From: Tubiluchus corallicola | Taxonomy: Eukaryota; Priapulida; Priapulimorpha; Priapulimorphida; Tubiluchidae | Direction: 5' to 3' | Length of the DNA: 64,000 bases | NCBI GenBank assembly: GCA_030141605.1 | Contig: JAQGDQ010000017.1 | Coordinates: 1,274,001 to 1,338,000, forward strand | In this document: piece after piece, positions 1 to 64,000 of the stretch | Layout of the letters: the number at the start of each line of letters is the position of its first letter | How positions within the stretch are numbered: position 1 is the first letter of the stretch | Position numbers and translations under genes: made by a program | Notes under the pieces: generated by a model | Database searches by the model: none | What the model saw: the letters and a program-made list of their open reading frames with translations, nothing else | Told to the model about the DNA's origin: nothing

Positions 1-203
1 TTATTATAACCTAGATAATAATGATTTGTAAACTTTTTTACCAAGTTTTATTGGATGCAGTCAAACAAGTAAATTTAGCTCAAATTTAATATGACTTATA
101 CATGTTAATAGTTACTAAAATTATTAACATAAATTGTACCTGTCTTAAACCAAAGTTCTTGCTCATTTTATTGCATTATTTGCGATGCATTAAGCGTTTC
201 AAG

Positions 204-312
204 TGGTTGTCTGTTTTCCAAATTTCATTGTCAACGTTGTCAACTGTCGAACCAAAAATGTTTTATTATTATAATGTATCGGGTGTGTCTCTTCCACTTT
301 ATGTACCACAGG
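204..312 (+). CDS. CACNA2D: Probable upstream exon of CACNA2D (Cache region)
   Basis: The open frame reads ...KMFYYYNVSGVSLPLYVPQG, which resembles the Tyr-rich/Asn-Gly/Leu-Pro stretch before the second Cache strand of alpha-2/delta proteins. A donor at 313-314 (G|gtgacc) gives phase 1, exactly what the exon at 417 needs (its first two bases gt complete a Gly codon, giving PQ-G-DEDLVQ). The acceptor is uncertain: an AG at 202-203 is assumed. The donor is not a strong consensus. Confidence 0.5.
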
Positions 313-2322
313 GTGACCAATTTGATAATGTCTCATACACATTCAACAGCCTCAAGTCATTGTTTTGCTTCGGAAATCATTTGCGCTTATTAACTGTTTT
401 TCGTTTGTTTGTTTAGGTGATGAAGATTTGGTACAGAATCTGATGTGGGATCTTTCCGTCACCAAATTTGCTGATAAGCTTTGCCACATACGACGAAATA
501 CAGATGAGGTGTTAGGGAGTTTTGTAGCTACAAATGGTGGTCTCACTCGAGCTTGTCCATCAAGGTGTGTGACAATTTGTGATGCATTTGTCTATCCATT
601 GTTTTTTTTAAAATTGCATCCACTCACTTAAACTGTTTAACTTAAAATACTTCTAACTACAAGTGTTGTGTTTCTATAATATGTATTGCTATGTGGTAAT
701 GTTATAATGTGTGTTACTATGTGGTAGCATTATAATATATATTGTTGTGTGGTAGTGTTATAATATGTATTACTATGTGGTAGCGTTATAATATATATTG
801 TTATGTGGTAGCAAAATTTGGGGATTTTCACAGTTTTGAACAAATTGAATTTTTTTATCAAAAAGCCAGCATATAAAAAATTTGCTTAGAGAACATAAAT
901 CAACCCCAAATTGTAGGGTATATGGTGAAGTTGATCGGTGTACTGTTAATTCTAGAATGTTAAGTTTCTGGGGTGAATCGGCACAGGGGAAACTATAAAC
1001 TATCTATTATTTGGTTTAGTATATTAAACAATATGTATGTTAAAAGTACGTATAAATCAAAGTGACTTATGTCAGTTCGAAATATTTTAGATGTTAGTAG
1101 TGCAGAGTATGGTAGCCGATATTAACATAAAATGCTTTAAATCAGCCGCAGATTTAAGGCTGAGAGATATATTTAAACTCAGTTGGAGTAATAACGTTAA
1201 TATACTAGCCAATTGTGTTGTAGCTAGCGAATTATAAAGGTTGAATTAAAATTTGAAATGTGTTTAAATGTATAGGATCACACCAACACAGGAAGTCTTT
1301 CTAAGCATAAACTGCATAAACATAGCAGTCAAACTGCCCATTTCTGTTGATAAATTCAAATTTGACAAATACATAAGAGACGATATTGATGAAAGAATGT
1401 GTAATCTGTGTAGCTTGCAAAAGCAGGGTGATGAATTCCATTATGTGTTAATGTGTCTGTACTTCCAACATGCCAGGGAAATGTACACTAAAACATACTC
1501 TTGTAGGAGGCCTAATATCTTAAAGTATAAACAACTTTTTTTTCAACTAGTAAATCTAAGAAAGTAAACAATTTGGCAAAGTATGTTAGGGTTATAATGT
1601 CTGAATTTAGCTAGATTACTATAATTTTTGCTGCACTGTATGAGTTATATTGTTCTTACTTAATTGTTGTTATGTTCTCTCCACCCAAGGTGGCAGTAGA
1701 GATTTGAAATAAATCTGAATTTGAATTTGAATATATTGTTCTAAAACAAAAACATTTAAAACAACCGCATTTTCTTATTCTCTGCATTTAGTAAGCAAAT
1801 AAATTGAGTAAAATTGGTGATAGCTTTCATTGACTGCCTCTGTCAAAATCCATAAAATAGCAACAGTAAACACAGCTTTCTAAGCACATTATAGAGATTT
1901 TCATTTTTGTTGTTTCAGCTTCATTAGTGAACTAGAAGATGACAGTGATGTTCACAAAGCAAATTATTATCTACGAGCAGCTGTGGCTGATACGTTCCTG
2001 TATTTAACTGATTGGTCGGAAGTTGGCTGGAGTAACAGTAGCAGGGATGATGCGCCTACGCTTACGGTTGTAAAGTCTGTGAATATTGTACTTCCGTCTG
2101 ATCATAAATTCATCTCAGCAGGTATTATATTATATTATATTATATTATATTATATTATATTATATTATATTATATTATATTATATTATATTATATTATAT
2201 TATATTATATTATATTATATTATATTATATTATATTATATTATATTATATTATATTATATTATAATATATTATATTATATTATATTATATTATATTATAT
2301 TATATTATATTATATTATATTA

Positions 2323-2356
<34 letters not shown>

Positions 2357-5300
2357 TATTATTTTATTATTATATTATATTATTATATTATATTATATTA
2401 TATTATATTATATTATATTATATTATATTATATTATATTATATTATATTATATTATATTATATTATATTATATTATATTATATTATATTATATATTATAT
2501 TATATTATATTATATTATATCATATCATATTATATTATACATTGCGTTATGTTATGTTATGCTAGGTTACACTACTTTCAATACATCACATTACAGTCAA
2601 ATCTCAGTTTACCGGACCTCGCTTTTATGTATATCGGAAAATTCCAACAACATCTGGTTCGCTAAAAGTCCCGCACAATATGGACATAGTCTGTTATTTC
2701 GCTAGCTGACCGCTAGTTGGCGGGCCGTCACTTTCTTTACATCACGTATATCAGTGTAACCATGAGTATACGTCCATGTATAAAAAATATGGAGTCAATT
2801 ATGCGGAGTTATTTGAGTCAATAGCTTGCAGTTTTTATATGCTTTTGCATAGCCGCGGTCGGTGCTAGACATTTTTGAGACAATTAGACGATTGATTTTA
2901 CATTATCATGTGTCTAATACACGGCACCTACTGTACTAGTTTAGTAGAAAATGCGGACAATCAGCAAATTCGGACTGACTTGTCCCCACTTCCGTCCAGC
3001 AAAACAAGATATGAGTGCACTTACATTGCATTACATGCAAACTATCATGCTAACATTAAGGTTTTACGTTTTTAGAAATTATATATCTGAAATGAAAATA
3101 GATTGCTCTTAACTTAGATCTTTCATAAAAGCTAGCAATTATCTTTTTTTTGCATGGTATTCTAAATGTACTTGGTTCAATTTTTGTTTCATAAAACATT
3201 TTTGGCTTGTTTGTAGTGGTTGGTGCAAAAGTTTCTTCTGGATTTGTGGAAGATGTTCTCAATAAGGTTACTGAGTGTGATGACATTGACGAAGATTGCT
3301 ACCTGCTTGATGACGGAGGTTTTATCATTGCTTCGAACAGCTTTGATGACTTGGTATGATCTGTGCTCGATTGCACATTCTGCAATTTTATTTAAAAAAT
3401 GTTTATCAATTAATGGATGACTAGCAAAGGCCCCGCAAAACATTTGCATACAAATACGCTCATGATCAAAAATACGCGAACATCCTACCTAGTGTTCGTT
3501 TACTTACCTAAAGCAAAGCCAGCAGCAGCAGTTTTTACTAAGTTAAAGTTATAGGCAGAGTATAATTGATGACGTCAGAACAATGGCTTTGCGCCAGCAG
3601 TTTTCCAAGAGAAAATTGCCAAAAATGGAACATTTAATTAACTCGTCGGCACTCCTCTTGGTGGACGTATTCTAAAGCATGGCCCACACCATCGTGTAGC
3701 CCTGTTCTTGCTCTTTCTAAAGAGCCATATATCTCTTTTCAAGAGTCCCACCAGGCGCCACTAGAACGTTTCTTCTGCAGGCTGTTTGGTCAAAATTTCG
3801 AAAAAATCGCGAGTCGGGTCCAGGAAAACGCTGTGGCCCTCTCGCACATTCTAAATACACCTACTACATCCACAGTTGAACGGACTATCTATCCATAGCC
3901 AGCAGCAGCCATGGCCCATTCCCGTTCTCTAGAAATAAGAGGTATAAGTTTTGCAAAGAGGTTTTTCGCGCGGGTCCGATTCGAAAAATAACCCTCCAAT
4001 GGTACGACACTAGATCGAGACCTTTCGTTTGATATATAGATCGCCGCAAATGGCACCGTCGTCGGAGCTATAGCCTCGAAACTTATATATATATAACATA
4101 CCAGAGAAATTAATATATACGATACTTTACCTGCAAAAAATTATGTATATTTTTTATTATCAATGTGTACGTATTAAACAAAATTATGTATTACTTATTA
4201 TGGATTGCTAGTGTTGAGCGATAGTAATTTTTAAGTTCCTACATTGCTATTCTATTTGTCTTAGGCTGGTGTATTTATTGGCAAACAAGATCCATCACTT
4301 CTATTAGAAATGGTCAACAAAAGCGTGTATCAAATGTAAGTTATCAACCATTCTCTCAGTTATTTTTGCTTCTGTTTATAGTAAATGTTACTAAAGAAGT
4401 AGAAAGCTTTCTTTCTATGTCTATTTTGCATACAATGTAGTAAGTGTAATATGCTTCTGTCTACTCTGTATAGCATTGAAACATTGTAGACAGGTTGCAA
4501 AAATGTGGAATTGCAGATAAATAACAAATAAATCTTATCATTAATTTTTTACAAATCCCAGTTCATAATTGCAGGTAAAAGTGCTGAGAAAAATTGCATA
4601 AATTAAAACCCGAGTGTTAGCTTCTTGGTTAACTTCTTGTTTGTTTAAAGCAATGATTATGTTACGATAACTGAATAATTAATAATATTTTAATAATAAT
4701 ATTATTTTGCTTTACTAAATGTATAATGTCTGTAAACTACTAATGTGCATCACTAGATGACAGCACATAGTGTGTGCTCTGTAAAGATTGTTTACATGTG
4801 ACTGAAGTAGAACAGTGCTGTCATCTATAAACTCAGTTTTTAATTACGAAATTGCACTCATTTTTGCTGCAAGGTTTCAGGATTTTACTTCCTAAAAAGA
4901 TAACATGTATAAGTAATATGTTTTTTAGTTTTTAGGTTTTTCCAGTTATACTTTTAAAACATTAGCAAAATTAGTAATGCATGAAAGTATGAAATTAAGC
5001 AGTTTTTTTGTAATACTTCAGTCAAGAAGAGTATGATTTTCAAGCAGTCTGCAAAAAAGGATATCCCTTGGTCAACGCTGGATTAATGTCACTTAACGTT
5101 GTAAGTTGTTTTTGTTTTCCTTCATAAAGGTTGCATAGTTTTTATTCCACCCAAGGGTTGGAGTTGAAGTAACGCCACTAAGTAGTAATAAGGCATTAAC
5201 ATATTTTATCATATTAGCTATTACATACTCTTTCAGCTTTTGAGGAAGGCCGGGTCTCTGGGTTTATTTGTGTTTTTCGAGCCATTGTCACTCAAATTGG

Positions 5301-8300
5301 GCTTTCAGGCTGCCGTCTCAGGACGGCTCAGCCTTAATTGTGTACGTGGCCATGTAGTAAGGTGAGAAAATGGCCAAACGACTGGCTAGCCACTTATCCT
5401 CCTTGAGTGCTAAGGCTTAGATTATGTAAACAATAAGAATTAAATTACATGATAGCATACATCAGAAATAATTGTGCTCTTCAATGAGTACACAAAAATC
5501 TTAAAATGAAAATATTAATTGCAGTACTACTTTTAGTAATAAAGTATCTCAATGTTCCGTCAAGGGCATAGGACCATTCTTTTTCGATTAGCTCACCATA
5601 ATTGTTGTTATCTGTTTCTGTCTGAATTTGCATTAGCTTAAAGACGAAGAACAGGGCATTTTAAAGTACACCCCACAGAATTTTCCATACAGAGTTATGT
5701 TACTTTGCATTAAGCTTACCTGATTGAAAGGTTTATACAATTAGAAAAGAAAATTCTTAGTTTAAAATATTCGCACCACTTGGTCAAATGGCACTGTGGC
5801 ACCACTGATTCACCAAAAACACATTACTGATCTTATGATCATGTAAGTGATATAAAATTTCAAGACGAATTTCTTAAGCTTTATTTATGAAGAGGGTTTT
5901 CTTGTAAATCTGGGTATAAATATAAGAACTACGATTAGGCTTTATTATATTGTATTTTATTTAAGATATTTTTTAGTAATTTTATTTTAAGAACTATGAA
6001 TATTAGTTTGTCTTATAATATTTTTCAGCCAAGATTCGATGCTTCACACCTTCAGTGGTGGGCCAGCCAGGTGTTCACCACCACCATGAATTTTAACTTG
6101 TATGCTGCTGTCACTGGATGGTTACGACAGGTGTTTGCCACAGAGGGAGTGGAGCAGGTGGAGATGGAGTATCCACCAGGTGAAGAGGAGAGCTGTATTC
6201 AGCTTGACACACAGTATTATTTTGGAGAGAACAGTGCGGAGTACAGCGGTCAAGTAAACTGTACAGGGGCATTAAGGTAAACATTAGTTCCGCTTTAAAG
6301 GCAAAGAAAAGGCCATTTTAAAGTGTCCCATAAACCTTTTCACAGAATGTTATATTACTTAGCATTATGCTTGCCTGCTTGAAAGACTTACGAAACTTAA
6401 AAAGAAAATATTTTATAACTTAAGATGTTTTTGCCAACTGGTAAATTGTTACTGATTCGCCAAACCAGTATTCATCATTGACTCTATAAAAAACATATTA
6501 TTGATCCTATTGATAATATAAAGTAATTTGGTCTATTACTTAGTGATGAGTATGCTATGAATGCTCCGAGTATTCTTTCAAACGTAATACAATATTATCG
6601 AAACATGATTCAAGCGACTTACCGTCAGTATGGCTGCACCTATTAGTCATCACAGGAGTTTAAATTTTATACAGCATTACTGTTAATGCAAAGCTCTGTG
6701 TGCAATAAGGCAGTATGTAGGTGATACAAAATTTAAAAACGAATTGTTTTCTGTAAGTAAAGGGTTTTCTTGTACTTCAAATATGAGTGTAGGAAATAGT
6801 TTGCACAAAAAAAATTTCACAAAGTGCTTCTATTAGTATATTGAAGTGAGGCACTACGGTTGATATAAATGGTAATAATTATGAATGATAGTTATGAATG
6901 GGAATATGGCGCCAGTGAACGGATAGGTGACCCCTGTCCATTCTCACTCTGGGTATTTAGTAGGCCATCCTGACCGTCTGTTCAGCTCGTAGATGGAAAC
7001 TCTATTCACAACTGAAATGTGGCTGAGACAACTCTGCTGGTTTAGTGGCTTTACTTGAAGGCACAGCCTTGACAATCAGTCAGGTTCCAGCCTCACCATG
7101 AATATCCAATTGAGTAGGTTGCGTCGTAGAATGCTGAATTCCGCATTGCTGCGTACCTTTTTTATTTAAGTGTAATTTTTTTTATTTCTGTTGTGTCGAT
7201 TATTGTAATAGCTGGCCGAATGCAGTCAAATCAGTGAATGGTGATTTCAAATACTTTCAAAAATTCCACTATTGAAGTTAAATAAAGCTGAAGTTTGCCA
7301 GTCTTTATGTTAAATTCTAGCTTTTATTTTGTTTATCATCTTAATGATAGGTGAAATATATTTTGTATTGAAAGAAATAAGTAAAAATTTACTTAGCACT
7401 AAAATCAATACGTAAACTTAGAACTAAGATAACACTTTCATACTAGAGAGATTAGTTACTTCGGATAATAGGCTATCACTTAATGTAATTCTTGTTATTT
7501 TCTATAGATCATATAGAGCTATGCGTATCATGGATAGCAATCTGTTGTTTGTCGTTGCTCAAGTGCAGTCGGGATGCAACTGCGAAGACGACCCCATTTC
7601 CATTCTACCAAAAAGAGGTACTTTTCATTATTGCATGAATGCACCATTTGCTGTTCAGTAATTGTATTATTATATTCAATGGACTGTTAAATTAATTTGT
7701 GTTTCTTGACTTTCTTCTAATAGCTTAAACATTGATAAATTTTTTTTGAAAAAATTACGCCAGTACGTAAAAGAGAAAATAATAAAAAGCTTCCTCTGCC
7801 TGTACATTTATATACTTTTAATACCTAAAATTATGTCTGTTGTTCAACAACGTAGATGTTGATTTTTCAGGTGATGAATTGATTTTTTTATATCTAAACG
7901 GTTACTGTGAAAATAACTGTTTCTATCGGTGACATTATGTGTAGTAATTTTTCCCATGAGTGATACATGGCTAGTAATCTTGTTCTGTTTGCAGTGGAGG
8001 GTCCAGATAAATGTAGTGCACCAGCAAGATATAGAAGACGTCCTAACGGTTGCTATAGTTGGCATCCACAGGTTTGTGTAATGTCTTGTGTGTTATTTAA
8101 AATTCTATAAACATGAATGTTTCATTTGTCATCTTTTTTCGGTGCTGTTTTGTACAGTAGTCACTGCTTAATAAAACCACGTGAAACAAGAACTTAAGTA
8201 ATGGCGGGCGTGCCATTGACGACATCACAAACTAACATAATTTTCAACTGCAAAAGTATTCCGCATGCGTGTTGCACGTGTTTGTGAAAGCGAAAATTTA

Positions 8301-9145
8301 AGTACATTGGTACTGTAAGATATTCAGTGTGTTGTACTAAAACTAGGCAAGTTTTAAGATAAAAAATTTTCAAATTTCGAATTTACCGCTGTGCTCACGC
8401 AGTACATATGCAGTACGTCAGAACCGAGCACATCTGAACTGAGTGGAACAGCACCTATTTTTTGTGCAACGCATTTCCAAAATGCACACGCCAATGCCCG
8501 TCTAACTAGCGAATGGTGAAATGCATGTAACAGGGAGGAACTAGTAACGTGAATGTCAAATTGTGTTTCTGTTGTAATAATTGTTTCATTTTTGAGAAAA
8601 AATAGTGTTTTCTTTCAATATTTTAAAGAGTGGATTGTTTTGACCTACAGTTTAAGAATGGGTCCGCTTTTGCTTTAAGAGTGTGCTGAAGCTCGTCAAT
8701 GAATGGATAGGTAATCTCTGATTTCGAAAGTTGCTTTGCGCAATTTCTTTGGCCATACTGATTCTAGCTAGTGACATCATAGGAAAAGGCTGTATTCACA
8801 TCTAATCAAGGCTAGTACTCCTCTGCTGGTTTAGTGTCTCTTCTAGAGGCATTCTTTGATAGTAAACAAGGTGCCACACACATCAACGTTGAATTATCCA
8901 TGCTGTTTAATGTTAGATTCTGGTTTCAAACATTTTTCTTCATCAGTTTTGTATAGGAGGTTTTATCAATTTTTCTTCTTCGAATTATTTATTTGGTGCA
9001 GAATTTTGCTATTTATTTTATTTTAGCAAGTTTTTATTTTTTACAGGAAGATGCTACAATGTGCGGTGGCAGCAGTGCTGTACAAGCCCCGGTAGCTGTT
9101 GTATTATTATTAATAGTTACAGTTGTCACATTCGGCATTGGGTGA
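204..9145 (+). CDS. CACNA2D: Voltage-gated calcium channel alpha-2/delta subunit, C-terminal part (5' end outside window)
   Basis: Extracellular auxiliary subunit that traffics and tunes Cav1/Cav2 channels. Exons read: ~204-312 (start uncertain), 417-564, 1919-2121, 3217-3353, 4265-4335, 5022-5100, 6029-6276, 7508-7617, 7995-8071 and 9047-9145; all carry AG/GT borders and compatible phases. Family hallmarks: GSFVATNGGLTRACPS (Cache-like region), VADTFLYLTDWSEV, DCYLLDDGGFIIASN, QEEYDFQAVCKKG, LQWWASQVFTTTMN, a Cys-rich stretch with GCNCEDD, then CGGSS followed by a ~20-residue hydrophobic tail (VAVVLLLIVTVVTFGIG) ending at TGA. That tail fits the C-terminal signal for GPI anchoring known for alpha-2/delta proteins. 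The VWA/MIDAS domain lies upstream of the window. Which vertebrate paralogue (1-4) is closest cannot be decided. Family assignment is firm; the first exon is the weak point. Confidence 0.93.
672..812. repeat. 28-bp minisatellite, about 5 copies
   Basis: Units of the type GTTATAATATGTATTACTAT plus GTGGTAGC follow one another with small changes inside a CACNA2D intron. Confidence 0.8.
1268..1735 (+). mobile_element. Non-LTR retrotransposon (LINE) 3' fragment
   Basis: An open frame (1268-1567) ends in a CCHC-like C-terminal module, CNLCSLQKQGDEFHYVLMC, with the Cys-x2-Cys...Gly-Asp-Glu-x-His...Cys pattern seen after the reverse transcriptase of many LINEs. It is followed by about 170 bp of 3' UTR and a tail of repeated TGAATT units with an AATAAA (near 1708-1735), typical of CR1/L2/Jockey-like 3' ends. 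It is 5'-truncated and lies in a CACNA2D intron. Confidence 0.7.
2122..2540. repeat. (TATAT)n pentanucleotide microsatellite
   Basis: About 420 bp of TTATA/ATATT pentamers, interrupted by a TTA-trinucleotide patch near 2320-2350 and ending in degenerate TATCA/GTTAT units. It begins directly at the donor of the CACNA2D exon ending at 2121. An open frame runs through it only because the pentamer avoids stop codons in that phase. Confidence 0.97.
2595..2780. mobile_element. Pogo/Tigger-like DNA transposon end
   Basis: The sequence starting CAGTCAAATCTCAGTTTACC resembles Tigger/pogo terminal repeats (CAGTCAAACCTCGGTTTACCGG-type) preceded by TA. The matching right end was not found, so this is probably a truncated copy. 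Confidence 0.4.
2785..2933. mobile_element. Partial copy of the CAGTAGGTGCCGC MITE
   Basis: Shares GAGTCAATTATGC, TTATTTGAGTCAAT and the terminal CGGCACCTACTG|TA with the copies at 30195-31909 and 44461-45227. Only one end is present. Confidence 0.6.
3424..4090. mobile_element. GC-rich insert of unknown class in a CACNA2D intron
   Basis: About 670 bp whose base composition is clearly richer in G+C than the flanking intron, with repeated CCAGCAGCAGC runs (near 3520 and 3900) and a TATATATATA stretch at its right edge. No open frame, terminal repeats or known domain could be seen. It looks like an inserted element but is unclassified. Confidence 0.35.
5225..5410. repeat. GC-richer intronic segment, possibly SINE-like
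   Basis: A compact ~185-bp block (GAGGAAGGCCGGGTCTCTGG to CACTTATCCTCCTTGAG) stands out from the AT-rich intron. No A/B box pair was convincing. Confidence 0.25.
5636..5860. repeat. Dispersed repeat family R3, copy 1
   Basis: Shares a series of segments (TTAAAG...GGCATTTTAAAGT, TTACTTTGCATTAAGCTTAC, TTGAAAGG, CACCACTGATTCACCAAAAA) in the same order with copies at 6294-6510 and 43316-43525. Confidence 0.7.
6294..6510. repeat. Dispersed repeat family R3, copy 2
   Basis: Starts a few bases after the CACNA2D donor at 6277; co-linear with 5636-5860 (GGCCATTTTAAAGTGTCCC, TTACTTAGCATTATGCTTGC, TTGAAAGACTTACG). Confidence 0.7.
7025..7115 (+). mobile_element. tRNA-like SINE head (CTCTGCTGGTTTAGTGGC family)
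   Basis: An A-box-like TGGTTTAGTGGC is followed 40 bp later by a B-box-like GGTTCCAGCCTC. Related sequences occur at 8816-8890, 23547-23615 and 63252-63345, so this is a dispersed family. Confidence 0.5.
8157..8200. mobile_element. Single terminal repeat of the CAGTAG..TTAATAAAACCAC MITE
   Basis: CAGTAGTCACTGCTTAATAA plus AACCAC matches the terminal repeats of the complete copy at 61118-62034. No partner end was found nearby. Confidence 0.5.
8816..8890 (+). mobile_element. Degenerate SINE copy, same family
   Basis: TCCTCTGCTGGTTTAGTGTC followed by TCTAGAGGCATTCTTTGATA matches the head at 7025-7115 without a recognisable B box. Confidence 0.4.
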
Positions 9146-10434
9146 CAGCTTGATTTCAGGTTACTAATGTGAACTGTGCTTTAGATGGAAAACAGACAGC
9201 TGTGACTGATCCTGTGGTGAGACAGCAACTATTTTGAAATGCTTGGTACAAAAAGTACAAAAAGGTGCCGTCTTCTGGAAGTTTCTGATGAGTAAGTCCA
9301 GTAAGATGACAGGTTTTTGGTCAAGTTGTGTAATAAGTGCAATGGTATTTTACATTATTCGCTTTTGAATAATGAAATAACAAATTTTTTATTGATTTAA
9401 AGTTTTTGAATTGAGGCTGCCCAAAGTGTTGTAGTTCATGTGTAAACTCTAAAAAAATTTAATTTTTAGTGCAAAATCTCTTAGTGTTAGCAAATTATCT
9501 TAATCGTAAAACTCATAGGCACACTTTTTTGTCTTTGTTTCTGGGCTTGCATGCATAATTTATTAAAAACTTAATTTTGTTAAAAATTTTATCACTGCTA
9601 ATTGAAAGAGAAGAGCACAATGCTTTAAAGTGATAAAATTTGTGCATGGAACTTGCCTGACATTAATTCTAGTCACCATATTGTCTGTATATATATTTGA
9701 GTGTATTTTATGTATTTATACGTATGTCGAATGCTGGTAATATGATTTCTATAGGAAGCATATTTTTTCCTAAAATTTTGTGATAACAATGATTAATTAC
9801 ATGATATTTATTATAAGCATGTTCAGGATTTTAGAAAATCATCGTAGCATAATTTTTGTTAAAAGCGAAATCATGTTGTCAAGATTCAGCTGTACATTGT
9901 CATATGTAACTAAAATTTCTAGTGTGGTTGAGGTTAGTCTGTTATAAGTGCTGTAGTAAAATGTGTACAAAATGTTGTGTTTTAGTTAAGGGTTGCTATA
10001 TATTTTTATAGTTTGCTTTTAATGAGGTTGGGCGACATATCTTCAACCGTATTTATATGAATTACAGTATTTTCCAACACTAACGACCTTGTTTCGTTTA
10101 ATAAAAACAATTTTACGAGTTAAAAGCAATATGATAACTTTTAACAACTGGTATTGCTTCCTGCCAGATATAAACAACAGATGTAAAATTTCTTTATATG
10201 TACAGTGTGTTAATAATGTACATAAAACGTTAGTATTTGATAAAATAAGTATTCCAAAAAGTGCAAATTTATACTTTTTTATTAAATTGAAAATTTTGGT
10301 AAAGTTTCTTGATCGGGACTTTCATTAGGTGCTTAAGTTTTCTGCATTTCGCTTAGCAATTTAACAGTATTACTATGCGTCTCTTTAGCCTGTATGATAT
10401 TTGTGAATTATATACAAATGTTTTATCAAATAAA
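9146..10434 (+). other. CACNA2D 3' UTR (inferred)
   Basis: AT-rich sequence without a convincing open frame between the CACNA2D stop codon and the first AATAAA that looks credible (10429-10434). A short frame at 10089-10328 has no recognisable features. The exact 3' end is inferred. Confidence 0.5.
10429..10434 (+). terminator. Candidate polyadenylation signal of CACNA2D
   Basis: AATAAA 1.28 kb after the stop. A second AATAAA occurs at 10577-10582. Neither is proven. Confidence 0.4.
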
Positions 10435-11344
10435 CTTTCATATCAAAACTAAAGTATTACAAGCTAGCCATTTATCAAAATATTGAAGCTATCAAATTCA
10501 AAGTATGGACAATAATTATGCAGCTTGTATTCACATTTAAAGGGCCATGAGCCCATAATGCTTCCTTTTGTACACTAATAAATGGCACCATGTGTAGTGC
10601 TTTTGCACAGTGCACAAGAACAAAATTTCAGTGAAATATGATAAGTACAAATGTTGTCAAATGTCATCATTGTTTTAATTTGCAATTTTTATTGCCTGTT
10701 GAAATTATATGAAAGAATATTTTTCAAAATTTAGACCAAAATGCGAAGCATTGGGTCAGTCGCTTATTGAGTTTTTTCTGCCAAATTGCCTGATGTCATT
10801 TAGAACACCATTTGACCATTGCTGTGTATCCGTTTTTCATAGTAATTTCGAATACATAGTAGCTGTATTGTGACGTCACAATATAAATACTGGCTAAAAA
10901 CTTATGTCATGAACAATGAGAGCAAGACTGGCCTCACAGCGAAATAGGCTCTTTATAGAATTACTTTACACTGTAACTAAGTAATCAGTCAGATTGCTGT
11001 TGTACGAAATGCACCCGGGCTTTCGTTTATTAATTACGGACTATTTTGCATGTTGCAAATACACAGTTATTCTTTTGTGTTCATTGTGGTGTTAACTTAT
11101 TATCAGATACTTTCATGTTGTTATTTGCAATAATTTTTAATAGTTCTTATAGTGGTAGCCTGTATGCAACATGTGTCATGAAAATTCTGTTATTAGAGAC
11201 TTGTACTACGTGCCTATATAGAGATTATCATACCTTAATACATCATATTATATAATGCTAAACTTTAGTTGTTTATTGTACAGCAATATTTTGTGTTACA
11301 CTGTACCTTGCATTTGAAGCAAGAATGAACTGCTCAAGATTAAT
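10435..11344. other. Intergenic DNA without recognised features
   Basis: AT-rich; a 69-codon frame at 11046-11255 has no family features. Nothing supportable was found here. Confidence 0.5.
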
Positions 11345-11745
11345 TCCCCAAAGTTAAGCGCCAATTCTCCAAAGTGAAGCACCAGAATGTAGGGGGGTTA
11401 GTCCAGGGAAAAGTTAAGCGCTAGTTCTCCAAAGTGAAGCATCAGTTCTACAAAGGGAAGCATCAGAATGTAGGGGGGTTAGTCCAGGGGAAAGTTAGGC
11501 ACTAGTTCTCCACAGTGAAACAGCAGGGAATGGGGGGATGGGGTTAGTCCAGAGGTAAGTTAAGCAGTAGTTCTCCAAAGTGAGACAGCAGGGAATAGGG
11601 GGGAGGGGGTTAAGCCAGAGGTAAGTTAAGCACTAGTTCTCCAAAGTGAAACAGCAGGGAATAGGGGTTAGTCCAGAGGCAAGTTGAGCAGCAGCTCTCC
11701 AGTGTGAAGCACCAGGGTATAGCAGGGTTAGTCCAGGGGTATGTT
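11345..11745. repeat. G-rich minisatellite, ~65-70-bp unit, about 6 copies
   Basis: Repeated order: GTTAAGCGCTAGTTCTCCAA, AGTGAAGCA or AGTGAAACAGCAG, a run of 4-6 G, GGGTTAGTCCAG. The later copies carry long G tracts (GGGGGGATGGGG; GGGGGGAGGGGG). The array lies downstream of CACNA2D. Confidence 0.85.
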
Positions 11746-13325
11746 TATCATCAGGGATAAGCCTGTCTCTGAACCCTTACAGTCTGTTAGCTCTACGGGG
11801 GGCCCTGGCTAAAGGTCAAAGTTCATTTAGCAGAGGTGGTCTTGGGAGATTATTAGAGATTTATCCCTCAGGTTATTGGAGAGTCATTTATGCAGTCAGG
11901 TAATTTATGGTTGACAAAAGTATTAATAAATCCTGCAAGTGACATGGGACATTTTAATTGTTTGGTACCTAATCATCAAAGCTTTTTATCTCAGCTTGCT
12001 AGCTGTACTGCAGTAATGCAAAGACACTTTTGACATCCGTGCTGTGGAAAAATTGTTTCTTATAGGTTTCTTATATGTCGTTTGCTTATTAAGTCGTGGG
12101 AATGTTAAATATATTGTTAAGTATTATTAGCAGTTTGTTGTAAAATTTTTTATGTATTCTGTAAAATTATTGTTGGTTACACATTATTTGTTTTTATCAA
12201 AATATCAAGTGGTCACGTTCTAACTATTAGGTAGCACAATTGTGTTATATACTACCAGGTTTCGTTATGGTAGAGCTAGTCTTGATTCAGATCAATTTTA
12301 AAAAAGTGCCACAGTCAACAGCCACTCTCGCAGTCACATTCACAAACAACTGAATTATGATGCTTCTGTCAGTTTCCCAAATTTAATACTAAATTATGAT
12401 CCATTCCCTTTTTGATTTGGGACAGTGAATATTAATTTTTAGATTGTTTCACGTTTGAACTGAGAAAATAAACTAGTCAAATATGTTTTCTTTTAAATAC
12501 GATTTTACTGGCCTTGTGTTAAATTTCTGAAAAAAAATTAGGCCTACCTGGCCTAGGCACTTATGCATTGCATTATTATGCTGTTATTTAGAATAGATAA
12601 TGAACTGCTTTTTGATGCTAGATTAAACACATGAACTAACTTCAACTAAAGAACTATGAACTGAACTCAAACACATGTCACATTTATAATAAATTGCACA
12701 GATCAAGCTGCAATACTGTAAACCTTATAAACGTATGCAGTTTTTTACAACTTACAAAACAAGAGACCAAAACACATATCTTTGCTAACTTCCATGTTCT
12801 ACAACCAAAATGACAATTTGAAGTTTTCAGATAAATATAATCCATAATTTTTAGCACTGAATTACACCACCAGAATTTTCTCTTCTTCTGCAAAGGAATT
12901 TCAAGATTTAAATTTAGAGAGTTGCACTAGATAGCAATAACACTTCACAAACAAAACTAGATTAATATTCATAGTAAAAATTTCATTAATACTTCACAGT
13001 GATGTAAAAATAGCCTTATCAAATATCACAGTCTTTAAACACTGTTGGGCAGTCACAGTTCAATATCCCATAATGTGCAACATGATCATAGTTCACTATG
13101 TGCAACAAGGTCATAGTCCCCTTATATGCAAATGGTCATAGTTCTGTATTATGAAGCCTGGTAATAGTTCTATAGCTTGCAACATGGCCACAGTTCTATA
13201 AAACTGCAAGCACCAACATGATTCATTGATGTTCAGCAGTCTTTCACCAACTATTTGACTTTTCAATCTTCATTCCATTAAATTCTGGAATCTGCCACAT
13301 TTTGGTATTTTCACAGTTGCACACC
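11746..13325. other. Intergenic DNA without recognised genes
   Basis: A GC-richer patch at 11755-11880 borders the minisatellite; short frames (for example 12684-12893 on the minus strand) show no domain. A degenerate internal repetition of 'CATAGTTC' phrases occurs at 13075-13200. Confidence 0.45.
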
Positions 13326-13331
13326 TTTATT
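13326..13331 (-). terminator. Candidate polyadenylation signal of DPM3
   Basis: AATAAA on the minus strand, 36 bases after the DPM3 stop codon. Confidence 0.55.
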
Positions 13332-13367
13332 GTCTGCACCGCATGCCCATCAATGGCTTAGGCAGAC

Positions 13368-16300
13368 TTAAGAAAACTCATAACCCTTTCTTTTCAAGTC
13401 TTCTCTGGCTTCTTTTATGTGTTGCTCCAGCTCAGCGGCAGCTTCCGGACAGTCGTTAAACGTCACGACTCTGTGCGCTATCACCACTAGCGAATAGGCC
13501 TGAAATGTTTAAGACATGCTTGCATAATGGGAACATCAACGCGGCACAATCATTGAATTTCATGAAAAAAATCAAAGATCATGAGTGGATGATCAGGCAT
13601 CAATCATTCAGACATTATTGAATAACTGCTACCAATACAGTATATGATTACTAATAATCATTGTTAATAGCAAGTATACATGCAAAAGGCAGATGTTTCT
13701 GAAAGTGAGACAGAGCAGAGCTAAGTAAGAGTAAAATTAATATGGGTGGTACAAATTCAAAATTAATTCAGTATTGATACCAAACAGGAAGTGGGAAAAA
13801 AAAGTTGGGATACAGCCTGGATATGAACCTGGGACTTTCAGATTACAAAGCAGTTGCATTCATTAGAACAGTAAGGCATGATAGTGGGTTAAGGAATCTA
13901 CCTTGTAAGCAGAAGGTCCCTCGTTCAAACCCAGACTGTATCCCAACCTTTCGCATTTTTCACCTTGCAAGTTTGCTATCGAAATTTAGTTAATTTGGCA
14001 TAATTTAGTTAATCATACCACCATTTACAACAATCTTGGCATTAAGATTATAATACATGTAACTGGTAAAATATTTCAGTGCTCAATTTTTCTTCAGTGC
14101 TCAGCTGAGCACTACCTAAACTAAGATGTCTTAAAATTTGGCACTGATTTTATTACATTTTATGTTGTCGCTTTTAAGAATACGTTAAGGAAATATAGGT
14201 GTGGCAAATATAAGTGTGCTATGTCCACTAGAAAGATTGAATCAATGATAACTGAATTAGAGACTATTTTTGATGAATTTTCGATGCAGCACTAGCTACC
14301 ACACATAAAATTACATTATAGCATAATTTGTAACCACCCTGGGATGACAGGATGGTTTATAAAACCAGACACAAATGACTGTGTTAAAGTCTCCATTGAT
14401 TATTATCCAGAACAAAAATAACAGTGAATGTGCACTCAAACTCTGGAACTAAATCAATTATAACACTGCAGTGCCATCTATTGTGATTTACATAGATTAC
14501 GATTAATGACTAAACTCTTATCATTACACATCTGTAACTAAGTTACATTACGAACGTAATGGCTCTGCTCTTGGGTATTCTTCATGTTAGATTTGAAACT
14601 TGCACTTTGACTGACGTTTTTGCGCTTATGTTTGACAAAGACCAAGGGGCTAGTTTCACAAAGCCGTCACTAAATTAGCGATGTCATTGCTATGTTTACT
14701 TAACTATTAATAATGACGTCGTTAAGTTAGTGACGGCATTGTGAAACCGGGCCCCAGAGCTAATAGTGTCAGAAATCTTTCACTGGAATAAGGCTGGCCA
14801 CAATTTTTGTCTGTCTGACCTTGTAAGCACAAAAAATGTCTGTAGGGAGTAAACAAAAAAAATTTGAAGTTCTGAGATTCAAATATTTAACATCGTTTTA
14901 ATATCATTACATGGATATTGTATTACATAGACTAAACATTGTGATGCGCACACTGTTAATCCAATGCAAGCATCGCTTGTTCTTTTCAAAAAAGATATTA
15001 ATGCAGACGACTGCTGATGCACAAATCATGGCACATGAAGCAGCTATTTTCAGACTACTGAAAGCGAAGCACTGCTCACTGTGAATGCCAATCTCATTCG
15101 AAATGACATTAGACATATCATTTTTGGCTTCTTTAACAACAAAAATTGTTATAAGATGTTCATTGTTTTCACAAAATGGTTGATTTAACTATCAACTCAC
15201 CCCAAATCCAACAACAAGGTACATGGGAAACTGGAAAGAAATAAAAAAATATTAAGCACTAAGCTACAACTGCTAACAATAGCTCATACTACACACATAA
15301 AATAACTCTTACCTGCTATACTTTTTTATTAACATAGTACTACTGAGAACATATGAATGTCAAATGGTGTTTGCTGTTTTACAATATGCAAATAAGTACA
15401 GTCACTCCCCAACATATGAACAAGATGCGTGTCACAAAGCTGTTCGTATATTGAATTATTCGTAAGTCGTTATTTTGCCATTAGCCATGATGGAGGGGTT
15501 AATTTTCTCACAAAAAATGAAAAACACCGAGAAATGTAACGAAAAGCTAACAACGTGTTACCACTAATGAGCGTGTTACCAAACTGCCGCTCTTGAGCAG
15601 CATGTAGTGCTGCGCGGCGTAGGTTGTACTACACAAAAGGTGCGCAACTCAAAATTCGGAGTTCAGGAAGTATTGCGAACATGATTTTAACTTACGCCAC
15701 AGTCTATTCGTATTTCCAAATGTTCGTAAGTCGAATGTTCGTAAGTCGGATGTTCATAAGTAGGGTGCTGTCTTGTGTTACAGTTAACAAATTTCATAAA
15801 TAATTTAACTTCCCATACAACAAAAATAGCCTTGAAATCTTGGCATTAATTTTTTTTTGTTTAATCTAGATGAAAACGTGATTAATATTACAAAAGCAGA
15901 TTGAAAGCAAAGTGCCATCCGATAAAGATTTTAATTTGCAAATTTTTTGAGCTGCCACTGATCTCCTTGTGCAATTTTTTCTATTTTGAAAGCTAATGGG
16001 GATGAATGCCAGTGTAGAATAATACCACATTTCATTCTATTTAGAAGAGGCACAGCAAAAAAAGGTGTAGAAGCAAAAAACGCGACTTTTCAGCAACAAG
16101 CATTGAAACACTGATGTACCATACGTCTAAAAGTATTTTCCATGAAACTACAACATTGTTTAATGATTATTTGCTTGACATGATTATCAAAAACAGTGAT
16201 AATAAGATTTTGCATTGCCGAAATGTTATTCTTAAGCAAAGACTACTGTAAGAGAGAAAGCTTAAAATAATCACAAGTGATAATACATACGCCTAAAGCA

Positions 16301-16416
16301 ATATAGTAACAAGAGTCTGGTATAGGCACCAGTCCGAGCAAAATTCCTAACCATACACCAAGACATACACCAACTGCAAATAGCCATTCTTCTAACTTTG
16401 TGAAGTGCTGTGCCAT
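13368..16416 (-). CDS. DPM3: Dolichol-phosphate mannosyltransferase subunit 3
   Basis: Small ER membrane protein that tethers and stabilises the catalytic subunit DPM1 in dolichol-phosphate-mannose synthase, which feeds N-glycosylation, GPI anchors and O-mannosylation. Three coding exons: 16291-16416, 15201-15230 (only 30 bp) and 13368-13499, all joined in phase 0 with clean splice sites, giving 95 residues (human about 92). Order: FTKLEEWLFA start, two hydrophobic helices (GVCLGVWLGILLGLV and FPMYLVVGFGAYSLVVI), then the diagnostic HRVVTFNDCPEAAAELEQHI and KEAREDLKRKG cytosolic coiled tail that binds DPM1. The ATG chosen is the first after a likely 5'UTR acceptor (TTGATTACAG|GCACA ATG). The gene diverges from SLC35C1. 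Identification is firm. Confidence 0.95.
13804..13948. mobile_element. Head-to-head pair of tRNA-Thr(TGT)-like SINE heads
   Basis: The right half (plus strand) contains an A-box-like ATAGTGGGTTAAGG, an anticodon-loop-like CTTGTAA and a B-box GTTCAAACCC. The left half carries the same kind of sequence on the minus strand (CTTTGTAAT, then GGTTCATATCC). Outer ends are complementary (GTTGGGATACAG / CTGTATCCCAAC), so the unit can fold on itself. A similar unit is at 37449-37585. It lies in a DPM3 intron. Confidence 0.65.
14646..14755. mobile_element. 110-bp palindromic MITE
   Basis: Ends GGGGCTAGTTTCACAAAGCC and GGCATTGTGAAACCGGGCCCC are near-perfect inverted repeats, and inner parts (GTCACTAA.TTA / TTAAGTTAGTGAC) continue the pairing. 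No transposase. In DPM3 intron 2 (between exons 2 and 3). Confidence 0.75.
15402..15770. mobile_element. Pogo/Tigger-like MITE
   Basis: Left end TA-CAGTCACTCCCCAACATAT plus GAACA; right end, read on the minus strand, CAGCACCCTACTTATGAACA. Repeated TTCGTAAGTCG phrases lie inside both ends. About 370 bp, within DPM3 intron 1. Confidence 0.6.
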
Positions 16417-16605
16417 TGTGCCTGTAATCAAACAGTAATCAAAATCCAACTATTGTATGTATATGAAATCAAATTCATTTACTTTTCTTAACAAACCAAC
16501 ATTAATCACAGGAACAAGGTAATGTTTTATACAGACTTATTATAACTAAAATTTTTATAATTATATAATTTAGCGTCACGCGTTACAACTTAATTGAGCA
16601 TTCTT

Positions 16606-16720
16606 TGTTACAATTCAATTCAATTCAACTTATTGCGCAAATATACAATTAACATTACATGCATGGGCAAGTACAAAATGGAAAAATATATACATGTAGA
16701 ACTACAGAATACTATTAAAC
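16606..16720 (-). mobile_element. LINE 3' tail, antisense
   Basis: On the minus strand the segment reads GTATATTTGCGCAATAAG and ends in repeated TTGAATTGAA, the same type of 3' end as at 47941-48150. Confidence 0.5.
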
Positions 16721-17639
16721 ATATAAAAAAGTGAAGTGCTGCTACTTAGCTATACTAGATATTATGAGATACAGATCGACTAGTACAATTATATTATTAA
16801 TCAAACTGATTGAGATTTTGGTAGCCCAATGATACTTGCTAGTAGTAATTAATATAATTAATCACTACAGATTGCAAAGCTTTATATTAATTACTAAGCT
16901 ATGACTAGGGATATACATTGGCTAGCTCATATTACAGCATCAAAACTAACTGAGAGTTTGCTTTTACGATCACATGCTAGACAAAGACAATAATATTATA
17001 GTTACTAGATTTGTACAAAAGTCAATCACAAAATTTACAACATAATCTATCTTCATATTACATATATATAATGCTCAACTATATTCTAATTACAGTATCT
17101 TTGTATAGCCAGGATTTCCACATTATTGCTTTTGCACTATTATTTGGATTTTAGATAATCCTTCCAGTATACACTCAGTGATAAATTTTCCAAAGGTATT
17201 TAGGTAAATTTTGTTCTCAGAATTGAATAACAAGAGTAGGGAGAAAAATGATATACTGTACAGACTCGGTCTTCATATTTTTCTCTTATTGCTTCATACG
17301 TACGAAATGTAATTCAACTTCTATTGTGTTTTGCTAGTTGCTTTTATTGTTCTTACAAAGTATGCATAATTTTTCATTTTCTGATTGGTTTGTGTATCTG
17401 CCTTTCTCAATTTGTATTTCATGATACTCACCCTGAATTTCGTTATGTTTTATCTATGTTATTTGTTCCTTAAACTTGTAAGATGTGCTTGTGAAAAAAT
17501 AAACTTAAATTTGAAGCTGTTCTGATGATCGCTGCGAGGCTCCAATCAAATCAAATCAAAATTTTCACAAAATAGTTTATTTCACAAAAGCCATAAAAAC
17601 AGAGGAAACTGGGCAACCACGTGCTAATGTTTATACATC

Positions 17640-17878
17640 AGTGGGCAAAGTTACCTGTTCTTCTATTGGTCGACGGTCGAGTATAGTCACGTACAGCACG
17701 AAGCAGAAGATCCAATCAATGATCCTTATCTTTCGTTTCCAACAATGCAACCAAGCCACGTTTATGTGTTTATTAGACGAAAGATTGTTTCGTTCATTTA
17801 TCGATTCGCATTCTTGTGCTTTTTTCATAAATAATAAAAGATCATCCTTATAAGAAAAACTTTCATATTTTTTCATAG
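17640..17878. promoter_or_regulatory. Putative bidirectional promoter of DPM3 (-) and SLC35C1 (+)
   Basis: The interval contains CCAAT boxes in both orientations (TATTGG at 17663-17669; CCAATCAAT near 17711), and a strong minus-strand donor CAG|GTAACT at 17655/17654 that fits a DPM3 5'UTR exon. SLC35C1 starts at 17879. No TATA box is obvious. Transcription start sites are inferred only. Confidence 0.4.
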
Positions 17879-20800
17879 ATGAAATTTGAACATTATAAGA
17901 AAAAAGATAAAATGGAGACCCTACTAGCCAAGTCTATAAAGATAGCGGCAGTCGTGTCATCCTACTGGTAAGTCTATTTCAACCCAAATGCGAAAAAGCA
18001 AAGGCAACTGAGCAGACAGTACAAACATGAAAGTGTAACCAGTGTACTGACTTGGTTGCTCTGAAACATTAGTTAATTTTACTGAATAAATAAATTGTTG
18101 GCTTAAATGATGTTTTTTAGTGGTTTTTATATTATTATGTTATAGCAAATCAGAATTTTCTTTTGGAAATATTTATTGTCCCTATTAGGACCTAGCCCTG
18201 AAAAGAGCTGGTTTGGTAAAACGCAGGTTGTATCCGTTTATTCTCCCGGACACCACTCTGCCATATGAAGTAAAATACATTCCATAGCTTCTCGTTTGTG
18301 CTGTTACCGCCAGATAAACTCATCTAGATGTGATGAGAGTGTGGTGAAAGGATTAATTGTTTTTACCACTGGACTGAGCAGCAAAATAAAAATATTAATA
18401 ACTCATCCACTCAAAAGTTTACACAATTTCCCGTTACCTTTGTTAACCTAAATTAACTATATAATTATTTTAATTTGTATCCAGCCCACCCATGACTAAA
18501 ATTTAACAGGAAAAATTTGCATTTTAACGTTTATGTTTTTTCCATCACCTCTGTCAATGTAAATTTACTTGTTATGCATACGTTCCAGTCCAAACCTTGT
18601 CTAAAACTTAATGTAAACAACCTGTTGTGCCAGACAACGTGCGAAGCTCAAAAAAATCGTCTGGGAGCACCACATTAAAAATTAGGTATGAAGAGTTCAA
18701 AGATACATAAATGCAACGTTTATTAACATGACGACTGTGGAAATTAAAATGTAACTGTGGCGCGCTTAGTTATTAATACTAATGCCAAATAATAATAATA
18801 ATAAAAATTACTTAGTTATTTCACACTGCTTGTGGTAATGTAATTATTTATTCCGGTTAAAATACATTTTATACGATCGAGTGCATCAAAAATTAGGTCA
18901 AATGTCAATTTTTTATTTTTTATAAAAAAACAATTGGTAACTTAATGGACTTTTATATTTTATTTATAGTATAATTTCATAAAGTTATTCTGCCATGTGA
19001 AACTCAGGGGCTGATCAATCATAGTATCGTATGCACAGCGCAGATCGCCATATTGCGTTAAGCGATTGGATCAAAATCGGCGATCACTCGGCGAAAATTG
19101 ATCGGGACCTGAATTGAAAATGAGTGCCCATTGATGTATTTGTGCAAATAAAATTGAATTAAGTGAACATATTTGAAAATGTAAGTTGATTTGTTCCGTT
19201 TGTACAAATCAAAAAAGTGCTAAAGAGTGAAATTCATGAAAAATTAGCTGGTATTCTGGAGAAGCAATGTAAGCTTCCCAAGTATGATCCAAGACTTTCT
19301 CAGCCCCCATTTAATACTCTAGCCTAGATTTTAGAGGTTCTCGAGAAAACTGCAACAATTGGCACATCTCCCGTTTTCACAAAAAACATAGTAAGTCTAT
19401 TTTTCGGAAAAACTGAGTTATAGACATTCTTAGCACCATGCTGCATTTCACCACCAAGTGATTTGCTGATCTGAAGCTTATTAAGTGATAAATTTATTGA
19501 GCAAAAATTTTCAGACAAACCTAGTAAAGTCACAGCAGCAGAGGTTTGGCCGATCAGCGGGCACATTGCAATTATGCAACTAGGAGTTGCTATACAGATG
19601 AACAGCTAGGCAGGCTGCTCAACCCTTTACTGGCATTGGAGTAATATATTTACACTGCTCCTGCACATCTGAAAGGTTAAGCAGTAGTTTGACTGACTGC
19701 TCTGTTTCACTTGAGTATGCACGGACCCTAGTAAGTCCCTCTTTTTGAAAACAGGCAACACGTAGAAAACCCGCATTTGCTGTTCCACTTCAATGTGACT
19801 TTGTAAGTCCATTAATTTAAAAGCTGCTCTTGTTATAAAATAGCAAAGCGCCTTTTACGTGTATTCATTCCATATTTTGAGGTAATCCATTAAACTGCTG
19901 CTTCTTGGCAACTGAAAACAGTTTTGTCCATTTTTCTCAGAACTAGCTGAAGAGAACTTACTCATATTTCCACAAAATAGGTGACAAGTGCTCTATTTTT
20001 AAAAAGTCTTCCTTATAAGGTATTTCAGCAATGTGAAAAACTGTGCCACTCTCTTGTGACTTTATGTGAAGTTTGACATGTTATAGGCAGGATAAACTAT
20101 TAGTATCTTTAATAAAGAAAAAGCAAAGGCTTATAACTGAGCAGACAGTACAAACATGAAAATGTAACCAGTGTACTGACTTGGTTGCTCTGGTACATTA
20201 TAATTTCAGGCCGCAGTTATGTCTTTGTCAAGTTTCATTAGCTCAGGTCTGGTGAAGTAACTTCTTTTGAGGTGCACAGTCTCAACAAAGTGGGCAACTA
20301 TAGAATTATCGCTTCTCTCTGTCTATCTGTCTGTTGCCACTTTTTCTCAGCCACTAAGTAAAGTTTCTCGGCCGTTGAGTAATCTAGGAAGGTTGGCGCA
20401 GCCAGGTTTTAGGACAAGCATGGAACCTATTTATTTTTGTGTTTGTTTTTGTAGATTTCAGTTTTTCACATTTTTTTCAAAATCCACATAATATCAGTAA
20501 TATCCATCAGAAATAAACCATCAGTAATATCCAAACGATAAGCTCGCTGGCCAGTTATCAGGTATATTATGAAGTAATATGTTTATAAGTAAAGTATGAT
20601 AACTGGTTAAAATCAAAGCAGCAATCATGCTGTTTGATGACATTTGCTCAAATTATGTGCATAACTGAAATACACCAGCTGATTACTATTGGCTTCTTCA
20701 GAATCAAAATCTTTTAACAACAGAGCAAGATGCATTAAACAATGAAACTTGAGGGCTGAATAGAAACGACAATCTCGTCAGGGCAATAACTGCAACTGTG

Positions 20801-23800
20801 TCCATCTAATGAGAGCTCTCTGGTTTTGTAATCCACTGAGCACCTTTATGCCAGGTCTCTGCATGTAATTCATAAAGTCTTTGAAGAAGTTAGATATCAC
20901 TCTATCAAAAAATTAACGAAGTAAACTACTGACAATTCAGCTTCAATGGTAATTTAAAATGAAGCTAATAATGATATTTAACAATACTTATATTGCTCTG
21001 TATCATATTAATGAATTATTGCAACTACAGTTTTTTAAGAAGTGTATAGTGAAGTAGACAGCTATGTAAACCTGTGTGAAAATAGTCTATTATTTTGTTA
21101 TAATCACACATTTGTTTTATATTTTGCAGGGTTGTTTCAATATTGTTTGTTTTTCTTAACAAATATTTACTCAGCAACAAAGAGCTTAAGGTATGTGTTC
21201 GTCTCATTAATATTCATTTTTATTCATTTGTTCATTTATTTTTTATATAAATAAATGAAATTTTGATGGATATGCATGAAAGGGCCAATTTCTCCTGCAA
21301 ATAATAGCAGGTCTTTGAGGACCTGGCCCTGTATTATGTAATAACGTTCTTGTTCAAAAAATGTACATCAAAACAACTAGAAACACTGCTAACTAAAATT
21401 TCACTTAGTAAATCGCCTAGATTTCTACCAAGACTTGTAGAATATAATTTACTAACTATGCAGTTGCTTATAAGCGTTAGGACATCAATATCAATTTATT
21501 TCGATTATTCTGATGTCATCTCATTAATGATGTGTCTTGCACCATTGTTTTTTACAATTTTTCTGCAATGCTTTATTGTGATGTCAAATAGAATTTCCGG
21601 TTTAAGCCTATTGTTAATCAAAAAAATTGATTTTCTAATTCCTAATTCTTAATTGATAATTACCAAAATTGAAAGCATTCTTTTTGTCCAATGTTGCATC
21701 TGCCACAAAAAAACTTCTCGGAAATCTGTTTAGTTGTATTTGAGTAATCCTGTTCTCAAAGAAGCTATTCGTGATCAAAACATAACCTCTTTGGTGAAGG
21801 CAATGAAAAATGTGCACTTTTTACTTAAAATTGCAGTTTAAACATATAAGTTGAAAGAAACAGCTCAATGATTTTTGTAGTCTGAATAGTGTCGGGATTT
21901 TTTAGACTTATGTCTTCAGACACAAACAAGCTTCACCTTGTTACAGCATTTGCTTTAACTTCTTTGGGACTGCACCATTCAAAATAGGTCTGATGAGACC
22001 TCTGGCTTTTCTCTACTGTATGAGCACAGACATAATTAAATGATTACAAATTAGGTACTGTTCTATTCAGGAGAATCTCAGATATCCAATCAGTCTATTT
22101 GTTTAAACATTTATAAGTGATTTAATTGGATAAAATTAAGAAAAACACCCCCTTCTCAGGCACTCCCAACTTAGCTATTGAGTAGTTTGGTCTGGTGTAC
22201 ACTTGTGCGATCATACACACTAATTTATCAATCGCTTGCTTGCTACAACTCAAGAGAACCCTCTATGTACAGAATTATCCTTAAAAATAGAGTTGATTTG
22301 AGGACAAAGTGTATCAGAGCGTTGTGTCTGTATAGTTGAAATTTTCTGCATTAACAGATTTCACACAAGTGATGCTGTACATTGTTACAGTGCAGACACT
22401 GCAGTTACTGAAAGCTTTTTTCAATTTGTTGTCTAAAATTGATTTTTAATTTATCTATAGTAAGCAAATGCATTTCATATATAATTTTTCATGAAAGTCT
22501 GTTGTGTGAGGAGTAGAAACCTACAAAAATTATCAAATATAATGTAATCACTGCTTAGTGAGAACAGTTTTCATGAAGCCATGCAAAATGGAGCAAAAAC
22601 TTCCGATCCTGAAGGAGTTAATTACATCCATCTTCCCTTTATCGGCCTTGCTTGGTGTTCACTGTGTAAAAAACGTTAAAATATTTATGTTCATTGTTCA
22701 CGGTGTCATTTTCATAAATATCTTTTTTTATTTTACAGTTGGACAGACCTTTGTTTTTAACCTGGTTTCAGTGTTCCATAGCATTAGGGCTGTGCATAAT
22801 TCTTGGCTATTTTTCAAAATGGCGGCCAAATCTTATAACATTTCCAGAGTTTCATATTGACTTCAAAATAGCTCGACAGGTGAGTATTATGTGTTTAATT
22901 TAATGATGATTTAGGTTAATATGCACCTAGACAGATCACGGTGAATTGGGCGTGTATTTCCTTAAATAACACTGGCATAAAAGTTTTGTATCAGTCTTGG
23001 AAAAAGTGCAAGTATATGGGCACTTTTCTAAACACCAAAGATGATATTAAGAGTAGAAAGCAACAAGCAATACATGCTTTTCTTCAGCACAAGAATCTAT
23101 TAGTTCAGTCAAGCAGGAAATTCAGTCTTAACATAAGACTACAGTTATTTAATGCTTACATTATTCGCATATTTATGTACAACAGCGAAACTTGGGGTTT
23201 AACGGTTACTCAAGAAAAACAGATTGACACATTTCATAGAAGTTGTCTTAGGAAAGTTTTAAAGATAAGATGGCCATACATAATCAAAAACGAAGATTTA
23301 TACACCAGAACGAAAGCAATTCCTTGGAGTTCAAAAGTCAAGATCTGAAGAATAAGATAGCAAAGGTAGCTAGGATATCTTCTATGATTACCAAGTGAGG
23401 AACCAGTAAAAATCGCCTTAAAGGAAGCCTTAAAACCTTGCCATGGTTCATGCGAGTGGGATGGGTTCAATACTCGCACTGGGCGGTATCATGCATAAAC
23501 CTTAGCTGCTTACCTCCTAGAGGGAGGACTTACATACATGCAAAGGTGGCACTAAGACACTTCTGATGATTCAGTGACTCATCTTAGAGTTTTGTTTTTG
23601 ATAATGAGTCAAGCCTCGGTCATGCCATAAATGTCTCTTTGAGTAGGTTCTGCCTTTGAGTGCTTTCCGGCATGCCTTGTGCCAAAAGTTGCTTCATTAT
23701 TATGAGGAGTAATCATGTCAGATTGCAATTTGTAAATGTTGAAAATCTTCCTTTGTAAGATCAATGATGGCTCGTAACTAAAATTAGTGGGGTGCTGCTA

Positions 23801-26800
23801 CAGAAAATTTTTAGTCATTGTTTTAATATTGTGTAAAAAGAATGAAACATATGTAATTTTAATGTTGTAATTTGCAATTGTAATTTTAAACAAACAAACA
23901 TATGAAAGTTTATACATAAACTTGATAAATCTAAAACAAAATAGTATTTTTTGCTTACTAATAGCCTAAATTTTCGCAACTCAAGCTTGATGCATTCGAA
24001 GTAAGCTTGTGACAACTGACAACAAACTGTATGAGCAACAGTACTTTTTCTAACTGGGCTCAGATATGTGCGCATGGCTGCATGCTCACAACAAGCAAAC
24101 ACCTCGTTGCTGGAGTGCACTGTGCAGAGCTTTAAAGCAAACCTCACGTGCTCTGGTTCCGTACAAGTGTAAAGAAAGAACTAAAGAAAAAAGACTTATT
24201 ATGTTGAATATTATCGATAATATCGAGTGAAAAAAGGGGATGCTGCAGTTCCATGGCACCTACATACGAGCCGTCACTACTAGGATTTGATATGGAAATA
24301 TTGATAATTATATGTTCTTTAACTGTTTAGACTGTCCACATAAGTTAAGGATAAAGTCTGAGACTAAAATCCTACCTACCTTTATTTTTTGTATGTCGGT
24401 TGATTCTAATTTTTCATTTTCTAGGTATTTCCACTGTCAATAATGTTTGTGGGTATGATAACATTCAATAACTTATGCCTGAGAAGCGTCGGTGTCGCTT
24501 TTTATTACATTGGACGGTCCCTCACTACCGTATTTAATGTGGTAAGCTGATTTAAACACTCTTTTTTGAAACTATGGCGAGGATCGGTTTAGTAAGCCTA
24601 TATGCAGTCTAATCCTGATAATATTTTTCCACTTATAATGAAATTCTCAATAGTATGACAATTTTATTATGTCTCTGCAATGGTTATAATAAAACCTAAT
24701 CACGTATTGTTAATTCGAAACTAGTTATTACAAAAACCCCGTTTATACAACGTTTTCCTAAACTCCTGCCAATATAATTTTAACACAAATAAACGCTTTT
24801 AATACGATTTCTGCTATAGCCAACCCTGTTTGGACTCTAGACACTCTTCACCTGTTGCCACGGTAACTACAGCAATGTTGTTTACAACCATTATGCTTCA
24901 TAATGTAATGCACATACGTTATCATGCAGTTGCAACATTTTGCCGTAGATTAAATTAGTCAATACATTCAGCCAGATATTCTGTATTCAGTGCAAAGTTT
25001 AAAACACTTCATTACAAATTTTGATTGTAAGAATGCAAAACAGTAAAATTACTGATTTCCTCAAGACTTAATAATAAAACGTAAGTGAGTTAATTACAGC
25101 TTATTTTTACTTTGATTTGTTTTTATGTTAAAAATGTTTACAATTTAAAAATTCATCATTGACATGAGTGTACAAATAACTACTTGCAGTCAAATTGTTG
25201 ATTTCCAAAACACGTCCCATTGTGGAAAATTTTTTCCCTTATCGTTTAAAACTAGTACTTGTTACTACCTGCCATCCCATCCCTAAACACAGAGACTTTG
25301 CTTGCAGGTATCGAATTGTAATACCGTAGCAGCGGCTATAGTTACGTAGGTGGGCATTAACGTTGTAATGTATTACACACTGTACATTCGAGTTATTAAC
25401 ATACCGCAAGCTCTCGGGCACCATTAACCCCTTGTTGCTTTAAAGTTTAGACTAACCAGAGCAATTGACTGCTAAAACGTTGATATAATTTTGCAGTTTG
25501 CATTTACGCGAAAGTGGAGGTTAAACAAGCTTAAATTATGCTCACTGACAAAAGAAACCTGATGAAGAAACTGCACGTCCATTAATTGCTATTTTACATC
25601 AGAAGTAAAAATACGTGTAATGAATGGTACTAAACCCATTTGATACGGAAAAATATTTTGGTGCTGCGAAAATTGTATTAACAGGATTCGATTGAAAACG
25701 GTTAAAAATTACCGCATAAAACTGAAAATAAACCAAAAAGTAGCCTCTCACTTCAAGTGCCGGACATTGGCTAATAGGGGAAAGGGAGCAACAGCTCCCA
25801 CTGAGCACATTTTTCAAAAGTGGTGCCTTTTCGACAATTTTTTTAACTCTTTGATAGGCTTGGAAAAATTTGTTGGAATCATTACTTTATTTCACCAACC
25901 TGCCACCTGTTTTTGAAATGAGCATGCATTTACGCAACTCATTTGTCAGGGTTGATTGATTGAAACTGTATTTTCCTCGTGTTTTAATCTTAAACACAAA
26001 ATTAAAATGTATAATCAATGTGTTAAAAATTGTTTGGTATTCGTCACGTCACGTTTTTTATGTGCTTGCTCCCCCTAACTTTAGAATCAGGCTATGCCCC
26101 TGGCACCAAAGCAAGATTGCCAATAGCCATCTATTTTAGTTTTGATATTGCTGAAAATATTACAGTATATGATGTATAGTTGTGCACAGTTACCAAATAG
26201 ACAGTGCATAATTACCGATGGAAAAGATCAATCAGTTAACATGTCCATTTTCTACCAGGCAGGCTGAAAATAAGGTTTTTTAATCATTCTGTCTTCCACA
26301 TATTAGTTTTGCAGGAAAATGAATGTCAGGTATTTTTTGAGTTAAAGGAAAACTAGAAGACTGATTAGACTCATCTCATTTTAATTCACCATCCATAATA
26401 TACATTTTCTTGCCTATAAAAGTTAGCAATTGTTTTTTATATTTGAATAATTAGCTTGGAGTGTTAATTAATGGCAACCGAACACAGCTATCGCTTATGT
26501 CACAAACTAACCACAAATTCTGCAATGGTATGTATCTTCCCTGCACGTCAAGCACGTTTGCGTAAGCGAAGATTTCTATGTCACAAAATGGGCTCTATGT
26601 CACAGGCGAATACTGTAAAATCTAAATCTACAGTGTAGATTATGATCATGCTTATCACGGTGCTGCGCCTATTTGTTGGCCACGCGAGTGTGGCAAAAAG
26701 TGCCATTGCCAGTCTTAGTGGATTCGTTGAGTCACTCGTAGCTTTGAAAGTTTTACAAAATTTAACTGTTCGAGGTAATTATTATTTAATCTAAGTTTTC

Positions 26801-29800
26801 ATTTAAAAAAAGCTGTTGTAGTTTTCAATATTTTAGAACATACTTTATTATGGACTAATGTCTGCACAGTCGTCCATTTTCCTTTAAACATAATACTTTT
26901 TGGTCACAATTTCAAGTTGTATTAACTCTGTAGAGTTTTATGTCTTGATTTGTTTAATCGGAAGATGACTGAACTGATAAATTTAATCACTGTATCATGC
27001 ATTCGCGCCTTCGGCTGCTTGCAATTTATTTCAACGCTGATTTATTGCAGGTACTTACGTATGTGGTGCTGAAGCAACCAACGTCTGTGAAAGCTGTGAT
27101 TTGCTGTGGAGTCATTGTAGGTGGATTCATTCTAGGCGTGGATCAGGAACAGGTTGCCGGTGAGTGAAAAATGAACACTAACCTAGAAAAATCGCAATGT
27201 GTAAATTGAATATTACACGTTATACCCGGTGGTGAATGATTTTTGCTAAAGGGTGCAAAAACAGAGAGTTATAGCACAGGGCAATTTAAAGGAAGACCGG
27301 AGCATTGTTTAGACTCAATCTCATTTTAATTTACTGTCCAAAATATACTATTTCTTGCCTATAGAACTTAGCAATTGTTTCTTATATTTGAATAATTAGC
27401 TTAAAACGTAATTACCGGTAACCAAACACAGCTATTGCCTACATCAGAAACTAACCACAGTTTGTGCAATGGCAGGCATCTTCCCTTGCATGTCAAGCAC
27501 ATTTGCATAAGTGTTACTGTTTAAACGCGGGATGTCTCGAAAAGAGGTTCTTCATCACATGACGTCAGAAACACAGCATAATCATGGTTATCGTGGTACC
27601 GCCTTCTATTTGTTGGCTATGCGAATGTGACAAAAAGGATCCGTTGGTAATCTTACTAGATTCACTGAGCCGCGAGTAGCTTTGAAAGCTTAACAAAATT
27701 TGAGTATCCGAGATAATTATTATTTAATCTAAGCTTTGATTTAAAAAAAGCTATTGTAGTTTTCAATATTTTAGAGCATTCTTTATTCTAAACCAATGTT
27801 TACACAATCATTCGGTTTTCCATTAAAGACACTGAAGACCTAAGCCTACTGAATTTTCAATATTTTAGATTTTCATATATTTTTAATAATATATCAAAGC
27901 ACTACTTGCGTGGGTACCCAATCTTTATGTCGTCAAGCACTTTTCGTGGGGTCTTGGGCTAGTCCAAAAATGCTGTTTTCACGAAAAGTATCTAAGTAAG
28001 TCTTGTTTCTTCAGTCTCTCATTACTTCATTTTGTTCTGGAAAGTAAAACTGGGTTTCTTTGCTCTAAATGCAGTATATCAGTACTTGATTTTCCGGAAA
28101 AACGAAAATGCAAGTTGTTGCATGCTGTACACTTGCGTACAGTGCACACCATTCAAAAGAGTGTCGCTCGGCATTTTACCTTGAATACCTATTGCTGTTG
28201 CATTACTGGTCGCTGAGAAACAGGTGCAACAATCACATGAATGAATTAATGAAACAATCTCTTGTTGTTCAATGATTTGTTGAATAGTAATTGCTCCAAT
28301 GATGCCCTCTAGATTGAAGGCTGTGCAAGGACATGGTATGTTCTCCATTATTTGAGCAATGCTTTTAATATAGTGAATTCTTCTGTTCCGTTACTCAATG
28401 TTTTTGTTTCCCTAGCAAAAGTTTATATACATGCTGTAGCCTTGTATTACGTGTGAGTAAGAACCTTTAAAAAATGCTATTTCTACTTATAGTGCAACGA
28501 GTTTCTGTATTGGTGGAATCATATTTTTGTTTTTCTGTATTTTATAATTTTAGTTTCAAAATTCTAAATTAAAATATGCAATTACTAGTTAAAGCAATAT
28601 TGTGCAAAAAGAAGGAAAGGTAAAAAGTCTTGTCTGAGTCAGGATTTGAACCAGGGTCCTTAGATTATATGTCAAATCTTCAATTCATTTTTTGGCTCAT
28701 TCCAGAATACATCGTACGTTGGGTTTGGTTTCAAAATTCATATTTTACAAAAATGTTTGATTTCAAAACATCATCATTCTTGCTTTCATCATCATTTTCA
28801 TCATTCTTGCTTTCACTTATTACTGCAGAACTTACAGCCGTTTGTAACTAATCACTTAATGGCGTGTTGCTAATCACTTAATCACGTAACAAAGTGGCCT
28901 ACCATAAGTCCGCTCTCTCGTGATTTTAGTCGAGTTATACCAATGGCATAACACAGTATTTTTAATGCAGATTATTACATAAATGTATTGTTAGCTAAAG
29001 TGACAATTTACATGTGTAATAGGATTAAAACATCTTTTGTTTCAAGCTTTGAAAAATCTTGAAAAATAACATTAGTGTTGTTAAGTATGTTCATTAGACG
29101 TTTTTAAGTGCATTTGCAAGCAACAAGTTTGTTAATAACTACACGTGTTACCAGTGTGGATGCTTTTAGACTGTGTTGGTATTACGTTATGTGATGTATG
29201 TGAAATAAACTGATTCAACTTGTTTACGTCATAAAACCACTTACTAATCCTACTTACCAAACTAAAAAAATTGTTTCATTTCAATACAGACAGTTTGTCT
29301 TTGTTTTAGGTACTCTTTCCGTTATGGGAGTAATTTACGGGATCCTTGCCAGTCTTTTCGTGTCTCTAAATGCCATATTTACGAAAAAAGTTTTACCATT
29401 CGTCGATGAGAATATCTGGCGGCTGATCTTGTACAATAATTTCAATGCCTTCTGGATGTTCTTACCCCTCATGATTCTCGCCGGCGAGCTCAACGGGTTT
29501 CTCAGCTTTCCGAGATTATTCGACTACACTTTCTGGTCATTTATGATTCTCAGCGGCGCATTTGGCTTCACAATCGGCTATGTTGGGTCATTACAAGTCC
29601 AAGTGACATCGCCGCTGACGCACAACATCAGTGGGACAGCTAAGGCATGTGCGCAGACTATTCTAGCTTGTGTGTACTTCCAAGAGACAAAATCGGTGCT
29701 TTGGTGGTTGAGCAACGCGGTTGTGTTAACAGGCTCTCTAGCGTACACGCACGTGCGACGCCAGGAGATGAAGGAAAGACACATAGAGGAAGCGAAGTCC

Positions 29801-29845
29801 TTATTAGAGAATGACCAAGACAGCACAGAAAAAAGTGCTGTTTAG
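17879..29845 (+). CDS. SLC35C1: Golgi GDP-fucose transporter
   Basis: Nucleotide-sugar antiporter of the SLC35/DMT superfamily that imports GDP-fucose into the Golgi for fucosylation. Six exons: 17879-17967, 21130-21190, 22739-22879, 24425-24541, 27051-27159 and 29310-29845; phases agree at every junction, giving about 350 residues (human 351-364). Family blocks in order: [19 protein letters not shown] (TM1), [109 protein letters not shown], then a charged cytosolic tail ending KSAV. The start ATG follows an in-frame TAG by zero codons, so no longer N-terminus in this exon is possible. Polyadenylation signal at 29956. Identification is firm. Confidence 0.96.
17998..18072. repeat. 75-bp direct repeat, copy 1
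   Basis: AGCAAAGGC...ACTGAGCAGACAGTACAAAC, then GTAACCAGTGTACTGACTTG and GTTGCTCTG, recurs nearly unchanged at 20126-20203. Both copies are in SLC35C1 intron 1, copy 1 starting 30 bp after the exon 1 donor. Confidence 0.85.
20126..20203. repeat. 75-bp direct repeat, copy 2
   Basis: Same orientation as 17998-18072 with a 5-base insertion (TTATA) and a few substitutions. Confidence 0.85.
22941..23500 (+). pseudogene. LINE reverse-transcriptase C-terminal fragment
   Basis: Reads [20 protein letters not shown], then [32 protein letters not shown] and [11 protein letters not shown]: the conserved 'YLGT...I..R...A', 'YGSETW', 'R..LR.IL.I.W' blocks after the RT domain of non-LTR elements. The frame ends at 23346 and the homologous tail (near 23400-23500) continues in another frame, so it is broken. 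It is 5'-truncated, in SLC35C1 intron 3. Confidence 0.8.
23547..23615 (+). mobile_element. Degenerate SINE-like segment
   Basis: TTCTGATGATTCAGTGACTC and GATAATGAGTCAAGCCTCGG resemble the CTCTGCTGGTTTAGTGGC family, especially the copy at 63252-63345. It directly follows the LINE fragment. Confidence 0.35.
26342..26887 (+). mobile_element. TTAA-flanked MITE, copy A
   Basis: About 540 bp between TTAA at 26342-26345 and TTAA at 26884-26887. Inverted ends AGGAAAACTAGAAGACTG and (minus) AGGAAAATGGACGACTG. The interior matches copies at 27286-27826 and 49934-50458 (TTTGAATAATTAGCTT; GGCAACCGAACACAGCTAT; CACAAACTAACCACA). No coding capacity. In SLC35C1 intron 4. Confidence 0.8.
27286..27826 (+). 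mobile_element. TTAA-flanked MITE, copy B
   Basis: TTAA at 27286-27289 and 27823-27826, ends AGGAAGACCGGAGCATTG and (minus) TGGAAAACCGAATGATTG. Located 126 bp after the exon 5 donor of SLC35C1, same orientation as copy A. The 25 bp beyond its right TTAA (AGACACTGAAGACCTAAGCC) also match the outside flank of copy C. Confidence 0.8.
28622..28682 (-). mobile_element. Single tRNA-like SINE head
   Basis: On the minus strand a B-box-like GGTTCAAATCC is preceded by ATAATCTAAGGACCCT, as in the tRNA-Thr-like heads at 13804-13948. The A box is missing or decayed. Confidence 0.4.
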
Positions 29846-29955
29846 CAGTTTTTTCGGACAGTTTCAAACTAATTTGTTAATTGGATTATGTTTGATGTTA
29901 TTTTTAAAATGTGCCGTGATGTGTTCACTGCTGGCAGCTTGGAGATACGAGAACA

Positions 29956-29961
29956 AATAAA
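29956..29961 (+). terminator. Polyadenylation signal of SLC35C1
   Basis: AATAAA 111 bases after the stop codon, in a compact 3' UTR. Confidence 0.6.
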
Positions 29962-30194
29962 ATAGGGGAAGAACTAACTAACTATATATTTTTGGGGGAT
30001 CTAATTTACAGGGAAATAGAATTTACTGCTTTAGAATGAGTCCAGTAATATGGCAATTGTTGGGAGGATGGGTAGAAAATTGTCAAAACGATGTGACTAC
30101 CCAGGTACATCATATTTTAATTTTAAAATTTGCACGTCTGTGAACCTCAAATTAAGTTATTGTTATCAGTTTTACTGTTACATTTTTAATAGTA

Positions 30195-31909
30195 CAGTAG
30201 GTGTCATTTAGTTAATAGAATCAGTCGATTAATTGACTCAAAAACACCTGGTACAGACTGCTTCTATTAAAATATGTGTAAAACCTGTCAATGATAGGCT
30301 CAAACAACTCTTGAAGTTTTGAAGTCCTGAATAATATACTTCTAAAAAGTCATTAACGACATACTAGAAGGTTTTGGGGTGCACATAGTTAGTATACACT
30401 CTGCAACTTGTTAACTGGTGATGGTATTGGAAGTTATGAGAAGAGGTGAAACAAGCAAAACAAACATGGCGGGTGCGGGCTAAAAACACAGTTAGATTTA
30501 CAGACAGGTTAGGTGGGATGGCACCCTCAAGGTAGAAATAGCAGAGGGTGCAAGTGCTCGGAAGTGATTTCTCTGATATCCAGTGGAAGTTTGTTCCACG
30601 AATGTATTGCTCTGGGGTAGAAGGAGTATAAATAAATATTGACTCTTGCTGATGACTGAACAAATTTGTTGTTATCTTTGAGAGATGGGGTGATGTAAGT
30701 TGGTAAATTTATACCTATCCTGTGATGCACTATATCATGAAAGATGTTTAGTATCGTTTGACGACGTCTAATTTCTAGTGTTTCCCAGCCGAGTTCCGAG
30801 ATCATCCTAGATACTTCATTTCTGGTATATTCATTTTGTACAAATCGTGCTGCATTTTGCTGGACTTGCTCGATGCATTTTGCATTTATCAATGCTAAAG
30901 TCCATAAGCCAGTTTTCCCCCCATAATTGTAGCTGTGAGAGATCATTTTGTAGGATATGGTGATCGTGATTACTCCATATAGGTCTGTACAGAATCGAGT
31001 CATCAGCAAATAGTCGGATGTTAGATGATATATTGTCACTGATGTCATTTATATAGAGGAGGAATAATTGACTCCTCATAATTGACTCAACATGTGTGCT
31101 TTTAGTGGTTTAATAAGACACTTTTGTGGGACCAGTAAGCTTTTATGTCATCTTAGTTTGTTTTTGTGCTTTAATAAGTAGAAACAATCATGTTGTGTAC
31201 CGTTTTGTTTATAAGCAGGTACATTCATTATTTGCTAATATGCTACCCTAGCGGTTTTGCACCTCACCCATACACTGCAATTAACATCATCCCCAAAGAA
31301 TTTGTGGACATTTAATCACGTGTCTAACAGTTTGCTTTTCAAGCTTTTGCTGCCTTTCAAAGAACGTTTAATCTGTTAGCAGCTGATGTTATACCAGGGA
31401 TGCAGGTACAGTAAAATAAAGTGTTGCAAAGTTGACGGTAGATTAACGGTGAAAACTTGAATGCTTGCATGACAGCTGTGTTGTTTAATGAATGGTTAGT
31501 GAAATGGGATGCAAGCTTAAAGTGAAACATGCATCTAAGTGTTTGTGCATCATACAGCAACAGGTTTTCTACATTTTTATCATTATGAAAACCTTGTGAC
31601 ACATTTTTGCAAAAAAAATGACGCAGCCGACTTTGAACAAATTTTTGTAAATAAACAGACTTGTGTGATTTAGAAAAGTAAACTATTTTATTAATTCACT
31701 TTATAAGTTAATATATTTAAACAGCTGCATAGGAATTTAGGTATTACTTCATTTCTAAAATTCATTACCTAAGCCTTTGGAGTGCATACTAAGCTGATGA
31801 TTCATATTTATATACTAGTAAAACTACATCTGTCAGTTAATGGATTCTTTCGGTTAATTGGATCAAAACACTTAAGTCCCAAAGTGTGTCTATTAAGCGG
31901 CGCCTGCTG
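30195..31909. mobile_element. TA-flanked MITE (CAGTAGGTGCCGC family) split by a LINE
   Basis: Ends CAGTAGGTGTCATTTAGTTA and, on the minus strand, CAGCAGGCGCCGCTTAATAG, each next to TA. Outer parts align with the intact 767-bp copy at 44461-45227 (TTGACTCAAAAAC.CCTGG; TTTTATGTCATCTT; GTAGAAACAATCATGT). The extra ~760 bp in the middle is a LINE fragment. The pogo/Tigger-like TA duplication and CAG ends suggest a Tc1/mariner-superfamily source. Confidence 0.75.
30316..31077 (-). pseudogene. LINE reverse-transcriptase fragment nested in the MITE
   Basis: On the minus strand: QLFLLYINDISDNISSNIRL then FADDS, the RT catalytic YxDD-equivalent box, continuing in a second frame with NIFHDIVHHRIGINLPTYI and AIHSWNKLPLDIR, the usual C-terminal block of CR1/Jockey-like elements. 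Frameshifted, 5'-truncated at the FADD region. Confidence 0.85.
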
Positions 31910-33201
31910 TATTAGAACCTGTTTTTCAACAAAATCCTTTCAAATAATGAATTAATTTCTAGGGTGATAGTGTTTTGGTCTGTGCCCGATAAAAAAGCTC
32001 TGCATTTATGCTCAGAGTCAAGTACAGCTAAGGGAACAATTCTTTTTTATTTTAATTTCATATTTTTTTATCTCACTGCTTTCTATTTCTAACATTAGTT
32101 TACACTGGCTACTTATTAGTGCAAAATATAGTAATTAAGTATGCATGAACACATGTATGAATTTGTTTGTACTATAACAATGGCCTAATAGTTATATAGG
32201 AGCTATATTGTTTTAAGACAGATAAGATGTAACAAAAGGAACTACTGTTAAAGAAAATTGTTGAACTTTATTATACATAATTGTTAGTTGCAATAACAAA
32301 CTGAGGTTTATATTGCATGGTTTTTATTGATGCAAGTCTTTCATAAAATGCTTTTTCACTTGTCTTGTGAGATAAGTATTTTTTGTTTACTTAAGTCACT
32401 TCAAAACACAGAGTAATAAAAACACTGGTTCTTTTAAGCTTTGAACTGGTGTACATCAGATAGCTTGGAGTACTGACACACTTTCAACTGTGCTCAATCA
32501 ACTTGACAATTCAAATCATATAGAAACTTCTGACTCAATGTCACCGCTTTTGTTGTAATAACATTAGTGAGACAATTGTTCTATTTGTTGTACAAGAATT
32601 AGAGAAGTAGCCTGGATGATTCTACGGGTAACATTTGATCTCCGGTATTTTGGCTGCAAATGATAAATAACACGACTGGATCGTCGTATTAACAATTTCA
32701 AAATTTGAACAAAATGCACAAATAGTAACAATTTTGTTGCAAAATATTGTGTTTTGTGCCACCTGCTATTGAACTATTAATCTTCTGCTTGTGCCAAGTA
32801 CTGTATCATGAAAGACGTCAAGCATTTATAGGCTAGAAAAGAATTCCCACTTCCACAAAATCTCCAAGTTTCTTATTGTTCTTGGACTTATTTGTTATGT
32901 ATAACTTTTAAAATAAGATTTTGTTGTATTCTTTTTTAAGGAGAATTTTGTACTTCGTACAATCGATGTGTTTATTCAAATGTTTTGTGTACTGATATAT
33001 AAACATGTTGTGTGGCTGGTTATGCACTGAGTGCATGTGTGTTTTTTCCAATAAATTTAAAGATAGATGCAAGTGCAGTGTATTGAGTTATCCTCTGGTT
33101 GTATTCGTTTCTGCTAAGTCCCATCTTTATTTGTTCATCTGGAACAAGCTATGATAACTAACAATACATATTCAAAAATTAAAAAAACCATGTTCAAATT
33201 T
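31910..33201. other. Intergenic DNA without recognised features
   Basis: AT-rich; no plausible gene, repeat family or RNA was seen on either strand. Confidence 0.5.
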
Positions 33202-33488
33202 TATAGTTAAAGCACCACAACTTTATTAAAAAGTTAAATTTACATAGTTAAAAAATCGTAAAATGTTTCGACAGAGCTACTGCTGTCATCATCAGTGGTA
33301 AATTTTTACAAACATACTAGTTTATATAGGCAGAGCCTACAGCATAGAACATTATGTATTTTATATAGGCTCTGCCGTCTACATAAACTGGTTGTATGTT
33401 TGTAAAAATATACCACTGATGATGACAGCAGTAGCTTTGTCGAAGTGTAAATTAAAAGTTTTAATAAAGTTGTGGCGTTTTAACTATA
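33202..33488. mobile_element. 290-bp foldback (long inverted repeat) element
   Basis: The left arm (ATAGTTAAAGCACCACAACT...TACTGCTGTCATCATCAGTG...TATAGGCAGAGCCTA) is matched on the minus strand by the right arm across nearly its full length; the loop is only ~20 bp around 33345. Arm length is ~130 bp with scattered mismatches. No open frame. Confidence 0.9.
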
Positions 33489-33671
33489 AATGTTTTTAAG
33501 TGCCTGTAATAAAAAATATTCAAAATTGCTGTTCTATACAATAATATTCATTATGCATCCATGAATAATACAGCAATAAAAGTAGCATTTACAAGTAATA
33601 ATTACTGTTTAATTAAATGTACAATTACAATTTACAAGTACTGAACACGAATTTTAGTCAAATGTTAATGG

Positions 33672-35019
33672 TGTTCGTTCCCACATTGTTAATCTCTTGT
33701 GACTGAGTGTCGTGCCCACAACAGTGGTATGAATAGAGCATATTCTCACAATGCGATGACAATGGCATTGTTGCCTCATAAATAGACCTCATCCCCATAT
33801 AATAGTGACTCCCACATGACTGAAACTCATTCTCATAACAGCATTATTGCCAAATGGAGGTCATTTCCATAACATTATGATAACAGCATTAGTGCCACAT
33901 GACTGGATCTCAAGCCCACACAACAGTGGGTACTCTCACATAAAACGAGCTCATTCCCATAACATTATGATAACAGCATTAGTGCCACATGACTGGATCT
34001 CAAGCCCACACAACAGTGGGTACTCTCACATAAAACGAGCTCATTCCCATAACACTATGATAACAGCATTAGTGCCACATGACTGGACCTCATGCCCACA
34101 CAACAATTGGTACTCTCACATAAAACGAGCTCATTCACATAACAATATGATAACAGCATTAGTGACATATGACTGGACCTCATGCCCACACAACAGTTGG
34201 TACTCTCACATAAAACGAGCTCATTCACATAACAATATGATAACAGCATTAGTGACATATGACTGGACCTCATGCCCACACAACAATTGGTACTCTCACA
34301 TAAAACGAGCTCATTCACATAACAATATGATAACAGCATTAGTGCCATATGACTGGACCTCATGCCCACACAACAGTTGGTACTCTCACATAAAACGAGC
34401 TCATTCACATAACAATATGATAACAGCATTAGTGACACATGACAGGACCTCATACCCAGACAACAGTTGGTACTCTCACATAAAACGAGCTCATTCACAT
34501 AACAATATGATAACAGCATTAGTGACACATGACTGGACCTCATGCCCACACAACAGTTGGTACTCTCAAATAAATGGAGCTCATTCCCATAACACTATGA
34601 TAACAGTGTTATTGCCAAATGGAGCTCATACCCATAACACTATGATAACAGCATTAGTGCCATATGACTGGACCTCATGCCCACACAACAGTTGGTACTC
34701 TCACATAAAACGAGCTCATTCACATAACAATATGATAACAGCATTAGTGCCACATGACAGGACCTCAAGCCCACACAACAGTGGGTACTCTCACATAAAA
34801 CGAGCTCATTCCCATAACACTTTGATAACAGCATTATTGCTACATGGTTGGACCTCATCCCCACAACTGGAGTACTCCCACATGAATACAGCTCATTCCT
34901 ACAATGTTGTTCCTAAATTAATGGAGATCATTTCCACATAAGTGTTATTCCACGTAAATGGAGCTTGTTTCCACAACACCATTACACCCACGTAAATGGA
35001 GCTCTTTCTCGCAACAGTG
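33672..35019. repeat. 90-bp minisatellite derived from the ACTR8 last exon
   Basis: About eleven 90-bp units in regular register between ~33871 and 34860 (each with GATAACAGCATTAGTGCC, CCACACAACAGTTGGTACTC and AAAACGAGCTCATTC), with degenerate 38-41-bp units on both sides. Each 90-bp unit holds about two diverged copies of a ~38-bp ancestral unit. That ancestral unit matches 35020-35060, the final codons and stop of ACTR8 on the minus strand (LLRERAPFTW). Because 90 is divisible by 3, open frames run on both strands (33847-34941 plus; 34055-34549 minus); they are read here as by-products. Confidence 0.9.
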
Positions 35020-38000
35020 TTATTCCCATGTGAATGGAGCACGTTCCCGCAACAGTCGGTATCCAAACGTCTTCCACTCTCGCTGTCGAATCCACAACTC
35101 CTGCGCAGTATCCAAAAGAGACATCACGGAAGCCCCTTTCCATGCGGTTGTTCTCGGATCCGATTTCTACAAAAAAAGACCCACTTATTACGACTTTAAA
35201 CAGAATCATTTTTGTCAATTCAATCTCTCATTTTCATTGGTACCATGTTGTACTGAATTCAATGAATTAACATATTGTTACTGAGGCAGCTGTGTCGGGT
35301 CAGGTGTAGGGCTCTCTACACGCCCTGCTTCCACGTCAGCACCGACTCACCCCTTTCTTGTATGTCCAGACGTCTTGTTTGGGCCTACACGTGGTGTGAG
35401 AAGCCAACTGACCTGCAATGCCAGTATAAAAGCGTGTAGAGGTCACGACAGTCTGGATTTCTGACACAGGTGCTCCTCGGGTGTAGTGCTGTTACTGCGT
35501 TAGTTAGTTACTTTTTTGTGCACGTGTATTTTGGTTCCTTATTTTTATTAGTGCTGTTAATAAACTCCGTACAGTGTAGTTTTTTTGTGTATTTTGTTTT
35601 ATGCGAGTTATATGACATGCTATAACAGGTATAAGGTACTAGTTTACAGACATTAATTTAGCTAATTAACATAACATTTGTAATTAACATTAACATTTGT
35701 AATTAAGTATCGGTTACACAACGATTATATAATGGAACTTCATGATGCGCAATATCAAGACCGCCATGCCATCTTGGAGTTCGACCCCCTGGGTCGAATT
35801 CAGTCCAATATTATTAATTTATTCAGTAATGTACACTTATGGTACATTTACTTTATGCTCCTTGATGCAAAATATATATTATCACACAACTAGAATCAAT
35901 ACTTGTTTACAGTTTCAAGACCTCAAAATTGACAAATTGGAACCAATTACTACTGCTCTATTAAATTACGACAAATGCACCTACTGATCTGATGTTCTTA
36001 CATAGAGACATTAACATCATTCACATGAAGCTGGCAACACAATTTGATAATTTGATAAATATAATATAAGGCTACTAACATTTGATCAGATTTTGCAAGT
36101 AAACTTGACCCGAACAACCTACCAAAATTCACTTGCCAATTGTGCATTGAGATAAACTTGACTAAACAAAAATTACGCTGCATTGCACATGCAAGCAACA
36201 TTACCCTTGGTTCCGTAATGACTTCGACTGGCTCCGACTTCAAATGTGGGGGCGCTGTAATGCTGACTCTGTGACGCAGCCAGAACTCGGCACCGGTGAA
36301 CATCATCCCACCTCCAACCATGAGTATCGTGTTCACCATCTTTCGTTTCACCTCAATGTCAGGATCTGAAACAAAATTTGTAGATTTGTTATAATTCTTG
36401 TAGATTAAAGTTATAGTTCTAGTAAATTAAATGTAGGGGATATGACAGCACACAAGTCTAGCATTTAGTCAAAAGTAAATTTTCTAAAAAAATGGTAAAA
36501 CCAAGATAAAGTTAGAAACCAAAATTAAAAAATTACAAAAAGAATTACTAATTCGTAACTAATTTTTTTATTTTTCATTTAGTTTTTAGTTTAGCAGTTC
36601 AGTGTCTCTTAGCACACTAGTTTTTAATGTTTCTGAATTGGGTGAACAAAGGAAGGTATTTGGGTAGGACCTGAATTTTGTTGGTTCGGATTTATTAGTA
36701 AACAATTTCTAGCAAAAAAGATTAGGGTCGATGATAATAAATATACGTTGGTCAAGAAAGAAGGCATTAGATAAGCATAGGGAGAAGAAGAATGGTCCAA
36801 CGCTAACACGCCGCCCGAGCTGCGTCAAGATAGGTGATTACCAGAGGTGACGATAATGCCCATTTCTCGACTGCCATCCTTCCTCCAGTACATATCCATG
36901 TAATTAATTAAGGCTGAGTAGGTCTAGGAAGGAGTCCCATAAAGTCCTATTTCAGTGGTAAATGGTTAAAAAAACCCAACGTGAGTGAGGTTTGAACACT
37001 GGACTTCTGGATCGGCAGCCAACAGGCATAATCACTCAGCCACCGTGTGCAAGAATAAGGTAAAATTGTACACTAGAATATGTTGCACCTATAGCGTAAA
37101 GTGAATCGTTCCTTAGGCTTAGTTTTAACCAGGAGGCATTCATCAGAATCATCATGTCCAACTCACCACATCTCTCGATGCTTCGAAATATCGCCTGATC
37201 TATCGGAAGCACCTGTACAGCTTCCTCAGCTATCCGGTCATTCTCAGTTGCCTGTTCCTCGCTCGCTTCCTTGCCTAAATTTGATGCTTCATCATCCCTT
37301 GCGATGTCGTCATCAAGCTGTGACTGGGCAATTTGCGCATCGTCTGCTTGCTGTTCCGTTTCTTGTTTACCTGGATCAGTGGTAGGATCCTTGACCCGCC
37401 TCTAGATAGGAAAAGAAATGTGATTAGTCTTTCCTAAACATGGGAATAAAAACAGGCTGAATTCAAACCACTGACCCTTTGCTTACAAGGTGAATGCCTT
37501 CACAGAGGCCAAGTAGTCTAGTGGTCATGTGGTCATTACATTCGCCTTGTAAACAAAACTCCTTGTTTCAAATCCAGGCTGTTTCATGACTCGGTCACAC
37601 TTTTTTCTTTTGGAGAAGCTCGATTTCAATGCAATTTTGATTCTGATTACAACTTTTTATAAATGACATTGAAATCAAAATAGAAACAAAATTAAAAGAA
37701 AAGGATCTGGTATTAAATAAAGATAAAACAGAAGACTATCAGATAAAAATGAATGCATGGAGAAAATGCAAATACTAGACAGTGCTCTAACAACAGATGA
37801 AGATATATCAAGAAGAAAAACCTTAGCACTAGCAACATATTCCAAAGTAACAAAATTTTTTGAAAGTAAGAGGATCAGTCTAGAAATAAAATTAAGAATC
37901 TTTCCTGCACTTGTGTAAACTGTGTTTCTCTACAACTCCGAATTGTGGACAATCAAAGCACATCACAATCAGAAATCGGTGCATTCCAAAAAGATCTTAT

Positions 38001-41000
38001 CAACACACCATTAGATATCAAAAATACAGAGACATAGGATGTTACAGGTGACAGAGCAACCTGGTCTAAAGTGATTGCAAGTGCCATGTCAGAGGACGTT
38101 TGACTCCGGAGATGATGATGATGCTTTCAAAATTTAATGACTGCAGACTCATTTCGATAGAATGACTTACACGTAACTATTTTATCCAGTTCATGCTGTA
38201 CATCAGTAAAAGCTAAGGGAGAAATTCAGTAGCACTAAAAGATGGAATAAATTATTATTGTTCAAAGCTTGTATGTTAAACAACACATATACTTCACAGA
38301 TCTTTATTAGCTAAAAATATTAAGTGAAACTTAGCAAATTTATGATAAAACAGTAGATGTGACAATTCAAGCAGATATGGACATATAACTCCATTTTTAT
38401 CACTGTCAAATCTTCCATAAAACACACCTTAATTTGATTTAAATAATCGCCATCAAAAATGTCTTCCGGATCCGTGTAATTTCTTTTCCACTTGAGCACA
38501 TGTTCCGTGCCGGACATTCCAAATAGTTCTGGCGCAAAAAGAGCCAAAGGTGCCATCATGCATTCATCTCCGATACTAACGGAATATTCCCAAATTTTCT
38601 GCCCTGGTTGCTTCACGTGTATCGTCTGAGTTTGCAATCGACAGTTTGCCTACAAATATATATTAAGACTTTTAACCTCTTGTTTCTCAGATACAATGCA
38701 TACAGAATCCCAGCCGTTTTTTGCAATTTGTAAGTATGTACGAAACTATGTAGGAATATTCCGTATTTTACATATATAATAACATTTTTATTTGATTATG
38801 ACTATGAGACCATGGACTCTGCTAAATGAAGTATATGAGAGTCACTAATCATCGTCATTTAAGGCTAGTATGCTAGCAGCTTACCAAGTTGTAGTTCTTA
38901 ACCAGTCTTTTTTTATATTTCTGCTTAAATTGCAAAATTTTTATCTATTTTTTTACATATAGTAAGCATAAAATCGTTCATAGTAATGTGAGAAAGCTAA
39001 AAAATGATTCGCTTCCTCTAACTGTAAACTAAAGTGATTTAGTGCACTTTCGCATGATGTTGACTTCCCTTGCTACTCTAGCAGTTGCACACTACATAAC
39101 ACTATGCATCATCAACAGGTGAATCACAGCAGCTGCTGTAGAATGCTACCTGTCTCTAGTTAGCAGCTAGAGATTCATCATGGTCTCAGACACTGTATAT
39201 AAGTGAATGAGGGAGCACCTGATTTATTCGGCATGCATGGGAATACGGTGTACTGCCAACTGCCAGATATACCTGGTGTTATAGAGAGTAAAGTGGTTCA
39301 TTATTCATTTTGAAGATCTTGAAACAAGCTACCTATTAACTTATTAACTAAGGGCACAGAAACAACCTTTTGTATAAAAATATATGGTCCCAGTTTCCAT
39401 AAAATTGAACATGCTGAGATCCATAAAAAGTTTCATAAATTTTATAACAAAGTTTAATGTTCATCTGTTCCTAAATTTTATAAGAGTATTGCCAAATTCC
39501 ATAAGAATGTTTAAATACATGAGCATGTTTCTAAGCTCCACTGTAAAACATAATATCCTCATATAACAATATCTTATCATTGTACTAACCGTTGAAACAA
39601 ATGTGCAATTTAGTCGTGGGTTATTTTAACGGATTTTAATTGATTATAATCTATTTGGGCTGTTATCGATTATTTTTCTCTGCTGTCAATACAAATCCAT
39701 TGTATTAACAGTACTATTTTCCTCATATTTTTCAGAAAATGCACAAAAATTGCACGTTAAATATAGCCATGATTGCAGTAAAATCGGATAATATCTTTGC
39801 CTGGTAACTTAAAGCATAGACTTAGACATGAAAGTTATTCATAAGCACGAATATTGGTTTTCACGAGCACCTGTTTTCTCCTAAAATTGCTGACTATAAT
39901 AATAATTATAATTATAATCGATTATTGAATCAGTTTCACGTCCAATTACGAGATTACGAAAATGCAGCCAATGCTCCACCACTACTATGCAAAATATCAA
40001 ATCATACTCTATCGGATTAGCATTAAAGCTTAGTATTAAACAAGTAACTCTTAAAGTGGAAGAGCAGAACTTGCCAAATCCATATGACAGAATTGCTCCT
40101 TGATGGTTTGCAGAAACATGGCATCCGTCCTACATTGAGGATTGCATTCTTTATATGGAAACTTGAAGTTCTTTAGCAACTGATAAAAAGCCAAAGACAC
40201 ATCGCTCCCTCCATAGTTAAAATGAAGCCTGTAACAAAAAAATAAATGGTACTTTACCAATAAGAAAAAGAAAAAAACGTATCTTTCACAGAAAATGGAG
40301 CGCACAATTTTAATGTAAATGGTTATGGTAGGACCAGAACTGAGCTCATTACCAAACACAATCCTCTGAGATGAAACACCGAAAACTGACAGAAGCATTG
40401 TAGCCAATTTCGAATGCACATACAACTTCCTTTAATTAGGTGAAAAGCTGAAGTAGCAAAATAAATGAACGTGCCAAGCAATCTTCACTTACTGGCCGGA
40501 CTTGGCACAGCTTAACCTCTGTCGCTAAACACACGCCGTGACCATCAAGCTATATCTGTAACCCCACTTTAGCGATTAAATGAAAAAAGGCGCAAGTTTC
40601 TCATTTAGCATGTTTTAGTCATGCATTTATCCCACATTTTCATAAATCTATCCACGTTTAAAACATAAATAAGGATAGTCTCACCTGCTATTGGGCAAAA
40701 TTAGTCCATCTTCTACACAACACACACTGGTTTTCTGATCTCCTACATCGACAACGCAACCTGAGCTTACACCAGCTCCAAAAACAGAACACACTGATTC
40801 CTACAACACAAATATTTTACTTGAATAAAGCACGGGTACATCAGTTTACCGTTACTATATTGAATACTAATATAGTATATATATAGCATTTCAATATAGG
40901 TGTTTGTTTTAATTGGTAAATAACGACTGCATTAGGCAGCAAGTGCTGTGTGGACTAGCCTAATCATCAGCACGTGCCATATCACAATTTTAACACCTTT

Positions 41001-44000
41001 GGATTATAAATTTGTCTGAGTCACAGTAAGCACTATACAGCACCAAGATCATGTCAAGCAATGCACTTTAACATGTACACAATTTTGAATTGAAGTTAAA
41101 AAGTGCCCTTTATTTTATATTATAAATTAAAAGAATTTCACACTAACCCCTGGCCTGTGTGCAATACATGATTGCCAACGCATTATTATCCAGACAAAAT
41201 TAATAATACACTAAATATTTCCTAATCACGTTTGGATCCTGACTAACCAATGGCAAAACAGCACTCAATTAGGATACATCTGACACCCATTCCAACAGAT
41301 AAGCACAGTGTAAATACCACAACTAACTCATCATTCTGATTTTGGAAATCATTCAATTGCTCAAAGCTGTCGTTTAAAGGTTTTTAAATTAACATAATAC
41401 TGCTACATTATAAGTCACCTGCTGTACAAAGCAAGCAGCAAACCCAAGTCTAGTGAGCAGAAGATTGGTAAGTTCTCGAACGTGCCACTTGTTATAAGAA
41501 TCCGGAATGATCAGCACGGCTCTGTAATGCTAAAGCAAATATTAAACTCAGTAACTCATAAAATAAAATGTAAGAAAAGCAATAAAGCACAGTAGAAATT
41601 TACAGCCAGAAAGACAAAAGTATGTCAGTTAAGTTAAAACATTTTAAACAAAAGATTGTTTCAGTCGAGATTAATAGGCAAAAATATACAGCCAAACGTG
41701 AGTTGTTTTTTAGCATTGATAATGGCTAAAGTAACCGAAATGATTACTTGCGCTAAATAAATGTATTGATTTCTAGAAGCTAGTTCTTTAGTTTAAAAAA
41801 CATTTAGATTCTAATGGAAATGTTAGGCACAGACAACTATTTCAGTTGCTTTAATTTAGTAAAATATACAGCCAAACATAAGTTGTTTTTTAGCATTGAT
41901 AATGGTTAAAGTAACCGAAATGATTATTTGCACTATTAAACACGTTGATTTCTAGAAGATTTTTCTTTAGTTCGAAAAACGTTTTATATTCTAACAGAAA
42001 ACTGAAGAAATGTTTTTACTAGAAAATACAGATGCAAACGTTAGTCTCTTAAGATTTAAAAATAGCCCTCTCTATTGGCCTCCCTCTCTGTTGGTTTATT
42101 TTAGTTCAAAATCAAAAGGACGCACAAGTAAACATATACACTATTTTCTGTGAAAGCTTCAACTGATTAAAAATAATTCAGTATGAAAATGGCTAACTTG
42201 TGCATTACTTTTGGACTTGTGCTGTGGAGTGGGAAAAATAGAGAGCTCTGAACACTACAGTATAGGGCAGCAAAAACAGCAGGTAGACTAATGCTAAAAT
42301 GAATTGCTATTAGTCCTGGAAGAGCACAGCTTCTTAACCAAACAAATGTAAAAATTAGGCTAAAAATTTCTTGATAAATAATCTAAAAAAATTAGGTTAA
42401 ATTTACTAACATTAAGCTTGCTTACTTTTAAATCTTTGATTGGTATATTCAGATAGTTTGAAATTGCCACACTCCATATTGACTCTAGATCATTCAATAC
42501 TGCTGTGAGAGATCCTCCTACGTTGCCATGGAGATTCAACTGCCCTCTTCTCATTGGCCAATGTATACTGTAACCAGAGTTTGGTTGAACCAGTAAAGCC
42601 TATTAAAAATGCAATCAAAATGGTACTGTACGGTACTGCCAATTGCTTTGACACACCATGTAACATATGAAAAAATCATTACACCTATATGCAAAGAAAG
42701 CTTTACAAAATGTACACAATGGTTAATCAACTTCGCAGATTAAATACACTTTAAATTGTTAATACCTCGTCACCCACTAGAAGCAAAGGATGATGTGTAG
42801 ACGTGTTTGTCCAACTCACATCCGAAAGTTCTTCCAAAACTCGTTTCTGCGCTCGAAGGTTAAAAGCGATCGTCTAAAGCAAAACAGGTTAAGAGTTAAA
42901 ACACAACAAAACCCTCCACTTACATAAAGCTTAAAAAATCCGTCTTGAAATTTTATACCACTTACATACTGCCTTTTTTCATCAAGTGTTTAAGCCGGCC
43001 AAAACGCTGTATAAAACGTGAAAATTTAAATTCCCGCGATGGCCGTTAGGCGCAGACATTTTGATGGTAGGTCGTTTGAAACAAATTTCGATAGCATTGT
43101 GTGAAGTTTGAAAAAATAATCAGAGCATTCGTAGCAAACATGTTGCTAACAAAGTAAATTTTATATTACTATATCTTGTCAATACAATTAAAAATAAATT
43201 TAATAACCAGTAATAATAAATCATTTCAAAATAAAAAATGCCATGATGTTTAGCTATTTGCTGTCACTCACAGTCTCACATAAGTGCAAGTCTCGATGTT
43301 AAAAGAGAAGTACATCTATTTAAAGGGAAGAAAATGGAATTTCAAAGTAAATCCCCAAAACATCCCTTACAAAGTTACATTACTTAGCATTACATTCACT
43401 TGTTTGAAAGACATATGTAATTGGAAAACAAAATTCTTAATAATACAAAATGTTTGCACCATTGATAAAACAGCACCATATTATCATCCTAATGTGCACC
43501 ACTGACTCGCCAAAAATGCATCATTAACCATTTTTTACTGTTTTTTTAAGTTATATCGCCAATACAATTATCCTAGCTAAAAACAGATTTTGTGACATAT
43601 CGTAACTTCTATGAATTTTTTTATTCTTCTAGTACAATATTCACAGATGTTCCTAAATATACAGGGTGTTCCAAAAGAAACAGTGCTCTAACAAAGGCTA
43701 TGTCAATATTACATGAAACAAAGTCCAATAAGTATGGTCATACTAAATTACATGGTAGAAAATTGGTGTTATGATGTAAAAATATATTATTTTTATGTAA
43801 TTAAGATATCATAATGTAAAAGTCCAGGTTCATTTTGTTATATGTGATGTATACTGCACCATTTCTTCTGGAACACCCTTCTACTTTTTTAATGAGTCCT
43901 ACTAATTCCACTTTTTCTGAAACATCAGTGAAAATTTCATAAAAATATTGCTTATGACAGTATCACATGGAAAGTTGTAATTTTAGATGATCGGACGTAC

Positions 44001-47000
44001 CTGTTCAGGTAGAGTCTGTCGCCATTGGCAACTGGTCGTTGATTTGCATGTCCACATCATGTCCTCTGCGGTGTCCACACCTTGTTGGTGAAGAGACAAA
44101 TATGAATCCTAAAAAACACACAACCAAGCAAACAAAATAGAAAACAACTTTGATAAAAAAATTTTAGAGCTAGGTAACTACTTTTTTGTTGCAGACATCG
44201 TTTTTTTATTACTGCTTCCTTAGAAATTTTTATCTGCTTAAAAGGTAATGCAATAACACAAAACAATTCTCCTTCTTGCTGGATACTTCTTAAGTGTCAG
44301 AGCTCACATATCCACGTCTTAACCATCACACACGCAAAAAAAGTTGCTGCTTTTTTTGGGAGTAAGCTGCCAAGTGTTCAAAGTTTCTAAAGTTCCCTTT
44401 ATAGAAAGATTCCACACTAGTTTCACACTAGAAATGTACAGTCACGGAAGTTCAACACTACTGTAGAGGCCACTTAATAGACTCACTTTCGGACTGAAGT
44501 GTTTTGACCCAATTAACCGACTGAACCTATTAACCGATAGGCATAGTATTACTGGTATAGAAGTATGAGCCACCAGCTTAATATGCACTACAAAGGTTTT
44601 TAATGAATTTTAGAAACAAAGTAATGCCTAAATTCCTTTGTGCAGTTAAAAATTAGAAAAAATATTTTAAAATATTAATTACGTATAAGTGAATTAGCAA
44701 TAAATTAAAAAGTATAGTTTTCTAAATCACACAAGTCTGTTTATTTGCAAAAATTACTGTACCTGCATCAGTGAATGTTGGCTGATTAAGTGTGAAAGCA
44801 TGATTTGCAACGAGAGCTTCAAAAGGAAACAGCTAGACAAGTGATTAAGTATTTACCTTCCAGAAATTCTTGGGCAATGCAGTGGATGAGCAGGCAATCG
44901 ATTCAAAGCAAAATGGCTATGCTTGTATGCTAGCATATTAGCGCGTGGTAAACGTACCAGCTTACAGACAAAATGCTACTTGACATGATTGTTTCTACAT
45001 ATATTATAATTCACAAAAGCAAAGTAAAGATGACATAAAAGTAGGAAAAGCTGTTTGGGCACACACAAATGTCTTATTTTAAGCATGTGAAGGGAAAATA
45101 CTGAGTCAATTATGCAGAGTTATTTGAGTCAATTACTGACAGTTTTTATGTAAATTTGAATAGAAGTGGCCCGTGCCAGGCGTTTTTGAGTCAATTAAGT
45201 GATTAAATCTATTAGCGGCACCTACTGTATATACGGTGTGTTCACTTAATACAAAAATCGATGATGCATACATGGTGCTAATGCTTCAATGTCGAGCGGG
45301 TAAACCATAGATAATAATATTACAGCAAGCAGAAGACAGCATTATTGTTATAGCAATGTTGTAGATATGAGGAACACATTGTACTTTTTTACCCACTAGC
45401 CATTCGATGGTGCAGCGTGTCACCCATTCATGCATTCGATGGTACAGTTTGGTTTAAAAAAAACATTGTTTAGTTATTTCAACATTTAGAATCAACTCAC
45501 TATTTGTCCAACTCCAGGAAGTATGAGATCTTCATGGCATTTAACATCTGAAGTTGGATTCCGCCGAGCAATCACATGTGGTATGGTGATTGGAAAGGTG
45601 TCAGATGCACGTCCAATTCGGAGATTTAAGGAACCAGGATGTATTACAACTATAGCCGTTCCCTGGATAGGTCCCTAAAAGGAAAAAAGCACTTTCCTAA
45701 TACTGTTTTAAATTAAATAATCTGTACAGGCAGCACAGTCACTAATTAACGTTCACAATCATTATGCTGGAATAATGATACTCAAGATCTATTGTTTTAG
45801 TTCCCCAATGTGACCGGACTCTGTCATCCATTTTCATCATATTCACACAGGACAACACTCAATCGATGAGATTCAAGTTGCCAGAGTTCATTTAACTAAA
45901 ACTCCTCACACCACTCAAACTCAGCCGGCCTGGGGACACCACACGAACACATATCACGATACTAACCTCACGACACGATATGTATCACGACACACAATAT
46001 ATATATATATCAAACTATCATCTTAAGAATCCTAAATGCTAAGATAATTCAGCAAAATGTTTGATTTCTGTTTATACTATAGCATTGTTTGCAATGGAAG
46101 CCCACAGAAATGCAGCTTTTGATTTAAAATATGCTGGTGCGTTTTATGGTACACATTTGCACGAAGCCATTTCAGTAACTTACAAGCAAAAACGTAATTT
46201 GCTACTACATATATGATTACAAAAGACATTGTGCTTTAAACCACTTCACTTTGGCTGGCTGCTAGCAGCAGGTGCCTGTGTCAAGGTCAAGTCTGCTCCT
46301 CTGCTAATACTGTGTTCACTGCACTGATTGTGACATTCTGGAGCTAAACTACAGTACTTTGTACAGCTGCGGCTTGAATCATATCTCACAGTTTTAATCA
46401 AGCTTGTGCTAAATATCAATGATTCAGATTATTGCGATACTGGTTCACTGCGACGATACATGTACTGCCACAAAAGATATCATGACGCATAGATGCATTG
46501 TTACAGGCCTAGTTAGTAGGAAGTGCTTTAAACTGTAATTCCTCAACAGGTCTATGTGTTTTCACTAACGTTTGCAAAGCTTCAATTCAACAACGTATGG
46601 CTCTGTGAATGGCAATCCACAGGTTAAAAAATTCAGTAATGGTAAGTCTTTCCGACAGTATAGATCAAAACTACGACAGATGGCAGACTTTTCCATACCA
46701 AATTGCAAAATTGCACCTCTAGTCGACGTGCAAATGGAATTTAACTTTGACAACCCATCAGTTTCCTCAGTCTTGACTCCACCATCACTAGCTACAGCTA
46801 CACCAAGCTAATCAACATTGACATCAAAAACACTTATATGTTATTATCAACGTCGATTTAATGCTTTTTATTAACATGGCTGCTTATAACATGTGAATGT
46901 CTTTAGGTCTATACTTGAACTAACTTTTCAAGTCACCCGTTCTTGCTTCCACTCACTATGCCTGTGCACAGTCAAAGTGTGTCTGCACGGCATATCTATA

Positions 47001-47731
47001 AATTACACCTCCATGTGGATCGGAGAAACAAATGAAGTTCGTTCAAAGATGCACAATTCGTGGTGTCAACCATGTTCAATTTCTATCTATAGTGATCTTT
47101 CACCAATTTAATCACTCGAGGAAAGTTAGTTGGCATGAAGGAAAATGAAGGTTTTGGGCTATCCACATGAACTAAATTAAATATGGATCAGCCTTCTTTG
47201 GATTACCCAGGTTGATAAAAAGCAAGGATAAGAAAGTAACAGCCATCTAGTCGCAAAATAAGTCAAAAATGGTATAGCAAAATTTAATCAAGTTAAACAA
47301 GCAATTAATAACAGACATATCATTCCAAAATCTTACATCAAAATAATTTGATTTATTTTGCACTACATGGCAAACTCACATGATTAATTGGCATAAAATC
47401 AAAACTGAATTAGTGCAAAATCAAAACATATCATTAACAGAAATAAACATCGTCTTAAACATCATCATATTGCTCTCTGGGTGGCCCCTATAAGCTGTTG
47501 TTTCCTTGGTCTCCCTAAAACATACATAATCTAATGTTGATGTTCATGTTTATAACTTGACAAATGCACACATTATTGACAATATCTATATTATGTACTA
47601 TCATCTTCTAAATCGGTTATAAAACTGCAGTTTATTCTAACTCAAATAAATTGAAATACAATACTCACTTCTCCAAGAATTGGTTCTGGAACAGCAGGCG
47701 TGTAGGGTCTTTTTGCTGGAGTAATAACCAT
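35020..47731 (-). CDS. ACTR8: Actin-related protein 8 (INO80 chromatin-remodelling subunit)
   Basis: Nuclear actin-fold protein that, with actin and ARP4, forms the INO80 ARP module and binds extranucleosomal DNA. Twelve exons (minus): 47669-47731, 45501-45674, 44001-44108, 42766-42873, 42426-42599, 41419-41529, 40685-40800, 40075-40228, 38428-38649, 37167-37401, 36205-36365, 35020-35166; all phases fit, total about 590 residues (human 624). Blocks in order: AKRPYTPAVPEPI, VVIHPGSLNLRIGRASD (phosphate-loop-like), IPHVIARRN, IHWPMRRGQLN, VDVGDQKTSVCCVEDG, FNYGGSDVSLAFYQLL, CMMAPLALFAPELFG, a long acidic Gln/Glu/Asp insert (exon 10), ILMVGGGMMFTGAEFW, AQELWIRQREW, YRLLRERAPFTWE-stop. The start ATG at 47731 is tentative; an in-frame TAA lies 45 bases upstream. 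Intron 8 uses a GC donor. Confidence 0.95.
35291..35640 (+). mobile_element. Possible solo LTR
   Basis: Starts TGTGTCGGGTCAGGTGTAGG, has TATAAAAGCG near 35425, AATAAA near 35562 and ends near ...GCTATAACA: the order of an LTR (TG, TATA, poly(A) signal, CA). It is GC-richer than its surroundings. No target-site duplication or internal region was found. It lies in the last ACTR8 intron. Confidence 0.45.
36820..37046 (-). mobile_element. tRNA-Ser-like SINE
   Basis: On the minus strand: ACGGTGGCTGAGTGATTATG (A box of Ser-type class II tRNAs), GTTGGCTGCCGATCCAG (anticodon arm), then GTTCAAACCTC (B box). A body of ~130 bp follows (GTTGGGTTTTTTTAACC to about 36830). In ACTR8 intron 10. Confidence 0.6.
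37449..37585. mobile_element. Second head-to-head pair of tRNA-Thr(TGT)-like SINE heads
   Basis: Plus half: GTAGTCTAGTGGTCATG (A box), TTCGCCTTGTAAACAA (anticodon arm with TGT), GTTTCAAATCC (B box). Minus half: CATTCACCTTGTAAGC and GGTTTGAATTCAGCCTG. Outer ends are complementary (AACAGGCTG / CAGGCTGTT is shared). Same architecture as 13804-13948 but different sequence. Confidence 0.65.
37660..38110 (+). pseudogene. Decayed LINE RT C-terminal fragment
   Basis: Broken frames give LDSALTTDEDISRRKTLAL, then RISLEIKLRIFPALV, stop, TVFLYNSELWTIKAH: the same 'I..R...A', 'K..LF.A.V', 'LYNSE.W' blocks as in the fragment at 22941-23500, with stops and frameshifts. In ACTR8 intron 9. Confidence 0.7.
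40069..40074 (-). other. ACTR8: Non-canonical GC splice donor of ACTR8 intron 8
   Basis: After ATG GAT TTG (MDL) the minus strand reads GCAAGT. Only a phase-0 exit here joins in frame to the exon at 38649 (ANCRLQTQTI); the nearby GT (GCAA|GTTCTG) would shift the frame. GCAAGT is the preferred donor of GC-AG introns. Confidence 0.75.
41660..42010. repeat. Tandem duplication of a ~180-bp intron segment
   Basis: AAAATATACAGCCAAAC and GAGTTGTTTTTTAGCATTGA, then AAGTAACCGAAATGATTA recur 180 bp apart (41681 and 41861) with modest divergence. In an ACTR8 intron. Confidence 0.85.
43316..43525. repeat. Dispersed repeat family R3, copy 3
   Basis: TTTAAAGGGAAGAAAATGGA, TTACTTAGCATTACATTCAC, TTGAAAGACATATG and CACCACTGACTCGCCAAAAA match 5636-5860 and 6294-6510 in order. 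Confidence 0.65.
43662..43880. mobile_element. Tc1/mariner-type MITE
   Basis: Left end TA-CAGGGTGTTCCAAAAGAAAC, right end TTCTTCTGGAACACCCTT: inverted repeats of ~18 bp. The CAGGGTGTTCC start is typical of mariner-like elements. About 220 bp, no transposase. Confidence 0.75.
44461..45227 (-). mobile_element. Intact 767-bp copy of the CAGTAGGTGCCGC MITE
   Basis: Flanked by TA on both sides (44459-44460, 45228-45229). Read on the minus strand it starts CAGTAGGTGCCGCTAATAGA and aligns co-linearly with both halves of the element at 30195-31909. Confidence 0.8.
46565..46811. other. Segment open on both strands, unidentified
   Basis: Within ACTR8 intron 1, frames of 79 codons (+, 46572-46811) and 62 codons (-, 46565-46753) overlap. 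Neither shows a recognised domain or splice context; a decayed mobile element is possible. Confidence 0.2.
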
Positions 47732-48344
47732 TGCAGAATTAACAAACTCTGTTGGATCTTCTTGCTTATTCACTTACTCATTTTGTTACGGTTCACAAAA
47801 CATTTGATCTGTCAGCTACCTCATGTCATGGTCTGAAAAAGAAACAAAACCGTGAAACAATAATTTCAGCCATTTAAGTTTTAAAAATTTGTGCCTGTTT
47901 CTAAGAGTGTACTCTGTTAACCTTAATCACAACAGTATAACTATTCAATTCAATTTTATTTGCTCAAATACACTATAGTACATTGGCAAAACACACTTAA
48001 CACAATACAGTAAAATAATACATACGTAGAGATGCAGATAATTAAAATAACACATAATTTTAATGCCTAATTTTGTTGAACCGTTATAATGCTCACACAG
48101 AAAAAGGCATTGAAAAAATAAGTAACGTAAAGTAAGATATGTCAAAAGTATTGTTGAATATATAAAATAAATGTGTTATACTAGGTTGCCAAAAACTGAC
48201 CATGTGTACGCTGCCATAATGTGAGAATTCATGAAACCTGCAATTCAATTGGTCTGCTTCAAGGAGTAATAATGCATCGTCGTGTTTGATTGGACACCTA
48301 TTTTATTTACCTTTTCAGTGGTCAGGTGGAGCTACAAAACGAAA
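47732..48344. promoter_or_regulatory. Putative bidirectional promoter of ACTR8 (-) and GRIPAP1 (+)
   Basis: 613 bp separate the two start codons. Two inverted CCAAT boxes (CAATTGG near 48246 and GATTGG near 48290) lie close to GRIPAP1. An acceptor-like CCTTTTCAG just before the GRIPAP1 ATG leaves open a 5'UTR intron. A LINE tail fills much of the interval. Confidence 0.4.
47941..48150 (-). mobile_element. LINE 3' end inside the ACTR8-GRIPAP1 interval
   Basis: On the minus strand it ends GTATTTGAGCAAATAAAATT followed by GAATTGAATA, as in the tails at 1700-1735 and 16606-16720. Confidence 0.55.
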
Positions 48345-51300
48345 ATGGCTTCCGCCCTGTCTGATGATGAATTTCAACGAATGCAGGTAATTTGAATTCA
48401 CGAGCCGTTATCAACCACAGAAATATTTTCTACAAAACGAAAATGATTTGATTTGATACATCTATACGTATAACTCAGACAGTGTACTGTTATACTTAGG
48501 GTTACCATATTGTATGAGTTGGAAAAGAGGACACTTGCACACTTGTAATTTACAGTAAGTAGGCCAAAATGACCAGTCTAGGGTCTATTAAAACAATGCA
48601 AATTATACAAATAGGCCTACATGTATGGTCGACTGCACAGATATGCATAAAAGTCTTTGCATGACAGATGTTTAAAATGATGCTGAACAAAGAGAATTCC
48701 TTTCACGGATTCAACATGCAACTTGTTTCTTTCCTTTGTCCACTGGCTTTGCATAAGTGAAAACACTCGTTCAGTGTTAGCATTGTGTGATGGAATCATT
48801 TTAAGTCATTAGCGAATACGCCGAGTATCGACAGCGGTGTGAGTCGTGTGACCCATAGTGATATGTGCATCGCTTACTTTCGTTCAGTAAATATATACAC
48901 AAAGCTTTTACAAGGGTTGCAGCTTGAGATGTTAGCAACATCTTGTATTGAAAATTAACGAGCTTTTCTTTGTCTCGTACTGTCGTATGCCTCTGCAGTT
49001 GGCAACGTCCGTACATACGGATTGAGGCAAAACCCGGACAAACTGCTGATTTTTTGAAAACCCGCCCGGACAGAGGCCCAAAAAGAGGACGTGTCCAGGG
49101 AAACCCAGACGTATGGTAACCCTAGTTATACTATACCGCTTCTTGGTCTTTCGGTTGCATCAAAATTTCAGAACTATTAATAAGTATTATAGGGCTTACC
49201 ATAATTAGTACATTGGACATTGCCACAAAAACAAAAAAAATAAAATAATGATTATGTAATTTCATGTTATAATTAGTTATAATGAAAAATTTATCGTTGT
49301 TTTTCCTTGTGCAGATGACAGTTTGAATGCTTAAATGTTGCATAGTATCCAAGTGGCACTGTCTGTGGTCACAGTGTGATGTTTGCGTAAACTGAAGTCT
49401 AGTTGTTTACATTGCATTTCAGAGAATTCAAAAGTAATACTCGAAAAACTGACAGTAGAAGTACTAAAATTTCTTTTCCTAATATGTTCAATGTGCATAC
49501 ATGTACAATTGTACATATGCATGCCTACATTATATTGCCTATTTTTAGGCTCAGTTACTGGAGCTACGAACTTCTAATTACGATCTTGACAATAAATGCA
49601 GAAAATATTACCATGGTGAGTATGATTTCACAACAATTTAAGTAATCGTAGCTGATCCTTGTGTATTGTATTTAGACTACTTTTACTGCAGTTCTTCAAT
49701 TGCAAGCTGTCTGACCAGTATATTTTAATTAAGAAGTTGTTTTGGTGTTTAATTAATGCAACAATTAATTATTAAGCTCCATTAGAATAGAACTGTCCAT
49801 TTGGCTTGAAAGGCAAGTGCATGAAGGAGTCTTTAAGAAAACTGCTGGAAGTTGGTGAAGTTTCTTTTTTATAGGAGTGTACTAGCAATGATAGGCAGTG
49901 ATTTTATGTAGTAGGCTTAGGCCTTCAGTGTCTTTAATGGAAAACCGAACAATTGTGTAAACATTGGTTTAGAATAAAGAATGCTCTAAAATATTGAAAA
50001 CTACAATAGTTTTTTTTAAATCAGAGTAAATAATAATTACCTCAGATACTCAAATTTTCTTAAACTTTCAAAGCTACGCGCAGCTCTGTGAATCTACTAG
50101 GATTGCCAACGGCGCGCCTTTTTGGCACATTTGCCTGGCTAAGAAATAGAAGGCAGTACCGTGATAACCATGATCATGAACTGCAGTGTTAGTTTCTGGC
50201 ATCATATGACCCCATTTTCATTACATCACGCGTTTAAGCAGTAACACTTATGCAAACATACTTGACGTGCAAGGGAAGATGCCTGAGCTTAGTTTCTGAC
50301 GTAAACAATTGCTGTGTTCGGTTGCCGTTAATTAACTTTCTAAACTAATTATTCAAATATAAGAAACGATTTCCAACTTTTACACGCAAGAAAATGTATA
50401 TTTTGGGCAGTAAATTAAAATGAGACTTAGTCTAAACAATCGTCCGGTTTTCCTTTAAGAGAACTGCTCGAAGTTTGTATAAAGCTTTTTTGATGTAGGA
50501 GAGTACTAGCAATGATTCAGTAGCACCTGCTTAATCAAAATGAGGATAAAAACTCAGGCAGTGATTTTATGTGGTAGGCTTAGGCCTACAGCAAGGGCCG
50601 GCTCTAGGTAGCTCGATGTCCTAAGCAAAAGTATTTTTAGTGCCTGCTCCTGCACATTTAACCCCTTCCCCCACGTTCCCCACCAAATTTCCAATATTGA
50701 ATTTTTCTTGTATAATATTATAATAAAGTGTAATGTGTAATAGTACCTGTGCATTAGGATTATACAAGTATTATAATGTGCTAATTAAGTGTAGTTAATC
50801 ACCCATCTACAGCTTGTGTTGATTGAATATGAAATTTGATTTATGACCTCATTGAACTCTAGATGACACGCCTACCTTTCCTTGTCTGTATTTTGTCCTG
50901 TAGACTTTGATTCTTATAGGTTTATCTGCCAGTTAGGTAAATGCTATTGAATTTTATAACGGAAAGGTCATTATATAAACACTTATGTAGAAATTGCGGA
51001 CAAAAGCAGTGTAACGTATCAGTAATGTCTGCTTGAAGTGACGCAATATTTTTTATAAAGGAAAGTACAGTGTTTTGCTAGGGGAAAACTCTTGCTGGCC
51101 ATCACAGCGAATCATACATTTCAACAAGAAAATAAGTCAGTTTGTTCGTTTAATTTAATTAGTGTTGTGCAGGAAATAGTGTAGTTAAGGAAATACACAT
51201 ACACTATGCTATTACTTATACTAAATCTAACAATTAAAGAATTTCTTCCAAAATTTGACACCCCAAAATTTGGCACCCTATGTAGCCGCCTAGTTGCAGA

Positions 51301-54300
51301 GCCAGCCCTGCGTACAACTTCTTTAAGAGATTTGCTAGAAGTTACTAGTATTGTCTAAGTTTCTTTATTGGTTGTATTCCAGCATTTGACGACATGCTTT
51401 TCAATGTTTTGCCTGAGATGTTACACTTTCATAATTCCAGCAATATATACATATGCTTTGTGTTATGTGTTGCTACAAATGAACCTGTTTTTGCCTATAC
51501 ATACTTATATGTGCAGAATTTCTGGAAGTTAAGATAGTTGTGATAACTGACAAACGTCACATAGCTTTGCACACACATTATATACCTCCTCAGACTTTAT
51601 TCATCACATTGCAGTCTTGCATGCCTGCAGTAATTTGCTGTAATACCTTCGGACATGAGCCCCTATAAATTAACAATATTAACTGTTAATCTATAAGGGG
51701 TACATTTATACAGTAGACTAGAATTACCACTTTGCCATTTATTTTTGTGAATCAAAAACTATTTATTGGAGTTTTTATTGTATTCGCTTGTTTATTTCCC
51801 TGTTTATTACTTTCAGATCTAGTTACACTGCAAGAAAAGTCGTCAGCATTGGAAAGGGAATTACAAAAGGCTAATAGGACCATTTCAAAAAGCAAAAAGA
51901 CAAAGGTATTACGCCTGTAGGATAGCGAAACCTGTTTGTTAAAATATGTTTTGAAGCTGTTTAACTGCAAGTGATAATTCAGTTACGTTGTATAAAGTAT
52001 TATTTGTGGTGATTATAAAGTACTTTTAGATTTTCAGTCATATTCTTGAACCATATCACCATTGCATAATTTTAATTAATGGTCACACGTAAAAATATTA
52101 TAAGCGTATATGCTTATTGTTTACATGCTAAATATTTTATATGCTAAATGTTTTAAATATAAAGATATTTAATAGTGAGTGGCAAATGTACTGATTATTT
52201 AAAGAGTAAGCTTACTTAATGTTCACTGTATTGACAATTTACTTTTTTGTAAATAAATATTACCTATAATTTATGTGTGATTCTTCGTACATCTTCAAAA
52301 CACTTTTTCGTTATAGCCTAGCTTATGACGTAATGTTGCATGTTGAGATTATGCTCTAATAATAGAACAGCATTGAGCAATTTAATATTTATAACGAATA
52401 AATATAAATGGATTGTCTCATTCATCATTAATTACATTAGAGTAATTGCCAGTTTTGCTCGCTTTCTAAATTGGCAACTTTTTGTATTGAGTAACAGCAT
52501 GATCAGTAAAAGGTTGACCTAAGTAATTACTTTCACTGCTGTTTTGCAGGAGTTTGACGCACTCATTTCGGAAAATGAATCACTCTCACACAAGCTTCAA
52601 AGTCAAGAGGATGACTTTAGATTGCAGAATGATACTCTTTTGCAAGAGCTGTCTAGGGTGTGTACATATCTGCATTATAAAAAAGATAAAGTAACATAAG
52701 CAATAATTTATTGCAGGAGCTATCTATGGTTTGTCTACATTGTAAAATAATAAAACTTCAACACGTTTGATATTCGAAAGTCTTCCTTTGTAAATTACCT
52801 GAACGTATGTTGCCTTAATTACAATATTTTTATTTATTTCTATTACATTTCACATTTTATTATCATTTCAAAAGACTGTCTTTACAAACATTATATGCAT
52901 TTGCAAATGCTAACAGCAGTGGCTTGTGTCAGGATAATGTAAGAAACCAAATTGCCAAAAAACTGCAATAAAAGCAAAGCTGCCATATTACAAATGTGCA
53001 CGTAGATGTGTGTTTCTTATCTTTTATACATAAAATGATGAGGGTTATCATTTAAATACTAGAGTTTAAAAGTTCAAAGTTTAGCTGATCTTATTTTTCC
53101 CTTAAGAACTAGGGTGGATAAACTTGCTGCAAATGTTGATTCACAATGGAATTTGACTAATAGCGTCTATGATTAGTGATTGCCGGGAATCCCTGGTTTT
53201 CCTCGGTGCATTGTAGCTGTTTCTCACGTTCTCTAGTTTTAGTGAAAAGCTTACCATACTCTTAAATTGTATTACAGTACCAGCACTGACATTTGACAGC
53301 TCCTCACAGATCAGCAATTGATTTTATTTTCAAAGTGAAACTTTGTTTAAATTTAGTTTGTTTGCCAAAAATTGCTTTTATAGTTGACGATAATCACCTC
53401 AGTTGGAATCTGTCTTAGATTGGTTTTATCCTTTTTCGTATTTTGAAGATGTGATTACGATCAACTTCCTGTTCTTTGGTTTGTTGAAGTCAACAGTCTC
53501 ACTGCCCTTTTAATGGAGAAGTCATCTCATCTAACTGTTAGAAGTAGTCTCATAGCACTGTACCAAAGATTCTGGATTGATGCCTTTACCGTGCTACTGT
53601 TTAAGAACAAGATGCGTTATCTGCACTTTCTTTAATGCAGGTGCATGTAGTTATGTATGTTAACAGTTTCTCATGATCATCTACAGTCAAATCGCAATAC
53701 GGAAACATGGTACAAACTAACAAAAAATTTTTTACGTGGAAAAGTGCCACAAATCATAATATTCATGCTGTGTGCAATTTGTGCAGTGCGATGATAGTTA
53801 GGTGTAAGTAAACTAAATATATTGACGACCAATTCAAGAAACAGTCACGTAATTTGACAGAAATATTTTCAAGCAACAAATGAAATTCCATCGTATTGAA
53901 TCGAAAATTATCGGTCATAATCAAAATACAATCGAAAATCGAACATTAAAAAAAGTTTGAAATCATTTGCTCTCCGTCTATGCTGAAATTGTAAATAAAC
54001 CTTGGCATCCACACATGCATTCGTTTGTGACTTATTCTAAATAACTGTAAATTCCAGGATTTTACTGAGGATTGCTACAACAGACATGCAGAACTTTCCA
54101 TTTAGCTGGGTATTAACAGGCTTGTAGTATCACATTTTATTTCTTTGCTTCCTTGTGGATACTTCTCTATGAAAAACTTTTGAATTTACAGTTAGTGGAT
54201 CAGAATGAAGTATTGGAGAAGCAGCTGGCAAACGTCGGAAGTGGAGGTGACTCAGCGGCTCAGCACAATGAGGAGAACGCACAACTGCAGTCGGAGGTTC

Positions 54301-57300
54301 GACGAATTCAAGCCGAAAACGAAGCTCTGCGCAAAAACTTTACAGGTTCATTTTATGTCTTTGCTGGTTCAGGTTTTTATACTGTGAATATAAAAATATG
54401 CATTGTGTCCTGGTTTGAGTTTAGACTAAATTAATTGTCAGTTGTTCTCACCAATTTATCACAAATGAATATCTCTTTCCCTAGTTTAGCATTGCTAGCA
54501 TAGCTGTTAACAAAAAAAACCTTTAACGGACATCAAGAAAATATAATTTTTGTTAGCTATACTTTCGTTTTCCCTTGTGTTAGCTGCACTGAGGTCTTTA
54601 TTATTAAAATGTATGTGATGAAGCCAGTGAGGGTGGAATTGCAATTAAATTGAAATGTCATTTCTGTTAACTTGTACTTCCTTCTGCCAATACCTGTGAA
54701 TTCGCAAACAACTTCGTAAATAGTGTGGTGGCATAACGCATGTGAACTGCAATGACTTTTACCTCTAAGGCCTTTAATGTAAAGTTTTGAGTCTTAAAAG
54801 TCAGATTATCTCTGTCGTGTAATGGTTAGCATAGTTGGCTAGAAACCTGGAGTTCTTGGGTTCCACTTCTAACAGAGGTGTAAAACTTATCAGACATTCT
54901 AATTTAGTATTGCTTTTGCACATTTATCTGATCAGGAGCAAAATGAAAATTGGGTTTACTTGATCGTAAATTACTTGTTTCATTCATTTTAAGCAGAAAA
55001 TGTGAAGAATGTGCATTTTTTTTACAGAAGCAGAAGAAAAACTGAAGAGTAGTATTTGTGACTTACAGGAAAAAGTTAGGTAAGTAGCCAGTTTCATATA
55101 CTCTTCTGTTCTTCATTTTTACATTAAATGATGATAATAAACATCAGCAAAATCAGAATTTTCTCTCAGATTAATTAGTGGCCCTGAAAAAACTCTTCTG
55201 GAGTGGAAAAAAAGCTAATTTTTGTGCAGTTCAGCTCACTGAGAGAAACCAGAGTCTATCACTTATTGACAATGTCTACTTAATGTAGGTGATTGGGGCA
55301 GGACAGGAATCTAGTTCGATGTCAATAATATTTTTGATGTTGAATGATGGCCAGTTTTTCACAGCCAAAGTTATTGGAGTAAATTTCTGTAAAATTTGAT
55401 TTTTATTTGATGACAGAGTTCTCAGTGAGATTAACTGTAAGCTGGAGTCAAAATGCTCTCAGCTACAAAGCGAGAGCGGGGAGGATGACAACTTGGCGAA
55501 AGAGACTTCCGCTGAAGAACTTGAGGCCAGCGAGAACACAGGTGAATAATCATCTTATTCATTTGTTGCTGTTGCTTGATTTAGTTAGGGAATCTAAAGC
55601 TGTCTTTGATGGTGTTTCATGTGCATGTAACAATATTCAACTAACATTCATGGCTTACAAGCTTTGTTGGTTTATGTGGATATAACAATATTCAACTAAC
55701 ATTCATGGCTTACAAGCTTTGTTGTTTCATGTGCATGTAACAATATTCAACTAACCTTCATGGCTTACAAGATTTGTTGGTTTATGTGGATGTAACAATA
55801 TTCAACTAACATTCATGGCTTACAAGCTTTGTTGTTTCATGTGCATGTAACAATATTCAACTAACATTTATGGCTTACAAGCTTTGTTGTTTCATGTGGA
55901 TGTAACAATATTCAACTAACATTTATGGCTTACAAGCTTTGTTGTTTCATGTGAATGTAACAATATTCAACTAACATTCATGGCTTACAAGCTTTGTTGT
56001 TTCACGTGGATGTAACAATATTCAACTAACATTTACGGCTTACAAGCTTTGTTGTTTTATGTGCATGTAACAATATTCAACTAACATTCATGGCTTACAA
56101 GCTTTGTTGTTTCATGTGCATGTAACAATATTCAACTAACAATGCTTACAAGCTTTGTTGGTTTATGTGGATGTAACAATATTCAACTAACATTCATGGC
56201 TTACAAGCTTTGTTGTTTCATGTGCATGTAACAATATTCAACTAACATTTATGGCTTACAAGCTTTGTTGTTTCATGTGGATGTAACAATATTCAACTAA
56301 CATTTATGGCTTACAAGCTTTGTTGTTTCATGTGAATGTAACAATATTCAACTAACATTCATGGCTTACAAGCTTTGTTGTTTCACGTGGATGTAACAAT
56401 ATTCAACTAACATTTACGGCTTACAAGCTTTGTTGTTTTATGTGCATGTAACAATATTCAACTAACATTCATGGCTTACAAGCTTTGTTGTTTCATGTGC
56501 ATGTAACAATATTCAACTAACAATGCTTACAAGCTTTGTTGTGTCATGTGGATGTAACAATATTCAACTAACCTTCATAGCTTATAAGCTTTGTTGTTTC
56601 ATGTGCATGTAACAATATTCAACTAACATTCATGGCTTACAAGCTTTGTTGTTTCATGTGCATGTAATAGTATTCAACTAACATTTACGGCTTACAAGCT
56701 TTGTTGGTTTATGTGGATGTAACAATATTCAACTAACATTCATGGCTTACAAGCTTTGTTGTTTCATGTGCATGTAACAATATTCAACTAACATGGCTTA
56801 CAAGCTTTGTTGTTTCATGTGAATGTAACAATATTCAACTAACATTTATGGCTTACAAGCTTTGGTGTTTCATGTGCATGTAACAATATTCAACTAACCT
56901 TCATGGCTTACAAGCTTAGTTGTTTCATGTGGATGTAACAATATTCAACTAACATTCATGGCTTACAAGCTTTGTTGTTTCATGTGCATGTAACAATATT
57001 CAACTAACATTTATGGCTTACAAGCTTTGTTGTTTCATGTGCATGTAACAATATTCAGCTAGCATTCATGGCTTACAAACTTTGTTGTTTCATGTGGATG
57101 TAACAATATTCAACTAACATTCATGGCTTACAAGCTTTGTTGTTTCATGTGGATGTAACAATATTCAACTAACATTTATGGCTTACAAACTTTGTTGTTT
57201 CATGTGAATGTAACAATATTCAACTAATGTTCGTGGCTTACAAGCTTGACTATACTATCTTCTAAAAACTGAGACAAACTAGCTGCTGGAAAAAGTTTTC

Positions 57301-60300
57301 ACATCTATAAAAGTATACTTTTTTCAACAATAGATGGCAACACAAGTCTTTTAGATCTGGTCACACAGTCTGATGAGAAAATAGCCAAGTTGGAACTTCA
57401 ATTGCAGGAGTGTAGCGGTATGTGACATTTTTCAGTTAGTGTGGTTTTGCAATTAATTTATTTGATGAAGTGATGTAATGTACTTCCGATATTTTGTGTT
57501 AAAATAAAAGACAATAGTATTGATGTTAATTAACCTAATTTATCTTGTGTTAACACACTGATTACCAATTGCAAGTATATTCACACTGGGTGGTGTTCCA
57601 CCCACTGCTACTATGAGTACACCATGTAGTTGATTAAATGACATCTATACCCCAAACCAAAAAACTTAGCAGTTCAAGCATAGCACTCGTATGTGTACTG
57701 GCCTGATACTATCAAAGCAGAATTTAAATATAACCAGTTATTTGTGCCATCGTATGCCAGTTGCCAGCTACATGTTATCTCGTACTTGAGAAAAAACACT
57801 AGGCTAATGACATGGTGGTGAACTTGTTAGCAAAACTTCGGCAGTAGGTTATATTGGGGTAATGTTGGCCACATTTAGATTTTTTCAATGATGTAAAACT
57901 ATATTTTATAAATACTATATGTGTGTGTGTGTGTGTGTGTGCGTGTGGGTGTGTGTGTGTGTGTGTGTGTGCGTGCGCATGTGCGTGCGTGTGTGAGTGT
58001 GTGTGCGTACAAATACAATATAAATATTTTATATATGTTATAAGAAGGCAGCATGTGGCCTAATTTGAGTGTATAAAAACTGGATGACCGACATGATGGC
58101 CGACATTGCCCACTATAATCTATTATGTTTTACACTTTTTTTGTTAGACTGATCCCAAATAATCAATACACAAAACCTCAAAGTCTGTTGATATGACCAG
58201 TAATGACTTTAATTTTATTCACCTTAGAAGCAGCTTTCACTGTAGTATCATATATAATATGCTACATTTTTTATTCTAGAATTGAGCTTGCAACTTGAGA
58301 CCGAAAGGGCTGAAAACAGGATTTTAAAAGAGAGTATACAAACATTAGAGGTAGGTCTTGGTGCCTTTATTATAAATATGTATTTTGATAAAAAATGTAT
58401 TCGTTTTTTATTGTTTACTTTTTTATTGGTGTCTGTAACGTCAATCTTTGTCATGTGTCTTCCACTCAGAAATGTGATGGGAGAATTGAATTTGGAAAGA
58501 AAATTTAGGCTCATAGTGTTAGTGTTTTAGTGATCTAAGGCATTTATGACTATTGCAGGTTCCGTTCTACCATCGAATGATTTTCACAGTTCCAGGTTAA
58601 GTTACCCAAAAGATATTTTTTAAATTTTCTTCTTGAAGTAATACAAGTTGAAATCAGTTTACTATATGTTTATGTTTTTATTTATGTTTTTACAGAAACA
58701 GTATAAAGATCAGGTAACTTCTCTGGAAGATGAGGTTGCCAAGGTTACAGACAAACTACGAAAAAAGCAGGAAAGTTTGGTACAGCTGCAAGAGGAGAAG
58801 GAGAAGCTCTACACTACAAACAAGTAAGACTTATATACCTGTCTTGTATTTAGATTTCTCATAATACATTATACTAAATTGATATGCTATCTCTAGCAGT
58901 GTGACATTATCACTATGCAGGCTGGAAGTTATGCGAAGTTCATGTTTTAGAAATTAAAGCTGCAGTTATGTCATGAGTCTATTCTTGCTAAATCATTTAG
59001 CTGTGAATCGTTTAGTTGTGTTTACAAAATATAACTTATGAAAATACAAATAAGATTAATCGGATGACTGGCTGAGGAAAAAAAGAATTAGTAAATACGG
59101 GGTGGTGCATTGCTGGGGTGTACAATACAGAATGAATAAGTAACAGTACACGGCAATATATTACATCAATATATTGCTGAAACAATGGAGAAACTATCTT
59201 ATGCTTAGAGTTTAGTGTCAATGTTCGCGTCTCGCACAGCCTGTAATCTTGAGGGGTATGATCACAGCAGTGACTTGAAAAAGATGAAATTAATTTTTTG
59301 ATTTCATCCTAATAGTCCAAAAATGCCTCAATTCTGCCTAATACCATGGGGCATTATCCTGGAAGACAGAATGGCTGCTCAGATAATAAAAAACATGCCA
59401 TTGATCAGTATTCAAGAGAAAATTTGTGAGAACATCTGCAAAATATGTTGGAGGATCTTGAATTTTTCGAATCAGTGCTCTAAGCGTACACCTCAAAGTT
59501 GACACGTCAATTGACACACACTTCGGAAACTGAACAATAACAGCAGTTAACAATTAACAAAATACAAAATATATTTTAGCAATAAAATTCCAAAACACTA
59601 CTAAGTCAAAGATAACAAACACAACCTATATTGTTCAGAATTTTAGTAAAAATGGTTTTAGGTTTTTTAATTGCTGAAAGGTCACCTGCAAACTAACAAA
59701 ATTTTCCAAAATTCACGCTGAACCAACTTGCTTCATTTAACTACTAAAGAAAAAGTGCTTTAGGCTGACTGTTGGCTATAGGATACGGAAGGTAGCTACA
59801 AGATTAAGCCTCAAAATTAAGTTTTAGCTATAATAACAGAATAACCTTTTAACATTTAAACTTACAGACAAAGCTTACAACTCACTAACATGATCGTGTA
59901 TCATTTCTTGTTCTGAGAACCTTTCATGCCTTGCCCATTATAGTTTATACTTTCATCTGTCCATTATACTATGAGCCCTATTCAACAATGCTTATAAGTC
60001 ATTCATCACGAAAGTTACCTGCGAATTGGCAAGACAGGTAAATACTTGTCGACCTCTGTTATGGCAGCTTACGTTTTCGTACGACGAAATATTTACATAC
60101 ACGTAAAAGCCAGCTTCTAGGAATCAGCATGTGTATTGAGTTAATTGTTATTATAATGGCTTCAGTAGCTGAAACGATTGTCAAAACTTGTTGAATATCT
60201 ACGCTTCTGACAGTTCATTACTACGTTGCTTCTAGGGACCAATATGAGAACCTTCAGACATCCAAACAAAGAGAAATTCAGAGTTTGCAAGAGCAGCTTG

Positions 60301-62555
60301 AGAACACTCAGGCGACCGTGACAGAGTTGACGCAATCAGTCGAACAACTTAAACAAGCCGCTGCAGCATCTGAAGACAAGTTGAATGATGCGGTGTCGAC
60401 ACTAGAAGAGCAAGTGGGTGTTACATCTTACTTTTCTTTGTACTAATAATGACAAAGTGTATTATTAATGATAAGTGCATGTATTAATAATAACATGTTA
60501 ATTGTTATTAGCTATCCAGGTAAATAGCTAATAATTAGGTAACTAACTGGGGTAATCTTCTGTTATAGGTTTATTGATTTTTCTGGACTGTCTTATACGT
60601 TTCAGTTTTGTAGGTTTGTTTGCTGACAGTTTAAACAACAGTTCTTGATTTGTAGATTTAAATAGACAACATTTGTTTCTACTGCAATTCCAAAGTATAA
60701 AACAGAATGACTCCTACAAGATGCTTCTGAACAATGTTTGACTAGATCCATGATATGGGAAAGCAAAGTTCCTACCTTTTTTCTAGGTTCTTTTTATCAA
60801 GATAATTTTTGAAATTAGCTTGTCATAATGTCACGTGATATTGTAAACTAGTTGAGCAAGCTTGTCAGCTGAGTTGTGTATAATCGACGAACTTGACCAC
60901 TAGCCCATGCTCGTAAACTTCCATGCTAGTTGCTAGTAAACTGGTACTACTAAATGAGAGTTTTACGTAGAAACAAATTTTTGATATAACTTTTTGACTG
61001 GTTTAAATACAAAAGGATGTCAAAAGATTTATTTCTTTGTTTACTTTACAACTTGCTAACGGGATGTGTGTAGGATAGCGAAAATCACCTACTGCCGATG
61101 ATGCATTTTTTTATTGCGGTAGTTGCCGCTTAATAAAACCACACGTAATAAAACCAGTCAGATTTTAGAACCAATTTGGTGCGGTTCTATATTACTCTTG
61201 TAGAAACTATTGTTTAGAAAATTCGGTTAATAAAACCAGTGTGCCATTTATAAGACTACATTTTTTGGTAACAAACAGCAAAAGCAATAATAAAATGAAA
61301 AAAACTAAAATGTATTTTTGGTAGTTTGCTTATTTTTTAAGAAACAGTAGAAATTTAAATCACGTTTCCTAGATTCACCTCCGTTTAGTTTAAATCAAAC
61401 TGAAAGTTAAACGCTTGTTTGAAGTGAGCGTAACCGCTCTGAATGTACAGCTGCTAGACTTTAGACTGTTGAATGAACTGTTGAATGGAACAGAAGCACA
61501 CAGACTTAGATACATGGGAAAATTATAGTTCTTAGATAGATTTATAGACTACTGCAACCCAGTAGCCAGTGGGAAGTGCCTGAGACAGAGTGTAGCAGAC
61601 TTAGCTACAATTTTTTTGCTAATCTACTTATAAAATTTCTAAACCCTTTAGTTTCAAACCAGCTTTCAGACACCTGACTGTCACCTGTCTGTTCTTTACC
61701 TGTGCTGTAAACAGTCAAGTTAATCCACTTAATGTGGGACATTTCTATATAGAGTTTTTGTTGCAATAAAGTATTTCAGTGGTATTAACTTCTGTTTTAA
61801 ACGTTTCTGTCGTTGTATCTTGAAAAAAATTGTCTTGGAGGTGAATGAGAAATCTAACTACTTGTAGTTAAAACTGATAGCCAGTTAATAAATATATTTT
61901 TAAAAACTATTGTAAAAATGAAGTGTTTTTCTAAACACATGTGCGTACAACGGGACCCTACGTAATAAAATCACCGTTCATCCAAGACCACTTTTTGCTG
62001 GTCCCGTGGTGGTTTTATTAAGCAGCGGCTACTGAAGTATCAACTGTGGTTGGTTATTGACTTTAGCGATTTACTATGAATTCTGTGACTTTAAAAATTA
62101 TAGCTTAATTCCTGAATTGCTTTGCTTACTGCTAATGGCCAACATGGCATTTTGCATACTTTCTTTGATATTTCAAGTTGTTGGATATAATATAAGTTAC
62201 TATTAGTGCATACAAATACTTTGCTAAAACACCCCGTGTCCCATTAAAGGCAATTCCTACGACTTCTGTGCACCCTTTCCCAACTCAAGCCTATCGGTTG
62301 TTTCAGGATTAACTAGTTTCTTTTAATTTAGCTAATGAATTCACCTTAGTTAAAACTAAAATTAAATTTGCCTACAATTTTTAAATTTACTTCAAAAATT
62401 AAATTAATATATAATTTTAGATGACTAACAGCTTTGCTCAGAGCATACAACAATTAGAAGATGACAAAACTCGTCAACAGGTAGCAGCAGCAGAGCTAGA
62501 GAGCAAGCTGAAGCATGCGCACAATACTCTTGCTGCTGTGCAAAATAGGGTTGAG
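48345..62555 (+). CDS. GRIPAP1: GRIP1-associated protein 1 (GRASP-1), 5' part; continues past the window
   Basis: Rab4-effector coiled-coil protein of recycling endosomes that links to GRIP1 and AMPA-receptor traffic in vertebrate neurons. Twelve exons seen: 48345-48386, 49549-49615, 51817-51905, 52550-52657, 54192-54345, 55028-55079, 55417-55541, 57334-57417, 58280-58350, 58696-58823, 60236-60413, 62421-62555; all phases agree. The N-terminus MASALSDDEFQRMQ, AQLLELRTSNYDLDNK and then SENESLSHKLQSQEDDFRLQ match the vertebrate N-terminus closely. The rest is heptad-rich coiled coil (RIQAENEALRKN; KLRKKQESLVQLQEEKEKL). About 484 residues are covered of an expected ~840. The C-terminal half lies outside. 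Identification is firm for the N-terminal third. Confidence 0.93.
48489..49132 (-). mobile_element. 628-bp hAT transposon remnant with 8-bp target duplication
   Basis: Element 48497-49124, ends TAGGGTTACCATA on both strands, flanked by a perfect GTTATACT at 48489-48496 and 49125-49132. On the minus strand 48617-48799 encodes NANTERVFSLM...RNKLHVESVKGIL, the C-terminal dimerisation block of hAT transposases (SNA..ERVFS). Most of the transposase is deleted. It sits in GRIPAP1 intron 1, 110 bp from exon 1. Confidence 0.92.
49934..50458 (-). mobile_element. TTAA-flanked MITE, copy C
   Basis: TTAA at 49934-49937 and 50455-50458. Read on the minus strand it starts AGGAAAACCGGACGATTG and is co-linear with copies A and B. 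In GRIPAP1 intron 2. Confidence 0.8.
50592..51310. mobile_element. hAT-like non-autonomous element
   Basis: Inverted ends CAAGGGCCGGCTCTAGG and (minus) CAGGGCTGGCTCTGCAAC, ~720 bp. An AATTTGACACCCCAAAATTT motif lies near the right end. Flanks GCCTACAG / CGTACAAC are only partly alike. No transposase frame. Confidence 0.6.
52705..52745 (+). repeat. Partial duplicate of the exon 4 end of GRIPAP1
   Basis: TTGCAGGAGCTATCTATGGT plus TTGTCTACAT closely copies TTGCAAGAGCTGTCTAGGGT GTGTACAT at 52640-52668, 66 bp downstream; it includes an acceptor-like TTGCAG but a mutated donor (GGTTTG). Confidence 0.6.
54809..54878 (+). tRNA. tRNA-like sequence, probably a pseudogene or SINE head
   Basis: 70 bp with complementary ends TCTCTGT / ACAGAGG (7 pairs, one wobble), an A-box-like TAATGGTTAGCATAGTTGG and a B-box-like GGGTTCCACTTC, resembling Glu/Asp/Gly-type tRNAs. 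The anticodon stem does not pair well (GGCTAGAAACCTGG), so a functional tRNA is unlikely. In GRIPAP1 intron 5. Confidence 0.45.
55612..57247 (+). repeat. 55-bp satellite, about 30 copies, in GRIPAP1 intron 7
   Basis: Consensus AACAATATTCAACTAACATT / CATGGCTTACAAGCTTTGTT / GTTTCATGTGCATGT. A block of about seven units ending in the shortened unit AACAATGCTTACAAG occurs twice (ends near 56145 and 56524, ~379 bp apart) with the same order of variants, so there is a higher-order duplication. Confidence 0.97.
57919..58010 (+). repeat. (TG)n microsatellite
   Basis: About 90 bp of TG repeats with CG interruptions in GRIPAP1 intron 8. Confidence 0.95.
59240..59560 (-). pseudogene. Possible decayed Tc1/mariner transposase fragment
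   Basis: The minus strand reads HSVFQDNAPWY, like the catalytic 'xxQDNAPxH' box of Tc1/mariner DDE transposases, then a stop and AELRHFWTIRMKS; the upstream part has SIDVSTLRCTLRALI (helix-turn-helix-like). No ends were found. Confidence 0.35.
61118..62034. mobile_element. 917-bp MITE with CAGTAG..GCTTAATAAAACCAC ends
   Basis: Left end CGGTAGTTGCCGCTTAATAA plus AACCAC; right end on the minus strand CAGTAGCCGCTGCTTAATAA plus AACCAC. Further AATAAAACCA phrases lie inside each end. Pogo/Tigger-like. Between GRIPAP1 exons 11 and 12. Confidence 0.75.
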
Positions 62556-63251
62556 GTATGGTTCGTGTTTCTGTGACTTTGAACTATGTTTATTCTAGCA
62601 ACTAGAAACATAATTTTAACCATTACTAAACTTATCAAGCCATTTCTGATGTGTTGATACCATTTGTAAGTTTGGCTTTTGCTAATAATTTATTTTTATA
62701 ATTACTGATAAAGTAATGATAATTACTGATATATGACTGATTACTGGTATAAGTTAAAGAGTTTTCAGGCACTGTTTGCCCAATTTATTAGATTTTTCTA
62801 TTTATGCATTGCAAAATTCTCTGTCAAAGTTTGTGAATCTGGGGTTTCCAATTATTGAACACGAATTCTAGATGTGATTTTTTGCACTAAGACTAGCAGT
62901 TCATCTGTTTGTCAAATGCGAACAAATTTGTTCATACGTTATTCTAAAAAATGAAGTGTCTGGCTTCTATGTCCATTAATTCAGTATTCATACAGAGCGG
63001 TTCACAGCCAAGTGGCTTCATGCATATGCTCTGCATGAATGGTTCATGACTATTTGTGTGTATCATTGCTTTAGGCATTTTCAGTCACCATTCTGATCCT
63101 GGCTGCTTATTTAGGGAAGATATACATTTTTATCCAAATATCTCAAACAAGGTCAATGGCCTCTTAAGGTTACGGTAAGAAAGATATGAATTACGAAGAT
63201 ATGAATTACGTATCCAGTGAAATAAAATTAGACTTTCATCCGAACCCAGTT

Positions 63252-63370
63252 AAGACATCTCTGCTGGTTCAGTGGCTCATGTTAGAGAGAGTATTAGGGG
63301 AGTTTGTCCTTGGTAATGAGCCAGGTTCTGGTCTAGCCACCACTAGCAGAGTTCTCTACCAGAAGGTGAA
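63252..63370 (+). mobile_element. SINE-like copy, CTCTGCTGGTTTAGTGGC family
   Basis: TCTCTGCTGGTTCAGTGGCT (A-box-like) and GAGCCAGGTTCTGGTCTAGC (decayed B box) match 7025-7115. Confidence 0.45.
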
Positions 63371-63375
63371 AATTG

Positions 63376-63541
63376 TAAAAATGTATGTAGTTGAAGTAGT
63401 GAAATATCTGAATCTATGCATGTAGTTGAAGTGGTGAAATATCCGAATCTATGTATGTAGTTGAAGTGGTGAAATATCCGAATCTATGTATGTAGTTAAG
63501 GGGTGAAATATCCGAATCTATGGTGAAATATCCGAATCTAT
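63376..63541 (+). repeat. ~40-bp minisatellite, 4 copies plus a short one
   Basis: Units of TATGTAGTTGAAGTGGTGAA plus ATATCCGAATC; the last copies are shortened. In the last GRIPAP1 intron visible. Confidence 0.85.
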
Positions 63542-63717
63542 AATTTCATGTTAGAATCGATATTAAATTGAAGAAAATTGAATCGTATTCGAACGTTTGA
63601 TGCAGAAACCTAGCCACTGGTATTCACATTTAGTAAATCCTGCCTTTGAATGCTGGTTCTTGGCTTGCAGTATGGTAAAGCGTAAAACAAGATTTCGTGT
63701 GGTGAAATAACAAGTAC

Positions 63718-64000
63718 AGTACAGTAAATCCTCACTGAACGAGGCTAATGCATTCCAGCAAAATGCAACGTTAAGCGAAATGTTGCTAAACGAAGTCAAG
63801 ACTTCCATAGAAAGGAACGTAAAAGAACTGAGATACGTTCCAGAGACAAAAATCAATGCTGCTTAAATCATATAAATTAAAGGTTTTACTCATGTTTCTA
63901 CTGATTAATTTCTTTCTACTTGCTTGAAACCACCTATATATCTCACCTAGACAGTGATTAAACAGTAAACACTGCAGCAGAGTCAAAACCAACCCCTGGT
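63718..64000. mobile_element. Tigger-like element, left end, cut by the window edge
   Basis: TACAGTAAATCCTCACTGAA / CGAGGCTAATGCATTCCAG resembles Tigger terminal repeats (CAGTAGAACCTCGGTTAACGA-type). Confidence 0.45.

Follow-up and report, generated by a model that had tools for sequence, protein, structure and literature searches.

The window, by which we mean the whole 64,000-nucleotide stretch of DNA that was analysed, holds the ACTR8 gene on its minus strand. The stop codon is reached at 35020, and the protein ends in LLRERAPFTWE-stop. The start of the last exon (35166) was placed by eye, after an AG. In a phmmer comparison with human ACTR8 (4fo0_A), this exon (35166-35020) matched residues 549-593 of 593, which is the C-terminus, with E=8e-16. 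The human tail at the corresponding place reads MLRERAAFVW; the exon tail here is FGYRLLRERAPFTWE-stop and its human counterpart is FGVRMLRERAAFVW. Yeast ARP8 likewise aligned to its end, more weakly than the human protein. Moreover, five upstream coding pieces matched 4fo0_A in the same order as in the human protein, and one more piece, at 37039-37401, had no PDB match and was assigned to ACTR8 by eye. The assembly searched comprises 343.5 Mb in 2344 contigs, and the protein of the terminal exon alone gave a single match in all of it. A tandem array of about 1.4 kb lies 3' of the stop codon and reaches to about 33650. The features of the gene and of the array are collected in Table 1.

Several other features were recorded in the window. 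An open frame at 29204-29842 (plus strand), tail to tail with ACTR8, gave a weak triose-phosphate transporter match (PF03151, E=7.2e-6, below the cut-off). In the last ACTR8 intron, at 35281-35720 (35240-35740 in wider limits), a TATAAA and an AATAAA were seen, and a solo LTR is possible there by eye. A near-perfect inverted repeat just past the array (33200-33490) has arms of 51 and 45 nt that are 96% and 89% complementary, and resembles a MITE or a fold-back element. Remnants of a reverse transcriptase (30834-31109, minus strand; PF00078, E=5.3e-4) and of a hAT transposase end (48620-48805, minus strand; PF05699, E=0.0025) were both below the cut-off. The open frame at 5939-6277 (plus strand) matched the voltage-gated calcium channel alpha-2 family above the cut-off (PF08473, E=4e-7). 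In addition, a second large minisatellite occupies 55613-57247 (55-bp unit, 29.9 copies, 91% matches) and begins about 65 bp past what by eye appears to be the end of a coiled-coil exon.

Table 1. ACTR8 and array features in the window; the ranges of the upstream ACTR8 pieces (36001..45674) are open frames and wider than the exons.
Feature	Position	Strand	Remarks
Upstream ACTR8 piece	45495-45674	-	human residues 12-58
Upstream ACTR8 piece	42363-42599	-	human residues 140-199
Upstream ACTR8 piece	40054-40431	-	human residues 273-327
Upstream ACTR8 piece	38323-38649	-	human residues 329-394
Upstream ACTR8 piece	36001-36426	-	human residues 495-548
Last ACTR8 exon, stop included	35020..35166	-	48 residues and stop; final 36 bases found the array
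Copy 1 (founder 38-bp unit)	35018..35055	-	11 terminal codons, the stop and 2 further bases
Copy 2, LLRERAPFTWV-stop, 38 nt	34980..35017	-	no spacer after the exon
Copy 3, LWKQAPFTW without stop	34943-34979	-	directly adjoins copy 2
Copies 3-5, degenerate, 35-37 nt	34871..34979	-	hand segmentation
Higher-order 90-bp array with a 45-bp variant	33857..34899	-	less regular on the exon side
Left-end degenerate copies, six	33650..33875	-	hand segmentation
ATTAAA, candidate poly(A) signal, first of ten hexamers past the ACTR8 stop	33608..33613	-	about 40 bases past the array

Layout of the array and its homology to the exon end

The exon 38-mer, when aligned locally, matched 32 times, the exon itself counted. 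The stretch was divided by hand into 33 units with hand-set starts, namely the exon and 32 further degenerate copies. The initial annotation had described the ACTR8 end as repeated with its stop codon and then once more without it, and copies 2 and 3 are indeed present and free of spacers. In the first 30 bases, copy 2 differs from the exon at five positions, and all five differences are synonymous, which by our judgement rather than by computation is slightly more than neutral decay of copy 2 would be expected to leave. The copies beyond copy 3 measure 35-50 nt and lead into the 90-bp array. Each 90-bp unit is built from a 40-mer (the B half-unit) and a 39-mer, with an 11-bp partial copy (CTGTTATCATA) between them, and the A half-units are the other half. 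Tandem Repeats Finder reported 8.5 copies with 95% matches at 33857-34621 and 3.1 copies with 86% matches at 34622-34899. The copies had also been described as ever more diverged. This was roughly true of copies 2-6, whose identity to the exon was 0.76, 0.68, 0.66, 0.62, and 0.63, but not of the two left-most copies, in which it was back up at 0.70 and 0.69. The identity to the exon thus shows no steady fall with distance, which counts against the origin that we favour below.

To evaluate the homology, the 28 copies whose starts lie no higher than 34870 were made into a profile, which was run against the two strands of the window after 33640-34980 had been masked. The best match was the exon end at 35054-35019, in register, with E=1.8e-6, followed by copy 2 with E=0.0068, and the best unrelated site had E=0.55. 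A profile built from copies 3-6 alone matched the exon with E=9.1e-5, and one built only from left-end degenerate copies (five of six) matched it with E=2.7e-5. Identity at chance level between the exon end and the array, which had been named as an outcome that would refute the proposal, was therefore not seen. These results showed that the array is homologous to the exon end and in register with it.

Single tiles and single half-units gave a less uniform picture. Among 4166 background tiles the top score was 26. The tiles closest to the exon scored 30-40, and many array tiles scored 19-25, which is inside the upper tail of the background. On the wrong strand, scores as high as 28 were reached by some tiles within the 90-bp array. 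With the ten B half-units alone, neither the exon nor copy 2 was among the six best matches listed. The eleven A half-units alone matched copy 2 with E=0.051 and the exon stretch on the wrong strand only (E=13). Since the single halves miss the exon, the 90-bp units are tied to it through the whole copy set and not half by half. The word pair CAACAGTCGGTA and CAACAGTTGGTA, which the initial annotation took to show that the homology reaches coding sequence, exists, but it says little on that point. A 3-base insertion at a copy junction produces the array word in one alignment, so that the bases past the 38-bp unit are perhaps not homologous.

It could be argued from the half-unit results that only the 38-bp copies beside the exon derive from it and that the 90-bp array is a separate minisatellite lying next to them by coincidence. 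However, the far copies jointly match the exon in register, and the degenerate copies that lie beyond the 90-bp array match it as well. MAFFT also places the exon and copy 2 along the A and B halves, a result to be read with the reserve that MAFFT aligns any input. We consider an unrelated 90-bp array quite unlikely.

The region 3' of the stop codon and the direction of copying

Ten poly(A)-type hexamers were searched on the minus strand from 35019 down to 33613, and none was found before ATTAAA (Table 1). Because no hexamer occurs until 33613, which is past the array, the array is probably 3' UTR, as the initial annotation suggested, and would account for most of it in ACTR8. RNA structure was rejected for a 181-base stretch of two units, which folded at shuffle level (z=-0.31); 73 of the 200 shuffles equalled or exceeded its stability. 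An open frame of 373 codons on the opposite strand (33820-34941, plus strand) spans the array, and its length owes something to the fact that 90 is divisible by 3. This frame was rejected as a gene, for 3259 of 5000 shuffled units were open in at least one of the six frames. Furthermore, 16 of the 17 distinct substitutions among eight 90-bp units were nonsynonymous, compared with 217 of the 270 possible single changes, which gives no sign of constraint.

Lying after the stop codon and ahead of the first poly(A)-type hexamer, the array is placed as would suit a regulatory or structural element of the ACTR8 3' UTR that is kept by selection. Yet the shuffle-level folding of two units and the degeneracy of the copies both argue against such an element, and we regard it as decidedly improbable.

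The exon end is conserved to human ACTR8 and, more weakly, to yeast ARP8, and it is therefore older than the array. The changes in the copies were examined at the CpG sites of the exon. At positions 7-8 and 13-14, where the exon has CpG, TpG was present in 30/33 and 27/33 aligned rows (exon counted). To allow for the non-independence of the 90-bp units, 11 representative rows were also counted, hand-picked so that repeated 90-bp units entered once per half; T was found in 10 and 7 of them, respectively. The CpG observed/expected ratio was 0.28 in the array compared with 0.59 in the window. At positions 26-27 the exon has CA, copies 2 and 3 have CG, 19 rows have TG and two left-edge rows have CA. 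A possible reading is an ancestral CG that was silently lost in the exon (ACG to ACA), but the two left-edge CA rows make this ancestral state uncertain. At position 15 the exon has T and all 11 representative rows have A; CGT and CGA both encode Arg, a silent difference. Two of the 11 rows also had the A that the exon has at position 27, and five had its C at position 24; position 15 was the only strictly exon-private base among the positions compared. The array may thus keep an earlier silent state of the exon, with A at position 15 and possibly ACG in place of the present ACA.

The direction of copying is from the exon to the array. The exon-derived origin proposed by the initial annotation was borne out by the human-conserved exon end and the match of the copy profile, on which it depends, and also by the CpG decay in the copies. 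An older array, one unit of which was captured by the ACTR8 exon as a new C-terminus, would be in keeping with the homology but is scarcely credible, because the terminal residues align to the last residue of human ACTR8, yeast ARP8 was also aligned to its end, and the copies resemble CpG-decayed descendants of exon-like sequence.

Origin of the array, possible exchange with the gene and known systems

The account that we favour, at a probability of roughly 0.88 for the whole of it, is a minisatellite that had the terminal codons of ACTR8 with their stop as its founder, was amplified, homogenised and decayed at CpG, and is probably 3' UTR and functionless. The founder unit would have been amplified by slippage or unequal exchange. 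A dimeric 90-bp unit would then have spread across the middle and homogenised that part, leaving degenerate copies at both edges. The 90-bp middle would be younger than the degenerate edges, an order of the two amplifications that we infer. The exon would be the edge copy on the side of the gene, maintained by selection on the protein, and the remaining copies would have decayed as non-coding DNA, mostly through CpG loss. The array would then make up most of the ACTR8 3' UTR and would presumably have no specific function there.

To evaluate the consequences of exchange between the exon and the array, the exon was joined by computation to each copy wherever a base matched. Copy 2 gave 29 such joins, all of which kept LLRERAPFTW followed by V or E and the stop. 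With copies 3-33, many joins truncated, changed or extended the tail (the five commonest outcomes per copy were listed). The joins with copy 2 are harmless and the outer ones often are not, so the protection of the gene would extend mainly to exchange with the copy closest to it. A C-terminus liable to conversion or length change, as proposed in the initial annotation, is conceivable on these results. Since the unit holds the terminal codons together with their own stop, the array could be proposed to exchange with the gene still and to act as a buffer: exchange with copy 2 would restore a near-normal tail, and rarer exchange with outer copies would give altered, shortened or extended ACTR8 alleles. 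If this were true, array length and C-terminal sequence would co-vary in natural populations. The base at position 15, found in the exon and in 0 of the 11 representative rows, is evidence that the array has not recently converted the exon at that site, and no clear trace of array-driven conversion was seen in the exon when these rows were compared. We consider continuing exchange of this kind unlikely.

Minisatellites are head-to-tail tandem arrays of units of some 7-100 bp at a single locus, and a satellite DNA family is one repeat that recurs at numerous loci or builds very large arrays. The units here measure 38-90 bp and were found at one locus only. All 11 assembly matches of the 90-bp unit, all eight matches of a 24-base pattern in which 3 mismatches were allowed (reversed control, 0) and the sole match of the exon-side 201 bases of the array, which was to themselves, lay at this locus; these counts are lower bounds, and strongly diverged relatives may exist elsewhere. 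On these counts the array is a minisatellite and not a satellite DNA family, and the same repeat at unrelated loci without ACTR8, the other outcome held to contradict the exon-derived origin, did not appear among these matches. The founder sequence of a minisatellite is often unrecognisable. The ACTR8 founder was kept readable by selection, so that the direction of copying, the CpG decay and the later homogenisation are legible at one locus. Among the papers listed in literature searches, no title or abstract opening described a minisatellite seeded by the last codons and stop of a gene, and a printed case may still exist.

In the model of Haber and Louis (1998), as summarised in PMC6947457, minisatellites arise from short local duplications, and direct repeats of 5-10 bp flank the founder motif. 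The array resembles such minisatellites in its short unit and single locus, and the amplification described for them is by slippage, conversion or unequal exchange (PMC6947457). Unlike the founder in that model, the founder here is a conserved coding end with a stop, which makes the direction readable. The original sequence 3' of the ACTR8 stop is not preserved. The human SLC6A3/DAT1 gene has a 40-bp VNTR in its 3' UTR. The array shares with that VNTR tandem units of about 40 bp, its own location in a 3' UTR being only probable; it differs in that its unit derives from the adjoining coding end and that it is known from one assembly. Overall, the array is clearly a minisatellite that arose from coding DNA, and otherwise a rather ordinary one, amplified and homogenised in what seems the usual manner.
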